Below, one piece after another: positions 1 through 64,000 of a stretch of DNA of 64,000 nt (its first letter is position 1; every line of letters begins with the position of its first letter). The notes beneath the pieces were generated by a model. That model searched no databases and was not told the DNA's origin. It worked only from the letters and a program-made list of their open reading frames with translations. This DNA is from Actinernus sp. WN-2022 (Eukaryota; Cnidaria; Anthozoa; Actiniaria; Actinernidae): positions 75,425,032-75,489,031 of the forward strand of contig JAOWCC010000936.1 in NCBI GenBank assembly GCA_030867875.1. The letters are read 5' to 3'. The translations under genes were made by a program, and so were the position numbers.

Positions 1-1318
1 AATTTTGAAAACAAACAAAGCTATTGGTTTAGACCGAATCAGCTGGAGGCTACTAGTGACTCGGCTGTGTGTATGACTCCTGACCCGCAGTTTTAACCAA
101 ACTGTTTAATCGTTCTCTGGACTCAAGTATTTTCCCAGCCATCTGGAAACAGTTACCACCCTGTTTAAATCCGGCGATCGCTCTGATTTTAACAATTACA
201 GGCCTATCACAATTATATTCTACCTGCTGTAAGTAAGATTCTTGAAAGGGCTGTACATCGACAACTCTACGGCTATCTCTCGTAAGAGAAAATCCTCACA
301 CCTAATCAGTTTGGTTTCCGCCCGAGGTTATCTACTGAAATTGGCTTAGCACACTTCACTGACAACATTCTACAACACGTGGACAATGGCAAGGTGACTG
401 GTGCAGTATTCTTAGACCTGTCCAAGGCTTTTGTGACTGTGGACCACAACCTTTTGCTGACAAAGCTCAAGGCCATTGGTGCTTGCAGTGAAGTTGTAAA
501 TTGGTTTACCTCCTACCTTGATAACCGACACCAGATATCTGCAATAGGCGACTGAGTCTCAGTCCTTTTCGTGCTCAGTGGGAGTTGTCGTGCCACAGGG
601 AGTATTCTCGGTCCTCTCTTGTTCTTGGTTTACGTCAATGACCTTCCTATTACTGTAGATCATTGCCAAGTGACCATGTACGCTGATGACACCGTGGTAT
701 ACTGTAGCCGTCCTTCTATCAATGACATCGAACATTGCTTAAGTCACTGATGACTTGGCAAAATTGGCCTCTTGGTTTCGTATACATCGCCTGACTTTGA
801 ATACTTCTAAATCTAGGTTTATGTTAATAGGACGTCCACATAAACTGAAATCTTGCTCTAGCATCGATGTCATTATAGCCGGACAACGTGCCCCTCGAAC
901 GCTCTGACAATATCAAGTACCTCGGTATTATAATTAATAAGCATATGACTTCGCATGACCTGGTAGAGGCCTTATCTATTAAAGTAAACCCAAGGATTGG
1001 CCTGGTCAAGCGTATCAGGCACTTATTGCCCCTCGAGACACGCCTTACTTTGTATAATAGTTTAGTATGTCCACTTTTTGACTACCGCTGATGCAATATG
1101 GGGTGACAAATACAACTCAACCCTCATAGACGATCTTCAGATTTTGCAAAATAAGGCGGCCAAGATAATTCTTGAATTTACCTGCTTAAAGTTCTTCAGC
1201 ACAAGCCTTGTCAAATCTCAATTGGCCTACTCGTTCCAAACGTCGTCTTGTACATCGTCATATTTTAATATATAAGTATGTTAATGGACTCATTGATTAT
1301 AAACCAAACTCGTTGCAT
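1..1318 (+). pseudogene. Decayed CR1/Jockey-type LINE reverse transcriptase
   Basis: Reading across frames gives a non-LTR retrotransposon reverse transcriptase. The A-box LDLSKAF lies near 411-431, a [17 protein letters not shown] stretch near 610-650, and the catalytic YADD near 679-690. Downstream, 888-1091 encodes the usual thumb region (YLGIIIN, then RHLLPLETRLTLYNSLV). At least four frameshifts or stops interrupt it, so no functional protein is made. The 5' part, including any endonuclease, lies outside the window or is lost. The clade assignment (CR1, Jockey or Rex-like) is inferred from motif spacing and the C-terminal remnant that follows. Confidence 0.8.
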
Positions 1319-1633
1319 GGCACTACCCAACACACGCTATGACGTAGCTAGCGTCTAATACGCATGCTCACATCTTATTACCGGTAGAGTGGCAACCATG
1401 TACAGCTGTTTCGTCCTTGTTAGGACTCATCAGCATGGCATAGCCCCCAAGACCGTCAGCCTCACTTTAGATCATAGGCCTCAGAATCTGGTTATTCTAG
1501 CGGCGAGCTCGAAAGCTGCTTTAAACCCCAGCCACCACGCTACACGTGCCATTTCCATTTTGCACTACCAGATCCTCTTCGGAGAGATCCACATTGCTAT
1601 AGCGCTTGTTCACATCTCTAGCTCCCACACGTG
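1319..1633. other. Short unassigned insertion within the LINE
   Basis: The LINE coding match stops near 1318 and its C-terminal segment resumes near 1634. The roughly 300 bp between them has no LINE similarity that I can see and is GC-richer than its surroundings. It is probably a small inserted repeat, although I found no inverted ends or duplication to prove it. Confidence 0.35.
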
Positions 1634-1986
1634 ACATTCACATGTATAATACAAGAAGAAAGAACGATTTTAGACTTCCAATAATCAAACTTAATTATGG
1701 CAAACAACATTTATTGTACCAAGGTTTTAGTGAATGGAATACTTTAGATAATTCGTTGCGGGAAATCGAATCCCTAACTCTTTTTAAACAAAATGTCAAA
1801 AGACATGTTTTTGAATTGCCTCATACATTTTAGCTCTAGTCACTCTATAAATGTATTTTTAGCCTAGTTTTTAACTCTAGATTATTAATGTATTTTTATT
1901 TTTGTTTCTTATTTATGTTATGCAGGGCTCTATTGAAAAACTCTTCGGAGACAGATTCTCTGCTATAAATAACATTATTATTATTA
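1634..1986 (+). pseudogene. LINE C-terminal tail and 3' end
   Basis: The frame at 1642-1833 encodes a peptide with HMYNTRRKNDFRLP, GFSEWNTLDNSLRE and a terminal FK-rich stretch. This is the characteristic extreme C-terminus of CR1/L2/Jockey-like ORF2 proteins. It ends in a stop near 1833, followed by a short UTR and a (TTA)n-like tail near 1970-1986, the type of simple-repeat 3' end these elements carry. It belongs to the same copy as the reverse transcriptase remnant upstream. Confidence 0.7.
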
Positions 1987-2199
1987 TATTATGGTTGTAT
2001 TCACAGGCTATAAATCTATATAGGATGTACACTGAAAAATCTCTATAGAATGTGCACTGAAAAAAAAAATCGTGCAGAGCTATCGCCTTAAAAAACAAAT
2101 TCTTACAGAACTCGCACTGCTAAAAAAAAAATTCGTGCACAAAAAGTTTTCCACCCCCCCTCCCAGGATTTCTAATGGTCCACCCCTTAGTTCATTGTT

Positions 2200-2345
2200 A
2201 TTATGTTGTGCCAAATAAGGGCATCACCTGATGTATGTATGTTCGCTAGTTAATGAAGTAAAGGACCCCGGATGTTCTTCCGGTAATGGCAAAATACGAA
2301 TGCATGGTTCTCGTGTTTCTTAATTTCTAATCGAGGAATATTCCC
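2200..2345 (+). repeat. Possible Copia LTR or leader
   Basis: A segment beginning TGTTATGTTGTGCC precedes the Copia-type gag start by about 150 bp, where a 5' LTR or leader would be expected. No second copy was found in the window and no primer-binding site was recognised, so the assignment rests on position only. Confidence 0.3.
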
Positions 2346-2350
2346 CCATC

Positions 2351-2690
2351 ATGACGAGTCAAGGGAATCCAACAGGTTATGGGCCCAGTAGAGAGCTTCC
2401 AGGAAGATATGCGAGATTAGTTTTCGATGGGGATGAACGTAAATACGAACAATGGGAAGTTAAATTCCTCGGGTATATGAAATTGCACAAACTGAAAGAA
2501 ACACTCGTGTCTGACGATGAAGTGAACGCGAACAAGAACGAAGAAGCTTTCGTCGACGAACTTATTCAGTTTCTCGATGATAAAAGCCTCTCACTGGTGA
2601 TGAGAGATGCCATAGACGATGGGAGAAAAGCGTTGAACATTTTGATGACTCATTATGCAGGTAAAGGCAAACCCAGGATTATTACTCGGG
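2351..2690 (+). pseudogene. Copia-type gag, N-terminal part
   Basis: An ATG at 2351 opens a reading frame with the motifs DGDERKYEQWEVKFLGYMK and then ALNILMTHYAGKGKPRI. This is the N-terminal half of a Ty1/Copia gag protein of the UBN2/DUF4219 type (family from general knowledge). Similarity stops near 2690, after which the frame runs into unrelated sequence and a stop at 2716. The rest of the same domain resumes near 4923, so the gene is interrupted by about 2.2 kb. Confidence 0.7.
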
Positions 2691-2746
2691 CTGCCTGTGG
2701 CAGCGCCGAGTCTTAAAATGCAAGTCGTTATTATTATTATTATTTT
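2673..2746 (+). repeat. Possible LINE 3' end with (TTA)n tail
   Basis: At the point where gag breaks, a short GC-rich stretch is followed by AAATGCAAGTCG and a TTATTATTATTATTATT tail. This resembles the 3' end of a 5'-truncated LINE and may mark the insertion that split gag. No target duplication was identified. Confidence 0.35.
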
Positions 2747-4922
2747 TATTTCATGTCGCACGGGTTCTGCGCATGCGTTAAAGGTCAAATTAAAACCAAT
2801 CAAATTGCACTGTGCTGGTCACGCAACAATCGCCAGGTTAATGTATTTACATAATTAAATACAGTAAATCAAGATGGTGGACGACGGCGCGAGGAATTTT
2901 CTCTCAAATTTGGAGTCCCATCTCTCAAATGTAAGCAGTTTAATGTTTTATTTAAGTTCACTCGTGCGAAAGCCTTCCAACACTCCCAACAGGCTCAGGA
3001 TATTTCAACTGGCGCTCTTGTTGGAGGTACGTTTCGTAGGTAATAAACACTCACTCGGCACAGAATATGATGACCGAAGCAGTTATTCAACTCTCACGGT
3101 AAACAAGACTCCTCTCACGGCCGAGATTTTGGTTCGAGAAATTAAAGGCTTCCAACAGTTCCCTTTATAGTTCTGTAATATAATGAGCAGACTGCAGTTT
3201 TGGGAAGGAGGGTAAAAGCTTCAAATAGAGATAAACAAAACGGGCATTTCAGTTAATAATCTTTAGTCCAACAAATACCGATATGGATGCGATCAAAGAG
3301 CCGCAGGGTAGAAAGAACAGTAGAGAAATACAGTGATAGCTCCATCATAGGTGGACAGGATACAACTTATAATATGGGACAAATATAAACATAAATTTGA
3401 GACACTCATCTATTAGTACTCTGAACCTGCAGAACAGCAGACTAAATTAGGACCGAATTCGTATTTTTTTCGATAAAAAAAAAGAATCAATGCCTTCAGC
3501 TGCTTCAGTAAGATTCCTAGTCATATCAGTAATGGTGACTATACCAAGCATTGTTGCTGGGGGAGATGTAAGAGTGAATCCGGCGCTCAAAGAGATATGT
3601 CTCGGAGAATGAAGCATCGTTCAGTACACCGCTAGTAGATCAGGTTTCTCATCTTTTCTCGGCCTTTTTGATCACTCACAGGAGGAGCTTTTCTGTTCCA
3701 AAACCTTTACAGCAAATTCAGTGAGAAATGTCAGCATTGGATAAATGTTTGTACAAGAGACCTTAAAAGCACAGAACAACGAGACTAGGTCTGGCAATGA
3801 AACGTAAGTGGCTATAAATTACTGAAACCCTGACTATGTATCCACTAGTAAACAATGAGAAGGAACTACTGTTCAACCATTAAGTTTACTTGAATTTATC
3901 AGTGGATTCTAAATAAATTTTGGAGGCAAAGCCTACATCTACAATGCTTTGATTTATTTTCTGAGCACAAATGAAGTTAATTTCTTTCGGAGCTGCAGGT
4001 ATTAAATTTGAAAACTCGATAAATGCAAACAATAACATAATGGTTTGAAAGAGCACACCAACATAAGCAAGATTGCTGAATTTTAGGATGCTATCAGTTC
4101 ATAGTTTTAATGTATATGCTCTTCCAGCCATAACAGCTTTGGTCTCCGATGAGTTTTATTGAAGAAGATGATTGTACTCGGCATGCGGCTACATTCTTTT
4201 GTTTTTGCCTTAATACAGGAAAACCTGACCTTTGTAACTTTTCAATGTTTAGGTGAAGTCTTACAACGATATTGCATGGGAAAAGATGAGTTTGGGATAC
4301 AGTTTAAATAGGACTTGACAGTCTATATAGTAAGCATGTCTCGTTGGTTGGCCAGCGAAGATGCAAAACTCGCTTGACAAGATCAACGTTTGTCGCTTTG
4401 TTTCAATCCTCTGTATTTCAGCCAAAGTTTAAGCTGTTCGACAGTATAATCATCAGGTTCCCTTTCAAAATATGGTCCAGGAAAGCAGTCATTTCTGGTA
4501 GAATAGACAGAGGACGAACTGAAGTGCTAGTCAATTCTTGTAAGTTGATACAAGAAAAGCGGTTTGTTTGTCTGAGTCTTGGCGGGGGGTCTAGACTTGT
4601 GACGTAATTACCGCGCTCTGCTATAAGCGTGCGTAACATGAACATGAATATTAAAGTAGAGGTCAACTTCTTTAATTTACATACACGAGAAAAACAAAAA
4701 TATTAAATTACATATATATATATACTAGGGGAGCAGAGAATGAATGTCACCGCGCTACCAGCCACTCCTAAAGACTGCTAAATTCAGCTAATAATTATTC
4801 CCTTCGGTTATTACTAGAGGATTTCAAATGAAAGTGTAATTTCATCTTCAATCTCATGTGGCCCGAGTGAAAGCCCAGATGGGATCTTGTTTCATTAATG
4901 ACACAGAACTCACTTCGTTAGT
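2691..4922. other. 2.2 kb insertion splitting gag; one promoter/exon-like spot
   Basis: The insertion has no long reading frame. Near 2766-2780 there is a GCGCATGCGT site (NRF1-like). At 2874 an AAGATGG start opens a short 57 bp frame that ends at an AAT/GTAAGC splice-donor-like site near 2931. This looks like a captured promoter plus first exon, although it could be chance. The remainder (2932-4922) is AT-rich sequence in which I recognise nothing. Confidence 0.4.
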
Positions 4923-5100
4923 AAATTAAAGTCGTCAAACGAATCTGTAACTGACTATGTTATCAGGGCGGAGACTGCGGCAGCAGCCCTTAGAAATGCT
5001 GGAGAAAATGTGACTGATAGTTTGCTGATTGCCATGGTATTAAAAGGCCTGCCGAACAGTTACAAATCCTTTATTGTAGTCGTAACTCAGCAATTAAGAA
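4923..5100 (+). pseudogene. Copia-type gag, continued after insertion
   Basis: The frame from 4923 reads KLKSSNESVTDYVIRAE, then LIAMVLKGLPNSYKSF and VVVTQQL. This is the standard continuation of the Copia gag core that was cut off near 2690. A likely single-base shift follows near 5095. The next residues in another frame (AFKKLKTA) could still be gag, so the exact border with the inverted arm that begins here is uncertain. Confidence 0.65.
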
Positions 5101-6650
5101 AGCATTCAAAAAGTTGAAAACGGCCCAAACAATGATTGGTATACGCGACAACAATGTTGTCAAAATTAACCAATTATGTGTACCGAATACCGGAAGCGTT
5201 GCATAGAAATTTATGCCTGAAGACAGAAACAGAACTGAAGATCAAACGGGGAACTGAGTGATTCTGCTTGACATGCAATCAAGACGGCAAAACTAAAGAT
5301 CGAACGGGCTTTATAGACTCGACCTCAACGGGTTTACGTGCATAAATGTGTAGACAGAAACAGAACTGAAGCCGCTTGACATGCGTGCAATCAAGACGCC
5401 AAGACTGAAGATCGAACTTGAACTGGTTTACGGGCAAGATCAGTCAAGAGTCTTATTATGTCTCTGTACGTTTATCAGTAGTTAGATAGTCCATCATAGC
5501 TACTCAGATTATTTTATTTCATTTTTTTATTGCATCGCCAATAGGATATTGTAAACGTCAGTTATCATAAATGTTTAGTGAGGAAAAGGACGTTTTTAGG
5601 ACGTGGTAATAATAGACCATTTTCCTGTCGTTTTTTACCAATCCCAACAATTCTAAAAAAAAACTTTCGTGTCTGTTTCTCTTGAATACGGTCACATAAA
5701 CACCAATAGGATATTGTAAACTAGTTATCATAAATATATAGTTTGGAAAAGGACATTTTTAGCTCGTGGTAATAGGACCATTTTCCTGTCGTTTTTTACC
5801 AATCCTAACAATTATTTTAAAAAAGTATTGTGTGTGTGTGTTTCTCTTTAATACGGTCACATAAACACCAAGAGTATATTGTAAATAAGTTATCATAAAT
5901 GTTTAGTGAGGAAAAGGACATTTTTAGCTCGTGGTAATAATAGACCATTTTCCTGTCGTTTTTCACCAATCCCAACAATTCTAAAAAAAAACTTTCGTGT
6001 CTGTTTCTCTTGAATACGGTCACATAAACACCAATAGGATATTGTAAATGAGTTATCATAAATGTTTAGTGAGGAAAAGGACATTTTTAGCTCGTGGTAA
6101 TAATAGACCATTTTCCTGTCGTTTTTTACCAATCCCAACAATTCTAAAAAAAAAAACTTTCGTGTCTGTTTCTCTTGAAAACGGTCACATAAATACCAAC
6201 GGGATATTGTAAACTAGTTATCATAAATATTTAGTTTGGAAAAGGACATTTTTAGCTCGTGGTAATAATAGACCATTTTCCTGTCGTTTTTCACCAATCC
6301 CAACAATTCTAAAAAAACACTTTCGTGTCTGTTTCTCTTGAATACGGTCACATAAACACCAATAGGATATTGTAAATGAGTTATCATAAATGTTTAGTGA
6401 GGAAAAGGACATTTTTAGCTCGTGGTAATAATAGACCATTTTCCTGTCGTTTTTTACCAATCCTAACAATTCTTTTAAAAAAAGTGTTGTGTGTGTGTGT
6501 TTCTCTTTAATACGGTCACACAAACCCCAATAGGATATTGTAAATGAGTTATCATAAATGTTTAGTGAGGAAAAGGACATTTTTAGCTCGTGGTAATAAT
6601 AGACCATTTTCCTGTCGTTTTTTACCAATCCCAACACTTCTTAAAAAAAT
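5101..6650 (-). repeat. Left arm of large inverted repeat (foldback-like)
   Basis: This segment is repeated in inverted orientation at 19681-21180, about 13 kb away. The outer ends read AGCATTCAAAAAGTTG on this side and AGCAGTCAAAAAGTTG at the far end of the other arm. From outside inward, each arm has about 400 bp of mostly unique sequence with internally repeated CAGAACTGAAG blocks, then a tandem array. Long inverted repeats built of tandem subrepeats are the hallmark of Foldback-type DNA elements (established knowledge). I see no transposase in the interior and no clear target duplication. Confidence 0.7.
5560..6650 (-). repeat. Tandem array of ~163 bp, seven copies
   Basis: The landmark CCATTTTCCTGTCG recurs near 5617, 5780, 5945, 6109, 6273, 6437 and 6603, a period of about 163-166 bp. 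Each unit contains TTATCATAAATGTTTAG, a TACGGTCACA block and a T/A run. Open frames in the minus direction are by-products of the repeat period, not genes. The same units recur inverted at 19690-20740. Confidence 0.85.
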
Positions 6651-6780
6651 GTATCAAAATGATCTATTTTATGCAAAATAAAGACTCACAACAGCCAGAT
6701 CTAAAAACATACAATCATACAATCAAGACTGACAACTGAAGAGCTCACACTATTTGGTAGGAGTGGTTATTGATAAATAT

Positions 6781-7090
6781 CAGGAGTATATTATAGAGGA
6801 GTGTTCCTCTTCCCATATTATATTGTCACGCCACACTGTAGACGGTAGAGTTATTTTTAGCATAGAGCTTCCCGCGAGAAGAAACAAAGGCCGTCACTTT
6901 TAACCAATCAGGATGCACTGAAAAATTGTAATTAACACGGTTCAAACTGCTAAAAAATACTAAAGCGCAAGAGAACAAAAGACAACGTAATCGCATACCA
7001 GAACTTCGCGGCTATAAATAGACACACCACCTATAGCTACTGTGTTAGGGGCCAACACAGGGCACATGAACACTGTGTAATATACTCCTG
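6781..7090. mobile_element. 310 bp MITE with 7 bp target duplication
   Basis: Terminal inverted repeats CAGGAGTATATTA and TAATATACTCCTG (extending to a GTGTTC block) bound a non-coding 310 bp element. The flanks repeat TAAATAT at 6774-6780 and 7091-7097. A CAGG terminus and a 7-8 bp duplication suggest a hAT- or P-like non-autonomous element. The superfamily is an inference. Confidence 0.75.
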
Positions 7091-7195
7091 TAAATATATA
7101 TAATTTTTCAGAACATATCACAGGCATGTTAGAAAGCCAGTAAACGCAACGTAGTTCTGATGCGAATGAGGAACCTTCATCCCAGTCGAAGCTGA

Positions 7196-7378
7196 GGGAC
7201 TGGTCATTGATTAGAGGGGGGGGGGGGGGTGCAAATGAAAAACGCCATGCTCAATTTTTGATGACCCCTCCCCCCAATTCCCCTCTAGCTTACTATGGCC
7301 CCCTAATTTGCTGCATGAAAACTGGGTACCCTCCCTCTATTTGCACCAGCCCTCCCCCTCTAAATATTGACCGGTCCC
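7196..7378. mobile_element. Small MITE with G-rich subtermini
   Basis: GGGACTGGTCATTGATTAG at the left pairs with the inverted CTAAATATTGACCGGTCCC at the right. The subterminal G-run near 7214-7230 pairs with C-runs near 7350. The element is about 183 bp and non-coding, and no convincing target duplication was seen. Confidence 0.6.
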
Positions 7379-7499
7379 AGGAGCCCATAACCAGGAGCGT
7401 CCAATCTCCTATACAGGTGTCACAGCGTTTTTACAAGTTGGGCTATTTTTAGACTATTTCTCCCGCCAAATTGTGGGTTGCACCGTGGGGGGAACAAAA

Positions 7500-7577
7500 G
7501 AGTATGGTATGGCGTATAACATGACATGTTAAATAAAAATGCCAATTATACGGTCATCTACAAAGTCAATAAGTTGA
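7500..7577 (+). repeat. Dispersed ~75 bp repeat, copy 1
   Basis: The block GTATGGCGTATAACATGACA followed by an ATACGGTCATCTACAAAGTC-like tail occurs here, at 9478-9548 and at 19621-19695, always in the same orientation. Copies 1 and 2 flank the 1.86 kb element between them. Function unknown. Confidence 0.7.
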
Positions 7578-7597
7578 ACATATATAATATATAATAC

Positions 7598-9454
7598 CAG
7601 AAGTCCATAACCAGAAGTGTCCATCTGTATTGGGGTAGCGGCCCATCAGTTTACAGAGTAGTCTATTTTTAGAAATGCTAATCTCAAATTTCGCGGGGAA
7701 AATCAATGGCGGACATTGGGCCGGGTCAGATGCGAGAGTCATGGCTCCGGGGGGGCACTCATGTACACGACGTAAATGAGATGTACGGCGGTACCGGATA
7801 AAGGTTTGAGCCCAATTTGGCAAACTAAGTCTTGTTTTGGAGCAAATCAACTATCAATTCGGGTTGATTTTCATAAATTTTATTGGAAATTCTGGTTAAT
7901 AAAAACACCTTCATTACATTTTATTTTGCAAACTGGGTCGGGCTCTGAAGACGATACCTCACATACCTCCCCTTTATCATCAGAGTTATGCAAGCAGTGC
8001 CCCCCGGTTTGAAGCTCAGTACATACAGGTCGCCGAGCGGTGCTACAAACTACAAAGCTAAGTACGGTGGCAACTGTCGGGCTTTTGACGACTAAAATTG
8101 AAGATATTGGAATTGTAATGAAACGAAATGTGTAGACTGATCATCTGTGCCTCTGCTAATGGATCTTGGGGTGATTGAAGAAAGTTAAAAGTGATTTTCA
8201 AGTCTTCAAGTGTCGACTAGTGACGAGTATAAAAGTTTGAATTATGAATGAAAACGGAACCGAACATTCACATTCATCTGGCCAGGAACAACTGACATTA
8301 TACAAAGACAAAATTAAATCAAAGTAAGCCAAGTTTACTTTTAATTTTTTATTTAATTGTTTTTGTTTTTAATCCATTGAAATCGGCCTTTGAAACTCGG
8401 TCGCATATGACCCGTTGCCGTAGGGCAGTTGATTCAAATCTTCTAATAATCTTGTTCACTGGTTGCCTGAAGAAAAAACCCTTGTTTGTACTAATTTTAA
8501 GAACTGGAATTTCATTTCCAGCTGCGATAGTTGCGTTCAGTTTTCTAGTTTTCGATTGTAAAGTTTATTCTTGGAGATGTATAACAGTTAGTGTCTTTAA
8601 TAAAACAGCAAAGTGACAACTGTTTCATTGTTTGATTGTGCTTCATGAACTGCCTGAAATCAAACTTTGCTTCTTGCTAGTGTTAATGTAAAAGAAATTG
8701 ACTTTTTTCACAGTTTATAGCTATTTTCTTTCAGTTCCAGTCAATTATTAAGCCTTGCTTGGAGATTTGCCGGGCTGTTCTTTTATCTGCCAAACGCAAA
8801 TTACTTACAGGATTTTCAAATATTCACTTGAGCTCAACTCAAAGACAAAGTAAACAAATTCGGTGCACTTAATTACTCTTGAGAGAACATGTGATTGTCT
8901 TTTTCAGTACATTTCTTAAGTCCTATTATAAACAAAAATAGCATGATTTGTATGTGATATTTATCACTTGCTGTATTTATGCCAAATATCACTACAAAAA
9001 TCTGTGTTTATGAACCAAAAGACAAAACTTAGCTTCGTTCTGTATACATCACACAAGTGCTGTAAACACGAAGTCTGAAACGGACGAAACGGGAAAATAA
9101 AAGGTTACAAAGGAACCACATGTTCTGGTTTATAATGGTCTTTCCTGAACATGTGGTGCTCACCAGTTCTTGCCTGTTATAAATGCGAAATAGCTGATTA
9201 TCAAGAAGTTTCTACACTAACAAGTAGCATTCGCTCGCCTTGTCCGCCAAAATTTTGTCGCATATATAATTAACTGTACAATATTACAAACAAAGGAAAT
9301 CGCTGTATTAGCCAATCAGGTACTGCTGATAAATTTTCGAAGAATATGATTGGCTGCGAGATGGCGGGAAAAGCTTTCTATAAATAGACTACTCTGTAAA
9401 CTGATGGGCCAAACCCTATAGTGGGAGATGGACACTTCTGGTTATGGACTTCTG
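7598..9454. mobile_element. 1.86 kb non-autonomous DNA transposon
   Basis: Inverted termini CAGAAGTCCATAACCAGAAG (7598 onward) and the complementary end at 9454 extend for about 75 bp with small differences, including the subterminal CAGTTTACAGAGTAGTCTAT block. ATAATAC flanks both ends (7591-7597 and 9455-9461). The interior holds no transposase frame; the longest frames are short and unrecognised. Superfamily not assignable beyond a 7-8 bp target-duplication class. Confidence 0.75.
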
Positions 9455-9477
9455 ATAATACAAGAAATCGGAATCTG

Positions 9478-9548
9478 TGGTATGGCGTATAACATGACAT
9501 GTATCCAAAAATGACAAATATACGGCCATCTACAAAGTCAATAGGTTA
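9478..9548 (+). repeat. Dispersed ~75 bp repeat, copy 2
   Basis: Same block as 7500-7577, with several substitutions. It begins 17 bp after the right target duplication of the 1.86 kb element. Confidence 0.65.
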
Positions 9549-10378
9549 TGGATCAAGCCCGGTTAAAATTTAAAACCATGTGTGTTTAGTTTAGATTGAG
9601 AGTTAATACTTTTGACTTAAGCCTGAGCTAGACAATGACTGTTTGTAAAATTCCTAACATGCTGCGAAACAGGAAACAACGTGTAACAAATACGAATATA
9701 GGCCGATTTGAATTTATCATAATCATTTTGAATGAAACATCTAACTTCAGAAACAACCACTAAAGGGTGCTTAATTGTGTCATAAAAACATAAGGCTATA
9801 GTATGACTAAGTGGAGTAATCAAATGAGCTCATTTGGAATTTTAATAACGAGTGGAGAATACGAAGGACTGGCTGTTTAACTCTTCTCATCAGGGGTCAA
9901 AAGTTAAACAGGGTTGTATAGTGGCCAAAAAAAGATGAATTTGACAATGTTAAAATGAAATGAGGACCGAAATTAAATAGAGGTTGGATTTAGTTACTAA
10001 ACAACCATATGTTTCAAACCCAAAGGCGCCATGAGTTGACCCTACATACCCAGTCTACGTTGTGTATCCATTCGTTATTGAGTTGGCAACGATAAGTTAA
10101 AAGGTTATGGTGAGCGAAATGATTATCTTACCTGATTAATGTGCAGAAAGGGGGAAACAAAAGGCGAGACAGGAACAGAAGACCAGGACCGAAATATAAA
10201 AGTCTGCGCGCTCACGAACGGTTTTGATGAATGTTTCCTAAAATGATGCGTTGTTTGTTGGAGCCAATGAGCTCGCTCGTAACAGGATACAAGTGCGGAT
10301 GTGGAGGTAGGCGACGATAGATGCTAGAAAGGTATGGTAGGTAACTAAAAAACCGTGGCTAAGAGGCTCGAGTAGTAT
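9549..10378. other. No gene seen
   Basis: AT-rich sequence. I recognised no coding, RNA or repeat structure here. Confidence 0.5.
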
Positions 10379-11190
10379 GCGTTTAGAGCAGTATTCAGTT
10401 TAATAAATAAAGACTCAAAGTCATGATTAATAATATTATCGGCTAAATCATATTAAGATAAGCGTGAAATACAATTTTTTGTGTTTGAAATTTTATATCC
10501 AAAGCATTGTTTGGATAGGTTATGTTTTAATGTAGTGTTTAAATTTATTTGTTTCAACACGGATTTAGTTAAGAGGTTTGATTAGCAAGGACTAGTTTAA
10601 AATAGCATATTATTACAATGTGATTATGTATTGGCTAGGTTATGTGCAAGTTATGTAAAGTCTCCATTTAAGTACTTTAACGAGACCGTTTGGAAATATT
10701 AGATATATAGTTGCGTTATTGCATGATATAGTAATCAGTTTTAGGCATAGCGACGGGTTAATAAAATATGTTTAAATACTGGTTCACATTAAAGCGTTTA
10801 GAGCAATGTTAATAACATATAATTTACATGTAAAAAGCTTTATATTCAGGGCACTGTTTGAATTCGTTATGTTAAACTGGAACGGTTTAGTTATGGCATT
10901 GTTTAGATCATTAGAGTCAGTTAAAAGGTATGATTTACATGGACTAGTTTAAAGATACTGAACATATTATTAGAGTATTATATACGTACAAACATGTTTC
11001 AAATTATGGTTCATACATGTATTGAAGCATTTAGAGCAGTATGCAGTTTAAAAGATAAATTATTTTATAAAACCGTTAAATTTAGATACAAGGTGTTGAG
11101 ACTTTAGTGTTAATAACATATCATTTACATGTATAAAATTGTTTTTTATATCCAAGAGGCACTGTTTGAATAAGTTATGTTTAACTGTAG
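10379..11190 (+). repeat. Degenerate tandem repeat, target of the Gypsy insertion
   Basis: Landmarks recur in the same order: GCGTTTAGAGCAGTATTCAG near 10379 and a near copy near 11028; TTAATAACATAT plus a TTTACATGTA block near 10809 and 11108; and GCACTGTTTGAAT...GTTATGTT near 10850 and 11159. Related sequence (GGATTTAGTTATGGCATTG) continues after the Gypsy element near 19170. The period is irregular (roughly 300-340 bp) and the copies are strongly diverged. Confidence 0.6.
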
Positions 11191-12034
11191 TGTTAAGATA
11201 AAGGATCTTACGATTTTAGACAAAATCCTACTCTAGGAGAAACATATAATAAATTAACAAGTTCTAGTTTAGACCGTGCTCGACGTATCCAAAGTTGAGT
11301 TACTTTAATTAAAACGTTCTTTTGTTAATCTCGGTTTGGATCACGAGCCTGTAATTACTAAGGTAGCTTTCGATTCATTGACAACATTGAATAGAACTCA
11401 TTTACCAACAACCTGTGTTGTTACAGGAAACTAATTAAGTATTGATTATATCTTAAGCTATCGGTACCAAGCGATCCCGACAACAAGCCAATAAGAATTG
11501 AGTATTCCTAATTACAGTTCCGTACTTGTCAAGTACCAAATCCATTGAACTTTCCGTCAATGCAGATTAGTCACCAACTTCAAGTTGGATTTCTATGGAA
11601 CATATCTAAAGACTCGTATAATGTTTTACGCTCAAGCTATGATATTTGATTTCTAGTTTCACCTTTGACATATCTTATTTATGTTGTCGATCGGTTGAAG
11701 TACTTTTCTTTCAAGGTCAGGTTTCCTTTGTTTAGACAAAGACCCTACTTACAATAAGGGTCCATGTAAACACCTGTTTGGTTCCCAATAACTATTGTTT
11801 GTAAATTACATAAATACAGAACGAATATCTTGTAACATAGAGAATAGAGAAGAGAGAATATAGAGAAGAAACAGAAGTCATGTTGCGTTCATGATTCTTC
11901 ATGATCAGCCTCAATGGCTTAGTCATGGCCAGTCATTGAGACCAGTAATAAAGTACGTAAGATCCAACCTTGGTTGTTGTCGTCTACAAGCTCTCCGAAG
12001 AATCCCCCACAGATTAGGAAAACACTACCTAACA
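11191..12034 (+). repeat. Gypsy element 5' LTR
   Basis: This 844 bp repeat starts TGTTAAG and ends CCTAACA (TG...CA). It matches the sum of 17426-18132 and 19008-19144, which also totals 844 bp. By eye I find one substitution between the copies (AACTAATTAAG versus AACTAAATAAG). Flanking GTAG at 11187-11190 is repeated at 19145-19148, a 4 bp target duplication. An AT-rich block followed by TACATAAATA near 11805-11815 may hold the promoter. Confidence 0.92.
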
Positions 12035-12036
12035 AC

Positions 12037-12061
12037 TGGTGGAGAATCCGGGTATCGATCC
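12037..12061 (+). promoter_or_regulatory. tRNA primer-binding site
   Basis: Two bases after the 5' LTR the sequence reads TGGTGGAGAATCCGGG and continues GTATCGATCC. Its complement looks like the CCA end, acceptor stem and T arm of a tRNA, as expected for priming minus-strand synthesis. I cannot name the tRNA isoacceptor from the sequence alone. Confidence 0.8.
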
Positions 12062-12563
12062 GGACGAAAAGACGAATTCATCCAACAACTCTACTCTTCA
12101 ACATCCAGGTAGCCAACTGCTCTCTATTTTCTTTTTATGTGTGCCTTAGATTTCTGACTACTGGCCGTCAGCTTAACTAAGATTTATTTTTCCCAATAAC
12201 TTTAACGTCGCTACAATAGTTGCTTATTTAGCCTAGATTTCGTGCTCGTACTTTTTGCTGTTAAATGCTATTTTTGTTGTTCTTATAGTCTGTCATTCTC
12301 ATAAGCGTATTTTACATTTTCTCTAAACGGTTATCTTGAATTTCAAACTGTTTTTACGTAGTGGTAAAACGAAAACCGCTAGTATTCCTAGCAGCAAATC
12401 TCACAAAAAGTGTACTCATTGTTCAGCAAAGACCACACCAAAATCAAAACCATTACACCAAGCGGTAGATTTAAGCCCAAATTTAACTGCACTTCCACCT
12501 TCACCTTTAATAACCATAACCTCCCCACAACACTATAAACAATCTAGCGAACATATTAATACC

Positions 12564-13697
12564 ATGGCTTCAACAGAAGATTTCAAAACCTTTAGTAATC
12601 AATTGAGCGAACTGATTGATAAATCTCTTGCTGGTATGGCGGATAGCTTATCTAAAGAAACACTAAGCCAAAACACCCAAATTGCTGCAATGCAGGATTC
12701 CTTGTTAGAAAACCACACATTTTCAAATGGGAATGCAGGAGTCACTAGGGCTCCAATTTTTAAAGGAGATGGACAAGACCCCCTAACTTTCTTAGAACAG
12801 TTCAGTCTGTATGCTGATTTCTGTCGCTGGAAGCCAGATAAAGTATTTAAGGGATTTCCTTTGTCCTTAGTTGGAAACGCACAAATCTGGTTCAGTTCTT
12901 TAGAAAAAGACAAAATTGCTTCCTTTGAAGAACTTCGAGCAATCTTTCTCAAGCAATTCACCTCGCCCGCAACAAATTGGGTTCTAAGACAAGAACTTGG
13001 CGATCGCAAACAAAGCAAACTCGAATCTCTAAATGATTACACATCAGATATTAAGAAGCGATGCCAACGTTTAAGCATTCCCGCGAGCGAACGAATTCAT
13101 TATTTCATTCAAGGGCTACAGCCTGAGATAAAACATTATGTAATTCTACAACAACCTAATACTTTAGAAGAAGCAGAGAACGCCGCTAAACTTAAAGCCA
13201 CCATAGTTGCCCAAACCACGCCAGCAGTAACTAAGGCTGATATTCTGGCTTTACAAGAGGGTTTTATCCAAAGGCTAAAGACCGAACAATTACTTCCCCA
13301 TTCGGTAGGTTCAATAGCAGCTTATGAAGCCCCTACTTCAACCTTTACCCCTAACTTTCGTAATTCTCAACAAGATAACTCTCGCGACACTTCTAACTTA
13401 CGCCAAATCATCCGCGAGGAACTTAGGCAAATTTCCAGTAATCGCGAACACGATTACAACCTTCGTCCTAGGGACAGGCCTTATTTTAACGATAGGGGAG
13501 ATTTCGGTAGAACTACACGTTCAACCGATGGGCAGTTAAATTGGTTCAACTGTAAGAAAGTTGGACACCACTATCGCAATTGTAGGTCCCCTCGCCGTTT
13601 TAATGATCCACGCATTCCTCAAAACCAACCAAACGGTAATCAAAACCGTGGTTTTCCAGTCCGTTCCTCACAACGGCAAAATCACCCTTTAAACTAG
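12564..13697 (+). CDS. gag: Gypsy-type Gag
   Basis: This encodes a 377-residue capsid/nucleocapsid polyprotein. I chose the ATG at 12564, which has a strong ACCATGG context; the frame stays open upstream to about 12336 without an ATG. The middle carries a Retrotrans_gag capsid domain (WFSSLEKDKIASFEELRAIF, then a YFIQGLQPEI region), which would assemble the retrotransposon particle. Near the end, NCKKVGHHYRNC is a zinc knuckle whose first cysteine is replaced by tryptophan (WFNC instead of the expected CFNC-type start). The C-terminus is rich in R, N and Q, typical of nucleic-acid binding. The stop is at 13695-13697. The reading frame is intact. Confidence 0.85.
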   Translation: MASTEDFKTFSNQLSELIDKSLAGMADSLSKETLSQNTQIAAMQDSLLENHTFSNGNAGVTRAPIFKGDGQDPLTFLEQFSLYADFCRWKPDKVFKGFPLSLVGNAQIWFSSLEKDKIASFEELRAIFLKQFTSPATNWVLRQELGDRKQSKLESLNDYTSDIKKRCQRLSIPASERIHYFIQGLQPEIKHYVILQQPNTLEEAENAAKLKATIVAQTTPAVTKADILALQEGFIQRLKTEQLLPHSVGSIAAYEAPTSTFTPNFRNSQQDNSRDTSNLRQIIREELRQISSNREHDYNLRPRDRPYFNDRGDFGRTTRSTDGQLNWFNCKKVGHHYRNCRSPRRFNDPRIPQNQPNGNQNRGFPVRSSQRQNHPLN

Positions 13698-13837
13698 AAC
13701 GGGTTTTCGAGTTTCGGGAGGCTACGAAAACCCCAATTGCGTTTAATATAAACACTTTATTCGGACCAACAAACTCAGAAGAGAGAGATAACCAAAATCA
13801 AACAACGAAACATTTTACCAAAGCACACGAAATTCAA

Positions 13838-15643
13838 ATGAATAGGAAACCAGCTGTGAATACTAATGAAGAGATTATCGATAACAATCACTCAAATGGG
13901 ATTAACACTTTACAAAGAAGTGCTCCGGTTTGCCGCGAAAGTACTGAATTAAATATTCCGGCTCGTTTCTTAAACAAAGATTTTACTTCAGACCAAATAC
14001 ATTTTTCGCTCAGTGACACTGTTTTCCCGAACAGTGATCCGGATAATTACGATCTAGAACATTTTCAACCCATAAATTCAACCCAACATGAAGAAGAACC
14101 AATTCATAGTTTGAATGAAATATCATTAAATTATCACCAAGAGAACCATTCACAAGACGAACAACCAATTTTCACTAATGACCACTCTGTAGTTCAACTA
14201 GAACAAGTAATTTTACCACAAAGCAGTAACCAACACGAGTCAACTGAAGTAAGTTCACAAAGCCACCATTACCAAAGCGAATTCAGTGAAACCTTTTTAC
14301 TAGCCCAGCATGATCCTACACTCACTCCTAGCATATCTGAGAAGGAAATTGCAGCCACAAATGAAATTCAAATTCATTCCACAATAGAACCATTCGCCTG
14401 TCACAGTACGACAACCATAGAACATAAAGTTTTGTCAATACCAGATAATTTTAGCCACGTAAAAGTAAACATTGGCGCCCAACCTATTTCCACAATCAAT
14501 ATTTTAAGTACAGCACCAGTCGTTTGTGCCACACATTCAAAGACAATGAACTTTACAAACCAGCATTTGCACACTGAAAACAAAAAGGACAATCAGAATA
14601 TATCACCAGCCAAAGTAGAAAGAATGTCATGGCCAAATAGATTAAAACGATTTGCAGTTACGATGTTCGACGCCTTTTGTTCACGAAACACAAAGATTGT
14701 TGAAAATTCAAACCAACCTCACGCAAGTAGCCGTGAAAGTGATATAGATATGACCCCCAATAGAAATACGATGACAAATAACTGCGCTCAAGAAGCGAAT
14801 ATCCAGAAACCATGTTTAGCTGTCGTAGATGATAACGATCCAGCAATAGTTACGGAATCAGAAACCGTAGAAGTCCCGAACCAACAAAATACGAATAAGT
14901 TACCAGAAGATAAAGATTTTGAGGCCAATTACATTGAATATGAATATATGGATTTTATGATTATAGATAGTCCACAAGAAGTGATAGATTTTAAGGCCAA
15001 TTACATTAGTGAAACTTCAGAGTTAAGTAACATTACGCATGATGATGATATTATTCAGGGACATGAATTTACAAATAATACGGGTGATCAAGAGCCCCAG
15101 ATTACATATACGAAGGGACATATCAATACAATAGGTTTTCAGAATACAACAAGCAATCTTACAATATCAGGTTCGATAGGTGAATTTCAATTAACTTTCT
15201 TGGTAGATTATACAGGCGCAGCTGTTACAGTTATTGGTAAAGACACATGGAAGCGATTTCCCGAACTAAGTAAACACCCACCGGAACTTTCAACTTTAAA
15301 TATGCTCCGGTCGGTCAGTGGACAAGATATTCCTGTTTTAGGACAAATTTTAGTTCCATTCACAATTGATAACAGAGTATATCCTTTCTTAGTCTATGTA
15401 GCTGACAAAGTTTTATACGATGTCATTCTCGGCAAAGATTTTTTAGAACATTATCAGGCGATAATTGACTTAAAGAACCACACTCTTGATATACCACCCG
15501 CTAAGATAAACAATCCAATTAACCCTAGCCAAGTAGAACAATGTACTGACCACGCGTCGGAAACTTTAATTTTGCCACCTCGCCCAGAGTCGATTTTCTA
15601 CATAGAGCACCAATTTAACTCTGCTGACACAGAGATTACTTAA
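13838..15643 (+). CDS. Gypsy-type protease ORF, no RT attached
   Basis: A 601-codon intact frame starts with ATG at 13838, 140 bp after the gag stop and in a different frame. About 420 N-terminal residues are low-complexity and acidic, with no family I recognise. Residues ~430-560 form a retropepsin: a flap-like region, then VLYDVILGKDFLEHY near the end. The usual active-site triplet D-T/S-G reads LVDYTGAA here (15206-15229), with an extra tyrosine codon between D and T. In autonomous Gypsy elements the reverse transcriptase, RNase H and integrase follow directly. Here the frame simply ends, so the element must depend on enzymes from elsewhere. Confidence 0.8.
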   Translation: MNRKPAVNTNEEIIDNNHSNGINTLQRSAPVCRESTELNIPARFLNKDFTSDQIHFSLSDTVFPNSDPDNYDLEHFQPINSTQHEEEPIHSLNEISLNYHQENHSQDEQPIFTNDHSVVQLEQVILPQSSNQHESTEVSSQSHHYQSEFSETFLLAQHDPTLTPSISEKEIAATNEIQIHSTIEPFACHSTTTIEHKVLSIPDNFSHVKVNIGAQPISTINILSTAPVVCATHSKTMNFTNQHLHTENKKDNQNISPAKVERMSWPNRLKRFAVTMFDAFCSRNTKIVENSNQPHASSRESDIDMTPNRNTMTNNCAQEANIQKPCLAVVDDNDPAIVTESETVEVPNQQNTNKLPEDKDFEANYIEYEYMDFMIIDSPQEVIDFKANYISETSELSNITHDDDIIQGHEFTNNTGDQEPQITYTKGHINTIGFQNTTSNLTISGSIGEFQLTFLVDYTGAAVTVIGKDTWKRFPELSKHPPELSTLNMLRSVSGQDIPVLGQILVPFTIDNRVYPFLVYVADKVLYDVILGKDFLEHYQAIIDLKNHTLDIPPAKINNPINPSQVEQCTDHASETLILPPRPESIFYIEHQFNSADTEIT

Positions 15644-16332
15644 TTAAACAACTTAGCCATTTCTTTTCTTTACAGGTAATCCTGTAATAACAATGCTCTT
15701 GCCACTTATATTAATTAACCCTTTCACGCCTCACTTGCATTTATACTAATGATCATCTAGATTAGCACAGGCAACCCGATTGTTTATTATCGATCCATAT
15801 TAGTGCTAGCTCGCAATCCTAGACCGCTAATATTTTTGTGAAGATACCAAACTCATCAATATAGTGTTAAATAACCACTTATGTTAATCAGCTTTCTGAT
15901 AACACGAGAATTTTAAGTACCACATTATAAATAAATAATCGTTTTTCCAAAAGATGAACAATGTCATTACAATTCAACTTTAGGAATGTTTGCTAAAATC
16001 TCTTTTGAAACAAACAAAACGTTTTGGTCAATCTTACGTCTTTTTGAAATTCAAAATACCGTTAATCAAGTTTCTCGTTTTCAAGATAAGGAATTAATTG
16101 GCTACAATGATTTACCTAGATTTTTTACTCTCCGTATTATCCGCCAAATAAAAACAATACAAACGTGTACCCGTTACTTATAAATCCAGTGACAGAGTAT
16201 GAACATCGAATTGGTAAACAAATATATCTGAATATTTTAAGTTACGCTACCTAAACGTTTTGAATAGGAATTCAATTTACGCAATGGAGTACTTAAACTA
16301 TTGTTAAAGCTGACGCTCTAACTAGGTGTTAT
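15644..16332 (+). other. Gypsy interior, no recognised domain
   Basis: Where pol would be expected, only short frames are found. A polypyrimidine tract plus AG (TTCTTTTCTTTACAG near 15661-15675) looks like a splice acceptor and is followed by a short hydrophobic frame (MLLPLILINPF) near 15691. This could be the start of a spliced 3' ORF, but the frame closes quickly. Confidence 0.4.
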
Positions 16333-16935
16333 TCTCAACATGGCACACTTGTCTGTACAACTAATGTACTCAAACTAGTCAAAAATATTGAGTGGCTTGG
16401 TTTACCTTGGTCCCCTGGATCCAAGATTGATTTCTCACGCAACCACAAGCCAACTACATGTGCACAACTAGAACCACTACTTCATCATGGTAACCGCTAT
16501 TATTTGTCAACCAAACGCCAAACGCTCAAACTGCCCAATGGAACATTGACTCTGACACCACTAAGTGTATTCTGTGTAAAATACATGTACCATGCAATAT
16601 GATTACGGCAACGATGGAAATCGGACTTGGGCAATGTCCCAATTACCTTACCGTCAACATGCAAATATTTACACGCCACTCAAGTCAAGTATGTACCATG
16701 GCTATCAACCTCAGATGACGTGATTTTGAAACCAAACCACAGTAATAACTACATGATGATCAACACAATTATATTGATTTCGTCCGCATGCTATTCTACT
16801 GACACAAAGCTGCCTGACGATTGGTGTTTGAAGGACAAACTTCCTACAATTGAACCAGAAAATATCCAACCATTGCACGAACTCTGTATTGATTGCAACA
16901 CGACTTTGGACGATGATGCACCTACAAACGTTTGA
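16333..16935 (+). pseudogene. Cys-bearing 3' ORF of the Gypsy element, one stop
   Basis: One frame reads from about 16333 to the TGA at 16933-16935 with a single internal TGA at 16600-16602. The roughly 200 residues include several cysteines (VCTT, TTCAQ, FCVKYMYH, STCKY, DWCLKD, ELCIDC) and no reverse transcriptase or integrase motif. By position, after pol and before the 3' LTR, it could be an envelope-like remnant. I do not recognise a specific family. Confidence 0.4.
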
Positions 16936-17409
16936 GTGAACACTGAACATTCAGTTATTAATAACGAAGATTACGATTTACAAGGACTGAGGTTTTCAAT
17001 CCTCCATGAACTGATATTTCAAACAAACATTATCTATAAGTATTATTCAGTATTACTATTTCAATATTTAACAGTATTTACTATTAACCATTTATTCAAC
17101 TATATCAGTTATTATTCAACCATTATTTTCTACGAAATTTAGGATCACGCAAGAACGTAAACAGGTAATTATTTTTACTTGTACTTCTCTAACCTTACAC
17201 TTGTGTTACCCAAAATTTCTATTTAAGCTATTATATTATTCACATTTATGATAAGTATTTAATCTCTAATCAACAACAACAACAACAACAAAAAAGTAAT
17301 TGTACAACATTTTACTATTTCGCAAAAGCTAAATAGATTATCCTTTTATAGGTTACATATAATATATATATAAATATAGTTACTACTTTCTTTCTCTCAG
17401 GAGCTCGAA

Positions 17410-17425
17410 TTTGAGAAGGGACGTA
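17410..17425 (+). promoter_or_regulatory. Polypurine tract before 3' LTR
   Basis: GAGAAGGGA ends five bases before the 3' LTR starts at 17426. This is the expected position of the plus-strand primer. Confidence 0.65.
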
Positions 17426-18132
17426 TGTTAAGATAAAGGATCTTACGATTTTAGACAAAATCCTACTCTAGGAGAAACATATAATAAATTAACAAGTTCT
17501 AGTTTAGACCGTGCTCGACGTATCCAAAGTTGAGTTACTTTAATTAAAACGTTCTTTTGTTAATCTCGGTTTGGATCACGAGCCTGTAATTACTAAGGTA
17601 GCTTTCGATTCATTGACAACATTGAATAGAACTCATTTACCAACAACCTGTGTTGTTACAGGAAACTAAATAAGTATTGATTATATCTTAAGCTATCGGT
17701 ACCAAGCGATCCCGACAACAAGCCAATAAGAATTGAGTATTCCTAATTACAGTTCCGTACTTGTCAAGTACCAAATCCATTGAACTTTCCGTCAATGCAG
17801 ATTAGTCACCAACTTCAAGTTGGATTTCTATGGAACATATCTAAAGACTCGTATAATGTTTTACGCTCAAGCTATGATATTTGATTTCTAGTTTCACCTT
17901 TGACATATCTTATTTATGTTGTCGATCGGTTGAAGTACTTTTCTTTCAAGGTCAGGTTTCCTTTGTTTAGACAAAGACCCTACTTACAATAAGGGTCCAT
18001 GTAAACACCTGTTTGGTTCCCAATAACTATTGTTTGTAAATTACATAAATACAGAACGAATATCTTGTAACATAGAGAATAGAGAAGAGAGAATATAGAG
18101 AAGAAACAGAAGTCATGTTGCGTTCATGATTC
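17426..18132 (+). repeat. Gypsy 3' LTR, first part
   Basis: This is the first 707 bp of the 3' LTR, near-identical to 11191-11897. It is interrupted after GATTC by a LINE fragment and resumes at 19008. Confidence 0.9.
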
Positions 18133-19002
18133 AAGTTCAAGTTCAAGTTCAATTTATTCACACTTGTTCATGTTACAATTATTGGTTGAATATAACAAGT
18201 CATGAGAAAAATAAAATAAATAGGAGATAGTAATTACAATCTTTAGATAATAGTGTGTAGTGGTCAAAGGAGCGAAAGCTTTCGAGTTAACCACTACCAT
18301 TTTGAAAGTTAATGAGGGGAGGAATAAACAAACGAATAGGCTTGATTGTATCTTTACAGGGTTTTAAAAAGTATGACTATTGGTTATAATGAGAAAAGAG
18401 GAAGAAAATAAAATAAAATAAAGGCTGCTTACATGTACAAACTAGGTTTGGATATATGGTAATTTTACAATACAGAATAATGTAGACATTTACAGTAAGT
18501 ATTTATAAATAATAATTGATATATAATTGATATATACATATATCATAAATGCAGCTAACATTTTATATCTGGCTTTCAAGGAGGAAGAGCTTATATTGTT
18601 TTTTAAAATTGTTATGAGGCAAACATTTTATCTCGATTGGTACTGTTTCCCATATTTTTGATGATATTACTTTAAATCTTGTAAGTCCATAATTTGTTCT
18701 CGAGGCTGGTCTGTAGAGGTTTTGGTTACAGGAGTACCTAGTGTTATAATTGTGAATTTCAGAGGCATACAGAACCAAGTTAGAAAAAGTAGTAGGGATT
18801 TCCATTGATACATACTTAATTTTATGTACGAGGGAAGATATTTTAAGATTAAAAACATTATCAAGTTTAAGAATTTCTAGAAGTTTGAAGTAAGGAGCAG
18901 CACTCTCTCTGTTATGTGCAAAGAAGATACAACGGAGGCATTTATTTTGTTTTACTTTAATTTTTTCCAGTCTAGATTGGCAGGCAGTTCCCCAACTCAT
19001 TA
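18133..19002 (-). mobile_element. 5'-truncated LINE inserted in the 3' LTR
   Basis: This 870 bp insertion is flanked by GATTC at 18128-18132 and 19003-19007. On the minus strand it encodes the C-terminal ~145 residues of a CR1/L2-like ORF2 (stop near 18563): SRLEKIKVKQNKCLRCIFFA, AAPYFKLLEILKLDN, then HNYNTRYSCNQNLY and FKVISSKIWETVP. The 3' end carries a TTGAAC hexamer repeat tail (complement of CAAGTTCAAGTTCAAG at 18133-18150). The open frame extends into LTR sequence only by chance. The reverse transcriptase core is missing, so the copy is dead on arrival. Confidence 0.88.
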
Positions 19003-19007
19003 GATTC

Positions 19008-19144
19008 TTCATGATCAGCCTCAATGGCTTAGTCATGGCCAGTCATTGAGACCAGTAATAAAGTACGTAAGATCCAACCTTGGTTGTTGTCGTCTACAAG
19101 CTCTCCGAAGAATCCCCCACAGATTAGGAAAACACTACCTAACA
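19008..19144 (+). repeat. Gypsy 3' LTR, second part
   Basis: These last 137 bp of the LTR match 11898-12034 and end CCTAACA. The GTAG target duplication follows directly. Confidence 0.9.
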
Positions 19145-19148
19145 GTAG

Positions 19149-19620
19149 TGTCAAAATAATTGTACATCAAGGATTTAGTTATGGCATTGTTTATATGATT
19201 AGAGTGAACTGGTTAAAAGGTTTGATTTACATGGACCGGCTTAAGTTTAAAGTAGCATATTATTAGAGTATCATGTATTTTATTTATTTTGTCTTAAAAT
19301 TCTTATATTTTTCGTTTGTAGTGGGCTAGCTGCCGATCAGTAAAGTTGTACTTAGTCATTTTTAGGGTTGTTAAAGAGAAAATTGTATTGTTTTGTTTAG
19401 GTTTTTAACTGGTAACATGTTTATGTAGTCTTTATGTTTCAGGTTGAGATTTATATATGTAGTATTGACAATGGGAAATAACAGAACAAGAACTGAGTTT
19501 AGGGTGACACATGTGTTTAAAGGTCTAGGGTGTAAGGCCCTTCTACGATGAAAACCAGCACATGTGCAGCCTTCGCAAAGCCCCGTGCTGCCATATACAG
19601 TGTATATGGATTTAAATACA
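19149..19620. other. Continuation of the degenerate repeat, no gene
   Basis: The first ~120 bp resume the degenerate tandem repeat seen before the Gypsy element. The rest is AT-rich with a short GC-rich patch near 19540-19590. Nothing coding was recognised. Confidence 0.5.
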
Positions 19621-19695
19621 GTATGGTATGGCGTATAATATGACATATTAAATAAAAATGCCAATTATACGGTCATCTACAAAGTCAATAAGTTT
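19621..19695 (+). repeat. Dispersed ~75 bp repeat, copy 3
   Basis: Near match to 7500-7577. It directly adjoins the start of the right inverted arm. Confidence 0.7.
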
Positions 19696-21180
19696 ATGTG
19701 ACCGTATTCAAGAGAAACACACACACACAACACTTTTTTAAATAATTGTTAGAATTGGTAAAAAACGACAGGAAAATGGTCTATTATTAGCACGTGCTAA
19801 AAATGTCCTATTCCTCACTAAACATTTATGATAACTCATTTACAATGTGTTACCGTAATCAAGAGAAACAGACTCGGTTACCGTAAATTCATAATCAAGA
19901 GAAACAGACGCAACAGTTTTGTTTTTCTAGAATTGTTGGGATTGGTAAAAAACGACAGGAAAATGGTCTATTGTTACCACGAACTAAAAACGTCCTTTTC
20001 CTCACTAAACATTTATGATAACTTATTTACAATGTGTTACCGTAATCAAGAGAAACAGACTCGTTTACAATATCCTATTGGCGTTTGTGTCACCGTAAAT
20101 CCATTGTTGGGATTGGTAAAAAACGACAGGAAAATGGTCTATTATTAGCACGTGCTAAAAATGTCCTATTCCTCACTAAACATTTATGATAACTCATTTA
20201 CAATGTGTTACCGTAATCAAGAGAAACAGACTCGGTTACCGTAAATCCATAATCAAGAGAAACAGACGCAACAGTTTTGCTTTTCTAGAATTGTTGGGAT
20301 TGGTAAAAAACGACAGGAAAATGGTCTATTATTACCACGAGCTAAAAATGTCCTTTTCCAAACTAAATATTTATGATAGCTAGTTTACAATATCCTATTG
20401 GTGTTTATGTGACCGTATTCAAGAGAAACAGACACGAAAGTTTTTTTTTTTAGAATTGTTGGGATTGGTAAAAAACGACAGGAAAATGGTCTATTATTAC
20501 CACGTGCTAAAAATGTCCTTTTCCTCACTAAACATTTATGATAACTCATTTACAATATCCTATTGGGGTTTGTGTGACCGTATTCAAGAAAAACACACAC
20601 ACACAACACTTTTTTAAAAGAATTGTTAGGATTGGTAAAAAAACGACAGGAAAATGGTCTATTATTACCACGAGCTAAAAATGTCCTTTTCCTCACTAAA
20701 CATTTATGATAACAGACGTTTACAATATCCTATTGGCGTTGCAATAAAAATAAAAAAAATGAAAATCTGAGTAGCTTTGACTGACTATCTAACTACTGAT
20801 AAACGTACAGAGACATAATAAGACTCTTGACTGATGTTGCCCGTAAACCAGTTCAAGTTCGATCTTCAGTCTTAGCGACTTGATTGCACGCATGTCAAGC
20901 GGCTTCAGTTCTGTTTCTGTCTACACATTTATGCACGTAAACCCGTTGAGTTCGAGTCGATAAAGCCCGTTCGATCTTTAGTTTCGCCGTCTTGATTGCA
21001 TGTCTAGCAGAATCACTCAGTTCAGTTCCCCGTTTGATCTTCAGTTCTGTTTCTGTCTTCAGGCATAAATTTCTTTGCAACGCTTCCGGTATTCGGTTAC
21101 ACATAATTGGTTAATTTTGACAACATTGTTGTCGCGTATGACCAATCATTGTTTGGGCCGTTTTCAACTTTTTGACTGCT
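19681..21180 (+). repeat. Right arm of large inverted repeat
   Basis: Inverted counterpart of 5101-6650. About six ~163-190 bp units run from 19690 to 20740 (landmark CGACAGGAAAATGGTC near 19767, 19957, 20125, 20314, 20476 and 20646). The CAGTT/GATCTTCAGT blocks follow, and the arm terminates in TTTTTGACTGCT at 21180. The L1-type LINE is inserted at this end, and the terminal 110 bp of the arm is duplicated after it. Confidence 0.75.
21071..21180 (+). repeat. 110 bp target duplication, left copy
   Basis: Identical by eye to 24043-24152. The two copies immediately flank the LINE and its poly(A) tail, so they are its target-site duplication. Confidence 0.9.
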
Positions 21181-23853
21181 AGAGCCACATGGTATGAAAA
21201 AGGTGAAAAAAGCAACAAATATTTTTTGAATCTTGAGAGATCGAGAAAGAAAAAAAGCTCAGTTAGAAAATTATGTACAGACACTAACACAACTATATCG
21301 AGTCCGAAAATAATCATGAATGAACTTCATACATTTTATTCAAAACTGTATAGTGGAATGGAGTCCCTCTACGATGAAGATATTACAAATACCTTTCTCC
21401 TGGATACAAACATTCCTATTTTAAACGAGGAATCACGGGAGGTATGTGAAGGAAAATTAAGTTATAGCGAATGTTTTAACGTTTTGAAAAGTTTTGAAAA
21501 AAGTAAGACGCCTGGAAACGATGGACTTCCCATTGAATTCTATCAAGTGTTTTGGTCTGTACTCGGAAAGTGCTTGGTTGATTGTCTTAATTACGCATAC
21601 CTACATGGTGAACTGTCCATCTCACAAAAACAAGCTATTATAATGTTACTAGAAAAGAAAGACAAGGATAAAAGATATATTAAAAACTGGCGACCGATCT
21701 CACTAATAAATGTTGATACAAAGATCGCTTCAAAAGTGTTGGTGAAACGACTAGAAAAAATTCTGCCCGAAATAATCCACTACGACCAAAACGCCTTCGT
21801 AAAGGGAAGGTCCATTTTTAACGCGGTAAGGAATATAGATGATATTTTGATGTATACGAAAAAGATTAAAGTGTCTGGTATACTTGTTGCTATTGACTTT
21901 GAAAAAGCGTTTGACTCTGTTAACCACAATTATCTAGTTAAAGTATTGGAAACCTTCAATTTGGGACCTTCCTTTATACAATGGGTTAAAACAATTTATA
22001 AGAATACTTCGAGCTGTATTATAAATAACGGCGTTGCATCAAAGTATTTTAAGGTAGAATGTGGCGTTAGACAGGGAGATCCTCTCTCACCCCTTCTATT
22101 TATTATGGTACTAGAATCTCTGGCAATTAAAATCAGGAAAAACAAAGATATCCAGGGAATTAAAATTGAAGACGAGGAAGCAAAACTAACGATATTTGCC
22201 GATGATATGACTTGCTTTTTAAAGAATAAATCCTCATTTCACCACCTTTTCAACTTAGTTAAGCTATTCACAAAATGTTCCGGTTTAAAAGTGAATGATG
22301 AAAAAACTGAAATAATGGGAATGGGCACATTATCAACGTTACCTCAAAATGAATTTAGTAATCATAAAGTTAAAACTACAGTAAAAATTTTAGGTGTATA
22401 TTTTGATTATGATGAAAAAGGGAGACGGAAATTAAATTTTGATAAAGTCTTGAAACAAATAAAAAAGTCATTAAATATGTGGAAGTGGAGGGGGCTTACT
22501 CTTATAGGCAGAGTTCAAATTGTTAAAACGTTTGCTGTACCTAAATTAATGTATAGGGCGAGATTAATCCCAGTTACAAAAGACTTTATCAAAGAAGCTA
22601 ACACTTTGCTATACGACTTTATTTGGAAAGGAAAAGACAAAATTAAACGCATGGCTCTAATAAATGATATTGACGAGGGAGGTCTAAAGATGCTGGATAT
22701 CCAATCCATGATAAACGCCCAGAGAATAATGTGTATTAAGGAATATTTGGAAAGCTGTAGACATCCATGGAAGCTCTGTTTGGATTTTTATCTTAAGATG
22801 GTGGGAGGGAAATTTCTATTACAGTGTAACTTCGACACCGCAAAACTCCAAATAAATATACCAGCCTACTACAAAGAATGCTTGGATGCGTGGTCTGCCA
22901 TTAACAGTAAATCACCAAGTTCACATAAAGACATCATAAACGAAATTATCTGGAACAATAGATTTATTGTCATTAAAAATAAGTCAGTTTTTAAACCATT
23001 TTATGTTTACAATAAAAATATTATTAAAATAGGAGACTTAATATCCACAAATCAAAAATTTCTCCAAGGACACTTAATAGATAAATTCAAATTAACAACA
23101 GCAAATATTTTAACTTTATTTGGTATAGTTACTGCAATACCTGCTCAATGGAGATCAACCATCAAAACAAATCAATATTGTTTAAATGAGGCAATTACTG
23201 ATACGGTTCAGATTACAGTAGCAGGAGAAAGAGTAGATCTTATAACGGTCTCGACAAAAGATGTTTATAAAGAATTTATAGCATCCAAACAGATACTTCC
23301 CAATGCTCGATTTAAATTACAAAACAAATATCCGAATCTAAAAACTGACTGGAAAAAAATATATTCCCTACCATTCATTGTAACTCTAGATACAAAAACA
23401 AGAGAATTTCAATATAAAATCTTGAACGGTATCTTATATGCAAATCTCAAACTTTTTCGTTTTGGAATTGTAGATTCCCCTATGTGCTCTTTTTGTAAAA
23501 ATGAAGAAGAGTCTATCGAGCATTTACTTTATGGGTGTCATATTATAGAAATGTTCTGGAGCGATGTTTTATCTTGGCTTAAGATAAATAAATTTAACAT
23601 AGACAATTTAACAGAAATAGATGTTATTTTTGGTAAATTTGACGTTGGAAAGGATTTCGTATTGATCAATCATCTTATATTGATTGCTAAACACTTAATT
23701 TATAAATGCAAATATAGAAATACAATTCCATGCATGAAAGTGTTTAAAGCCAATATAAAATATATCTATAATATTGAGACTTATATTGCAAAGAAAAAAT
23801 TAAAATTATTAAAACATTACAACAAATGGGAAAAAATTATACCTATCCTTTAA
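21181..23853 (+). CDS. L1-clade LINE ORF2 (RT), 5'-truncated, intact frame
   Basis: This is an open frame of about 890 codons with no stop or frameshift. It begins in the linker before the reverse transcriptase (WYEKGEKSNKYF), so the endonuclease domain is missing by 5' truncation. Motifs in order are NWRPISLINVD, VAIDFEKAFDSV (A box), GVRQGDPLSPLLF (B box) and FADDM, the catalytic box in the form usual for L1/Tx1. Near the C-terminus CSFCKNEEESIEHLLYGC fits the C-x2-C-x9-H-x4-C zinc knuckle of L1 ORF2. The few upstream codons lie in the target duplication, so no native start exists. The copy cannot mobilise by itself without an endonuclease but is clearly young. Confidence 0.92.
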   Translation, partial: RATWYEKGEKSNKYFLNLERSRKKKSSVRKLCTDTNTTISSPKIIMNELHTFYSKLYSGMESLYDEDITNTFLLDTNIPILNEESREVCEGKLSYSECFNVLKSFEKSKTPGNDGLPIEFYQVFWSVLGKCLVDCLNYAYLHGELSISQKQAIIMLLEKKDKDKRYIKNWRPISLINVDTKIASKVLVKRLEKILPEIIHYDQNAFVKGRSIFNAVRNIDDILMYTKKIKVSGILVAIDFEKAFDSVNHNYLVKVLETFNLGPSFIQWVKTIYKNTSSCIINNGVASKYFKVECGVRQGDPLSPLLFIMVLESLAIKIRKNKDIQGIKIEDEEAKLTIFADDMTCFLKNKSSFHHLFNLVKLFTKCSGLKVNDEKTEIMGMGTLSTLPQNEFSNHKVKTTVKILGVYFDYDEKGRRKLNFDKVLKQIKKSLNMWKWRGLTLIGRVQIVKTFAVPKLMYRARLIPVTKDFIKEANTLLYDFIWKGKDKIKRMALINDIDEGGLKMLDIQSMINAQRIMCIKEYLESCRHPWKLCLDFYLKMVGGKFLLQCNFDTAKLQINIPAYYKECLDAWSAINSKSPSSHKDIINEIIWNNRFIVIKNKSVFKPFYVYNKNIIKIGDLISTNQKFLQGHLIDKFKLTTANILTLFGIVTAIPAQWRSTIKTNQYCLNEAITDTVQITVAGERVDLITVSTKDVYKEFIASKQILPNARFKLQNKYPNLKTDWKKIYSLPFIVTLDTKTREFQYKILNGILYANLKLFRFGIVDSPMCSFCKNEEESIEHLLYGCHIIEMFWSDVLSWLKINKFNIDNLTEIDVIFGKFDVGKDFVLINHLILIAKHLIYKCKYRNTIPCMKVFKANIKYIYNIETYIAKKKLKLLKHYNKWEKIIPIL

Positions 23854-23988
23854 TAAGAACAGTTAGCAGTATACGCATATTGATATATTATTTTAGGTAA
23901 CCCTTATTTTATGTTTTTCTGTGTATTATGTATTGAGTGTTTTGTCAACATGTAATGTTAAAAAATTTCAAAAATTTAAATAAATATG

Positions 23989-24042
<54 letters not shown>
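23854..24042 (+). other. LINE 3' UTR and poly(A) tail
   Basis: A short UTR ends in about 50 adenines (near 23993-24042), preceded by AAATAAATATG. The tail directly abuts the second copy of the 110 bp target duplication. Confidence 0.9.
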
Positions 24043-24044
<2 letters not shown>

Positions 24045-24152
24045 CTTTGCAACGCTTCCGGTATTCGGTTACACATAATTGGTTAATTTTGACAACATTG
24101 TTGTCGCGTATGACCAATCATTGTTTGGGCCGTTTTCAACTTTTTGACTGCT
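24043..24152 (+). repeat. 110 bp target duplication, right copy
   Basis: Same as 21071-21180. It restores the outer end of the right inverted arm (…TTTTTGACTGCT), after which unrelated sequence begins. Confidence 0.9.
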
Positions 24153-24521
24153 ATTTTACCTCAACTCAGAGCGAGAAGCAGCAAGTATTCAGCGAATTCA
24201 AAGTCGCGGCCATTACGCAGTTTTGAGGATATCGAACCACAGGAAGCCCAATGCCGCGGGGGGTGGTAATTATTATCGGACTTTGTAACAGCGAACTGAT
24301 TTTTATGCGTAAACTATCTCGAAAATGTGATATCTTCCTAAAAGAATGTCTTACTATTAAATATATATACTTCACTGACCTTGTGTTGTTGTTTTTGACT
24401 CTGTTTGCGATGATTTGGGGCTGTTTCAAGCCTTTCAAAAACCGATTCCTCACAAAAGTTCACCATAGTACAGTAAAAATGACAAGGAGTGAAAGTCCCT
24501 CGCTCGGCTACCCCAACCGGC
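24153..24521. other. No gene seen
   Basis: Mixed-composition spacer between the foldback-like structure and the next inverted repeat. No coding or RNA feature recognised. Confidence 0.5.
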
Positions 24522-24945
24522 CGTGAGTTTACCTCAAAATATCACACTTCCCAGACGTCTTTCAGCTTTTAAACGCCATTTCCCTAGGGACACATTATCA
24601 GGCAACAAGTGAACTATAAATTTAGAGTACTACTCTAAATAAAACTACTCTTTTAGGGCGAGTTAAAACGACATTTCGCGTTTCTGTTTGACGTCTGACA
24701 CACGGTGTGGCAGGCACACACGAAAATAAAGCAAAAAGTTCACTTACTCTCCCCTCCCTCGATGTTAATTCGTCCTAACATGAACACCGCTCAATTAACG
24801 CACCCCCCAACATTGACAACCGGAAGCAATATTGAACCAATCACAGCAGCGTCTATTCTAGCCTTTGTTTTTGTTAGAATTTTTTTCGCGGGATTTTAGC
24901 GGGAGTTTTGAACAGCAAGGATCACTGTGGTTGTATGCTCGAAGT
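24522..24945 (+). repeat. Left ~0.4 kb inverted repeat of a ~20 kb segment
   Basis: Begins CGTGAGTTTACCTC and matches the complement of 44196-44565 at high identity. Differences include a 6 bp indel in the ACATGAACACCG region and about 50 bp near the inner end that are absent from the right copy. The shared inner edge is TTGTATGCTCGAAG. Both copies contain a near-perfect TTTAGAGTAGTACTCTAAA palindrome. These arms bracket the two transposon-type genes at 26.2-40.5 kb and may be that element's termini. No target duplication was seen. Confidence 0.75.
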
Positions 24946-26166
24946 AAGAATTTGGTGGTGCTTGCTTGTACAAGTACATTAACACTCTATAAAGTTGAAT
25001 TTTAGCCGAAAAACGGAAATTAGCTTGCTTAAATTAGTATTTGCCTTCATGTGACAAGTTGTTTAGTTTCTTTCCAAATGTATGGGTTTTATCGCTATTT
25101 GTTTTACGAAAGGTTGTGAAGGAATTTGGAAAAGCATTTTATGTCGAAAACCCACTTTTGACGCGCGCGCCAGGAACCCACTTCGCGGTAAACCGAAGAG
25201 CGAATAGAAATTAAGCTAAATTTAGACCGAGACCCGACGAGTTTTAGGGGCCGACCATTTAACTCTTGAGGGGGTGTGGGGGGGGGGGGGGGGGGGGGGG
25301 GTGGGTGTTTTCCGGTCAGCATGAATATTTTTTCCGGAGACCTGATGTCCCAGAATTTTTTTTCGCGTCTCATTGGTATGCAGGTTTTTTTTTTACCACA
25401 CTTCCTTCTGTAGGAATTTTTTTTCTTCACATTTTTCAGTTGGGTTTGCAATACTCCGAATGCTTATATATGTTGGTAAACATTTTTATTTTGGATGTGT
25501 TCCTTCTCGTGCCAATAGCGCATTGAATATTTAAAAAATGTATAGGCACAGCAAAATTCTAGTATAGCTATTTCATTGAAAAGTGATGGCTTTATGGTTT
25601 TCTCCACTGATTGACCGAATGCTATAAACTAGATATCCTACATTGTATATACATCTACTTGTCCTAGATAGATAGATGGATGGATGGATGGATGGATAGT
25701 ATGCTTTATTTTAGCAGGGTGGCCCATTCAGCTCGCAGGCTGGTATCCAGAGGGGCCCTGCTTTAAAATAGTCAAGTGCCAATTTCTATATTATTATGTC
25801 TATTATATCCATCGATGCATGTCCACATACATGCATGCACATATTAAGCCTTCCCTCACTTGAAATCTTCTGTGAAACCTACCTTGGGAAAAGGAATCCC
25901 GGTGTACTATTGAACTTTTGGAAATGCGCCCAAAACTGTCACTGATTTGTTGACAGTAGGAAGCTCAATGGATGCTTTAAGGCAACAAAATTTTACACAA
26001 CTACCAGCATGTAGTGTGCCCTTTATTCGACATGCTAACCAAAAAATGTGCACAGCATTCTGGTAGTTGTGGGACAAATAATTTTAAATAATTATTGCAG
26101 CACAATGAAAACAAAAGGGACACAAATCTCTGCTCTGCCATGCACTAGTTAGTTTTTTTTACCATA
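24946..26166. other. Non-coding: G-run, T-tracts, LINE 3' tail
   Basis: Contains a ~30 bp G-run near 25271-25303 and T-runs at a ~29 bp spacing near 25330, 25356, 25385 and 25415. On the minus strand, a likely LINE 3' end with a (ATCC/ATCT)n tail lies at 25666-25775. The remainder up to the stop codon of the minus-strand gene is probable 3' UTR/spacer. No gene recognised. Confidence 0.5.
25666..25775 (-). repeat. LINE 3' end with GATA/GATG tail
   Basis: Read on the minus strand, a short stretch (GGGCCACCCTGCTAAAATAA) is followed by ATCC and ATCT repeats, the usual arrangement of a CR1/L2-type LINE 3' terminus. No coding remnant is attached. Confidence 0.45.
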
Positions 26167-26344
26167 TCATAGTTGGACGTAAAAGCAATGTGATGGGGTT
26201 CCTTGTGCTTTTGAGTGCTGCTGAAGACCACTTCCTGGGCACTGCTTCTCTTTCAAGCCGTCATATGCCATCCAGTTCCCATGCACATTTATCTTGCATG
26301 TATAATGCTGCCTGCCATAAAACGTCAGGCCATAAAGTGTGTAC
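26167..26344 (-). CDS. Exon 6: USP-like His box and stop
   Basis: After a CTTTGCAG acceptor the exon reads YTLYGLTFYGRQHYTC followed by HGNWMAYDGL, and it stops at TGA 26167-26169. The pattern Y-x-L-x-G-x3-Y-G-R-Q-H-Y followed by W-x-x-Y-D closely resembles the catalytic-histidine signature of ubiquitin-specific proteases (Y-x-L-x-[SAG]...G-H-Y...). The ~25 residues after the box have no match that I know. Confidence 0.72.
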
Positions 26345-29300
26345 CTGCAAAGAAATGGAGTGGGCTAACATGTCATGCTGCAAAATGAAATAGTTGATGA
26401 AAAATGTAATTTCAATTCAATAACCTTCATGAACAAACAATAGGATTTATATTTTTATTTCATCAACAAACACACACTATGGTGTGACCATGTTTTATAG
26501 ATCTGTGGACATTCTCTGTAGACTGACAGACAACAACAGGCATATGGGTGACGAAGGATATATTAAATGCTCATAGTGTGTAGGAAGCATGGCATGAAAA
26601 CGATTGATGAATATGGGGAAAAGAATGGTGCAAGTGTAGTGGGCACTTGTTCCATTACCTTTTTCCAAGAAAGATGATTCGCTGGGGGAAATCCGTCTCT
26701 GCAGCTAGTACACCAGAAGTTGCCAAGAACTCGACATTGGCAACAAGGATCAAAGGGGCGCCATCTGGAAACTGACGATTACTTTGGGTCCGGATCCCAT
26801 CACAGTATGCATGCTGTGCCAATCTATTAGAGAATAACAGAAAATTACGTAGCTATGGAGTAGTTATTGTACATGTAAGATAAATGAAAAACACAAAATG
26901 CAAATAGTGCTGCAAGAAATTTGGAAATGCTTACATGTGGCCCCCTCTACCATCAGGCACTGTCATTGTTCCATAATAGAAGGGTGCACCATTGGGAACT
27001 AGAGGGCCAGGGAATCGTCTGCTGCACCTCGTCTGCTTGGCACACGCAGACCATGTTTCAAGTATTGATTCCAGCAAGGTCAATCCAGGGAGGCTGTAAT
27101 TCTGAAGGCTAAAATAGATCATTTGATCATTAGATAAAAACAAATAATGATCAATGCTGGAGAAAACAATCAGTAAATATCCCTTCTTACCCCTCTTATA
27201 TTTCAAAGTACATTCCTTTGATATTAATAGGACACTACTTCAAATTTAAAGCTGTAAAATTTGATGACAGGGAAATACTCTGGGCAAAATAAACAATTAA
27301 TTAATTATTGGAAATGATCTGCCTCCACTGTTCTAAAATGAAGGCTCGGTCACAGTCAGAGTAAGATTCAAATAAACCAATGACTAATCCACTTAACATT
27401 GCATAGTAAAAATGAGTAGGTTAATAAATCCAGACAATATTGGTTTTACATGTACACTGTATATCTTTGAGTAGTCATTTTCTACCGTGTATTTTATATT
27501 TATTCATTCATCTAACTTACCCAAGAGCAACAGTGTTGGCCCATCTCACAGAAACTCCTGTCAGAGGGCAGAGTAAGGACGAACAGCTTGATGCCACATT
27601 CGATTTCATGAGTGGTATCAGGTACTGAGTAAATAGGTTCTCCTCATTACCCCAGATGTCTAGATCACCATTTGGCCCAACTTGGAGAGGTGAACATCCA
27701 TTTAGCCATTCAAGCTTGGCTTCTGCAAATTGTCCACTTTCAGTCAAGTTCAAGGATCTGCACAATGTCTGAGACACAAGTTCATTACTGTTCTCTAAGT
27801 AAGAACGCATCTTCGCTGACTCACTAGTTAGTGCATGAAATATCATTAGGCAGTTATCCATAGGACATGTGTTCCTTAAATTAACAGCATTCCCAAGAAA
27901 CATAGTTGTCTGACCTCCCCAGGGGATAACCATCAGAGGTGGTGGTGGTGGTGGAGGAGGAGGTGGTAGTGGTGGTCCTTGTGGTGCTAACTTTGCAGCA
28001 GTGCATGGCGGTTGTGGTTTGGGAGGTTGTTGTGGTGTTGACTTTGCGGCAGTGCTTGGTGGTGATGGTGTATGTGGTCCAGGAGGTTGTTGTGTGGCAG
28101 TCCTTTGACAGCTGTAATAGTCTCTTTTGATTGATTCGATTTTCATTGCCTTTGAGTACCCTTTCTCCTGTAGAGCCCCTTTCCGGAAGCCCGCAATTTT
28201 TTCTAGGTACAGGTCTAGCTGGCTTACATACATTTTATCCAGAGTTCCTGCCTCTATAGCCTTGCTCCAGTCGATGTCATCTACTGATTTGGAAAGCTTC
28301 TCAGCTTTAGCAGCAGCTCTGGACTCTTTGGCAAAATGTGCCTTCAGCATTATAGCATATTTCCTTTTGAATTCGGTTTGAACTGCATTCCTTAGATCTT
28401 CTCCAGTGTAGTTTTCTACTATGTCATCTACATTTGCCAGCATTTTGTTGAGGGTGTCATTTTTATCATAATGTACTGACTTAGTGGCACATCCATCCTC
28501 CGCATCAACTTCCCTTTCCTTGATTTCAATGGGGCCTATTTCTCGGATAACTTCCTCCATTTTTACTCTTGGGCAAAACTCATCGATCTTTCCTTTTGTT
28601 TGGTCTTGAGAATCCTGCCACAAGTCTGGATTCTTATAGTGAAATCCAGGCCTCTCTCCTTTGTATGATGGCACTGGAGTGGGTACTCTCTTCACTGGAG
28701 GTCCTCTCCATTCACATCCAAGAGTAGTTTCATGGATGCCACACATCTTCTCTCCATCAAAGCATCCATCCCTGATTCCTTCGATTGCACCATCATGCAC
28801 AACATAATGGTCTTTAATGAATTGCAGTTGCTTAAAGTAATATGAGCTCCCAGCACAAGAGCTTTGCTTAGTGTGTGATGAATTCTGGACCTTTTTCATA
28901 AACTCATCATCAAAGAAAAAAATATCTGATACCAGATAGCTAGGGCAACGAGAATGAATGGTGGTACCTAGGCACTTTTTTCCCTCATAGCGCCGCATTA
29001 CCTCCTCTGCACACTGCTTTGCAATGTCCTCCTGCCTCTTCGACTCAAGGCCATTGAACTCATCGTTAGTTAGACTACATATTTGTTCTTGATTTAGACC
29101 CTCAAAAATGGGCACCTTTGGTACAGGGATGGATCTGCCATCACCTGTCGCTTCATTCAAACTTCGCATCACCTGCTCAGCAATATGTGAGCGTGAGTCA
29201 TTTGGTGCATAATGAACTCGAGCCTGCATATCAAGATTAAACACTTGAAAATATTCTGCCATCCTGATTTGCACCAGTTTTTCATGACAGGACACACCTG

Positions 29301-32300
29301 GACCAGCATCACTTGTCTGGATATCTATGGGCCTAGAATAAAGAAAAAAATATATTTAATACAAAAAGAAATTATCTTCATCTTTGGGTAGGGGTTTATT
29401 GAAATAATATCAATAACCAAAACATATGTAGTTCTTGAAATTGTTACACTTATTGATATGTGATCATGTTGTTGCACCCCCCTTGCCCCCTAAACAACTT
29501 TCCCCAAGTTTGGTTGTCTGACAGTGTTCCCTTAAAAGTTTGATACTGGCCATAAAATTACCGTAAAAGCTCTAAATTTCCAACCTTCCCAGGGGGGGGG
29601 GGCTTATTGGAGAGGGGGGCTTATTAGAGAGGAGGGGGGGGGGGGGGGCTTATTCAAAACTCGTTATTCAAAACTGATCAAGACGAAGTCATTATTTTAC
29701 TTTAGATATGAAATGTCACCCAATTTTATTGAATACTATACATTTGTAGATTCTGAGCGTCTAAGTCGGTAAAACCAACGATAATCGAATGGAACCAAAT
29801 ACAGACTTTGGATTCCAAGCAATATTTGTGCTAAAACATAGTATTCTCCTTCAACAAACTATTCTGTGTGTATGACAGATTTTTCTGGGGAGAGGGAGGG
29901 GGGCTTATTTAGAGAGGAGGGCTTATTGCAAACTTGGAGCTCTAGAGTTGGGGGGCTTATTAGAGAGGGGGGCTTAAAAGAGAGTGGGTGCTTAATAGAA
30001 TGTTTACGGTATGCCCACATGAACAAGGTACATTGTATCAACATAAATATCAAAATCTTTATACCTGTGTTGTGGGAGACCAAGTGACTCAATGTACACA
30101 CGACATTCCCTCACTACATGTAGGTGTTCTGTTTTGGAAAATGCATCTGAAATCCCATACAGATTCTCTGTTGAACAGCATTTCACGGTTTCTGCAATCA
30201 CATGTTTGAAAAATACGTAAGAAACATGAAATTCTATGTCTAAATTTATTTTTTGTCCTGCAATTCTACCGAAACCATTCTAACACACTCTAGTAGGGCT
30301 ACATTTTCTACATGGCTCTTATCCTTAAAATGCAATGGCATACAATGGCCTTGGGGCAAAAAGGCATGTGCCTAAAACTGCAAAATACTCCTTCCTTTAC
30401 ACTCAGTTGTGGGTCCAAGAGAGACAGACCAAACATGTTACCTATACCGGTGTTTAGCTTACACTAAAATAGGGCTGTGGCTAATAAAATTATTCGACCA
30501 CTGAAATGGTTGTTTCATGTTGAGGGGTGGGGGTATGGCTGCACTTTTACAAATACGAACTACCGGTAGGATTGAAAATTCCTTGAAAAGTGTAATTTAT
30601 GTTAGTTGAGGTACGAAATTCACAGAAATGAATATTTTGCTGGCACGGAACAGAAGCCTGGGGAGAGTAGTGCTGAGAATTATGGGTAATGTAGTGTGCC
30701 ATAAGTAGGTGACTGTTAAGAGGTTGAATTCATTCTAGGTCAGCCTTGCTACCTTGCTTCATTTTGGAAGAAACCGAAGTTAAAAAGAACACCGAACGCA
30801 ACAACGAAGACCTCATTTCTCAGATGTGATTACTCTTATAAAGAACTATGGCAGCCCTTAAAAGGTCTAATGACTCACAAAGTGCAGCAGAACAGATTAG
30901 AGAAATTAAGCAGATAAAAAACTTCAGGTGGAACGCCATCATTCAAAAAGAAAAGCAACGAGGAACAGTACAAATCCGCTAAAGCCGTACTAGAAGCGGT
31001 CAAAGATGAGGAGGAGTAGAAAACTACCTACAGAGCAGAAGCGAGAGATGTGAAATTGACTAAGCTTTTCATATCCTACAGAGCCTAACATCAAAGAGTG
31101 AGGGAAACTCCAAGCCTTAATCTGGTTCCCAGATTACCACTTTATACCACACAGACGACACAATCGGAAAACCCACAGAAATGCTTGCTACACAAACTAT
31201 ATGGACGCTGGTTGGCGAATTGTCCTGACTTCCTTGCCGCTCGTCAAATGCTCCATAAACGACTAGGCGAAAGTGTCGACACTTACGAAAAAGGTGTAGT
31301 ATGTTCCGGTTAACTGAAATTTTTGATTTTGTCATTGTGAGTTCCTTAGAGGTTGATTGTGGTATTAGTATACGTAACGTACCAGAGGTTGAATGCCAAC
31401 AACTTGAAAACATTAATACTAAATTTAAAACTTCTCAGAGGCGCAACTCTCTTAGGGGAAGATTACGTAGAACTTTTAAACAATGAGTAGCAATGGTGTG
31501 CCTCGGTTTAATTGTTTTATATGTTGTCTACATTGGCTATAGCTACTTATTGCTGTTTTTGTACATTCCTGGTCCTTAAAAGGCACAAAATAATAAGTCT
31601 GCTCTTGATGAAGCCGTGTTTGTAGAAGAAGCGATTAATGAACTATTGTGTCTTGATTGTATTTCAGAAGTGTCAGACCAAGTCGAATATTGTTAACCAT
31701 TATCTGTTTCTTTTCAGAAGTCCGTAAGTTAATTCTAGATCTTACACATACAAATAAGTGTATCTATATAAGAACAAGTTTAGATGCGAAGATTTGTCTG
31801 TCCTCAAAGGAATTTGTTAAGCCTGGAGCACTTCATGTGCAGTCTTTCGACTTGAATGCGGTTATTACGACGCAGTAATTTTTGAAGAACAAACGACATA
31901 TTGGTTGTTTTCCTGGATATTTACAGACGAATCGCGCGTTTTGCCTTTCGGTTTCAGTTCAATACCATATTTCGTTAAGGCTGAATTGCTCAAAACTGCT
32001 ATTTAAAAAGTGGAGATCTGAAGGAAATCTACTGTAGTGTATATATACTATGGACTTGTAGCAGCATTCAGTTATATTCTAGCACGGCAAATTGGCAGTT
32101 TACAAGTGCATTCCGATCTGTTAAAGTTCGGTTCCTACCTAATGAAGTTAATTCTCATTGGAAATATATTTGGTGCCCTAATTAATTTAACGCGTCAGAT
32201 GCTACCATTTCTGCTAAAGATAAAAGAATTCAAAGCTTGTCAAAAGATCTTACCGCAGTGTTCGACTCATTAAGTTCCACATTCCATGTTAAGAAAATTG

Positions 32301-35300
32301 GCATTATTTGCGGCAAAGTTATTTTAGTTGTAATTGCGTGCAATGGGGAATGTTTCTAGACTTATGACAAGGAATATTCACGCAGTTATCACTCTGCAAT
32401 TCCGCTACCAAATCAGCAGTTGTATGTTACTAGGCTTATTCTGTCTGTTATAGAACTTAGGTCGTTAATAAACTTAACGGTATCCCTTTATGACCTGTTA
32501 AGCATAGACTGACTGAGTCTATTCCAGTGACGCATCCGCTACAGCATGTGGAAGTACATTAGAATTTGAAGGAAAGGTTTTTCCACCAAAATAGGTCAGA
32601 AATTGAAATGTCTCAAATTTCTACTTAATAGAGCCGGTTGTATACAGTCTCCCTGTCTGTCAAAGCGTTTGCTCATAAACTGTGTCATGGCTTACAGACA
32701 TTTATATAAATGTAGCCAAAATTGTCATGAACGTTCTAGGTGCCATATCTACATTTCATCACTTTAGATATTTATCACAGACCTATGGATTCCTAGATAG
32801 TTAAATTGTTATGCAGAAGAATTAGTAGAAAAATAGATTATGACGATTATACTATTAATGATGACGGATTTCTTAGTACTGACCAATTATGGGGTCAGCA
32901 CACGTGCGATAGGTTCGCATGCCGTTACAAGGCTAAGTTGCCGAAGATTAATACTCATTATCAGCAACTACGAACTTGCGGGGTAAATGCATTTTACAGA
33001 CAATGTAAACAATGTAGCAAAAATTGTCACGAATGGCTCTGAGGTCCCCTATCTACAGTTTCGGTATCGCTTTAGATATTTATCAGACCTGTATCAAGGG
33101 AATAAGTTTGGAGGCACAATGGCCGGATTCCAAGATACCTAAATTGTTATGTCGAAGAAATTAGTAGAATAATAGATTATGACGATCATCGATACTATTA
33201 ATGATGACGGATTTCTTAGTATTGACCATTTATGGGGTCAGCACACGTGCGATAGGTTCGCATGCTTGTTACAAGGCTAAGGTGCCAAAGTTTAATACTC
33301 ATTATCAGCAACCACGAACTTGCGGGGTAAATGCATTTTACAGACAATGCGGTAAACAATGTAGCCAAAATTGTCATGAATGGCTCTGAGGTCTCGGCCT
33401 ATCTGCATTTTCGGTATCGCTTTAGATATTTATCAAACCTGTATCAAGGGAATAAGTTTGGAGGCACAATGGATTCCAAGATAGCTAAATTGTTATCTTG
33501 AAGAAATTAGTAGAATAATAGATTATGACGATCATCGATACTATTAATGACTACGCATTTCTTAGTATTCAACCTATATGGGGTCCGTACACGTGCGATA
33601 GGTTCGCATGCTTGTTACAAGGCTAAGGTGCCAAAGGCTAAGGTGCCAAAGTTTAATACTCGGTATTATTGACCACGATATTGTGGGGTAAATGTATTTT
33701 CCCAGGATAGGGAGTTACAACAACAATTGCTTATGTCAGCCTGTCTATCTGACTCGTAAAGTAATTGATTACACGAGTAAGTAATGCTAGAGGCATGGTA
33801 ATTGTACCGCTGTGAAATTGGGTCATTTCTGGCCTGTACTTTGCTCAGATGGGATACATTGGAGTGATTTCGTCCAAGATTGGGTAGTTTTAAGCAATAA
33901 ATAATCCTGAGTTGTTTATGAGAGGTAAAGCCAATTAACAATTGTATATTTGGCAATAAATGTTTAAGTTTTTCAACTAGGAATGGTGTTATGTTTCTGC
34001 ACAGATTTTGAAAGAATTTGTGTAACACGTAATCGCTGAAAATGTGTTTTCAGTCGGCCCTAAAGGGGTACCCTGAAGGGGTGTATCAGGCATTGTGGCC
34101 ACGCCTTGGATGGGCATTATAATCTTACCATGTTATGAAATTTATCGATACTTCAATACTGACATGGTCTTTGCCATATCACTGCTTTCACTGTATGCCC
34201 TTATTTTTCGTTTGTTTCATTTTTCTTTCTCCAGAAGTTGCCAACGAGTTGTGGTTATCAGACATTAACGAGTTGTGGTTATCAGACATTACCAGTGATA
34301 GAACCAAACAGCTAAAGGAGAACCTGAAATAAAGCAGTTCTAGCATCCAGATCCAGAGGGACTACTGAAACCTACCTTACAGCATTTAATAGATGGACAT
34401 TATTTGCACATGAATTCTTATAAGTAAAATCTCTTTCCGCCAATCCATTTCATTGGCCCTATATTTACAGTATTTGATAGAGACATCCAAGTCTACATCT
34501 AGCATAAATCGTATTTTGTCCAGTTATTAAGGTTGTATATACATATATATGTCTAAGGCCGGAATTAACGAAATTCCAGAGATATTTTATTTGGATCCAT
34601 AAGCAGAAACGCCTTTTGCGTATGAAAAAGCATGTTAGCCACTCTATTTTAGGGGATTGTTTAAGAAATTATTTAAAGATACTGTCCCCGATAAATCCAA
34701 ATTTAGTACACATTCCAAAAGGTCTGGCGGAGCTTTTTCAGCCGCTAATTCTCGTATCCCAGACAGAAACTTCCAGCGGCATGATAGATGGAAATATGTT
34801 AATGCTAACTTCAAGTCAGTGGCAAAGGCTAACGGGTTCACCACTCGGGCCCTACCTTTGTAAATCTATATGCATGTCGGGCTCGGCTGACCGACATCCC
34901 CAAGTATCCTATATGACAGTGTGTGTCTGAATTGTGTAGTGGAGGCAAAATGTGTAATTTATGTTAGTGGAGGTACGAAATTCACAGAAATGAATATTTT
35001 GCTGGCACGGAACAGAAGCCTGGGGAGAGTAGTGCTGAGAATTATGGGTAATGTAGTGTGCCATAAGTAGGTGACTGTTAAGAGGTTGAATTCATTCTAG
35101 GTCAGCCTTGCTACCTTGCTTCATTTTTTTTTTTTTAAATGATTGGATCGAGAAGCCGGAGGCATAACGAACATTAAGGGAAACCATTCTGGCTAGGTTA
35201 GAATCGTCCGAGTTTAATTTAAATCGGCATAAGATTCTATTTATCATATCGGACTAAATGTATTTAGATGACCTCAGCTCCCAGAGTTGGCGGCACTGCA

Positions 35301-38086
35301 TTGGTGGGAGTATACGTTCCCGTTTAGTCCACACAGTGGTTTTGGGTTTTCGTATCCGGCAGTGTCGCAATAATTAATAAGAGTAATAAATAGAGACCAA
35401 AAGTTGAAGAACGAATGCATGTAAGCTATTATGAGCAATTATATGAATAAACGCTGTCGGGCTCGGCTGACCGACATCCCCAAGTATCCTATATGACAGT
35501 GTGTGTCTGAATTGTGTAGTGGAGGCAAAATGCAATAAATTTTATTGATCTTTGCTGAAATACAAGCCCTGCTTTGTTTATAGTAAACAAAATACCGTAA
35601 ATGCTCTATTGAGCGTCCGGGCGCTTATTTAATTTTTGGGGTCCGACGGGGGGCGCTCAATAGAAACGAGGTGCTTTAATAAAAGAGAGAGGCGCTTATT
35701 TCCAAAAATATCTCAATACCATGATGGAAACCAAACACATTCAATCACTTCTATGAATGGTTTATACAGTAAAATATAACGTTTTACATCAGGCTTAATG
35801 GATTAGAAGCTAGATGGTGTGTCCAAAAACCTGAATAAAATGTATAGCATGTATGAAATGTTTCTTGAAAAGACTTTTATTAGACTTCTTTGACTGCTTA
35901 GCCTGGGGTGGGAGTGGGGGTGCTTAATAGATGGGGGCGCTTATTTGAGAGGGGCACTTATTTCAAAATTTCTCCTTAGGGGGGCGCTTAATAGGGAAGA
36001 GGCGCTTATTAGGTGCTGGGCGCTTAATAGAGCATTTACGGTAGTTGAAAAATTACTTATTAATACCTTTTAGTGTTTCCAAGGAATGCACAACAGCATT
36101 CAGTTCTGTCAGCCTCAAACTCTTGCAACCCTCAAGTATAGGCAAAGTTTTTCCCACTCTGCCTAGAAGAATATTAATACGTAGCAACTCTCGGTCAAGG
36201 TGATCTCCTCCTTCAACACAGCGAGTGTAGTCTTCCTCAATGTTCATCATTTCAAACTGGAACAAGGAGTCCCTGAGCACCAGAAGCAATGTCACTTCCT
36301 CCCTTCTGAGCTGATTACCACACTGCTCTCTGGAATCTTCATACTCGGACTGCAGTTGAGTACCATAATCATTGTCATCAGTATCTGGTGCCGGTTTGGT
36401 GTCACTTTCTAATTCATGTTCCTCTGGGAACAGATACCTGATACTGTAGAGGTCATTGAACCAGTTTGTTGCAGAAGAGGGATATATTTTCTTGGGTTTA
36501 CAGGTAACAGTGACAGTAACATCTTCCCTGACAAACTTGTCAGTGTCTTTATAGGGCACTTCCCTCATGTCATTGACTAGCAGGATGACTCCTGGAGACA
36601 CATAACCACAATCCTGTGGGTAATCAGATGTTGGTAACTTAAACTGCAGATTTTCAGCTGAAATCTGAACAGGTGTGTGGATGGGCCTGCTAAAACCTTC
36701 GGATGTCCCACACCGCAAGTATGCTTTGTCATCCATGGCTCTGCGAACGGCAAGCTTTTGGTATGGGGAACCACTTTTGAATATAAGTCTTGTGTAGTTC
36801 TTAGCATGTGCCCTGTTGTAGTGGATGTTAACATGGGCATATGATGCCTTCTTCTCTGAACGCTTAGCTGTCCACAGACCTTTACCTCTGTGTTGCATTG
36901 CCTGCCTCGACCTCTTGTTTTTGGGCTTTCCCCAAGATCTTACAGTTTCTTTGCTCTTTACTATAAAAGGGAGGCCTTTGGCTTTGAGGTGTTCGTTGGC
37001 TATGCGTCGAAGCTCCCTTCCCTGTATCCTCCTTCTTCTCCCCACCGTCTTTCGTGGGCCTTGAGCTGCTCGTATAACACATCATAGACAGCCTTTTCTG
37101 CCCCTCTGTCTATCTTTGTGTGACCTTTATTCTTTCCTAATTGCCTTCTTAATCCTGTCTTCCATGTGTAGAATATTCTACGTTTAACTCTTTTCTTCTG
37201 GTTGTCTGCATTTGTGGACTTCAATTTCTCAAGGCGCTGGCGTTTGTTTGCAATGTCAAACTCCATGTCACTTATCTCATCTGGGTCACATCTTTTTCTT
37301 TTCCTGTCAAGTTTCTCTGAATCCTTTTCTATTTCGAGATCCTTAGAAATTTTGGAGATCAAACCCTCAAGGTTTTTCTCTGATTTCTGACCAGCTTCAT
37401 CCTCTCTTTGTTCCACTTCCTGGGCAAATTGGACCGTTTCAGCATATATACGGCTAGCAAAACTCTCGTTCACACCCAAGAGCATTTTCATACTGGTTCT
37501 TGATAATAGCAGGTTTAAAATACAGTAGACTACAGCAAAGTCTATCGCAGACGAGAGGAGTTTTTTCAGCATTGAGAAGAGTGAAGTCAGAAGCAAAAGG
37601 GAATGTTTCTGTATACCAGCCACTGGAGTATCAGCTAGGTTTTCATCTAACAGGAAATCAATGCCTTTGCACAAGGAGATGTTGCTAATCGGTTTCTCAA
37701 GAAGAAGCATACAGACCATTTCTAGCCGATATTATGACGACAGGCAGTCCATTCGTTTGAAGCAAAATATCTCTGAACTGCACCCGTGCGTTTCTACTGC
37801 TATCACTCGCTGAATTTTCTAAATTTGCAGCGTACTCATCGAACGCAACATGGAATGGCAAACACGTTTTCGCTGAGAGCTCGTCGAGTAAACATAAAAG
37901 GGACTCATATGAACTCACTTTCGATGAAGAAGCTGAACGATAAATCTTCTCCTCTAGATTTGATCTTGCCTCTGAAACGGTCTTGTTACATTCAGAGATC
38001 CGAAGGTGAGCTAAACCTTGCGAAAGAAGGGAATTTCTTTGTCTTGTTCTGTTATTATGGGCAGTCGAACCTCGCGAGGACGCCAT
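26167..38086 (-). CDS. Six-exon DDE-like / SAP-like / USP-like transposon gene
   Basis: Exons are 38086-36067, 30191-30065, 29332-27521, 27108-26935, 26823-26659 and 26344-26167, all with GT-AG borders. Phases match at all five junctions (1, 2, 2, 2, 2), giving about 1490 residues. In order: an unrecognised N-terminal region, a K/R-rich coiled-coil-like segment, a core with conserved acidic residues (AMDDKAYL, TSDAGPGVS, then NDSRSHIAEQVM) that fits an RNase H-fold DDE transposase, a SAP-like helix pair, a poly-proline linker, and a domain with NTCPMDN and RQHYTC boxes resembling ubiquitin-specific proteases. Exon 1 carries two frame changes, so the gene is either decayed or miscalled there. 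The large intron holds a DIRS-type element and two MITEs. Family name unknown to me; host domestication cannot be excluded. Confidence 0.72.
26659..26823 (-). CDS. Exon 5 of the DDE/USP-like gene
   Basis: Among the possible acceptors, only CTAATAG at 26824-26829 gives an in-frame join. The exon reads LAQHAYCDGIRTQSN through FPQRIIFLGK and ends AAAAG/GTAATG. The body resembles the middle of a papain-fold peptidase only loosely. Confidence 0.65.
26935..27108 (-). CDS. Exon 4 of the DDE/USP-like gene
   Basis: The acceptor ATTTTAG and donor CACAT/GTAAGC enclose 174 bp reading LQNYSLPGLTLLES and ending PDGRGGH. It contains three cysteines, including CAKQTRC. Phase is 2 on both sides, consistent with exons 3 and 5. 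Confidence 0.7.
27521..29332 (-). CDS. Exon 3: DDE-like core end, SAP-like, poly-Pro, USP Cys box
   Basis: About 604 residues in one uninterrupted frame. It begins PIDIQTSDAGPGVS and reaches HYAPNDSRSHIAEQVMRSLNE, the probable second and third acidic residues of a DDE core. The middle has a charged helical region and a SAP-like pair of helices (DKMYVSQLDLYLEKIAGFRK). A proline-rich linker (27910-28090 region, with ten consecutive prolines) leads to MFLGNAVNLRNTCPMDNCL. Its N-x-x-N-T-C arrangement matches the catalytic-cysteine box of ubiquitin-specific proteases. Acceptor TTCTAG at 29333-29338; donor TTGG/GTAAGT at 27520. An AT-rich minus-strand intron follows. Confidence 0.78.
29559..30011. 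mobile_element. MITE with TACCGTAAA ends (copy 1)
   Basis: TACCGTAAAAGCTCTA at the left pairs with a TTTACGGTA end at 30011. The interior contains repeated GGGGGGCTTATT blocks and G-runs. It lies in the intron between exons 2 and 3. A second copy of the family lies at 35593-36043. Confidence 0.7.
30065..30191 (-). CDS. Exon 2 of the DDE/USP-like gene
   Basis: This 127 bp exon lies between a TTGCAG acceptor (ending at 30192) and a CACAG/GTATAA donor. It joins exon 1 in phase 1 and exon 3 in phase 2, reading KETVKCCSTENLYGIS and then ESLGLPQHR. It sits right beside a MITE ending at 30011. Confidence 0.7.
30849..31090 (+). pseudogene. First ORF of the DIRS-like element, remnant
   Basis: ATG at 30849 reads MAALKRSNDSQSAAEQIREI and continues as a charged helical peptide through several frame changes (EKQRGTVQ..., then KAVLEAVKDEEE). 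It has the position and composition of the gag-like ORF1 of DIRS elements, with no definite domain. Confidence 0.5.
31580..32350 (+). pseudogene. DIRS-type reverse transcriptase, broken
   Basis: Across frames one sees ALDEAVFVEEAINELL, a ...DLTHTNK... region, FDL near 31848, and LPFGFSSIPY near 31938-31970, all characteristic of DIRS-group reverse transcriptases. At the catalytic box the frame reads YIYYGL (32040-32057), where the group normally has Y-x-D-D-G-L, so both aspartates are gone. Multiple frameshifts and stops. RNase H-like remnants follow to about 32500. Confidence 0.65.
32780..33700 (+). repeat. Threefold tandem duplication inside the DIRS-like element
   Basis: A ~343 bp unit is present three times, with the landmark GTGCGATAGGTTCGCATGC near 32905, 33250 and 33592. 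Two units keep the frame reading INDDGFL, LWGQHTCDRFACRYKAK... and CGVNAFYRQ; the other frame is disrupted. This is the region normally found once, at the end of RNase H in DIRS elements (W-G-x-H-T-x-D-R-F-A). The duplication must postdate functional replication. Confidence 0.7.
34550..34863 (+). pseudogene. DIRS-type tyrosine recombinase C-terminus
   Basis: The frame 34657-34863 reads FKDTVPDKSKFSTHSKRSGG and RIPDRNFQRHDRWKYVNA. H-S-K-R (the HxxR box) and R-H-D-R-W (the H/K-x-x-W box) are the C-terminal catalytic boxes of tyrosine recombinases. The catalytic tyrosine region looks shortened. The stop lies 12 bp before B1. The N-terminal half of the recombinase is not readable. Confidence 0.7.
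34875..34952 (+). repeat. Split direct repeat B1
   Basis: 78 bp starting TGTCGGGCTCGGCTGACCGA and ending GGCAAAATG, matching B2 at 35455-35532. It contains a GTCGG...CCGAC stem. Confidence 0.85.
35593..36043. mobile_element. MITE with TACCGTAAA ends (copy 2)
   Basis: TACCGTAAATGCTCTATT at the left pairs with the complementary AATAGAGCATTTACGGTA at the right. Subterminal GGGCGCTTATT blocks repeat on both sides. It ends 23 bp before exon 1 of the minus-strand gene and belongs to the same family as 29559-30011. Confidence 0.8.
36067..38086 (-). pseudogene. Exon 1 of the DDE/USP-like gene, two frame changes
   Basis: The ATG at 38084-38086 opens MASSRGSTAHNN. The frame changes near 37700-37719 and again near 37000-37045, where neighbouring frames overlap with no room for an intron. 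Segments in order: ~120 residues unrecognised, a hydrophobic/helical region, a K/E/R-rich stretch with a nuclear-localisation-like KRKRCD, then the conserved block (LYEQLKAHERRW, RSRQAMQHRGKGLW, AMDDKAYLRCGTSEGFSRP) and an acidic patch. The exon ends ACTAAAAG/GTATTA at 36067, leaving one base of a split codon that the next exon completes. The two indels could be real decay or assembly errors. Confidence 0.7.
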
Positions 38087-38109
38087 ATTGCAATTAAATT
38101 TTCCCGCCT

Positions 38110-40457
38110 TGCGTCTTAACTTGTGCCCGCGATCCTGAAGAAAAATGTGAGTCCTGGTTGGAAAAGAATGCATTGGCGAGCTATTTCGACAAAATGAAGG
38201 AGTGTGGTGTAACATCCATCTCACACTTGGAGTTGGAGGATATCGGAGAAGCAGACGCTATGTCAGATCTTCAAATGACCAAATTCCAAGCAAGACGGCT
38301 CCTCAGAGCATTCAACGAGTGGAAAACGAAGAAAAATCAAGAAAAGAAGGGAAAAGGACAGCAGCAAAGTGCAAGCTTCCTTGGACTTGTTACCAACAAC
38401 AAAGCTGTTGTTGCCCGGGGGGGTACTTACATGAAAAATGGGTATGTATGTGAGGCCAAGAGGCTCAAATCCTGACCCTGTTTGACCCAATCCGAGCTCC
38501 AAAACCCTGATTGCCCCCTTTTTGGGGAAAAAAAACCCTGAATGCCCCTTCTTTAAATTGTTTTCAAAAGAAGGTCGGATATATATCCCGGCCGGTATAC
38601 CGCGTACCGGGATTGCATGCAAAATACGGAACATTTCAAGTCGGGACGTAGCATTGGGTAAACAAATCAGCAGATGAAGTACATAGATAAGTACTGAAGT
38701 ACGGGAACCTCAGTGCTTGCATGTGGGAAGGCGATCAAAATGCGGCAACAGAATGTCTTTTTTTGACATAGTAGCTAAAAAAAACCTAACTGCCTAAAAA
38801 ATACTGAACCCCGACCCTGACTGCACCCAAATTATACTCAAATCCTGACCCTGATCTGCCCAAATCAGGCCAAAACCCTGACCCTACCTGCCCAAACGGA
38901 GCTCAAAACCCTGACCCACCCGGGCGGCACATACATAATACGTCACAAACATGAGTACCCCCCCCCCCCCCGGGTGTTGTTGTCACACTTCCGCCTGCGT
39001 TTCAAGGCTTCTTGGGCACACGAGATGGCGGAAAAAGTGTTATTGTGCCCACAAATACTTTAGCAAGGAAATGGAAAACATTATTATAACAATCCATTAA
39101 ATCCATTCCAAAGGCTCAGTAACAGTTTCCTGCTGAGAATGTGCGAATCACGACAGCATATGTTCAAGAACCAGAGGAAATGTGAGAACTGGGCAAGGAA
39201 AGAACGCGACGTTCGAAATTCATTGATATTAGCTTTAGAAAGAAACACACAAGGCTGGACTCCGTACTACAAAAAAAAGAGCATTTACGGTGTGTTTTCA
39301 ACCTTGCAAAAAAAGTACCCTGTTGTTGCTGCGTTAACAGAGGAAAGTGTAAAAAAAGCAGACTATGAATGCTGCATTGAGTTCATGGACTCCCTTGAGA
39401 GTTTAAATCTCACCATCAAGGGACATCAGGAAACAGTGGAAAACGCTGTTGCAGATGCTCTGGGGCCTTCAGGGAGTGTAAGCATCAGGTAGGATTCTTT
39501 TATTATTTTTACATAGACCTACCGGAAATGACCGAATAATGAGGTCAATTTTGGTATAAGCCCCCCGGGGGTCATCAACAGTATTTTATAACTATTAAGA
39601 TTGCTTTGGGAATTGGGCATTGAAACTCAGGCTCCCAGTGATCAATGTCCAATTGGCAAAGCAAATCTCTCTATTGAAATAGGTGTATTCATATTCTGGC
39701 TTGTTCAAGCATACAGGGCCACTCATTTGCATATCCATATAAATCACTTTATTTTTTAATGCAGGCCCGTTCTTACTAATAGTAAATTGTATTAATAGCT
39801 TAGTATAACTTTTTTTGTTTTCCATTGTACGAGCATAGAGACCTTGTTTTATGCTCTAAATATATATTATTATTATTAATAGAATGACTTGGCTCTGTAT
39901 ACTTGAAGTACTCCACAAGGTAAAAATATAGATGCAAGGAATATTTACAATCCTTTCATTTTGGCTCGTGGTGATAGTCCAAATTGATAGACAGGGTTTT
40001 CCTTTTGCACTTGCATTATTTTCTGGCTGACTGTGCAAAGTCTGTGAAATTTCAGCCTTCATTTATGTGTATATATTTTTAGTATACTCCATAACTGGCC
40101 TTAAAATTTATACTATTAAGAGTGGACACATTCATTAATAGAAAAGGAGTAAATACTGCTAAAACAAACAAGCAATCAAACACAAAAGTCTACACACAAA
40201 AAGCTGTAGGTGACTGTGCAATGATTCCACATGCATTTTTTTTTACAGAAAATTCAGAAATGTATGAGTTCTACCATCCTTTGAAGAAGTCTGTCTCAGA
40301 GGCAAAGGCAATGATTGAGACCCAACTTTCCCATGTAGAGAAGCTGGTTGATAAATGCAAGTGCAAGTATGGGGCTTCGGCACAACAGAAACATAAGGCA
40401 AAGAAGGAGATGAAGAATAACAAGAAAGAAACAAGGAAGCGCTCATTGGTTGAATGA
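38110..40457 (+). pseudogene. SAM-like-domain transposon gene, decayed, divergent partner
   Basis: Just 25-70 bp from the start of the minus-strand gene, a plus-strand frame without its own ATG reads CESWLEKNALASYF, GVTSISHLELEDIG and FQARRLLRAFNEWK. This fits a SAM domain (~65 residues). After GLVTNNKAVV the frame is cut by a MITE (38414-38974) and resumes as TLPPAFQGFLGTRDGG. Stops at 39088-39120 and a frame change near 39180 follow, then KKYPVVAALTEESVKK... to a donor-like site near 39480-39490. A last exon (40250-40457, after a poly-T/ACAG acceptor) reads EMYEFYHPLKKSV and a K-rich tail. It may encode an accessory protein of the same element. I recognise no enzymatic motif. Confidence 0.6.
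38414..38974. mobile_element. 561 bp MITE inside a coding exon, 8 bp TSD
   Basis: The inverted ends CCCGGGGGGGTACT and AGTACCCCCC...CCCGGG bound the element. TGTTGTTG flanks both sides (38406-38413 and 38975-38982). The 8 bp duplication suggests the hAT superfamily. The interior is rich in CCCTGACCCTG-like repeats and has no transposase. Without it the SAM-type frame would continue unbroken across the site. Confidence 0.85.
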
Positions 40458-40798
40458 GCATACAGAAATTTACAATTTACATCAGAGATTCTATATTTTT
40501 GAAAGACATATTTGTCTGCAATCCAAATAGTTTATTACAACGTTCTAGTTATTTATTAAAGGACATCTAATAATATATATAATATAACATGCAGTATCAG
40601 ATAGAGCCAACCTTTTTTTGCTGTTAAACTTACGTTTGTTTGACAAAAGATCAGGATTGGTACTATTTTACCATTAACATACAGAAATTTACAGTTTATG
40701 TAAAAAGATACTATATTTTTGAAAGACATATTTTAGTCTTGCTTATAATAGACATACAATCCTAGAAATAGTTTATTTTATGACAATGTTCCAGTTAA
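40458..40798 (+). repeat. Duplicated segment downstream of the SAM-type gene
   Basis: Two related blocks (near 40461-40570 and 40676-40800) share ACATACAGAAATTTACA and CTATATTTTTGAAAGACATA. This is a short diverged tandem duplication in the probable 3' region. Confidence 0.55.
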
Positions 40799-41166
40799 AC
40801 ACGAAGACGCACTATAAAAGGGCCTCTGGCCAGGGTTTGTCGCCTTCAGTTGTCAATCAACCTTTGTGCAGGCCGAAGCTCCATGGATTTAAATAACAAG
40901 CGCGATATTTAAATTACCAACGTTTTCAGCTCTATTTCCAAGTAATACATTTCCAGAATGTTATCATCCAGTGCATTTATAGTGGAGCATTCATGTTCCA
41001 TTGCAAGGATTTCGTTTGTTACTTTAATTCAGTACAAACAACATAGAGTTATTCTGAGCCTTGCAACAGCGTGCAAGTCCAATATCATGCCATTGTAGAT
41101 TTGAATTTCAAATTTTGAGTTGTGAATTGGAGGTTGTCCTATTTCTTTTATAGTGCGTCTTCGTGT
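40799..41166. mobile_element. 368 bp MITE flanked by TTAA
   Basis: ACACGAAGACGCACTATAAA at the left is matched by its complement at the right end. TTAA occurs at 40795-40798 and 41167-41170. A TTAA duplication is typical of piggyBac and Kolobok-type elements. Non-coding. Confidence 0.8.
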
Positions 41167-41359
41167 TTAAAGAAAAATGCTTTCAACACAAAACATCTTG
41201 AATTTTAATTGATTGTTGTAGTTTTTCACACAAGAAAAACAGTTTAGTGTTATTTTAAAAGAGAACAATGTCTCTGATCTTAGGCTGTCAATGAGTTTAT
41301 AATCCTCCCCTCCTCCTCTCCCTTCCAAAAAGCCCCTGTCTGGAAGCCCTAAAAACAAA

Positions 41360-41660
41360 CTAGGCACCCCATGGGCTTAATATGAAAGCGGGTACAGCAT
41401 ATACCGGTAGTGCCCCACAGCTAATACATAGTTTTAATACTAGACTATGAACAGGTTCTATTTTGCTGGAACTCTGTAAAGCGCAAACTCTCTCTTTGAG
41501 AGATGGAATAATTTTGTAACATTTTTTTTTCGCCTGAAGAATGGTGCATGATTTTTTTTCTCCTTCTTTTGTTGTTGTATGCATTTTTTTTCTTCCAAAA
41601 CGCGCTTGCAGGATTTTTTTTTTTCAAAAACACCCCCCTTTTTTGAATATTCTATATGGT
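41360..41660. repeat. Periodic T-tract segment
   Basis: Runs of 8-11 T recur near 41521, 41551, 41584 and 41612, about 30 bp apart, as in 25330-25415. Likely degenerate remains of one repeat family. No coding potential. Confidence 0.4.
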
Positions 41661-41760
41661 AAGCATTTTAAGTCGAGAGGAATTGACTCCCAAATTACAG
41701 GTGCAGAAAATTTGAAAGTAAATTTGCCGTAATTCGTTCTAACCTTTGGTTTATAAAAGT

Positions 41761-42018
41761 TTAATTTGGCAGCATACCTAGTGTTATGTGTATGAACGTC
41801 GGAGACTGGTACAAGGATATCGGAGAAGATTGATGGAATAGTTCTTTATCATGTTTTATTTTATGAGTAAAGCTAGCAATTTTTATTTTAAAAATATTAT
41901 CAAGATTTAAAATTCCTAGAAGCTTATAGTATGGCAAGGCAGTTTCTCTATTATGAGCAAAAGCGTTGAAGTAGCCGAACTTTTCTTTGTGTTTTTGGAA
42001 GTTTGCATGTATAGCCAT
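41761..42018 (-). pseudogene. LINE C-terminal fragment
   Basis: The minus-strand frame reads NAFAHNRETALPYYKLLGIL and FKIKIASFTHKIK. It is clearly related to the LINE fragment at 18563-19002, with a frameshift near the end. A decayed, 5'-truncated CR1/L2-like copy. Confidence 0.65.
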
Positions 42019-42504
42019 TTCAGCTTTTGTGTATTTAATTTGACAGCTACATGTATAAGTCGTATAACGTTTTGCTGGATGTTGGGGTTCGTTTCGAAGG
42101 TGAGTGACTTCGAAGTTTTTTCTATCAGGATGAAAAATAGGTCAAAAACAGCTAAAATTAAGTGGTATGCTTTAGAAAAAAAGTGACTTTCAAAATCATT
42201 TCGAAACTACATCATCTTCCTGTGAAAATCAAGCTTCTACATGATGAAATTAACCCTTCCATGTTTTTTAAAACTTTTGATATATACGTATAACAGCAAA
42301 ACCGTCGATACTGCTGAAAAGAGTACCTCGAAATTAGTCAAAATTCCAAATCTTGAATAGGAGCAAGATTATAGGTCCGCAAACTCGAATATTTTTACAG
42401 ATATTTGTATGGAAATATCGACTGGTAATGGTATGGGGGGCACATTAGAGCCATCGTCAAATAGCGTTAGACTGTAAAATGTGATCACCAACATCGTGCG
42501 CGAG

Positions 42505-43076
42505 GCCTTAATGCACTAGTCAATTGAAACCCCCACCCCCTTGGTCCCGGGGAAGGGTGGGGGATTTGACAGAGACCTGACCAAAAATCATCAATATCCC
42601 CACCCCAGAGGCTTTAGTTCAGATCAAACGCCCCTATCCCTGGGGCAAGAAAATTGAGATCAAACATTTTGAAGGGAAAAAAACTTTTAAAAGGAGAGAT
42701 TTTTAATGTTCTTCTTCCAAGATTTGTGTAGCTTTTATAGTTTTCTTTAGTAATCACACAAACTAAGTCTCTCTTGGGTGAAGTTCAGCTTGAAGGAGAA
42801 CTCGTCTGTACTCTAAAATCAACCCACATCTATAGAAAGATTTATTCAAAAGAAGTATCAGTTTGTCCGCCATCTTGGAAGCTTCCATACTAGTTCCCAG
42901 TTCCCCTCTTCCCCGAGGTGGGGACACCCGGCGAAAAGTCGAAGTCAGTCAAATCTACTACCCCCACGGGACAGACTGTGGTTCAAAAGTGATCAATGCC
43001 CCTGTTATCCCCAACCCTTCCCCGGGACCGGGGGGGGGGGGGGAGGTGGGGGTTTCAATTGACTAGTGCATAAGGC
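42505..43076. mobile_element. ~570 bp MITE with CACTAGTCAATTGAAAC ends
   Basis: Inverted ends GCCTTA(A)TGCACTAGTCAATTG extend into C-rich subtermini (ACCCCCACCCCC and GGTCCCGGGGAAGG) that pair with the G-rich right end near 43008-43060. No reading frame for a transposase. The target duplication is not clear because the ends may extend further than drawn. Confidence 0.75.
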
Positions 43077-44195
43077 ATACTTTTTTTACGAACAGCCGTT
43101 TAGGAATTTCTTTTTTTCTAAAGTTATTCCTTCAGTGTCTTCTTTCCGTTCTTTCTTTCCGTACTTTAAAATTTGAAGCGTCGCCTAACAAGATGGTATA
43201 GGATGTACATTTCGAGAAAAACGCGCCGGCGTGACGTCGCTTTCGTCCGATTAGTCGATTTGTCACGCTACCAAAATGAACAAAATATATATATTTCCTC
43301 AATCATATCTTTTTCTTGGGAATAAGAATGAAAGAAAAGTGAAAGAGTAATGTTTGCACTAAATGTTTTCATACCGTATGATAAACATTTTTACTTAAAC
43401 AGTTTATGAAATAGCCTAGTAAGTATGCTTTCGTAAAAAAGTATTAAGTCAGTAAATTTATTAACTGAATTAATATATTTCCAGAAGATTACCCAAACAT
43501 TTGACAATTTTCATATAAAATCATGTTCGCTTTCTAATTGAACTTAATTGTTTTAAGTCTGAACTGACTAAAGTATTTTAGGGTTTTCTTCCGACATTTT
43601 CACAATTATTAAATGAATTATAATTTCGCTTTGTGTTTCTCTGTCGGCGATCGCTCCGTATCCATCAACAATGCTCGACATGCGATTTTATTACTTTGGT
43701 GGGGTGAATATTTTTATTATTTTATTATTTTAGAGTGAACAAAACCAATCATCCAGCTATTTGAACTGTCCAAAAATTTGCAATAATCGTGGTCAATCGT
43801 CAAGTTTCCAAATCTTGAACTGGACTCGGCAAGTTTGCAAATGTCAATTAAACGATATACAGAAAACAGCAGGAAAATTTTCTTCTAGGATTACGATGAC
43901 AACTAAGGTGAAGTTAATGCTAGCCTTTCAATTGCACACCTTCATAGTTTAGTAATTGATGTTTTGTTTTCGTAATAACTTATTTTAATTCATGCATTCT
44001 TTTCACAAATCCTTACTGGAGTATTTTCACAAAATAAAAAAGTGCCGACAACAATTGTCTCGTTATTTACCGTATTCTCTTCACTCTGATCCATGTCTTT
44101 GGTTGTAGGGTCACGCTAGCTACTGTCTTACTGAACTAATAACTTTTCAAAACATTGATTAAGAATATTCTCAATATAATATAGGAAAGACGCCT
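43077..44195. other. No gene seen
   Basis: AT-rich sequence with poly-T and ATATAT stretches. No coding or repeat structure recognised. Confidence 0.5.
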
Positions 44196-44565
44196 CTTCG
44201 AGCATACAATTTTTCTCACAAAAACAAAGGCTAGAATAGACGCTGCTGTGATTGGTTCAATATTGCTTCCGGTTGTCAATGTTGGGGGGTGCGTTAATTG
44301 AGCGGTGTTAGGACGAATTAACATCGAGGGAGGGGAGAGTAAGTGAACTTTTTGCTTTATTTTCGTGTGTGCCTGCCACACCGTAGTGTCAGACGTCAAA
44401 CAGAAACGCGAAATGTCGTTTTAACTCGCCCTAAAAGAGTAGTTTTATTTAGAGTAGTACTCTAAATTTATAGTTCACTTGTTGCCTGATAATGTGTCCC
44501 TAGGGAAATGGCGTTTAAAAGCTGAAAGACGTCTGGGAAGTGTGATATTTTGAGGTAAACTCACG
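44196..44565 (-). repeat. Right ~0.4 kb inverted repeat of the ~20 kb segment
   Basis: Complement of 24522-24945, ending GAGGTAAACTCACG. Compared with the left arm, about 50 bp near the inner edge are missing and a 6 bp indel is present. The flanking sequences of the two arms do not show a shared short duplication. Confidence 0.75.
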
Positions 44566-45141
44566 CAGGGTACAGCCTACTTTTAGTTGAGCAATACTGT
44601 AAAATTATCATAAGGTTGGATATAGCCAATAGGTTAGGCCTTGTATGTTTCGGGTAGTGCCTATTTTATAAACCAACTATCTCATGCTTTAGGGGAGCAG
44701 CCATGCTAACAATATACCATCCAGCTTTTGTATCACTATTAATATTATCTTTCAATCATGTAAATAAATCGTAATATATTAAAATATATTGTAGTAATAA
44801 TAATTTATATTATGTTAATACATACTGCTGGACCCCAACACTGTCTTAGTTGTCTGTTTTGGTATATTACAACATTTTGTACAATTATATACTTCTGCCA
44901 TAATCATTGCAATGATGCAACTATGTTTTTTTAGAACCTACGTACTGGATGGGTACTCAATCATCATTTAAATCCTTTTTATCAATTTATTATTGCGTTC
45001 GACGAAGGAGAATGCAACCTAATCTGGTGACGGGTTCCCTGTGCCTGTGTGTGACGTGTTTGCCGGTAGCCAAAAAAAAGTTCAGTTTTTTCGTAGGCGT
45101 ATTACAAAATGCCTCGATATCATGAACGGCCGGGGAACTGG
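44566..45141. other. No gene seen
   Basis: AT-rich spacer. Nothing recognised. Confidence 0.5.
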
Positions 45142-45192
45142 TAACTATATACACGATGTAACTATATACACGATGTAACTATATACACGATG
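45142..45192 (+). repeat. 17 bp tandem repeat, three perfect copies
   Basis: TAACTATATACACGATG occurs at 45142, 45159 and 45176 without mismatch, ending five bases before the left inverted end of the neighbouring transposon. Confidence 0.9.
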
Positions 45193-45752
45193 CTTACCCA
45201 TTCCACGATAAACGAGGCCAATAGGGTATAAGAATTGACAAAAATATTATGGAATGTTTTCTAAAAAAAAATTAGGTACTCCAAAAGTCAAATTATTCAA
45301 ATTTGAGCATCTGAAAAAAAAATTATGTAATCTTTTAATGCAAAAAATTGCGAGCGTATAATTGATAAGCTGTTGTTTCCCCATCGTGAAAATTATAAAA
45401 AATAGAAATAAAACCTCAAAAAATTCCTGTATTTTCTGAAAAACAGAATAGACAAGTTATGTGTGCTCGGGTGGTGCAAAACATATCGCTAACACAGTAA
45501 ACACACAAAAATCTACCTGAAGAAAGATATTTTTTTCTATTTTCAGTTTTTTTAATAGAGAATATGCAAAAATATATGTCAAAATAAATATTGTATAGGA
45601 GAAATCTATCGTAGAATACGTCTATGGGACAATATATTTTCTATTTTTCGATGAGTTTACCTTGAACGATTATAGTTTGAGTAGAAATAATCAGAATTGT
45701 GTTATGAATAGACGTTGGGAAAACAAAAAATATTATTTTGGTAACTACAAAA

Positions 45753-46133
45753 AGTAACGGAGGTTACTAGTGAGGCAGGTATGTTCCGTAAAATCATATA
45801 ACCATCAATATAATCATAATAAACATGTATCCTTATGTTCTTCACGATCTCTGATGAATTATTAAACACAATATTGACTTGCTATAAAATATGATATTAA
45901 GCAATCATTGGCATGCATGAGCATTAGCGTGCTTGCTGCTCATCCATTTTAGGTATAATTATATGATAACAATAACAATTTGTCCAGACACACAATGTTC
46001 TTGGTTCATAAATGTTTAACTGTCGACAATGCAGCTGATAAGTTGTCGAGAGTAATAATATATCACTACGGCAATTTGCACTAAGATAGATCTGAGACTT
46101 AAAGCTGGTAACACATTTGGTAACGGAGGTTAC
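45753..46133 (+). promoter_or_regulatory. Iterated 14 bp dyad sites, gene-3' side
   Basis: GTAACGGAGGTTAC (arms GTAAC/GTTAC around GGAG) is perfect at 45753-45766 and 46120-46133. Both copies lie between the left inverted end and the stop codon of the transposase-like gene. Confidence 0.75.
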
Positions 46134-46194
46134 TGTTTCGTTCATTTGCTTTAGTCCTGATTCTCCAGTTTAATAAATCAAATATCAGAGTTAG

Positions 46195-47874
46195 TTAAAC
46201 CTCTCTGGATGCAACGGACCCATCCTCAAATGCCTGGAAGAGATTTTCAATCATCTCTACAGAGGTTTCGTCGATTGACAATACTCTCTGGCTTCTACCA
46301 CAAGAGACTGGCGGCTGGATGACTGCCAAAACATTTCTTGAAGGAATCCACAAGACATCCGGATTCTGTGGCCACTTGAACTGGTTGTCTGCCTTAGTAG
46401 CCGCAGCCTCGAGAAAGGTAACCTCAACTGTATTATCTTCCGCATCTACGCCAAGCACCTTACCTAAGTACCACTTGGCGTCGTACACCGCTGCTACCCA
46501 GTCGTCGACGCTCGGTGTAATCTGATTATGAGCACCACTTGTGAATAGCTTCAAGAGGTGCTTCCTCCAGCCACAGTCGGATTCGAAGTTGAACTCTCCC
46601 AAATGAAAGCAGCTCTGGCAGACGCATGATGTGTCTCGCACATACACTACTCCAAGACCATTCGAAACAACGGCGTGAAGCTTCATCGTGCCAGGCACCG
46701 GCTGAAGGTCACCAAAAGTAGTGATGTCATTCTTTGCTTCGGCACAGTCGTCTGGGGGGACAAATCTGTAGCTGATGCTACTATTGCTCTGGTACTTCTC
46801 TGCCCAAGCAAAGAAGTCTTCGGCGTCGTCTATTTTCAGTTTTTCCTGTCTGACGGCCTCGTCAGCCATTCTCTTCGCTGTTCCTCCTATTCCATCGCAG
46901 GGGCCTTTTCCATGTCCTGCCTCGAAATAGTTCCACGAAGCGCTTACTCCGAATTCCTCATCATGCTTTGTCACAACATAAAATATGCTTTTATTTCGAT
47001 ACTGTGACGTTGGACTGTCGGTGAAGTAGTGGATGTGTTTCAGATTAGGGAGCAGGGTTTTCACTTCTGGTATAAGCTTTCGGAGAAATGCATACACGGT
47101 GGTGCTATTGTGCTCCAGCACACTCGATACATACACTATACTCTGATGTGTAAGTTCGCCGTCTACGTCGCTGTAATAAACAACAGTCGGGTGGAGTGTA
47201 ACCATAGAAGGGGCGTTCCAGTGGGCAGATTGGACTTCTTGCGCATGTTGGCAGGTATAGTTTTCTGCGAAGTCCATTTGTATGATGGCATGGTCAGCCG
47301 GTAGATGTTTTTTTAGGTAATGCATCTGCTCATACTGGACTTTTACCCTCTCCGCATGGCTCTCAAACTCTTTGACAGACTTTCTCCACATATCTGCGAA
47401 CTTGTCTTTGTCTAGTTCCTCCTCAACTATTTGCATTTTCTTCTTCCCCTCTACATCAACCCTCTTCCACTGACCAAACTTGATCATTTGTGGGAGCTTG
47501 CCACATATATCTTCTATAGTTTCGTCAGATTTGTTCTTCAGAAACGAGTCCGGGCTGACGTTCATGTCGATTCCGGTGGCTTTGATGGCACGTAGCTGGA
47601 GGGCCATGTTTTGATGCCTCTGGCAGAGGCAGGTGCTGCGGCTTGAAAAGTTGGTGGTCTGGAGGTGCTTTGGCCGTAGCTTGTAAAAGAGGGACCTGGA
47701 GATTTTGATGGTTGCGTTCTCTGCACGATATTTCTCATAGAGATTGTATAGGTAATCATTCAATACTCTTTTTTGTACCTTACCTTCCGGCAAGAGAAAC
47801 ATAAAAACACCTAAAAAATAGAACGAAAATAGAACGTAACCACCGTGACTCTTTGCGTTACTATTATTAGTCAT
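46195..47874 (-). CDS. DDE-like transposase with C-terminal Tudor/SH3-like segment
   Basis: This is an intact frame of 559 codons. A Cys/His cluster (STCLCQRHQNM) follows an LRPKH motif. Candidate catalytic acids lie in IIQMDFAENYTCQ, HYFTDSPTSQYRNK and NYFEAGHGKGPCDGIGG, an order (D, D, E) that fits an RNase H-fold transposase. Next come a CQSCFHLGEF cysteine pair and a C-terminal segment (WYLGKVLGVD...VLWIPSRNVL) that resembles a Tudor/SH3-like fold. The first ~30 codons may be intronic: an AG acceptor lies near 47812 and a TTCAAG/GTAAGT donor near 47955, suggesting an upstream exon. I do not know the superfamily name. Related genes appear, to my recollection, as multicopy uncharacterised proteins in cnidarians. 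Confidence 0.75.
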   Translation of the reverse strand: MTNNSNAKSHGGYVLFSFYFLGVFMFLLPEGKVQKRVLNDYLYNLYEKYRAENATIKISRSLFYKLRPKHLQTTNFSSRSTCLCQRHQNMALQLRAIKATGIDMNVSPDSFLKNKSDETIEDICGKLPQMIKFGQWKRVDVEGKKKMQIVEEELDKDKFADMWRKSVKEFESHAERVKVQYEQMHYLKKHLPADHAIIQMDFAENYTCQHAQEVQSAHWNAPSMVTLHPTVVYYSDVDGELTHQSIVYVSSVLEHNSTTVYAFLRKLIPEVKTLLPNLKHIHYFTDSPTSQYRNKSIFYVVTKHDEEFGVSASWNYFEAGHGKGPCDGIGGTAKRMADEAVRQEKLKIDDAEDFFAWAEKYQSNSSISYRFVPPDDCAEAKNDITTFGDLQPVPGTMKLHAVVSNGLGVVYVRDTSCVCQSCFHLGEFNFESDCGWRKHLLKLFTSGAHNQITPSVDDWVAAVYDAKWYLGKVLGVDAEDNTVEVTFLEAAATKADNQFKWPQNPDVLWIPSRNVLAVIQPPVSCGRSQRVLSIDETSVEMIENLFQAFEDGSVASREV

Positions 47875-48934
47875 TTAAAATAAGTGCATTATTTAACAGA
47901 ACCGTGTTGAAATCTGTCATTTTAGAGTTCGTGTCTTATATTTTATATTTACTTACCTTGAACGTAAGCTATTTCAAGAAATATTTAGCTCAAACTGCTG
48001 TTTTGGGGGCGAAACTCGGAGACTTGAACGTCTATAACTACATGTGCGATTACTAAAGAGATTGCGCAATGGATTGTCAAGTTACAAGTACCGTATATCG
48101 TATTTCTTAAGACAACAGAAGTTGCGTTACATTCTGGCGTTTGTAATTATCCCATAATAGTGTATACCAATGCCATATGTAAACTGATTTGCGGGCTTTT
48201 TATAACCTGAAGTTCGTTTTAAAGATTCGATAACCTCCGTGACTTTTTGCGTTACATCGATTTTAAAAATAACTACACCGTTTTTTTGCACCAAGAAGGC
48301 CCAGAAACTTCTATGCATTTCTATACCACACTAATCCTTTCTCCCCCATTATACATTTGACTTTCAGTTGCGCTACATTGATTTTATTGTATAGGTGACT
48401 GGAGAAAGGAGGTAAATATGGGATACGGCTTAGCTCCAATCTCGATCTCGAGCAACTTAGTGGGCACTAAATATCATTCTAGGCCTGGAACTCTCATTAT
48501 TAATTCAAAACCGAGTAAACTTTCATCAGAAATTAAAATGTCAGAAAGTCGGGTAACGGAGGTTATGGTAACACTGGGTAACGGAGGTTATTTTTTGCTC
48601 AACAAGACCAGTTCTAAGCCATTATGCCAGACATCCAGATTTAGTTATATACCTAAATAAGTTCATATCCATCGACTCTATAAAAACAAACACTCAAATC
48701 GTAAGGTTATTTAATTAGTTGCTGGAAATTAAGGTAACGGAGGTTATTCTCTTATCTCTACGCTTCAAATATGATTCGAAAAAAAAAAATTCTCGCTAAA
48801 TATTCAAACTTCCCAAAACAAAAGCCTCCAACATCAGGCACGGACAAGAGGGTTCAACTTGAGACAAAGCTGCAAATGTACAAACCTTTTCGTCCATTTT
48901 CAATATATTTTTTATGTTAGGTAACGGGGGTTAT
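47836..48934. promoter_or_regulatory. Iterated 14 bp dyad sites, gene-5' side
   Basis: Further copies: 47836-47849 (inverted, one variant base), 48230-48243 (inverted), 48553-48566, 48578-48591, 48734-48747 and 48921-48934 (variant GGGG). Three are associated with a nearby TTGCGTTAC. The sites span the presumed promoter and first intron of the gene. Confidence 0.75.
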
Positions 48935-49320
48935 GCAAAAATCGTGGACATTGATCCGATAATGTTGTCAATTCCAGTGAGGCCAAGGCCTTTTGATGTC
49001 TACTATATAACGAAAGTATGGTTATCCGTGGTCGATTTACGCCATACGGATCTACAATCTGCCAGAAGCAACACCTTCATCCAGCAACGCTTTTCTTGCG
49101 CTATCGACTGTGGACATTAAAAAAGTGCCAGAAACTCGTTGTTTGGAGCAAAATTTAGCTATGATAACTCATTTACTTACTGCCTTTTTTTTTATGAATT
49201 GAAAGTTTTACATAAGAACTTCAAATTCAAGAAAGAAAAAAGCGAATTGCATGAAAAATATGCGGTCAGAAACGCAAAGACACCCAAAAAACTAATTGGC
49301 CTCGTTTATCGTGGAATGGG

Positions 49321-49620
49321 TGTGCTCGGAGAAACGTCGAGTATAAGTGTTTTAATAGTTTCCCAATCCAATGCAATAATGTTTAAAAAGTTCATTAGCA
49401 AGCACGATATATCAAAGCCTGTAGCATTCGACAAAGTCTGATGTCGAATCTATATCAAGTCAAACAATTGGTCTGTTTTGTCGGCGCGGTCGTTGAACAG
49501 AGAACTGAATCGAATCAACTTGGCCATAATATATATTGGCTAGACTGCAGAATACCCTACCACGTAATCTACCTTACACGTTGACAGTCATGTCACGGTC
49601 AAACATATAAATGAAATTGA
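49321..49620. other. No gene seen
   Basis: Short unassigned spacer after the DNA transposon; nothing recognised. Confidence 0.45.
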
Positions 49621-49674
49621 AAATGAAATGAAATAATGAAATAAAATTGTAAATTGACATAACTTCCATTATCA

Positions 49675-49920
49675 ATCTTGCTATTATCTCTATATATTAC
49701 TACCTTCATTCTACAAACAACCGCAGTCTTAACTCGTTGACACGATGACGCGTTGACATGAATAAAGTGTACTCTATATATTATTACTACCTTCGTTCTA
49801 CAAGCAACCGCAGTCTACTCGTTGACGCGATGACGCGTTGACTCGACATTACTCTCTACTCTCTACGTTCATTGTGTATTCCACACAAGTTGACGCGTAG
49901 ACGCGTTGACATTTCTACAA
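49675..49920 (+). repeat. Two to three ~95 bp tandem units with GACGCGTTGAC
   Basis: CTCTATATATTACTACCTTC...CAACCGCAGTCT occurs near 49689 and 49771. Each copy is followed by GTTGAC-CGATGACGCGTTGAC, and a partial unit continues to 49912. Low copy number, moderate divergence. Confidence 0.65.
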
Positions 49921-50237
49921 ATTTATACAGCTTGCTGTGGTGGGGTATTCTCTGTATTCTGCAGTCGTTCCTATATATTATGTGCTGTCCAGTAACAACC
50001 GAGTGAATTCTGTTGGCTTGCTCGCTGTATTGGATTCTGCTTTTCGCTGTACATACAGATACCAAAACTACAAACAGTTAGATGACCTGGCTGAAGAGAA
50101 ATATAGGTCTGAGTTTTCTAGATACCCGTAATCGCCGTATCTTGTGTGACTTGCGACTCTGTGTACATCTTGGTTATACAAATATTCAACACTAACATAT
50201 TCAGGCAGAGAGTTAATCTATAACGACATTTTCATTC

Positions 50238-51007
50238 AGGCGCGATATCGACTGACTATCGAATATCGGATAATATCAGATATTTTTTATAGTCTAATAT
50301 CAAACAAATATCATCGAATATCGGATATTTTTCATTCAAGATATTACCGCAAAACATCGGATAATTTATTCCGTCTAAATAATATCGGATAATATCACAT
50401 ATTTTTTATAGTCTAATATCAAACAAATATCATCGAATATCGGATATTTTTCATTCAAGGTATTGCCACAACATATCGGATAATTTATTCCGTCTACATA
50501 ATATCGGATAATATCGAATATAACTTGAGTAAAGGTAAGGGGGTCTATCTAATTAGATATCTAATAGACATCTAACGTGATAATATCCGATAATACCGAA
50601 TATCAAGCACTTGAGTAAAGGTAAGAGGGTCTATCTAATTAGATATCTAATAGACATCTAACGTGATAATATCGGATAATATCAGATAATATCGAATATC
50701 AAGCACTTGAGTAAAGGTAAGAGGGTCTATCTAATTAGATATCTAATAGACATCTAACGTGATAATATCGGATAATATCGGATAATATCGAATATCGAGC
50801 ACTTGAGTAAAGGTAAGGGGGTCTATCTAATAGACATCTAACGTGATAATATCGGATAATATCGGATAGTATCGAATATCAAGCACGTGAGTAAAGGTAA
50901 AGGGGGCTTATCTAATTAGATATCTAATAGACATATATCATTCATATATATCCGATATTATCGAGATATAATTATCCGATATTCGATAGTCAGTCGATAT
51001 CGCGCCT
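50238..51007. mobile_element. 770 bp palindromic-ended element built from TATCGGATA motifs
   Basis: The ends AGGCGCGATATCGACTGACT and its complement form a ~37 bp inverted repeat. Inside are two ~117 bp units (from 50263) and five ~84-96 bp units (landmark GAGTAAAGGTAA at 50527, 50613, 50709, 50805 and 50889), each filled with ATATCGGATAAT. CGACATTTT occurs just outside both ends (50224-50232 and 51012-51020), a possible 9 bp duplication, although not directly adjacent. Non-coding. Confidence 0.75.
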
Positions 51008-51995
51008 AACTCGACATTTTGATATGCCAAGGAACTGGAAAATCAACACAGTACGAGGTGAGGGAAATTTAAAGTACTTAGTTCATTGCTGTGTTCCCTA
51101 ATCGATTAATCTACACTGAATTTCTGACGGACTTGAAACAAGACTGATCAAAGCCAGGACCCGGCTACCAACATTGACCACTGATAAATTATTCTGCAAC
51201 TAAACAATGGCAGCCAACCTTGTTTTCACTTGAAAATACTGTGAATGATCTAAGGAACTGCATGGGGTGTACTTTATACACATGCATATATATTTTACGT
51301 TCTACACTGGAATGTACTTAATAATAAGTATTATGAATGCTAGGAACTGGAATGCAGTTTATATACACATCTGAATAGCCATATATATAGCTAACTAATA
51401 GGGTTGATTTGTGTTCTACACTATTATAACTCCAATTATTGCTGACTACACTGTATACCACACAGAAAAATGCGCTATGAATGCTCAAATGAATGCGACA
51501 ACCATATAAAACAAACATGTATACATACATGTATATCCACATAAGCATTGCCTCCAATGATTTACATAATGTTACCGTGACAAAGATAATTACAGTTTTA
51601 TACCCAGATGCATTCCCTTGTATATTAACTTATAAGTCAAGACATCAAAATTTTCACATTAGTTAAAAACAAGCATTTTTGATCAGGATTACTTACACCG
51701 TCAACATCATTGCAGCAATCATTCAGCCTTTTGTGTTACCACAGTCCTCAGTTTCTCTTACAAAAATATGTCGAACACACTTTGATAATCTACGATTACT
51801 ACTAGTAATTAATATTATTTCTTTCCCTTAAGCCAAGCCACAGAAATTATGGAGGATAGCTTGCATTGATTTCAATTTATTCACAGATAGAGCAGATTTT
51901 TTTAAACCTGTTTAATAAAATCGAATTAGACCTAACAGTCAGGTTACTGGTAAGTAAAATCAGTCTAAACTCTAAAATATTATTATTATTATAAG

Positions 51996-52147
51996 TAATG
52001 GCATGACATAAGGGAAATTAGTTATCAAATTTCCCTCGAGAGCTGAGGGAGGATTTATGGCTGAGGGGGAATTATTTAGGGAGAATTTGCATAAATCCTC
52101 CCAAGGCTCGAGGGGAAATTTAATCACTAGCTAATTTCATGCTATTA
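51996..52147. repeat. 152 bp foldback repeat
   Basis: TAATGGCATGA...GGGAAATTAG...CTCGAG...GGATTTATG pairs with its complement on the right with few mismatches; the loop is about 25 bp. A MITE-like element. Confidence 0.7.
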
Positions 52148-52578
52148 CTATTATCACCGACTAATGAAACTAATCTCAGAGGACTTTAGTTTTTCTCTGC
52201 CTAAACTAAAGATACCATAGTTGAGTTGTTTTTTTACTTTTTGTTATTATGCTTGATTGAGCAACATTGGTTGAACTGGACCCTTGCATGGCTTAATTCC
52301 CTTGGGGATAAGTGTGTTGATTTTGTGAAGAATAAATAAAATGTCAAGTAAAATAATATGTAATATGTGGCTGACTAAATATTCAAGGAGCATGCATGGA
52401 GTTTAATCATGTCATGTTTGTGGTTTTAAGTATAATTATCTCACATGTATGGAAGAAGCGGGTTTGACAAATGAAGAGAAGACCTTTCTTGAGCCATAAA
52501 ATAGGCAGGGTACATGGGTTGACAGGCATTCATCAGTGCACCCTGCTTGGGACTAATTTTTATAATGACCTGCCATAA

Positions 52579-52665
52579 CCCTCATCAGCATGCATGCCCT
52601 TCTAATTTTCATTCTTGCGTGTCAACGAGAGAAAATTAGAACATTAGTATGCATGCTGATGAGGG
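52579..52665. repeat. 87 bp foldback repeat
   Basis: CCCTCATCAGCATGCATGC and a TTCTAATTTT block pair with AAAATTAGAA...GCATGCATGCTGATGAGGG-type sequence on the right; the loop is about 30 bp. Confidence 0.7.
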
Positions 52666-53187
52666 AATGTCCCTGAACAAACAAAGAAAAAACTGAGGTG
52701 ATCATGGTGTTACTAAGAAAATCACACATGAAAATCCCAGATTAACTGGAATGACTCTTAGCGACAATTATAGCAGGAAGTGCCCTCTTCTAAAGATAAT
52801 TAAAATTTCTATGTATAAGTTCCTAAAAAATATGATAAATAAACCTTCATATCATACCAGGAATTTGACAGTGATAAATATCATTGCATAACACCCATGA
52901 CCATTTCTAATAAAACCTCCCAAAATATTTCCCTTTGATTCAGTACAAATACATGATATATAATAATATATTTTACATAAAAATTGTTATTCAAACATTA
53001 AAATTTTAATATGGTCATGACACTTTCAAAATTAGTGCCAATTTATTATTAGTGGTGTGCAAAGTACACAAGTCTTATTCGTAAAATGAAAAATAACGAT
53101 CAACGTGAAAATAGTCCCACATGCATTAAGAATTATCAAAATATAATAATAGAGGTGGCTGGTGCACGTCTACATATATTTATTGAT

Positions 53188-53432
53188 AAGGCCAGATAAA
53201 AAAGAATACTTGTTTAGCACCACCCATTTCAATTTTTCCAGGTAGGGAGGGAGGTTTTTTTTTTCTATGTGAAGTTTATTTTGTCTTGACTAGACATAGA
53301 GACACCGGTTTGCATCTACAACAGAGTGATTCACAGGCAGCCCAAGCTCAAGTTACGAAAATATATAAGGGTTTGTATGGGAGCGTAGCGAGCTCAAGTT
53401 ACGAAAATATAAGGGTTCATGTATGGGAGCGT
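53188..53432 (+). repeat. Outer long-inverted-repeat element: left arm, outer part
   Basis: Two blocks match the right arm in inverted orientation: 53188-53230 (GGCCAGATAAAAAAG, CTTGTTTAGC) with ~60995-61050, and 53333-53432 (CACAGGCAGCCCAAGCTCAA and a duplicated TATGGGAGCGTAGCG unit) with ~60727-60830. The arm is cut here by the inner element and resumes at 58526. Confidence 0.7.
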
Positions 53433-56400
53433 TAGTCTGGCAGCAAGTGTAATCCCGTGGGATTTTAATGAAGAAAGCAAGCCACTAGTCTAGTTGCATA
53501 CAGGGGACCCTAAGGAACAAGAAAAATGTTGTCGGCAATTTTCTTAACTGTTAGAAGGGTCTATACAGAGGGTTTAAAAAGTGATGTGTATCACTCAGCA
53601 TGGAAACGAGGCTGGAATATGAAATTGCCTATAACTTTTCTAAAAACCAACAAATCATCACAAAACTTGTCAGATATGCGTAGAAGAGTGTTTTTAATAC
53701 TATGAAAAGCTTTAATACATTTAGCAAAGGTCACGTGACTTATAACATGAAAGCGAGGCTGGAATATGAAATTGCCTATAACTGTTATGTTAACCAACAA
53801 ATCATCACAAAACTTGTCAGATATGCATAGAAAAGTGTTTTAAATGCAACGAAAAAAGTTAATTCAGTTAACAAGGGTCACGTGATTTATAGCATGAAAG
53901 CGAGGCTGTATCCATATACGCATCTTTCCAAACATCAAATATCACTATTATTGTGCGTACTATATTTTTAAACTACTTTAAGCAGGACGTTTGAGACGTG
54001 GGTAAGATATGCGACACTACCATTTACCATAAACATAAACATATGAGGGCATATAAATGATACATCCCCTATCTGAACTGAAAATACTTTATAAACTTCC
54101 TATGAAACATTTCATTCTACTTCATTTTACTGTAATTTTACATAACATAACAGTCCAGTGTATCGCGCGTTCGGGCTATTTTCAGAAGACGAGTTACCCA
54201 TTACAGTGAGATTACAAGATTATGCATGATTCCTAGCACGCAGTTTCACGAGATCTCCCGTCGGCCGTTGCCAGGTATATAAGAGTGTCTAATACTACGA
54301 AAAGCTTTAATACATTTAGCAAAGGTCACATGACTTATAGCACGAAAGCGAGGCTGTACACATATACACGTATTTCCAAGCATGAAACATCGCTATTATT
54401 GTGACCAAAATACATAGACAATCTCCGTAATTTCTGTTATTGTGAAACGTTTGTTTTAGATACTAGAGGAGATCAGGTGTCAACCTGACATGGAAACGAG
54501 GCTATCGCTTCGTTGATACAGCAATACAAATTCAGGTGGATAATCTATATAAAGATATCAGTTGTGTACACGATACAACTGAGCTGTCCATCGCTCAATA
54601 TCTTCACTCTTACTCATCATCTTCATCGCTACTGTCGTCAAATTGCTCCACAAGATCATCATCAACATTGTCGCAGAGTTCTTCTTCTTCAGAACAAGTA
54701 CAAAGGTCTGTGCAGTTGAGCCCTGCTTTGCGACACTGACATCGGTTGTTGGAGCAACGTTCCTTGACACAGTTGCATGTCACGAGTTGGATGATGGCCT
54801 CGGGTTCTGGCGATAACTGTGTCATGACAGGTTGCCATTCATCTTCTTTACGTTCCCATACGTGGGTATCTGGCGGCGGCAGGTTAGGATTCGGTACTCG
54901 GTCGTTGTTCCAGACCATAACTTGGTAGTGAGCACGCAGAATCCCCTCATGCAGTGCGGCGAGTGTTGGAGGAAGTCTTTCAGACTGGGCTTGTTTCTTG
55001 CGAAATAGCCACCATTGAAGATCTTTCACCTTTGTGAAGGTTGTCTTTGGTAGGTAAAGCTGACACACGAACCTCTCGATCGCATCAATGGTCTCCGAGA
55101 AGCTCGAGAAGCTCCCGGTGTTATCAGATCCACAGATGACATGGAATGCAGGAAGTGCGGCTGTTTTAGCTTCACCGAGGGCTTGGACAATCGGCCCCAA
55201 CTTGATTACTCAGTGATGTTGGCCGGGCCCTGTGACGAATGAAACTGTCGCAAACTGTCTCAATGCTAGAATGAAGACATCTGTGTCAGGAGAATGAATG
55301 CGTATTTCCGTTGTGCCAGCTGCTGTAGCATCAAGGACGTGGAGCAAGATCTTGGTGTCTGCCTCTTCCTGGCTGCTCTGAAGATCTGTCATATCTTTGT
55401 GGATTGCTTACATTCACTTCCCCATGCTACCACTAATCTCCTGCCCTGTTGTCTCATTGCATTGATGGCCTTCTCTGCTAGATACACCATCAGATCCATC
55501 CTGGTTCTAGTGTCTGATAACAGCCTCTTCATTGGCACTTTGGCGATGTGTGCAGAGTCAGTGATATGGCAGAACACAGGATCATGACCACCTTGCCATT
55601 TTACCCTAGTCGCTGATTTCAAAGACATCGGCACGTCATATCGGTCGAAAATCAACTGCAGCTCGCTACTTTGTCTGTACTTCAAGTCAATTCGGTTGTT
55701 GAAGTGCTCAGCCAGTTGGCAGCAGTTCTTGATCCAGTCAGGCTTATCCAGGGACTGTAGCTCAGCCATGCCGTCTACGATGTCTACTGTCATCTGTGCG
55801 TTGCCCATTCGAGGGCTATTCTCTTCGTTTACATTTTGACGACGTATTACGCCTTGGACCTTCTCATGAATAGCTAGTAGTGCACTTTTGCAAGAACAGT
55901 GAAGCATCGATCCGTCTGTGACAAAAAGCGATCGCGGGACTAAGGAGAACTCGTACTGTCCAACCGTCTCCTTGATGTTAATCTCTGGACGGCTTTTATA
56001 CACTATCATCATTCGCGCAAACAGCGACCTGTCCTCTCTGAGTTCAACTTTCTTGTCCTTCGTCATCACTTTCACTACTTTTGCATTGCTCTTCCATGTC
56101 AAAAGCTTCCTTTTCTTCATTGGTGACCAGAGATTTGTCTTTCCTGACTGGGTGCGCTATTTGACAAACGTTGTATATAGTGTCTATCCGATGGTTCTCT
56201 GATTACACAGGTCCTCTTTTACCTTTTCGGGCATGACGACTTTCGTGACAAGGTTGAATAGCTCTCCAATTCCTCCAAGAATGGATTGGTAAAGCGTTGA
56301 ATTGTCGCCAGTAGTGACTCTACACTCCTTTCTTCGCGAGTGAGAACTGCTGTTACCAGATTGTGATGCCGTGTCTGAGCCTTTGAGGAGACACCCGCCA

Positions 56401-58522
56401 TATCATTGGCTTGTTCAGCAAGTTTTGAGAGTTCTGGGGCGATTAGGAAGAACTTGGTTCGAGCATTTGGATTGAGAGTGATCCCTACTAATCCTCCAGA
56501 GCCTTTCATCGAGCGGTTGATATTCTCAAGGCCATTATCTGCACCTACTGCGCAAAACGGAACATTAGCGTTCTTATTTACCACCCAGTTCCCCTGCACA
56601 ACTTCAGCATAGATCTCAGGGTCAGATGTCGCAAGTGACTGCATCTCTGAGAGATAAGAGTGGGAGCATCCGAGCATAGTTCAAACGATCGTGGGCGAAG
56701 AAATATTTAGTAAACATATCTAGTGCCTTAAGGTGCAGCTCCCAGTCTCCGGTTCTCACTGCTCGTATAAACTCCAACATCTCCATAACGATGCGCATAT
56801 ACTGCCTCGTCACCTTGAACATCGGGTGTTTCTCGTTAACAGCATCAAATTCGGTCAGCTTATCTATGATATGCTGTGACTCGATCACTCTCTTCAATTC
56901 AGCATTCGCTTCATTCACTTCTTCCTTTGTTCCTTTGGTGCACGCCTCTGCAACCTGCTTCGACAAATCTTCAATAGTCTTAGTGTCTTCCTGAGAACTT
57001 CCGAAGAAGGCGTCTTGGTATAGCATAAATAGCGCTTGCAATGTTATTACATGTGCTGTTTCTCCTCTCTTGATGTGGTTCCCATCTAGAATCTGCTTGA
57101 CTGTGACTGGACCATAGAGATCGGATTCGGTCCAGCACATGTCAAGCCCGCTGCTCTCGATGAATGCTCCGATGGTGCGCAATTGAGCCATAACTATGTG
57201 GAGTTCACCCGGACGGAGAATCACGTGGTCTAGATCACGTCGAGCCATCTGGAGCTTCTTGGCTGGCTAATAAAGCCCCATGTCAAGGGAAATGATTGTC
57301 TTCCTGTCCGGTCCTACCACCTTTGTGTTGATTCCTTGCGCCTGCATAAGGATGATCAGCAACATCTGCCACTCATGTGCTGGTACGACTATCAAAGGCG
57401 GTGCTGCGACCTGCGTAACATGCATCGTATCACTGATAATAATAAACGAAACATATTTTAGTATCAGGAGACACTTCTCATCCAATGGTCATTTACAGTA
57501 GTGTCCTGTAAATTACTTTTACATCAACAACCTGGGCCAAACATAAAATAAGATAAATAGTACTCAACTTACTTAATGAGTGATTTGTATCCTGACCACA
57601 TAGGCACATGCGCGGGTCTGACAGGATCTTCTTCTGCTTCTTCTACGAGCTCCACTGTATCCTGGCAACGGCCGACGGGAGATCTCGTGAAACTGCGTGC
57701 TAGGAATCATGCATAATCTTGTAATCTCACTGTAATGGGTAACTCGTCTTCTGAAAATATCCCAAACGCACGATACACTGGACTGTTATGTTATGTATAA
57801 TTACAGTAAAATGAAGTAGAATGAAATGTTTCATAGCAAGTTTATAAAGTAAGGCAATTTTCAGTTCAGATAGGGGATGTATCATTTATATGCCCTCATA
57901 TTTTTATGTTTATGGTAAATGATAGTGTGTCGCATATCTTACCCACATGTCTCAAACGTCCTGCTTAAAGTAGTTTAAAAATATAGTACCCACAATAATA
58001 GCGATGTTTGATGTTTGGAAAGATGCGTATATGGATACAGCCTCGCTTTCATGCTATAAATTACGTGACCATTGTTAACTGAATTAATCCTTTTCATTGC
58101 ATTTAAAACACTTTTCTATGCATATCTGACAAGTTTTGTGATGATTTGTTGGTTAACATAACAGTTTAGGCAATTTCATAGTCCAGCCTCGCTTTCATGT
58201 TATAAGTCACGTGACCTTTGTTAAATGTATTAAAGCTTTTCATAGTATTAAAGACACTCTTCTACGCATATCTGACAAGTTTTGTGATGATTTGTTGGTT
58301 TTTAGAAAAGTTATAGGCAATTTCATATTCCAGCCTCGTTTCCATGCTGAGTGATACACATCACTTTTTAAACCCTCTGTTTAGACCCTTCTAACAGTTT
58401 AGAAAATTGCCGACAACATTTTTCTTGTTCCTTAGGGTCCCCTGTATGCAACGAGACTAGTGGCTTGCTTTCTTCATTAAAATCCCACGGGACTTTTTTT
58501 CATTACATATGCTGCCAGACTA
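53433..58522. mobile_element. 5.1 kb inner transposon with ~0.85 kb inverted repeats
   Basis: Ends TAGTCTGGCAGCA and TGCTGCCAGACTA bound arms of about 850 bp (53433-54280 and 57662-58522). CGT at 53430-53432 and 58523-58525 is a 3 bp duplication, and removing the element restores the GAGCGTAGCGA seen in the other arm of the host element. Each arm has ~150 bp subrepeats containing GAAAGCGAGGCTG and a TCACGTGA site. The interior carries one broken minus-strand gene. Confidence 0.85.
54610..57680 (-). pseudogene. Broken transposon gene with PIN/FEN1-like motif and Cys-rich tail
   Basis: A small exon at about 57672-57570 (ending TTAA/GTAAGT) is followed by a long exon from about 57438 to 54610. 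Recognisable blocks, in order: VVPAHEWQMLLIILMQAQ, GELHIVMAQLRTIG, FCAVGADNGLENINRSMK, LFARMMIVYKSRPEI, then EEADTKILLH...SPDTDVF, which matches the acidic motifs of PIN/FEN1-type nucleases, and a Cys-rich CXC-like cluster (CNCVKERCSNNRCQC) with an acidic tail. Defects are a TAG at 57267-57269, frame changes near 56650 and 55390, two stops at 56130-56215, a TGA at 55210-55212 and a probable internal deletion near 55100. It cannot make a full protein. Confidence 0.72.
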
Positions 58523-58525
58523 CGT

Positions 58526-58620
58526 AGCGAACTCCGTTTACTAGCCAGAAATACTGTAAAATATTTAAATAAAATGACTTACCTTGCCACTGTGAAGTCT
58601 TCTGTCGTGTTTATCTCCTT
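58526..58620 (-). repeat. Outer element: left arm, inner part
   Basis: The complement matches 60630-60726. On the minus strand it contains an exon-like stretch ending CAGTGGCAAG/GTAAGT (donor at 58582-58583). Confidence 0.75.
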
Positions 58621-59135
58621 GTTGGGTAGTTTTAAGCTGATTTCTAACAATGCTTTTTATTGGCCAAACGGACTGAGTCCAGAGAGATGAACTTGTATAT
58701 AGTTTAGATTGCTCAAATTTTATCAATAAAACGATTTTAAATAACCTTAAAACACGTTGTGTAGATAGAGCAATAGATGAAGTGCATTGCTGGGTAGTTT
58801 TCTGGTAAGGTTCATCAGTGGAAAAGCCAGGAGAAGCCGTTAAACCTGAACATGTGCTATCGATCGCTTCGCTTCAACGCTAACGGAAAATGAACGGCTT
58901 TTTAGGATTCTCTTCTAGCTTAGATACATCCTGGTAGCTTTGTGATACCTTTCCACTGGTTCTTTATCCAAGTAAACTCCATTTCGAGCCATTTAGTAGA
59001 TCTGTTTTCACTGCATCGTTCGCCGCGTGGAAATACCGTTAATCGCTTCTCGCTCACTCCGGATTGGGATACCTATGGTTTGTACACGTCATGAACTATT
59101 CCCATATTTAGCTTGGCCGCCATCTTAGATTGCCA

Positions 59136-59250
59136 AATCACGTGACAAAATACTCCCAAAATCTGGGAGTATTCGATCACGTGATCCAGCCTTTGCCAGG
59201 GTCTTCTCTCTGAGTAGCCGCCATCTTGGATCTGACCGAGAAGACCCTGG
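59136..59250. repeat. Two adjacent hairpins
   Basis: AATCACGTGAC...ATACTCCCA pairs with TGGGAGTAT...ATCACGTGAT at 59136-59185. CCAGGGTCTTCTC at 59196 pairs with GAGAAGACCCTGG ending at 59250. GCCGCCATCTTGGAT (YY1-like core) lies in the second loop and recurs just before the first hairpin. Confidence 0.75.
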
Positions 59251-60170
59251 GGACGAGGTTGCCTTGAACCGTTCCAATGGTTTCTTTCACAAGCAACAGT
59301 AGCATTGTGTCTGATTGGTCAGTTCAATGAGAGGTCATTTCTGATTGGCTGTGGGTAAGATTGAAACCCTTTCAATGTTAGCGGGTAGATTTTGTGTAAG
59401 AAAGTAAAATTCAGTTACGGAAGTTCACCTCGATTTATCAGAAAAAACAGCAATGAAGGTCCGGCTAAATGTGTACAAAAACCCTACAACTCATCAAATG
59501 TAATACTAGGGATTGTTTACTTGTCATCGTCATCGCTTAGGACAATCTGGCGCCATTTCTTGTAAAAATCGTCAACATTTTGCGAAACATGGTTTGGGTC
59601 CCGTGTTGACTTGAACACTGAACGGACGGTTTTCAAATTTAGTCGTCGTTCCTTGCCTTGCTGAACGGAAAACTCCCATCGTTTGGAGTTCTAAAGACTT
59701 GTAAAGAGAGTTGGAATTCGCCTCCTTTCATGATAATTGTTGTGAAGCCTTGGTTCGTTCGTGAAGTGTTTCAGTATAAATGCTTCGCTGGAATAAAGTC
59801 AGTCAGATAGCTTGGCTTGAACTTCGCCGTTTCCTAAATAATTATTTTTGAAGAGCCGACAAAGTAGCAGGTTCAGCTAAATTTCAGGTATGTTTCATTA
59901 CCTTGTTTTGATTCTGGAAAACGTTTTCAGGTGAGTTCGGGTTGTCCTTTGTCTTGGCTTTGGTGTGTTTTTGCTGGTGAGTTTGTCTTGGCTTTGGTGT
60001 GTTTTGGCTTGTGCTCAGAAAAGCCGCAAAATAAACTCTTTCTTTTCTTTCATTTTGTCCGTTTTATAAAACATTGCTTTTTAGCAAAAGGTTTTCGGCA
60101 ATGTTATCTATCTTCTGGCATTACCTTTTGTTATACCTTCGTGTGGAAACAATCTCAATCAACTACTGAA

Positions 60171-60197
60171 GTGACTCGGCCGGGATGGCCGAGTCAC
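60171..60197. repeat. Perfect GC-rich hairpin
   Basis: GTGACTCGGCC-GGGAT-GGCCGAGTCAC: an 11 bp perfect stem with a 5-base loop. Confidence 0.85.
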
Positions 60198-60629
60198 TAC
60201 CAAAAGTTCCTTGGCCTTTAAGCTCCCGCCAGGTTTTGAATATTTGTTTGCTTAACCGCTATATAGCAGCACGTTGGCTTTTCCAGTGTCGGTCATTTTT
60301 TCTTTCGTCAATTGCCTCAAGGCAGGCGTTTTCTTTCTTCCTGCCCCGACTCGTTTACCCCCACCTCCTCCAGACTACCAGAGCCTTCATTCATCACAAT
60401 TTCGAACAAAAAATGGAAAAATGAAATACTCTACATTTAGAAAGAATGCTAAACAAAACTTTCCTGCAAAAAATATGTTTTAGAGGTTCGAAATAAGAGC
60501 GATGGAAATGGATTTCTGAAAGGTTCCTTCGGAGGGAGGTTTGATTTCGTACCGCCGGAGTCGGAAATCAAATTTTACCTTTGGCCGTGCGATAGCCTGG
60601 TAACGAATGAGCCCTTACCCAGCCCCTTT

Positions 60630-61050
60630 AACAAGGAGAGAAACACGACAGAAGACTTCACAGTGGCAAGGTAAGTCATTTTGTTCAAATATTTTACAGT
60701 ATTTCTGGCTAGTAAACGGAGTTCGCTACGCTCCCATACAAACCCTTATATTTTCGTAACTTGACCTCGCTACGCTCCCATACAAACCCTTATATTTTCG
60801 TAACTTGAGCTTGGGCTGCCTGTGAGTGATTTAGAAAGTGGCGTCGATGTTAAAATATTTAATGCGCCGGCGCATATTTTAAGTGGTACATGTAGGGGTC
60901 TGAGTACAAGAATTGGTGTTTGCGGGCGCATTTACACTTTCTAAAGTTTTTTATGAAAAATAAAAATAAAATAAAAATAGAGGTCGGGGACATTTCTCAG
61001 GTCGGGCGGGGACGCTAAACAAGGATTTTTTTTATCTGGCCTAACAATAA
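60630..61050 (+). repeat. Outer element: right arm
   Basis: Inverted counterpart of 58620-58526 plus 53432-53188. It carries the mirrored donor CAGTGGCAAG/GTAAGT at 60670/60671 and the duplicated TACGCTCCCATACAAACCC unit near 60731 and 60772. A central stretch (60830-60990) does not match the left arm and includes a short A-rich run. Confidence 0.7.
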
Positions 61051-62440
61051 GTTAACATATTCCATTCGCCCTGCTAGGTGAGGTTTCTCTCTTCTTATTT
61101 TACCTGTAGAGACTGCTGCTAGCTGTGAGTCTGAGGGAACCTGTGACACTTTAACCGAAGAAGTATTTTTTACTTATGTTTTTTTTCCTCACTCTGCCTC
61201 TGGATATTTATCGAAGTCTGAAGCATGGTGTGGGTCGACATCTCCGCGTATTTTCAAACTCCATCGCTTTCTGAGCTATTTATTGGAATCAAATATGTGA
61301 AAAGAATCCCTATATCTTCTTTTCTGGCAATTATTTGTACAATTGGAATTACAAAAGTGGAGATGAAGTAGCTTTTTCATCCAAACAGAGCAAATAGTAA
61401 GCGCTACGTAACCGACAACCCGGTACCTCGCTTTCAATCCAAGATGGCCGAAGTGCGATAATAGCGAATTCCTCGCAGATGTCGAGATTCATAAATGGGG
61501 AGAAGTGTCTATCGTACGATCTCCTTATAAGGAACCACAGTAGGCCGCCATATGTACGTGTAGAGGGTCGCTAAAGTACGCGAGAGAGGTCACTGATGTA
61601 CGCACAGGAGACTCGTTTCAGCTTTCGATTGACCGTGAATTTTCCAAAATGGCGTAGGAAAGCGGCCATGAATCTTTTCTAGTCCCACTCGTTTAATCAA
61701 CCATTTTGAAACTTTCAGCCTCACAAACTAAGTAGAGACTTATTCCCTTTTACCGAAACTTCACATGCACTAAACCCTAACCCGTAACATACCTTTGTAC
61801 CTTATCCCGGATTCAATTCATACTTCCCATCACCCACGCTATGTTTCAAGTTTCGGGGTGTCTAAATCCCCAATAATCCTATTAGACGATTCTATACGCT
61901 TCTACATCAAAGGATAAACCAGATCAAATTGCTGAAACAATCCATGACCGTCAGCCGATGATAAACAAAACCAGAATACATTTTTCCTCATGGTTTTCCA
62001 AATGCTTAGAATTAGATTTTGACTACAAAATGACCAATAATGGTGAGTACATCGGTAGATAGTCATCGATTTAGTTGGAAGCCGGTTGAGATAGAAAACT
62101 GGCAAGACATCCCCGGCCGGCTTCGAAAGATACTGGACCGGCACTGGGCTGTTTTTACTTCTTCATGTATCCAGTCGTATTCACCGGGATAACCTGGCTT
62201 GGCCGACTATAGTCTGCAATTTCATTTAATTTCTCACACAATGAGTAAGGAATTGTTATCACTGAGTGTGTCATAGACATAATTAGAATAGTTGAAGGGG
62301 TAAATACGTTGTTTTTCATTAGATTAGAGTACTTCAGCCGGAAGGAATTCAATATCAAGTCATTATTTTAAAACTGTTTTTATTATAACATTTATGTGAC
62401 AATTTTATTTTATGCCATTATTTACTGTTGATGATTTCTA
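61051..62440. other. No gene seen
   Basis: Unassigned sequence of mixed composition, with a CpG-richer patch near 61540-61620. No coding, RNA or repeat structure recognised. Confidence 0.5.
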
Positions 62441-63513
62441 CGGTTTATCGCTAGCAGTAGCACACTCCGACGGAACGTCTAGATGCCACTGGCCTGAAAC
62501 TAAAGTTACTGAGTAGGCATTTTAAAATGTTTGCATACTAAGAATACAGTTTATCTCTAGCAGTAGCACGCTCCGACGAAACATCTGGGTGCCACTGATC
62601 TGGCCTAAAGTTACTCCGTACGCATTTAAAATGTTTACATACAAAAAATACAGTCTATCGATAGCAATAGCACGCTCCGACGAAATATCTGGATGCCACT
62701 GGTCTGGCCTAAAGTTACTCCGTACGCATTTAAAATGTTTACATACAAAACATACAGTATATCGCTAGCAGTAGCACGCTCCGACGAAACATCTGGGTGC
62801 CACTGGTCTGACCTAAAGTTACTCCGTACGCATTTAAAATGCGGTTTACATACAAAAAATACAGTCTATCGCTAGCAGTAGTTAACACGCTCCGACGAAA
62901 CATCTGGGTGCCACTGGTCTGACCTAAAGTTACTCCGTACGCATTTAAAATGCGGTTTACATACAAAAAATACAGTCTATCGCTAGCAGTAGTTAACACG
63001 CTCCGACGAAACATCTGGGTGCCACTGGTCTGACCTAAAGTTACTCCGTACGCATTTAAAAATGTTTACATACAAAAAATACAGTCTATCGCTAGCAGTA
63101 GCACGCTCCGACGAAACATCTGGGTGCCACTGGTCTGACCTAAAGTTACTCCGTACGCATTTAAAATGCGGTTTACATACAAAAAATACAGTCTATCGCT
63201 AGCAGTAGTTAACACGCTCCGACGAAACATCTGGGTGCCACTGGTCTGACCTAAAGTTACTCCGTACGCATTTTAAATGTTTACATACAAAATATACAGT
63301 CTATCGCTAGCAGTAGCACGCTCCGACGAAACATCTGGGCGCCACTGGTCTGACCTAAAGTTACTCCGTACGCATTTAAAATGCGGTTTACATACAAAAA
63401 ATACAGTCTATCGCTAGCAGTAGTTAACACGCTCCGACGAAACATCTGGGTGCCACTGGTCTGACCTAAAGTTACTCCGGACGCATTTAAAATGTTTACA
63501 TACAAAAGATACT
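62441..63513 (+). repeat. Satellite, ten copies of 104-111 bp
   Basis: The landmark CTAGCAGTAG (or a close variant) occurs at 62451, 62557, 62661, 62765, 62872, 62983, 63092, 63199, 63307 and 63413. Units share CGCTCCGACGAAACATCTGG and ACTCCGTACGCATTTAAAAT. The first units are the most diverged. Two linked variants exist: long units have GCGG before TTTACAT and AGTAGTTAACACG after it, short units lack both. Minus-strand open frames across it are repeat artefacts. Confidence 0.92.
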
Positions 63514-64000
63514 GGTTAATATTTGAAAAAAAAACTGCGTAAAATAACAAGCATAGTTGGTACCTCAAGGCGTTCCTGACAGAGAGATATTCTGTTTAAC
63601 AGGAGTTTTTTACGCAGTCATAATAGCACCAATATTGCGCCCTCTTTAGGGTTTCTTTCGGTAATACACAGATCAAGAGAATATATGATAAATTTCAGGA
63701 AATATTATTAATTTAGAAAATGTTAATTGTACAGTATAATAATTATTGTTTTAAAACGGAAACGCCGAATTGCCGCATTACAAAACAAAGCTGGGTTGAA
63801 TTAGGTATGGATACTAGACCTAGGGCCCTTGCACATGCTACGTATTGAATTCAATAAAATACAATATAACAAATCTTACCTCTGTCTTTTCAAGTTTTGT
63901 GATCTGTGAGTTACTCACCGCCTATCGTGTGTTTCCAAATACCCTTTCCGCAGTTTTAAAATTTAGGCCAGCCCAGCCAGGGCCCGCATCATCTCCACAT
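63514..64000. other. No gene seen
   Basis: AT-rich flank up to the window end. Nothing recognised. Confidence 0.5.

Follow-up and report, generated by a model that had tools for sequence, protein, structure and literature searches.

Structure of the element and its copies

The window, by which we mean the whole 64,000-nucleotide stretch of Actinernus sp. WN-2022 DNA that was analyzed, contains one copy of a DNA transposon with two divergent genes (Table 1). The larger, a six-exon gene on the minus strand, joins a transposase-like N-terminal part to a putative C-terminal peptidase, while the other is a SAM-like gene whose first piece matched SAM_TNK (E 0.0022) and SAM_2 (E 0.0042), both short of the curated cut-offs. 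The sequence-only reading of this locus had assigned the larger gene to a transposon, and inverted repeats, a TA target site and further copies all bear this out. The ends of the element were obtained from a second copy (copy 2, G000 contig C888), which is 99% identical to the window element, has the inverted repeats GGGGCCGACCATTTAACTCTTG at both ends with 0 and 1 mismatch in 22, and has TA outside each of them; a search for inverted repeats within the window did not recover the ends because the window copy has lost its right repeat. TA plus the repeat, with three mismatches or fewer, occurs at 1,353 sites in the genome (665 + 688), compared with 0 for the reversed control, and exon 3 has at least 77 genomic matches on many contigs, a count for which 73 of the 3,664 first-look candidates were scored. 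TIR-like sequence in L017 and L021 could not be assigned to the element ends because both share the same extended sequence.

Copy 2 is recent, with 0.0–0.6% substitutions relative to the window across exons 1–5, and comparing the two gives a mixed picture of selection. Exons 2–5 differ at 8 of 2,272 bases and the compared non-coding stretches at 27 of 2,080, with 19 of these 27 located in intron 2; within exon 3, the residue is altered in five of the six changed codons.

Table 1 Features of the transposon in the window (positions count from the first nucleotide of the window).
Feature	Position	Strand	Remarks
Exon 6	26167..26344	-	His box, W-x-x-Y-D, stop; relatives P0014, P0016-P0019
Exon 5	26659..26823	-	DNA upstream of exon 6 in P0014, P0016, P0017; L053
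Exon 4	26935..27108	-	Matched by P0015; within single frame in L053
Exon 3	27521..29332	-	Second Asp and Glu; SAP-like segment; Cys half of peptidase after proline-rich linker
Exon 2	30065..30191	-	Phase matches on both sides; 127/127 bases same in copy 2
Exon 1	36067..38086	-	N-terminal region and first acidic motif; frame changes twice in window copy
Candidate first catalytic Asp (Asp-Asp of DDKAYLRC)	36728..36733	-	DDKAY also in P0009, P0020, L017
Candidate second catalytic Asp (TSDAGPG)	29308..29310	-	Motif comparison with relatives
Candidate catalytic Glu of HIAEQVMRSLNE	29176..29178	-	Invariant among relatives aligned; 44 residues after Asp
Candidate catalytic Cys (NTCPMDN)	27865..27867	-	Invariant in all alignments made; aligns to USP Cys
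Candidate catalytic His (GRQHY)	26305..26307	-	Invariant in seven-row alignment; 8/9 rows in larger set
Candidate catalytic Asp (NWMAYDG)	26260..26262	-	Invariant in seven-row and nine-row alignments
Left terminal inverted repeat, 3' side of transposase gene	25247..25274	+	TA at 25245-25246; copy 2 ends alike
Right-hand end of homology with copy 2	41590..41625	.	Window copy without right terminal repeat
About 4.9 kb inside intron 1, missing from copy 2	30591..35527	.	
About 0.56 kb between SAM-gene pieces, missing from copy 2	38414..38974	.	
Divergent SAM-like gene (second gene of element), piece 1	38131..38445	+	Homologous in L019, L020, copy 2
Divergent SAM-like gene, piece 2	38997..39429	+	tblastn with L019 and L020 proteins

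Six minus-strand exons joined in phase had been proposed for the larger gene; the introns are of the GT-AG type and the phases agree at all five junctions, but exon 1 is not open in the window copy. Exons 2–6 read through 818 residues without a stop, and in copy 2 the exon 1 region is a single open frame of 711 residues, whereas exon 1 of the window aligned with relative P0020 in three segments, in frames -1, -2 and -1. With these two frame changes, the loss of the right repeat and the additional DNA in intron 1, the window copy is dead and cannot make the full protein.

Relatives in which the exons are contiguous or collinear lend independent support to most of the junctions. The exon 2/3 border is uninterrupted in five of them (P0006, P0007, P0009, P0010 and P0020), of which P0010 is an annotated protein that may itself be spliced. 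Record P0015, from Porites lobata, is collinear with exons 1, 3 and 4, and DNA corresponding to exon 5 lies directly upstream in three of the five relatives of exon 6. In the intronless relative L053, a single frame of 466 residues corresponds to exons 4–6 together with the peptidase-coding stretch of exon 3; when a one-frame peptidase was compared with the window it matched exon 3 (E 2.1e-12) and then exon 6 (E 1.6e-4) in the same order, with no separate match to exons 4 and 5. For the exon 1/2 junction the support consists of phase and conservation in copy 2.

Transposase core

All of the motifs named by the sequence-only reading, including the acidic motifs, NTCPMDN and NWMAYDG, are present where it had placed them. 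The candidate D, D and E motifs of this DDE-like core are conserved, and the spacing from the second candidate Asp to the Glu was 44, 44, 44 and 42 residues in the four sequences measured. The fusion itself is real and recurs in relatives: the Glu motif and NTCPxDN share one frame in six of the 10 relatives from the first search (P0001–P0005 and P0008), three of which (P0001, P0002 and P0005) additionally carry TSDAGPG.

Comparisons with described families brought no credible counterpart of the core from Pfam, its transposase families included, or from PDB sequences, and no Pfam SAP match for the SAP-like segment of exon 3. One frame of exon 1 matched DUF445 (E 2.8e-5) below the cut-off, and this match was set aside. 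The AlphaFold model of the core, built from P0009, had a pLDDT of 50.5, too poor to judge an RNase-H fold. No relative emerged by tblastn when viral contigs and prokaryote contigs were each scanned once with alignment A1.

Putative C-terminal peptidase

Ubiquitin-specific proteases (USPs) have a Cys box of the form N-T-C-x-x-[ND]-[SN]. This box is present both in USPs of the PDB and in the window domain, where the USP His box (H-Y) and then W-x-x-[FY]-[DN] come after it, giving the USP order Cys-His-Asp. In an alignment of seven rows, including the spliced window sequence and drawn from two transposon groups with 28–34% identity to the window, the C, H, W, Y and D residues are kept in every row, and N-T-C-P-x-D-N, H-Y and W-x-x-Y-D-G are invariant. 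In a larger alignment the His is retained in eight of nine rows, the exception being L015/L044, in which Arg replaces it. A strict pattern for these conserved residues was passed by 21 of the 26 one-frame copies examined. With regard to the zinc-binding finger cysteines of USPs, both alignments contain four invariant Cys residues (C-x4-C and two single), not two C-x2-C pairs.

In alignment with a USP profile, the candidate Cys, His and Asp of the peptidase each fall on their USP counterparts, with E values of 0.005–0.016 in single profile comparisons, compared with 0.38–0.62 for control comparisons using other parts of the same elements. The hhalign probability was only 3–7%, falling to 0.75% when exon 3 was used by itself. 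The score of the whole domain was reached by column shuffles in 1 of 60, 1 of 100 and 0 of 100 cases; for individual exons the corresponding numbers were 6 of 100 (exon 3), 51 of 100 (exon 4) and 76 of 100 (exon 5), while exon 6, whose best profile match was the USP His box, was equaled by 0 of 100. Neither the UCH model of Pfam nor any USP sequence in the PDB was significantly matched by the peptidase, one PDB search returning only two TetR chains (E 0.6), and we therefore call the domain USP-like rather than a USP. The AlphaFold model of the one-frame peptidase of L053 (pLDDT 33.3) was too poor to judge a papain-like fold. The original proposal of a USP-like peptidase joined to a transposase thus holds for the USP-type boxes and their order, but the resemblance is at the level of motifs and weak profile matches, with no credible match in Pfam or the PDB.

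A papain-fold cysteine peptidase with these boxes might instead be a processing protease acting on the transposase or a companion protein, or might act on another modifier such as SUMO. The short catalytic boxes are the only link to USPs, and the proline-rich linker that precedes the peptidase in the window, P0001, P0002, P0011 and P0013 could be a cleavable hinge; the linker sequence is not conserved among relatives, however, and the His box and Cys-His-Asp order fit USPs. OTU, Ulp1, VTD and C19 domains are also known in transposons (PMC9741609, PMC2836005). We consider this explanation unlikely, though worth keeping in view, particularly since the domain resides on a different protein in a second group of elements described below. 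A catalytically dead USP-like fold with a binding role is improbable: inactive insect relatives of transposon deubiquitinases are described in PMC9741609 and the candidate His is replaced in L015/L044, but the invariance of the C, H, W, Y and D residues in divergent rows and the many copies that pass the strict pattern argue against it. That the gene is a domesticated host gene, as its exon–intron structure and divergent neighbor might suggest, is very improbable given the terminal repeats with TA, the recent second copy, the copies on many contigs, the frame breaks and the lost right repeat.

The same peptidase in ISL2EU-like elements

The same peptidase occurs as one uninterrupted frame inside the YqaJ protein of ISL2EU-like transposons in the same genome. 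YqaJ ORFs with the one-frame peptidase were found at L012, L013, L015 and L016, each accompanied by an ORF on the opposite strand. At L012 the latter is a DDE_Tnp_4 transposase (E 7.9e-40) and the YqaJ match has an E value of 4.1e-16; THAP (E 0.0089) and HTH (E 0.0053) matches were both below Pfam cut-offs. Loci of this type show the ISL2EU plan, with one ORF for the transposase (DDE, HTH and THAP-like) and another for YqaJ. The peptidase matched 110 places in the genome. Twelve full-length matches of the ISL2EU type are 97–100% identical and 11 of them lack stops, and therefore the peptidase module probably served recent transposition.

The peptidase family is thus common to two unrelated transposon groups, being placed on the transposase in one and on the YqaJ helper protein in the other. 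Its presence in a second, unrelated transposon suggests that mobile DNA profits from the predicted activity.

Comparison with known systems

The Ginger1 transposase, found in Hydra among other hosts, has a C-terminal cysteine protease domain of the OTU or Ulp1 type (PMC2836005), and as in the window element this domain sits at the C-terminus of the transposase of a DNA transposon. Ginger1 differs in its Gypsy-integrase-like DDE transposase, whereas the window element has no Pfam integrase match, and in its peptidase, since that of the window has USP boxes, its comparison with OTU and Ulp1 being through Pfam only. A Trichomonas vaginalis protein combines transposase_11 with Peptidase C19 (PMC2836005) and so also joins a transposase to a C19 (USP) domain; its transposase belongs to pfam01609, whereas the window core has no Pfam family, a distinction drawn from the published description. 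Because transposase–OTU, transposase–Ulp1 and one transposase–C19 fusion appear in the cited literature, this kind of fusion is already known.

Helitrons encode VTD and OTU deubiquitinases, and cnidarian fusions of such domains to transposon-associated domains have been reported (PMC9741609). The window element resembles them in encoding a predicted deubiquitinase domain on a transposon, but VTD has an invariable Asp-x-His, whereas here R or G stands two residues before the His in all seven rows and the Asp follows the His, a residue order that rules out VTD membership. Loci of the L012 type share the ORF plan of ISL2EU (PHIS superfamily, PMC4482050) and their peptidase with the window element, which differs from ISL2EU in its transposase and in having no YqaJ that we could see; a search of the main text of PMC4482050 found neither "peptidase" nor "ubiquitin".

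Proposed role of the peptidase

We propose, with a probability of about 0.68, that the locus is a decayed two-gene cut-and-paste transposon bounded by terminal inverted repeats and TA, whose transposase carries a C-terminal USP-like cysteine peptidase and whose divergent partner is SAM-like, and that the peptidase, present in at least two unrelated transposon groups, is an exchangeable module with a role in deubiquitination. The N-terminal part would cut and join DNA, and the C-terminal part would remove ubiquitin or a modifier resembling it. Its substrate would be either the transposase or, where the element inserts, proteins of DNA repair and chromatin; the transpososome would thereby escape degradation and the break be repaired. 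By analogy with known systems it is plausible that the peptidase counters ubiquitin-dependent control of the transposase, as had been suggested for this gene alongside possible self-processing. Ubiquitin and SUMO proteases are present in several unrelated transposons, for reasons on which the cited accounts only speculate (PMC9741609, PMC2836005).

A broader proposal, which we offer tentatively and with the odds somewhat against it, is that the element represents an undescribed two-gene superfamily (a SAM-like gene plus a DDE transposase, with TA targets) whose transposase contains an active deubiquitinase, and that ISL2EU elements and this superfamily have passed the module between them. If this is true, ubiquitin control would be a general requirement for transposition in such genomes. 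The ISL2EU-type module can be directly expressed and assayed, and the question of why transposons need a deubiquitinase thereby becomes testable.

Transposon copies, gene structure and decay

The window element is a transposon. A second genomic copy, on contig C888 (hereafter, copy 2), is 99% identical to it; homology runs from ~25244 to 41638 of the window between unrelated flanks, and both ends of copy 2 consist of GGGGCCGACCATTTAACTCTTG, with one mismatch in 22 and TA outside each. The left repeat persists in the window at 25247, preceded by TA; the right one is gone. Genome-wide, the 26-base TA+repeat occurs at 665 forward and 688 reverse sites (≤3 mismatches), the reversed control at none in either orientation, and a few facing pairs 0.3–0.9 kb apart suggest short non-autonomous derivatives. 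Exon 3 has at least 77 matches in the 1.39-Gb assembly, a lower bound with 73 of 3,664 first-look candidates scored.

The six exons proposed in the sequence-only reading are present, with GT-AG introns and agreeing phases at the junctions, and exons 2–6 join into 818 residues without a stop. The motifs it described are likewise in place: exon 3 has the acidic motifs TSDAGPG and HIAEQVMRSLNE as well as a SAP-like segment and, beyond a linker rich in proline, NLRNTCPMDN, and exon 6 has YTLYGLTFYGRQHY and NWMAYDG, on the His side. Exon 1 of the window did not prove to be one frame, as P0020, a relative with a continuous frame, matches it in three segments (frames -1, -2 and -1). In copy 2 a single frame of 711 aa covers exon 1, but there is an interruption in exon 6 and one stop in exon 3, so that, with the frame breaks in the window's exon 1, neither copy is intact throughout. 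The interruption (~1.1 kb) holds two inverted matches to window 2891–3014. Repeated 'aataagcgcccc/taagcccccc' stretches, with one inverted pair listed, lie in introns at window 35590–36046 and 29600–29990.

Signs of selection between the copies are mixed. Exons 1–5 differ by 0.0–0.6%; exons 2–5 differ at 8 of 2,272 bases and the non-coding stretches compared at 27 of 2,080, 19 of those 27 falling in intron 2, and five of the six changed exon 3 codons alter the residue.

Other mobile-element sequence in the window includes a LINE-type reverse transcriptase ORF at 21142–23853 (+) (RVT_1, E 2.1e-41) and a Ty3-like gag with a weak aspartyl-protease match at 12327–15643 (+). A 559-aa ORF at 46195–47874 (-) is transposase-like by eye, with no Pfam match at E 0.01. 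ORF pieces at 54610–57266 (-) show DUF6589 as well as a CXC stretch rich in Cys, each below the Pfam cut-off, and are probably another mobile-element gene.

The opposite strand carries an open frame that starts 12 bases from the exon 1 ATG and includes a SAM-like segment, for which Pfam support is weak; the counterpart of this frame in copy 2 is 93% identical. Divergent genes also adjoin the transposase gene at two related loci (L019 and L020), with 34–38% identity to the window's SAM-like gene and 54% to each other. SAM domains (SAM_2, E 2e-9) also occur in a divergent protein of the distant relative L017, for which tblastn gave no match to the window's gene. No peptidase boxes were seen in the 1,233-aa transposase frame of L017; the peptidase is therefore perhaps dispensable in some members, and may not be essential to all.

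Features of the window element and of related loci
Feature	Location	Remark
Extra sequence in intron 1	window 30591-35527	no counterpart in copy 2; likely later insertion
Extra sequence splitting the SAM-like gene	window 38414-38974	~0.56 kb; absent from copy 2; likely later insertion
Single-frame transposase and divergent SAM-domain protein	L017, 4240-7941 (-), 8045-9544 (+)	transposase 1,233 aa
ISL2EU-like transposon	L012, 4234-7206 (-), 1864-3474 (+)	YqaJ protein ends in USP-like peptidase
Other ISL2EU-like transposons	L013, L014, L015, L016	peptidase-ended YqaJ protein

A USP-like peptidase domain

The C-terminal domain had been read as a deubiquitinase-like peptidase, and the part of that claim that stands is the register of the USP boxes. 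Against a USP profile of four sequences (a consensus and pieces of USP8, USP15 and USP2), whole-domain alignments gave E values of 0.0065, 0.0088, 0.016 and 0.012, with 1/60, 1/100 and 0/100 shuffles as high where run, and the long alignment matched Cys with Cys, His with His and Asp with Asp; control segments from elsewhere in these elements scored E 0.38–0.62. Taken singly, exon 6 aligned in register with the His box (0/100 shuffles as high), exon 3 picked the Cys box (6/100), and exons 4 and 5 yielded nothing against this profile (51/100 and 76/100). This profile comparison is suggestive of a USP-like domain but falls short of proof. The name warranted is USP-like cysteine peptidase, not USP, because alignment probabilities were 3–7%, Pfam and PDB searches returned no credible match, and both structure models were too poor in quality to carry weight on the fold.

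Identity with VTD, a deubiquitinase family of Helitrons, was rejected: Asp-x-His, invariable in VTD (PMC9741609), occurs in none of seven aligned rows, that is, neither in the window element nor in six relatives. These rows (the window, the transposase-linked relative L053 and five ISL2EU-type sequences, L015 left out) share invariant N-T-C-P-x-D-N, H-Y, W-x-x-Y-D-G and four Cys. L015 has Arg at the candidate His position, and His is kept in eight rows of a nine-row set that includes it. The strict residue pattern is carried by 21 of 26 one-frame copies examined; among the other five, a stop breaks L034, Arg replaces His in L044 (the L015 locus), the Cys box is altered in L048, and L032 and L038 were excluded by the filter, L038 looking intact by eye.

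A protein search with exons 2–6 found ten relatives (37–66% identity). Six (P0001–P0005, P0008) hold the Glu motif and Cys box within one frame, three of them (P0001, P0002, P0005) with TSDAGPG and three (P0003, P0004, P0008) starting downstream of it; the remaining four terminate ahead of the Cys box. Searching with the peptidase alone gave nine (P0011–P0019): P0011–P0013 match its Cys half, and P0014 and P0016–P0019 match exon 6. The ninth, P0015, is annotated in Porites lobata and is a protein whose sequence follows that of exons 1, 3 and 4 in turn. The search for full-length proteins yielded only P0020, which reaches from the N-terminus past the two Asp motifs and the Glu motif and ends shortly afterwards. 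Of these 20 relatives, two are labelled with their source, Porites in each case, which points to a stony coral or something close to one as the probable host.

The same module in ISL2EU-type elements

L053 holds the whole peptidase domain in a 466-aa intronless frame, with its DDE-like part upstream in a different frame. The domain also forms the end of YqaJ-holding ORFs in L012, L013, L015 and L016 (YqaJ E 4.1e-16 in L012, 2.3e-10 in L015 and 2.5e-15 in L016). The L012 ORF additionally holds SAP (E 7.9e-8), and the adjoining opposite ORF, in a Pfam test of this locus, is a DDE_Tnp_4 transposase (E 7.9e-40), an arrangement that is the ISL2EU layout (PMC4482050). Used as a genome query, the L012 peptidase matched 110 places, including window exon 3 (E 2.1e-12) followed, as expected, by exon 6 (E 1.6e-4), with exons 4 and 5 unmatched. 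Twelve matches are full-length, at 97–100% identity including L012 itself, one with a stop; since the eleven others share 97–99% identity, L012-type elements have probably been active recently.

Proposed role

Transposon–peptidase fusion as a kind is already published: Ginger1 transposases with OTU and Ulp1 domains, and a single transposase of T. vaginalis that carries C19, appear in PMC2836005, and Helitrons with VTD and OTU in PMC9741609. Among the matches listed in the open-licence literature, judged by titles and abstract openings, no paper described this element or the peptidase in ISL2EU, and the element and the shared peptidase module look new.

Judging from its motifs and the transposon ends, the DDE-like part would bind the terminal inverted repeats and cut at TA. 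The peptidase would act on the transposase, or on repair and chromatin proteins, by removing ubiquitin or another modifier; similar roles were proposed by the authors of PMC2836005 for Ginger and of PMC9741609 for VTD. Two unrelated transposons have the module in common, one on its transposase and the other on a YqaJ helper, and its carriage on different proteins speaks for an enzyme that would act in trans over a mere self-cleaving tail.
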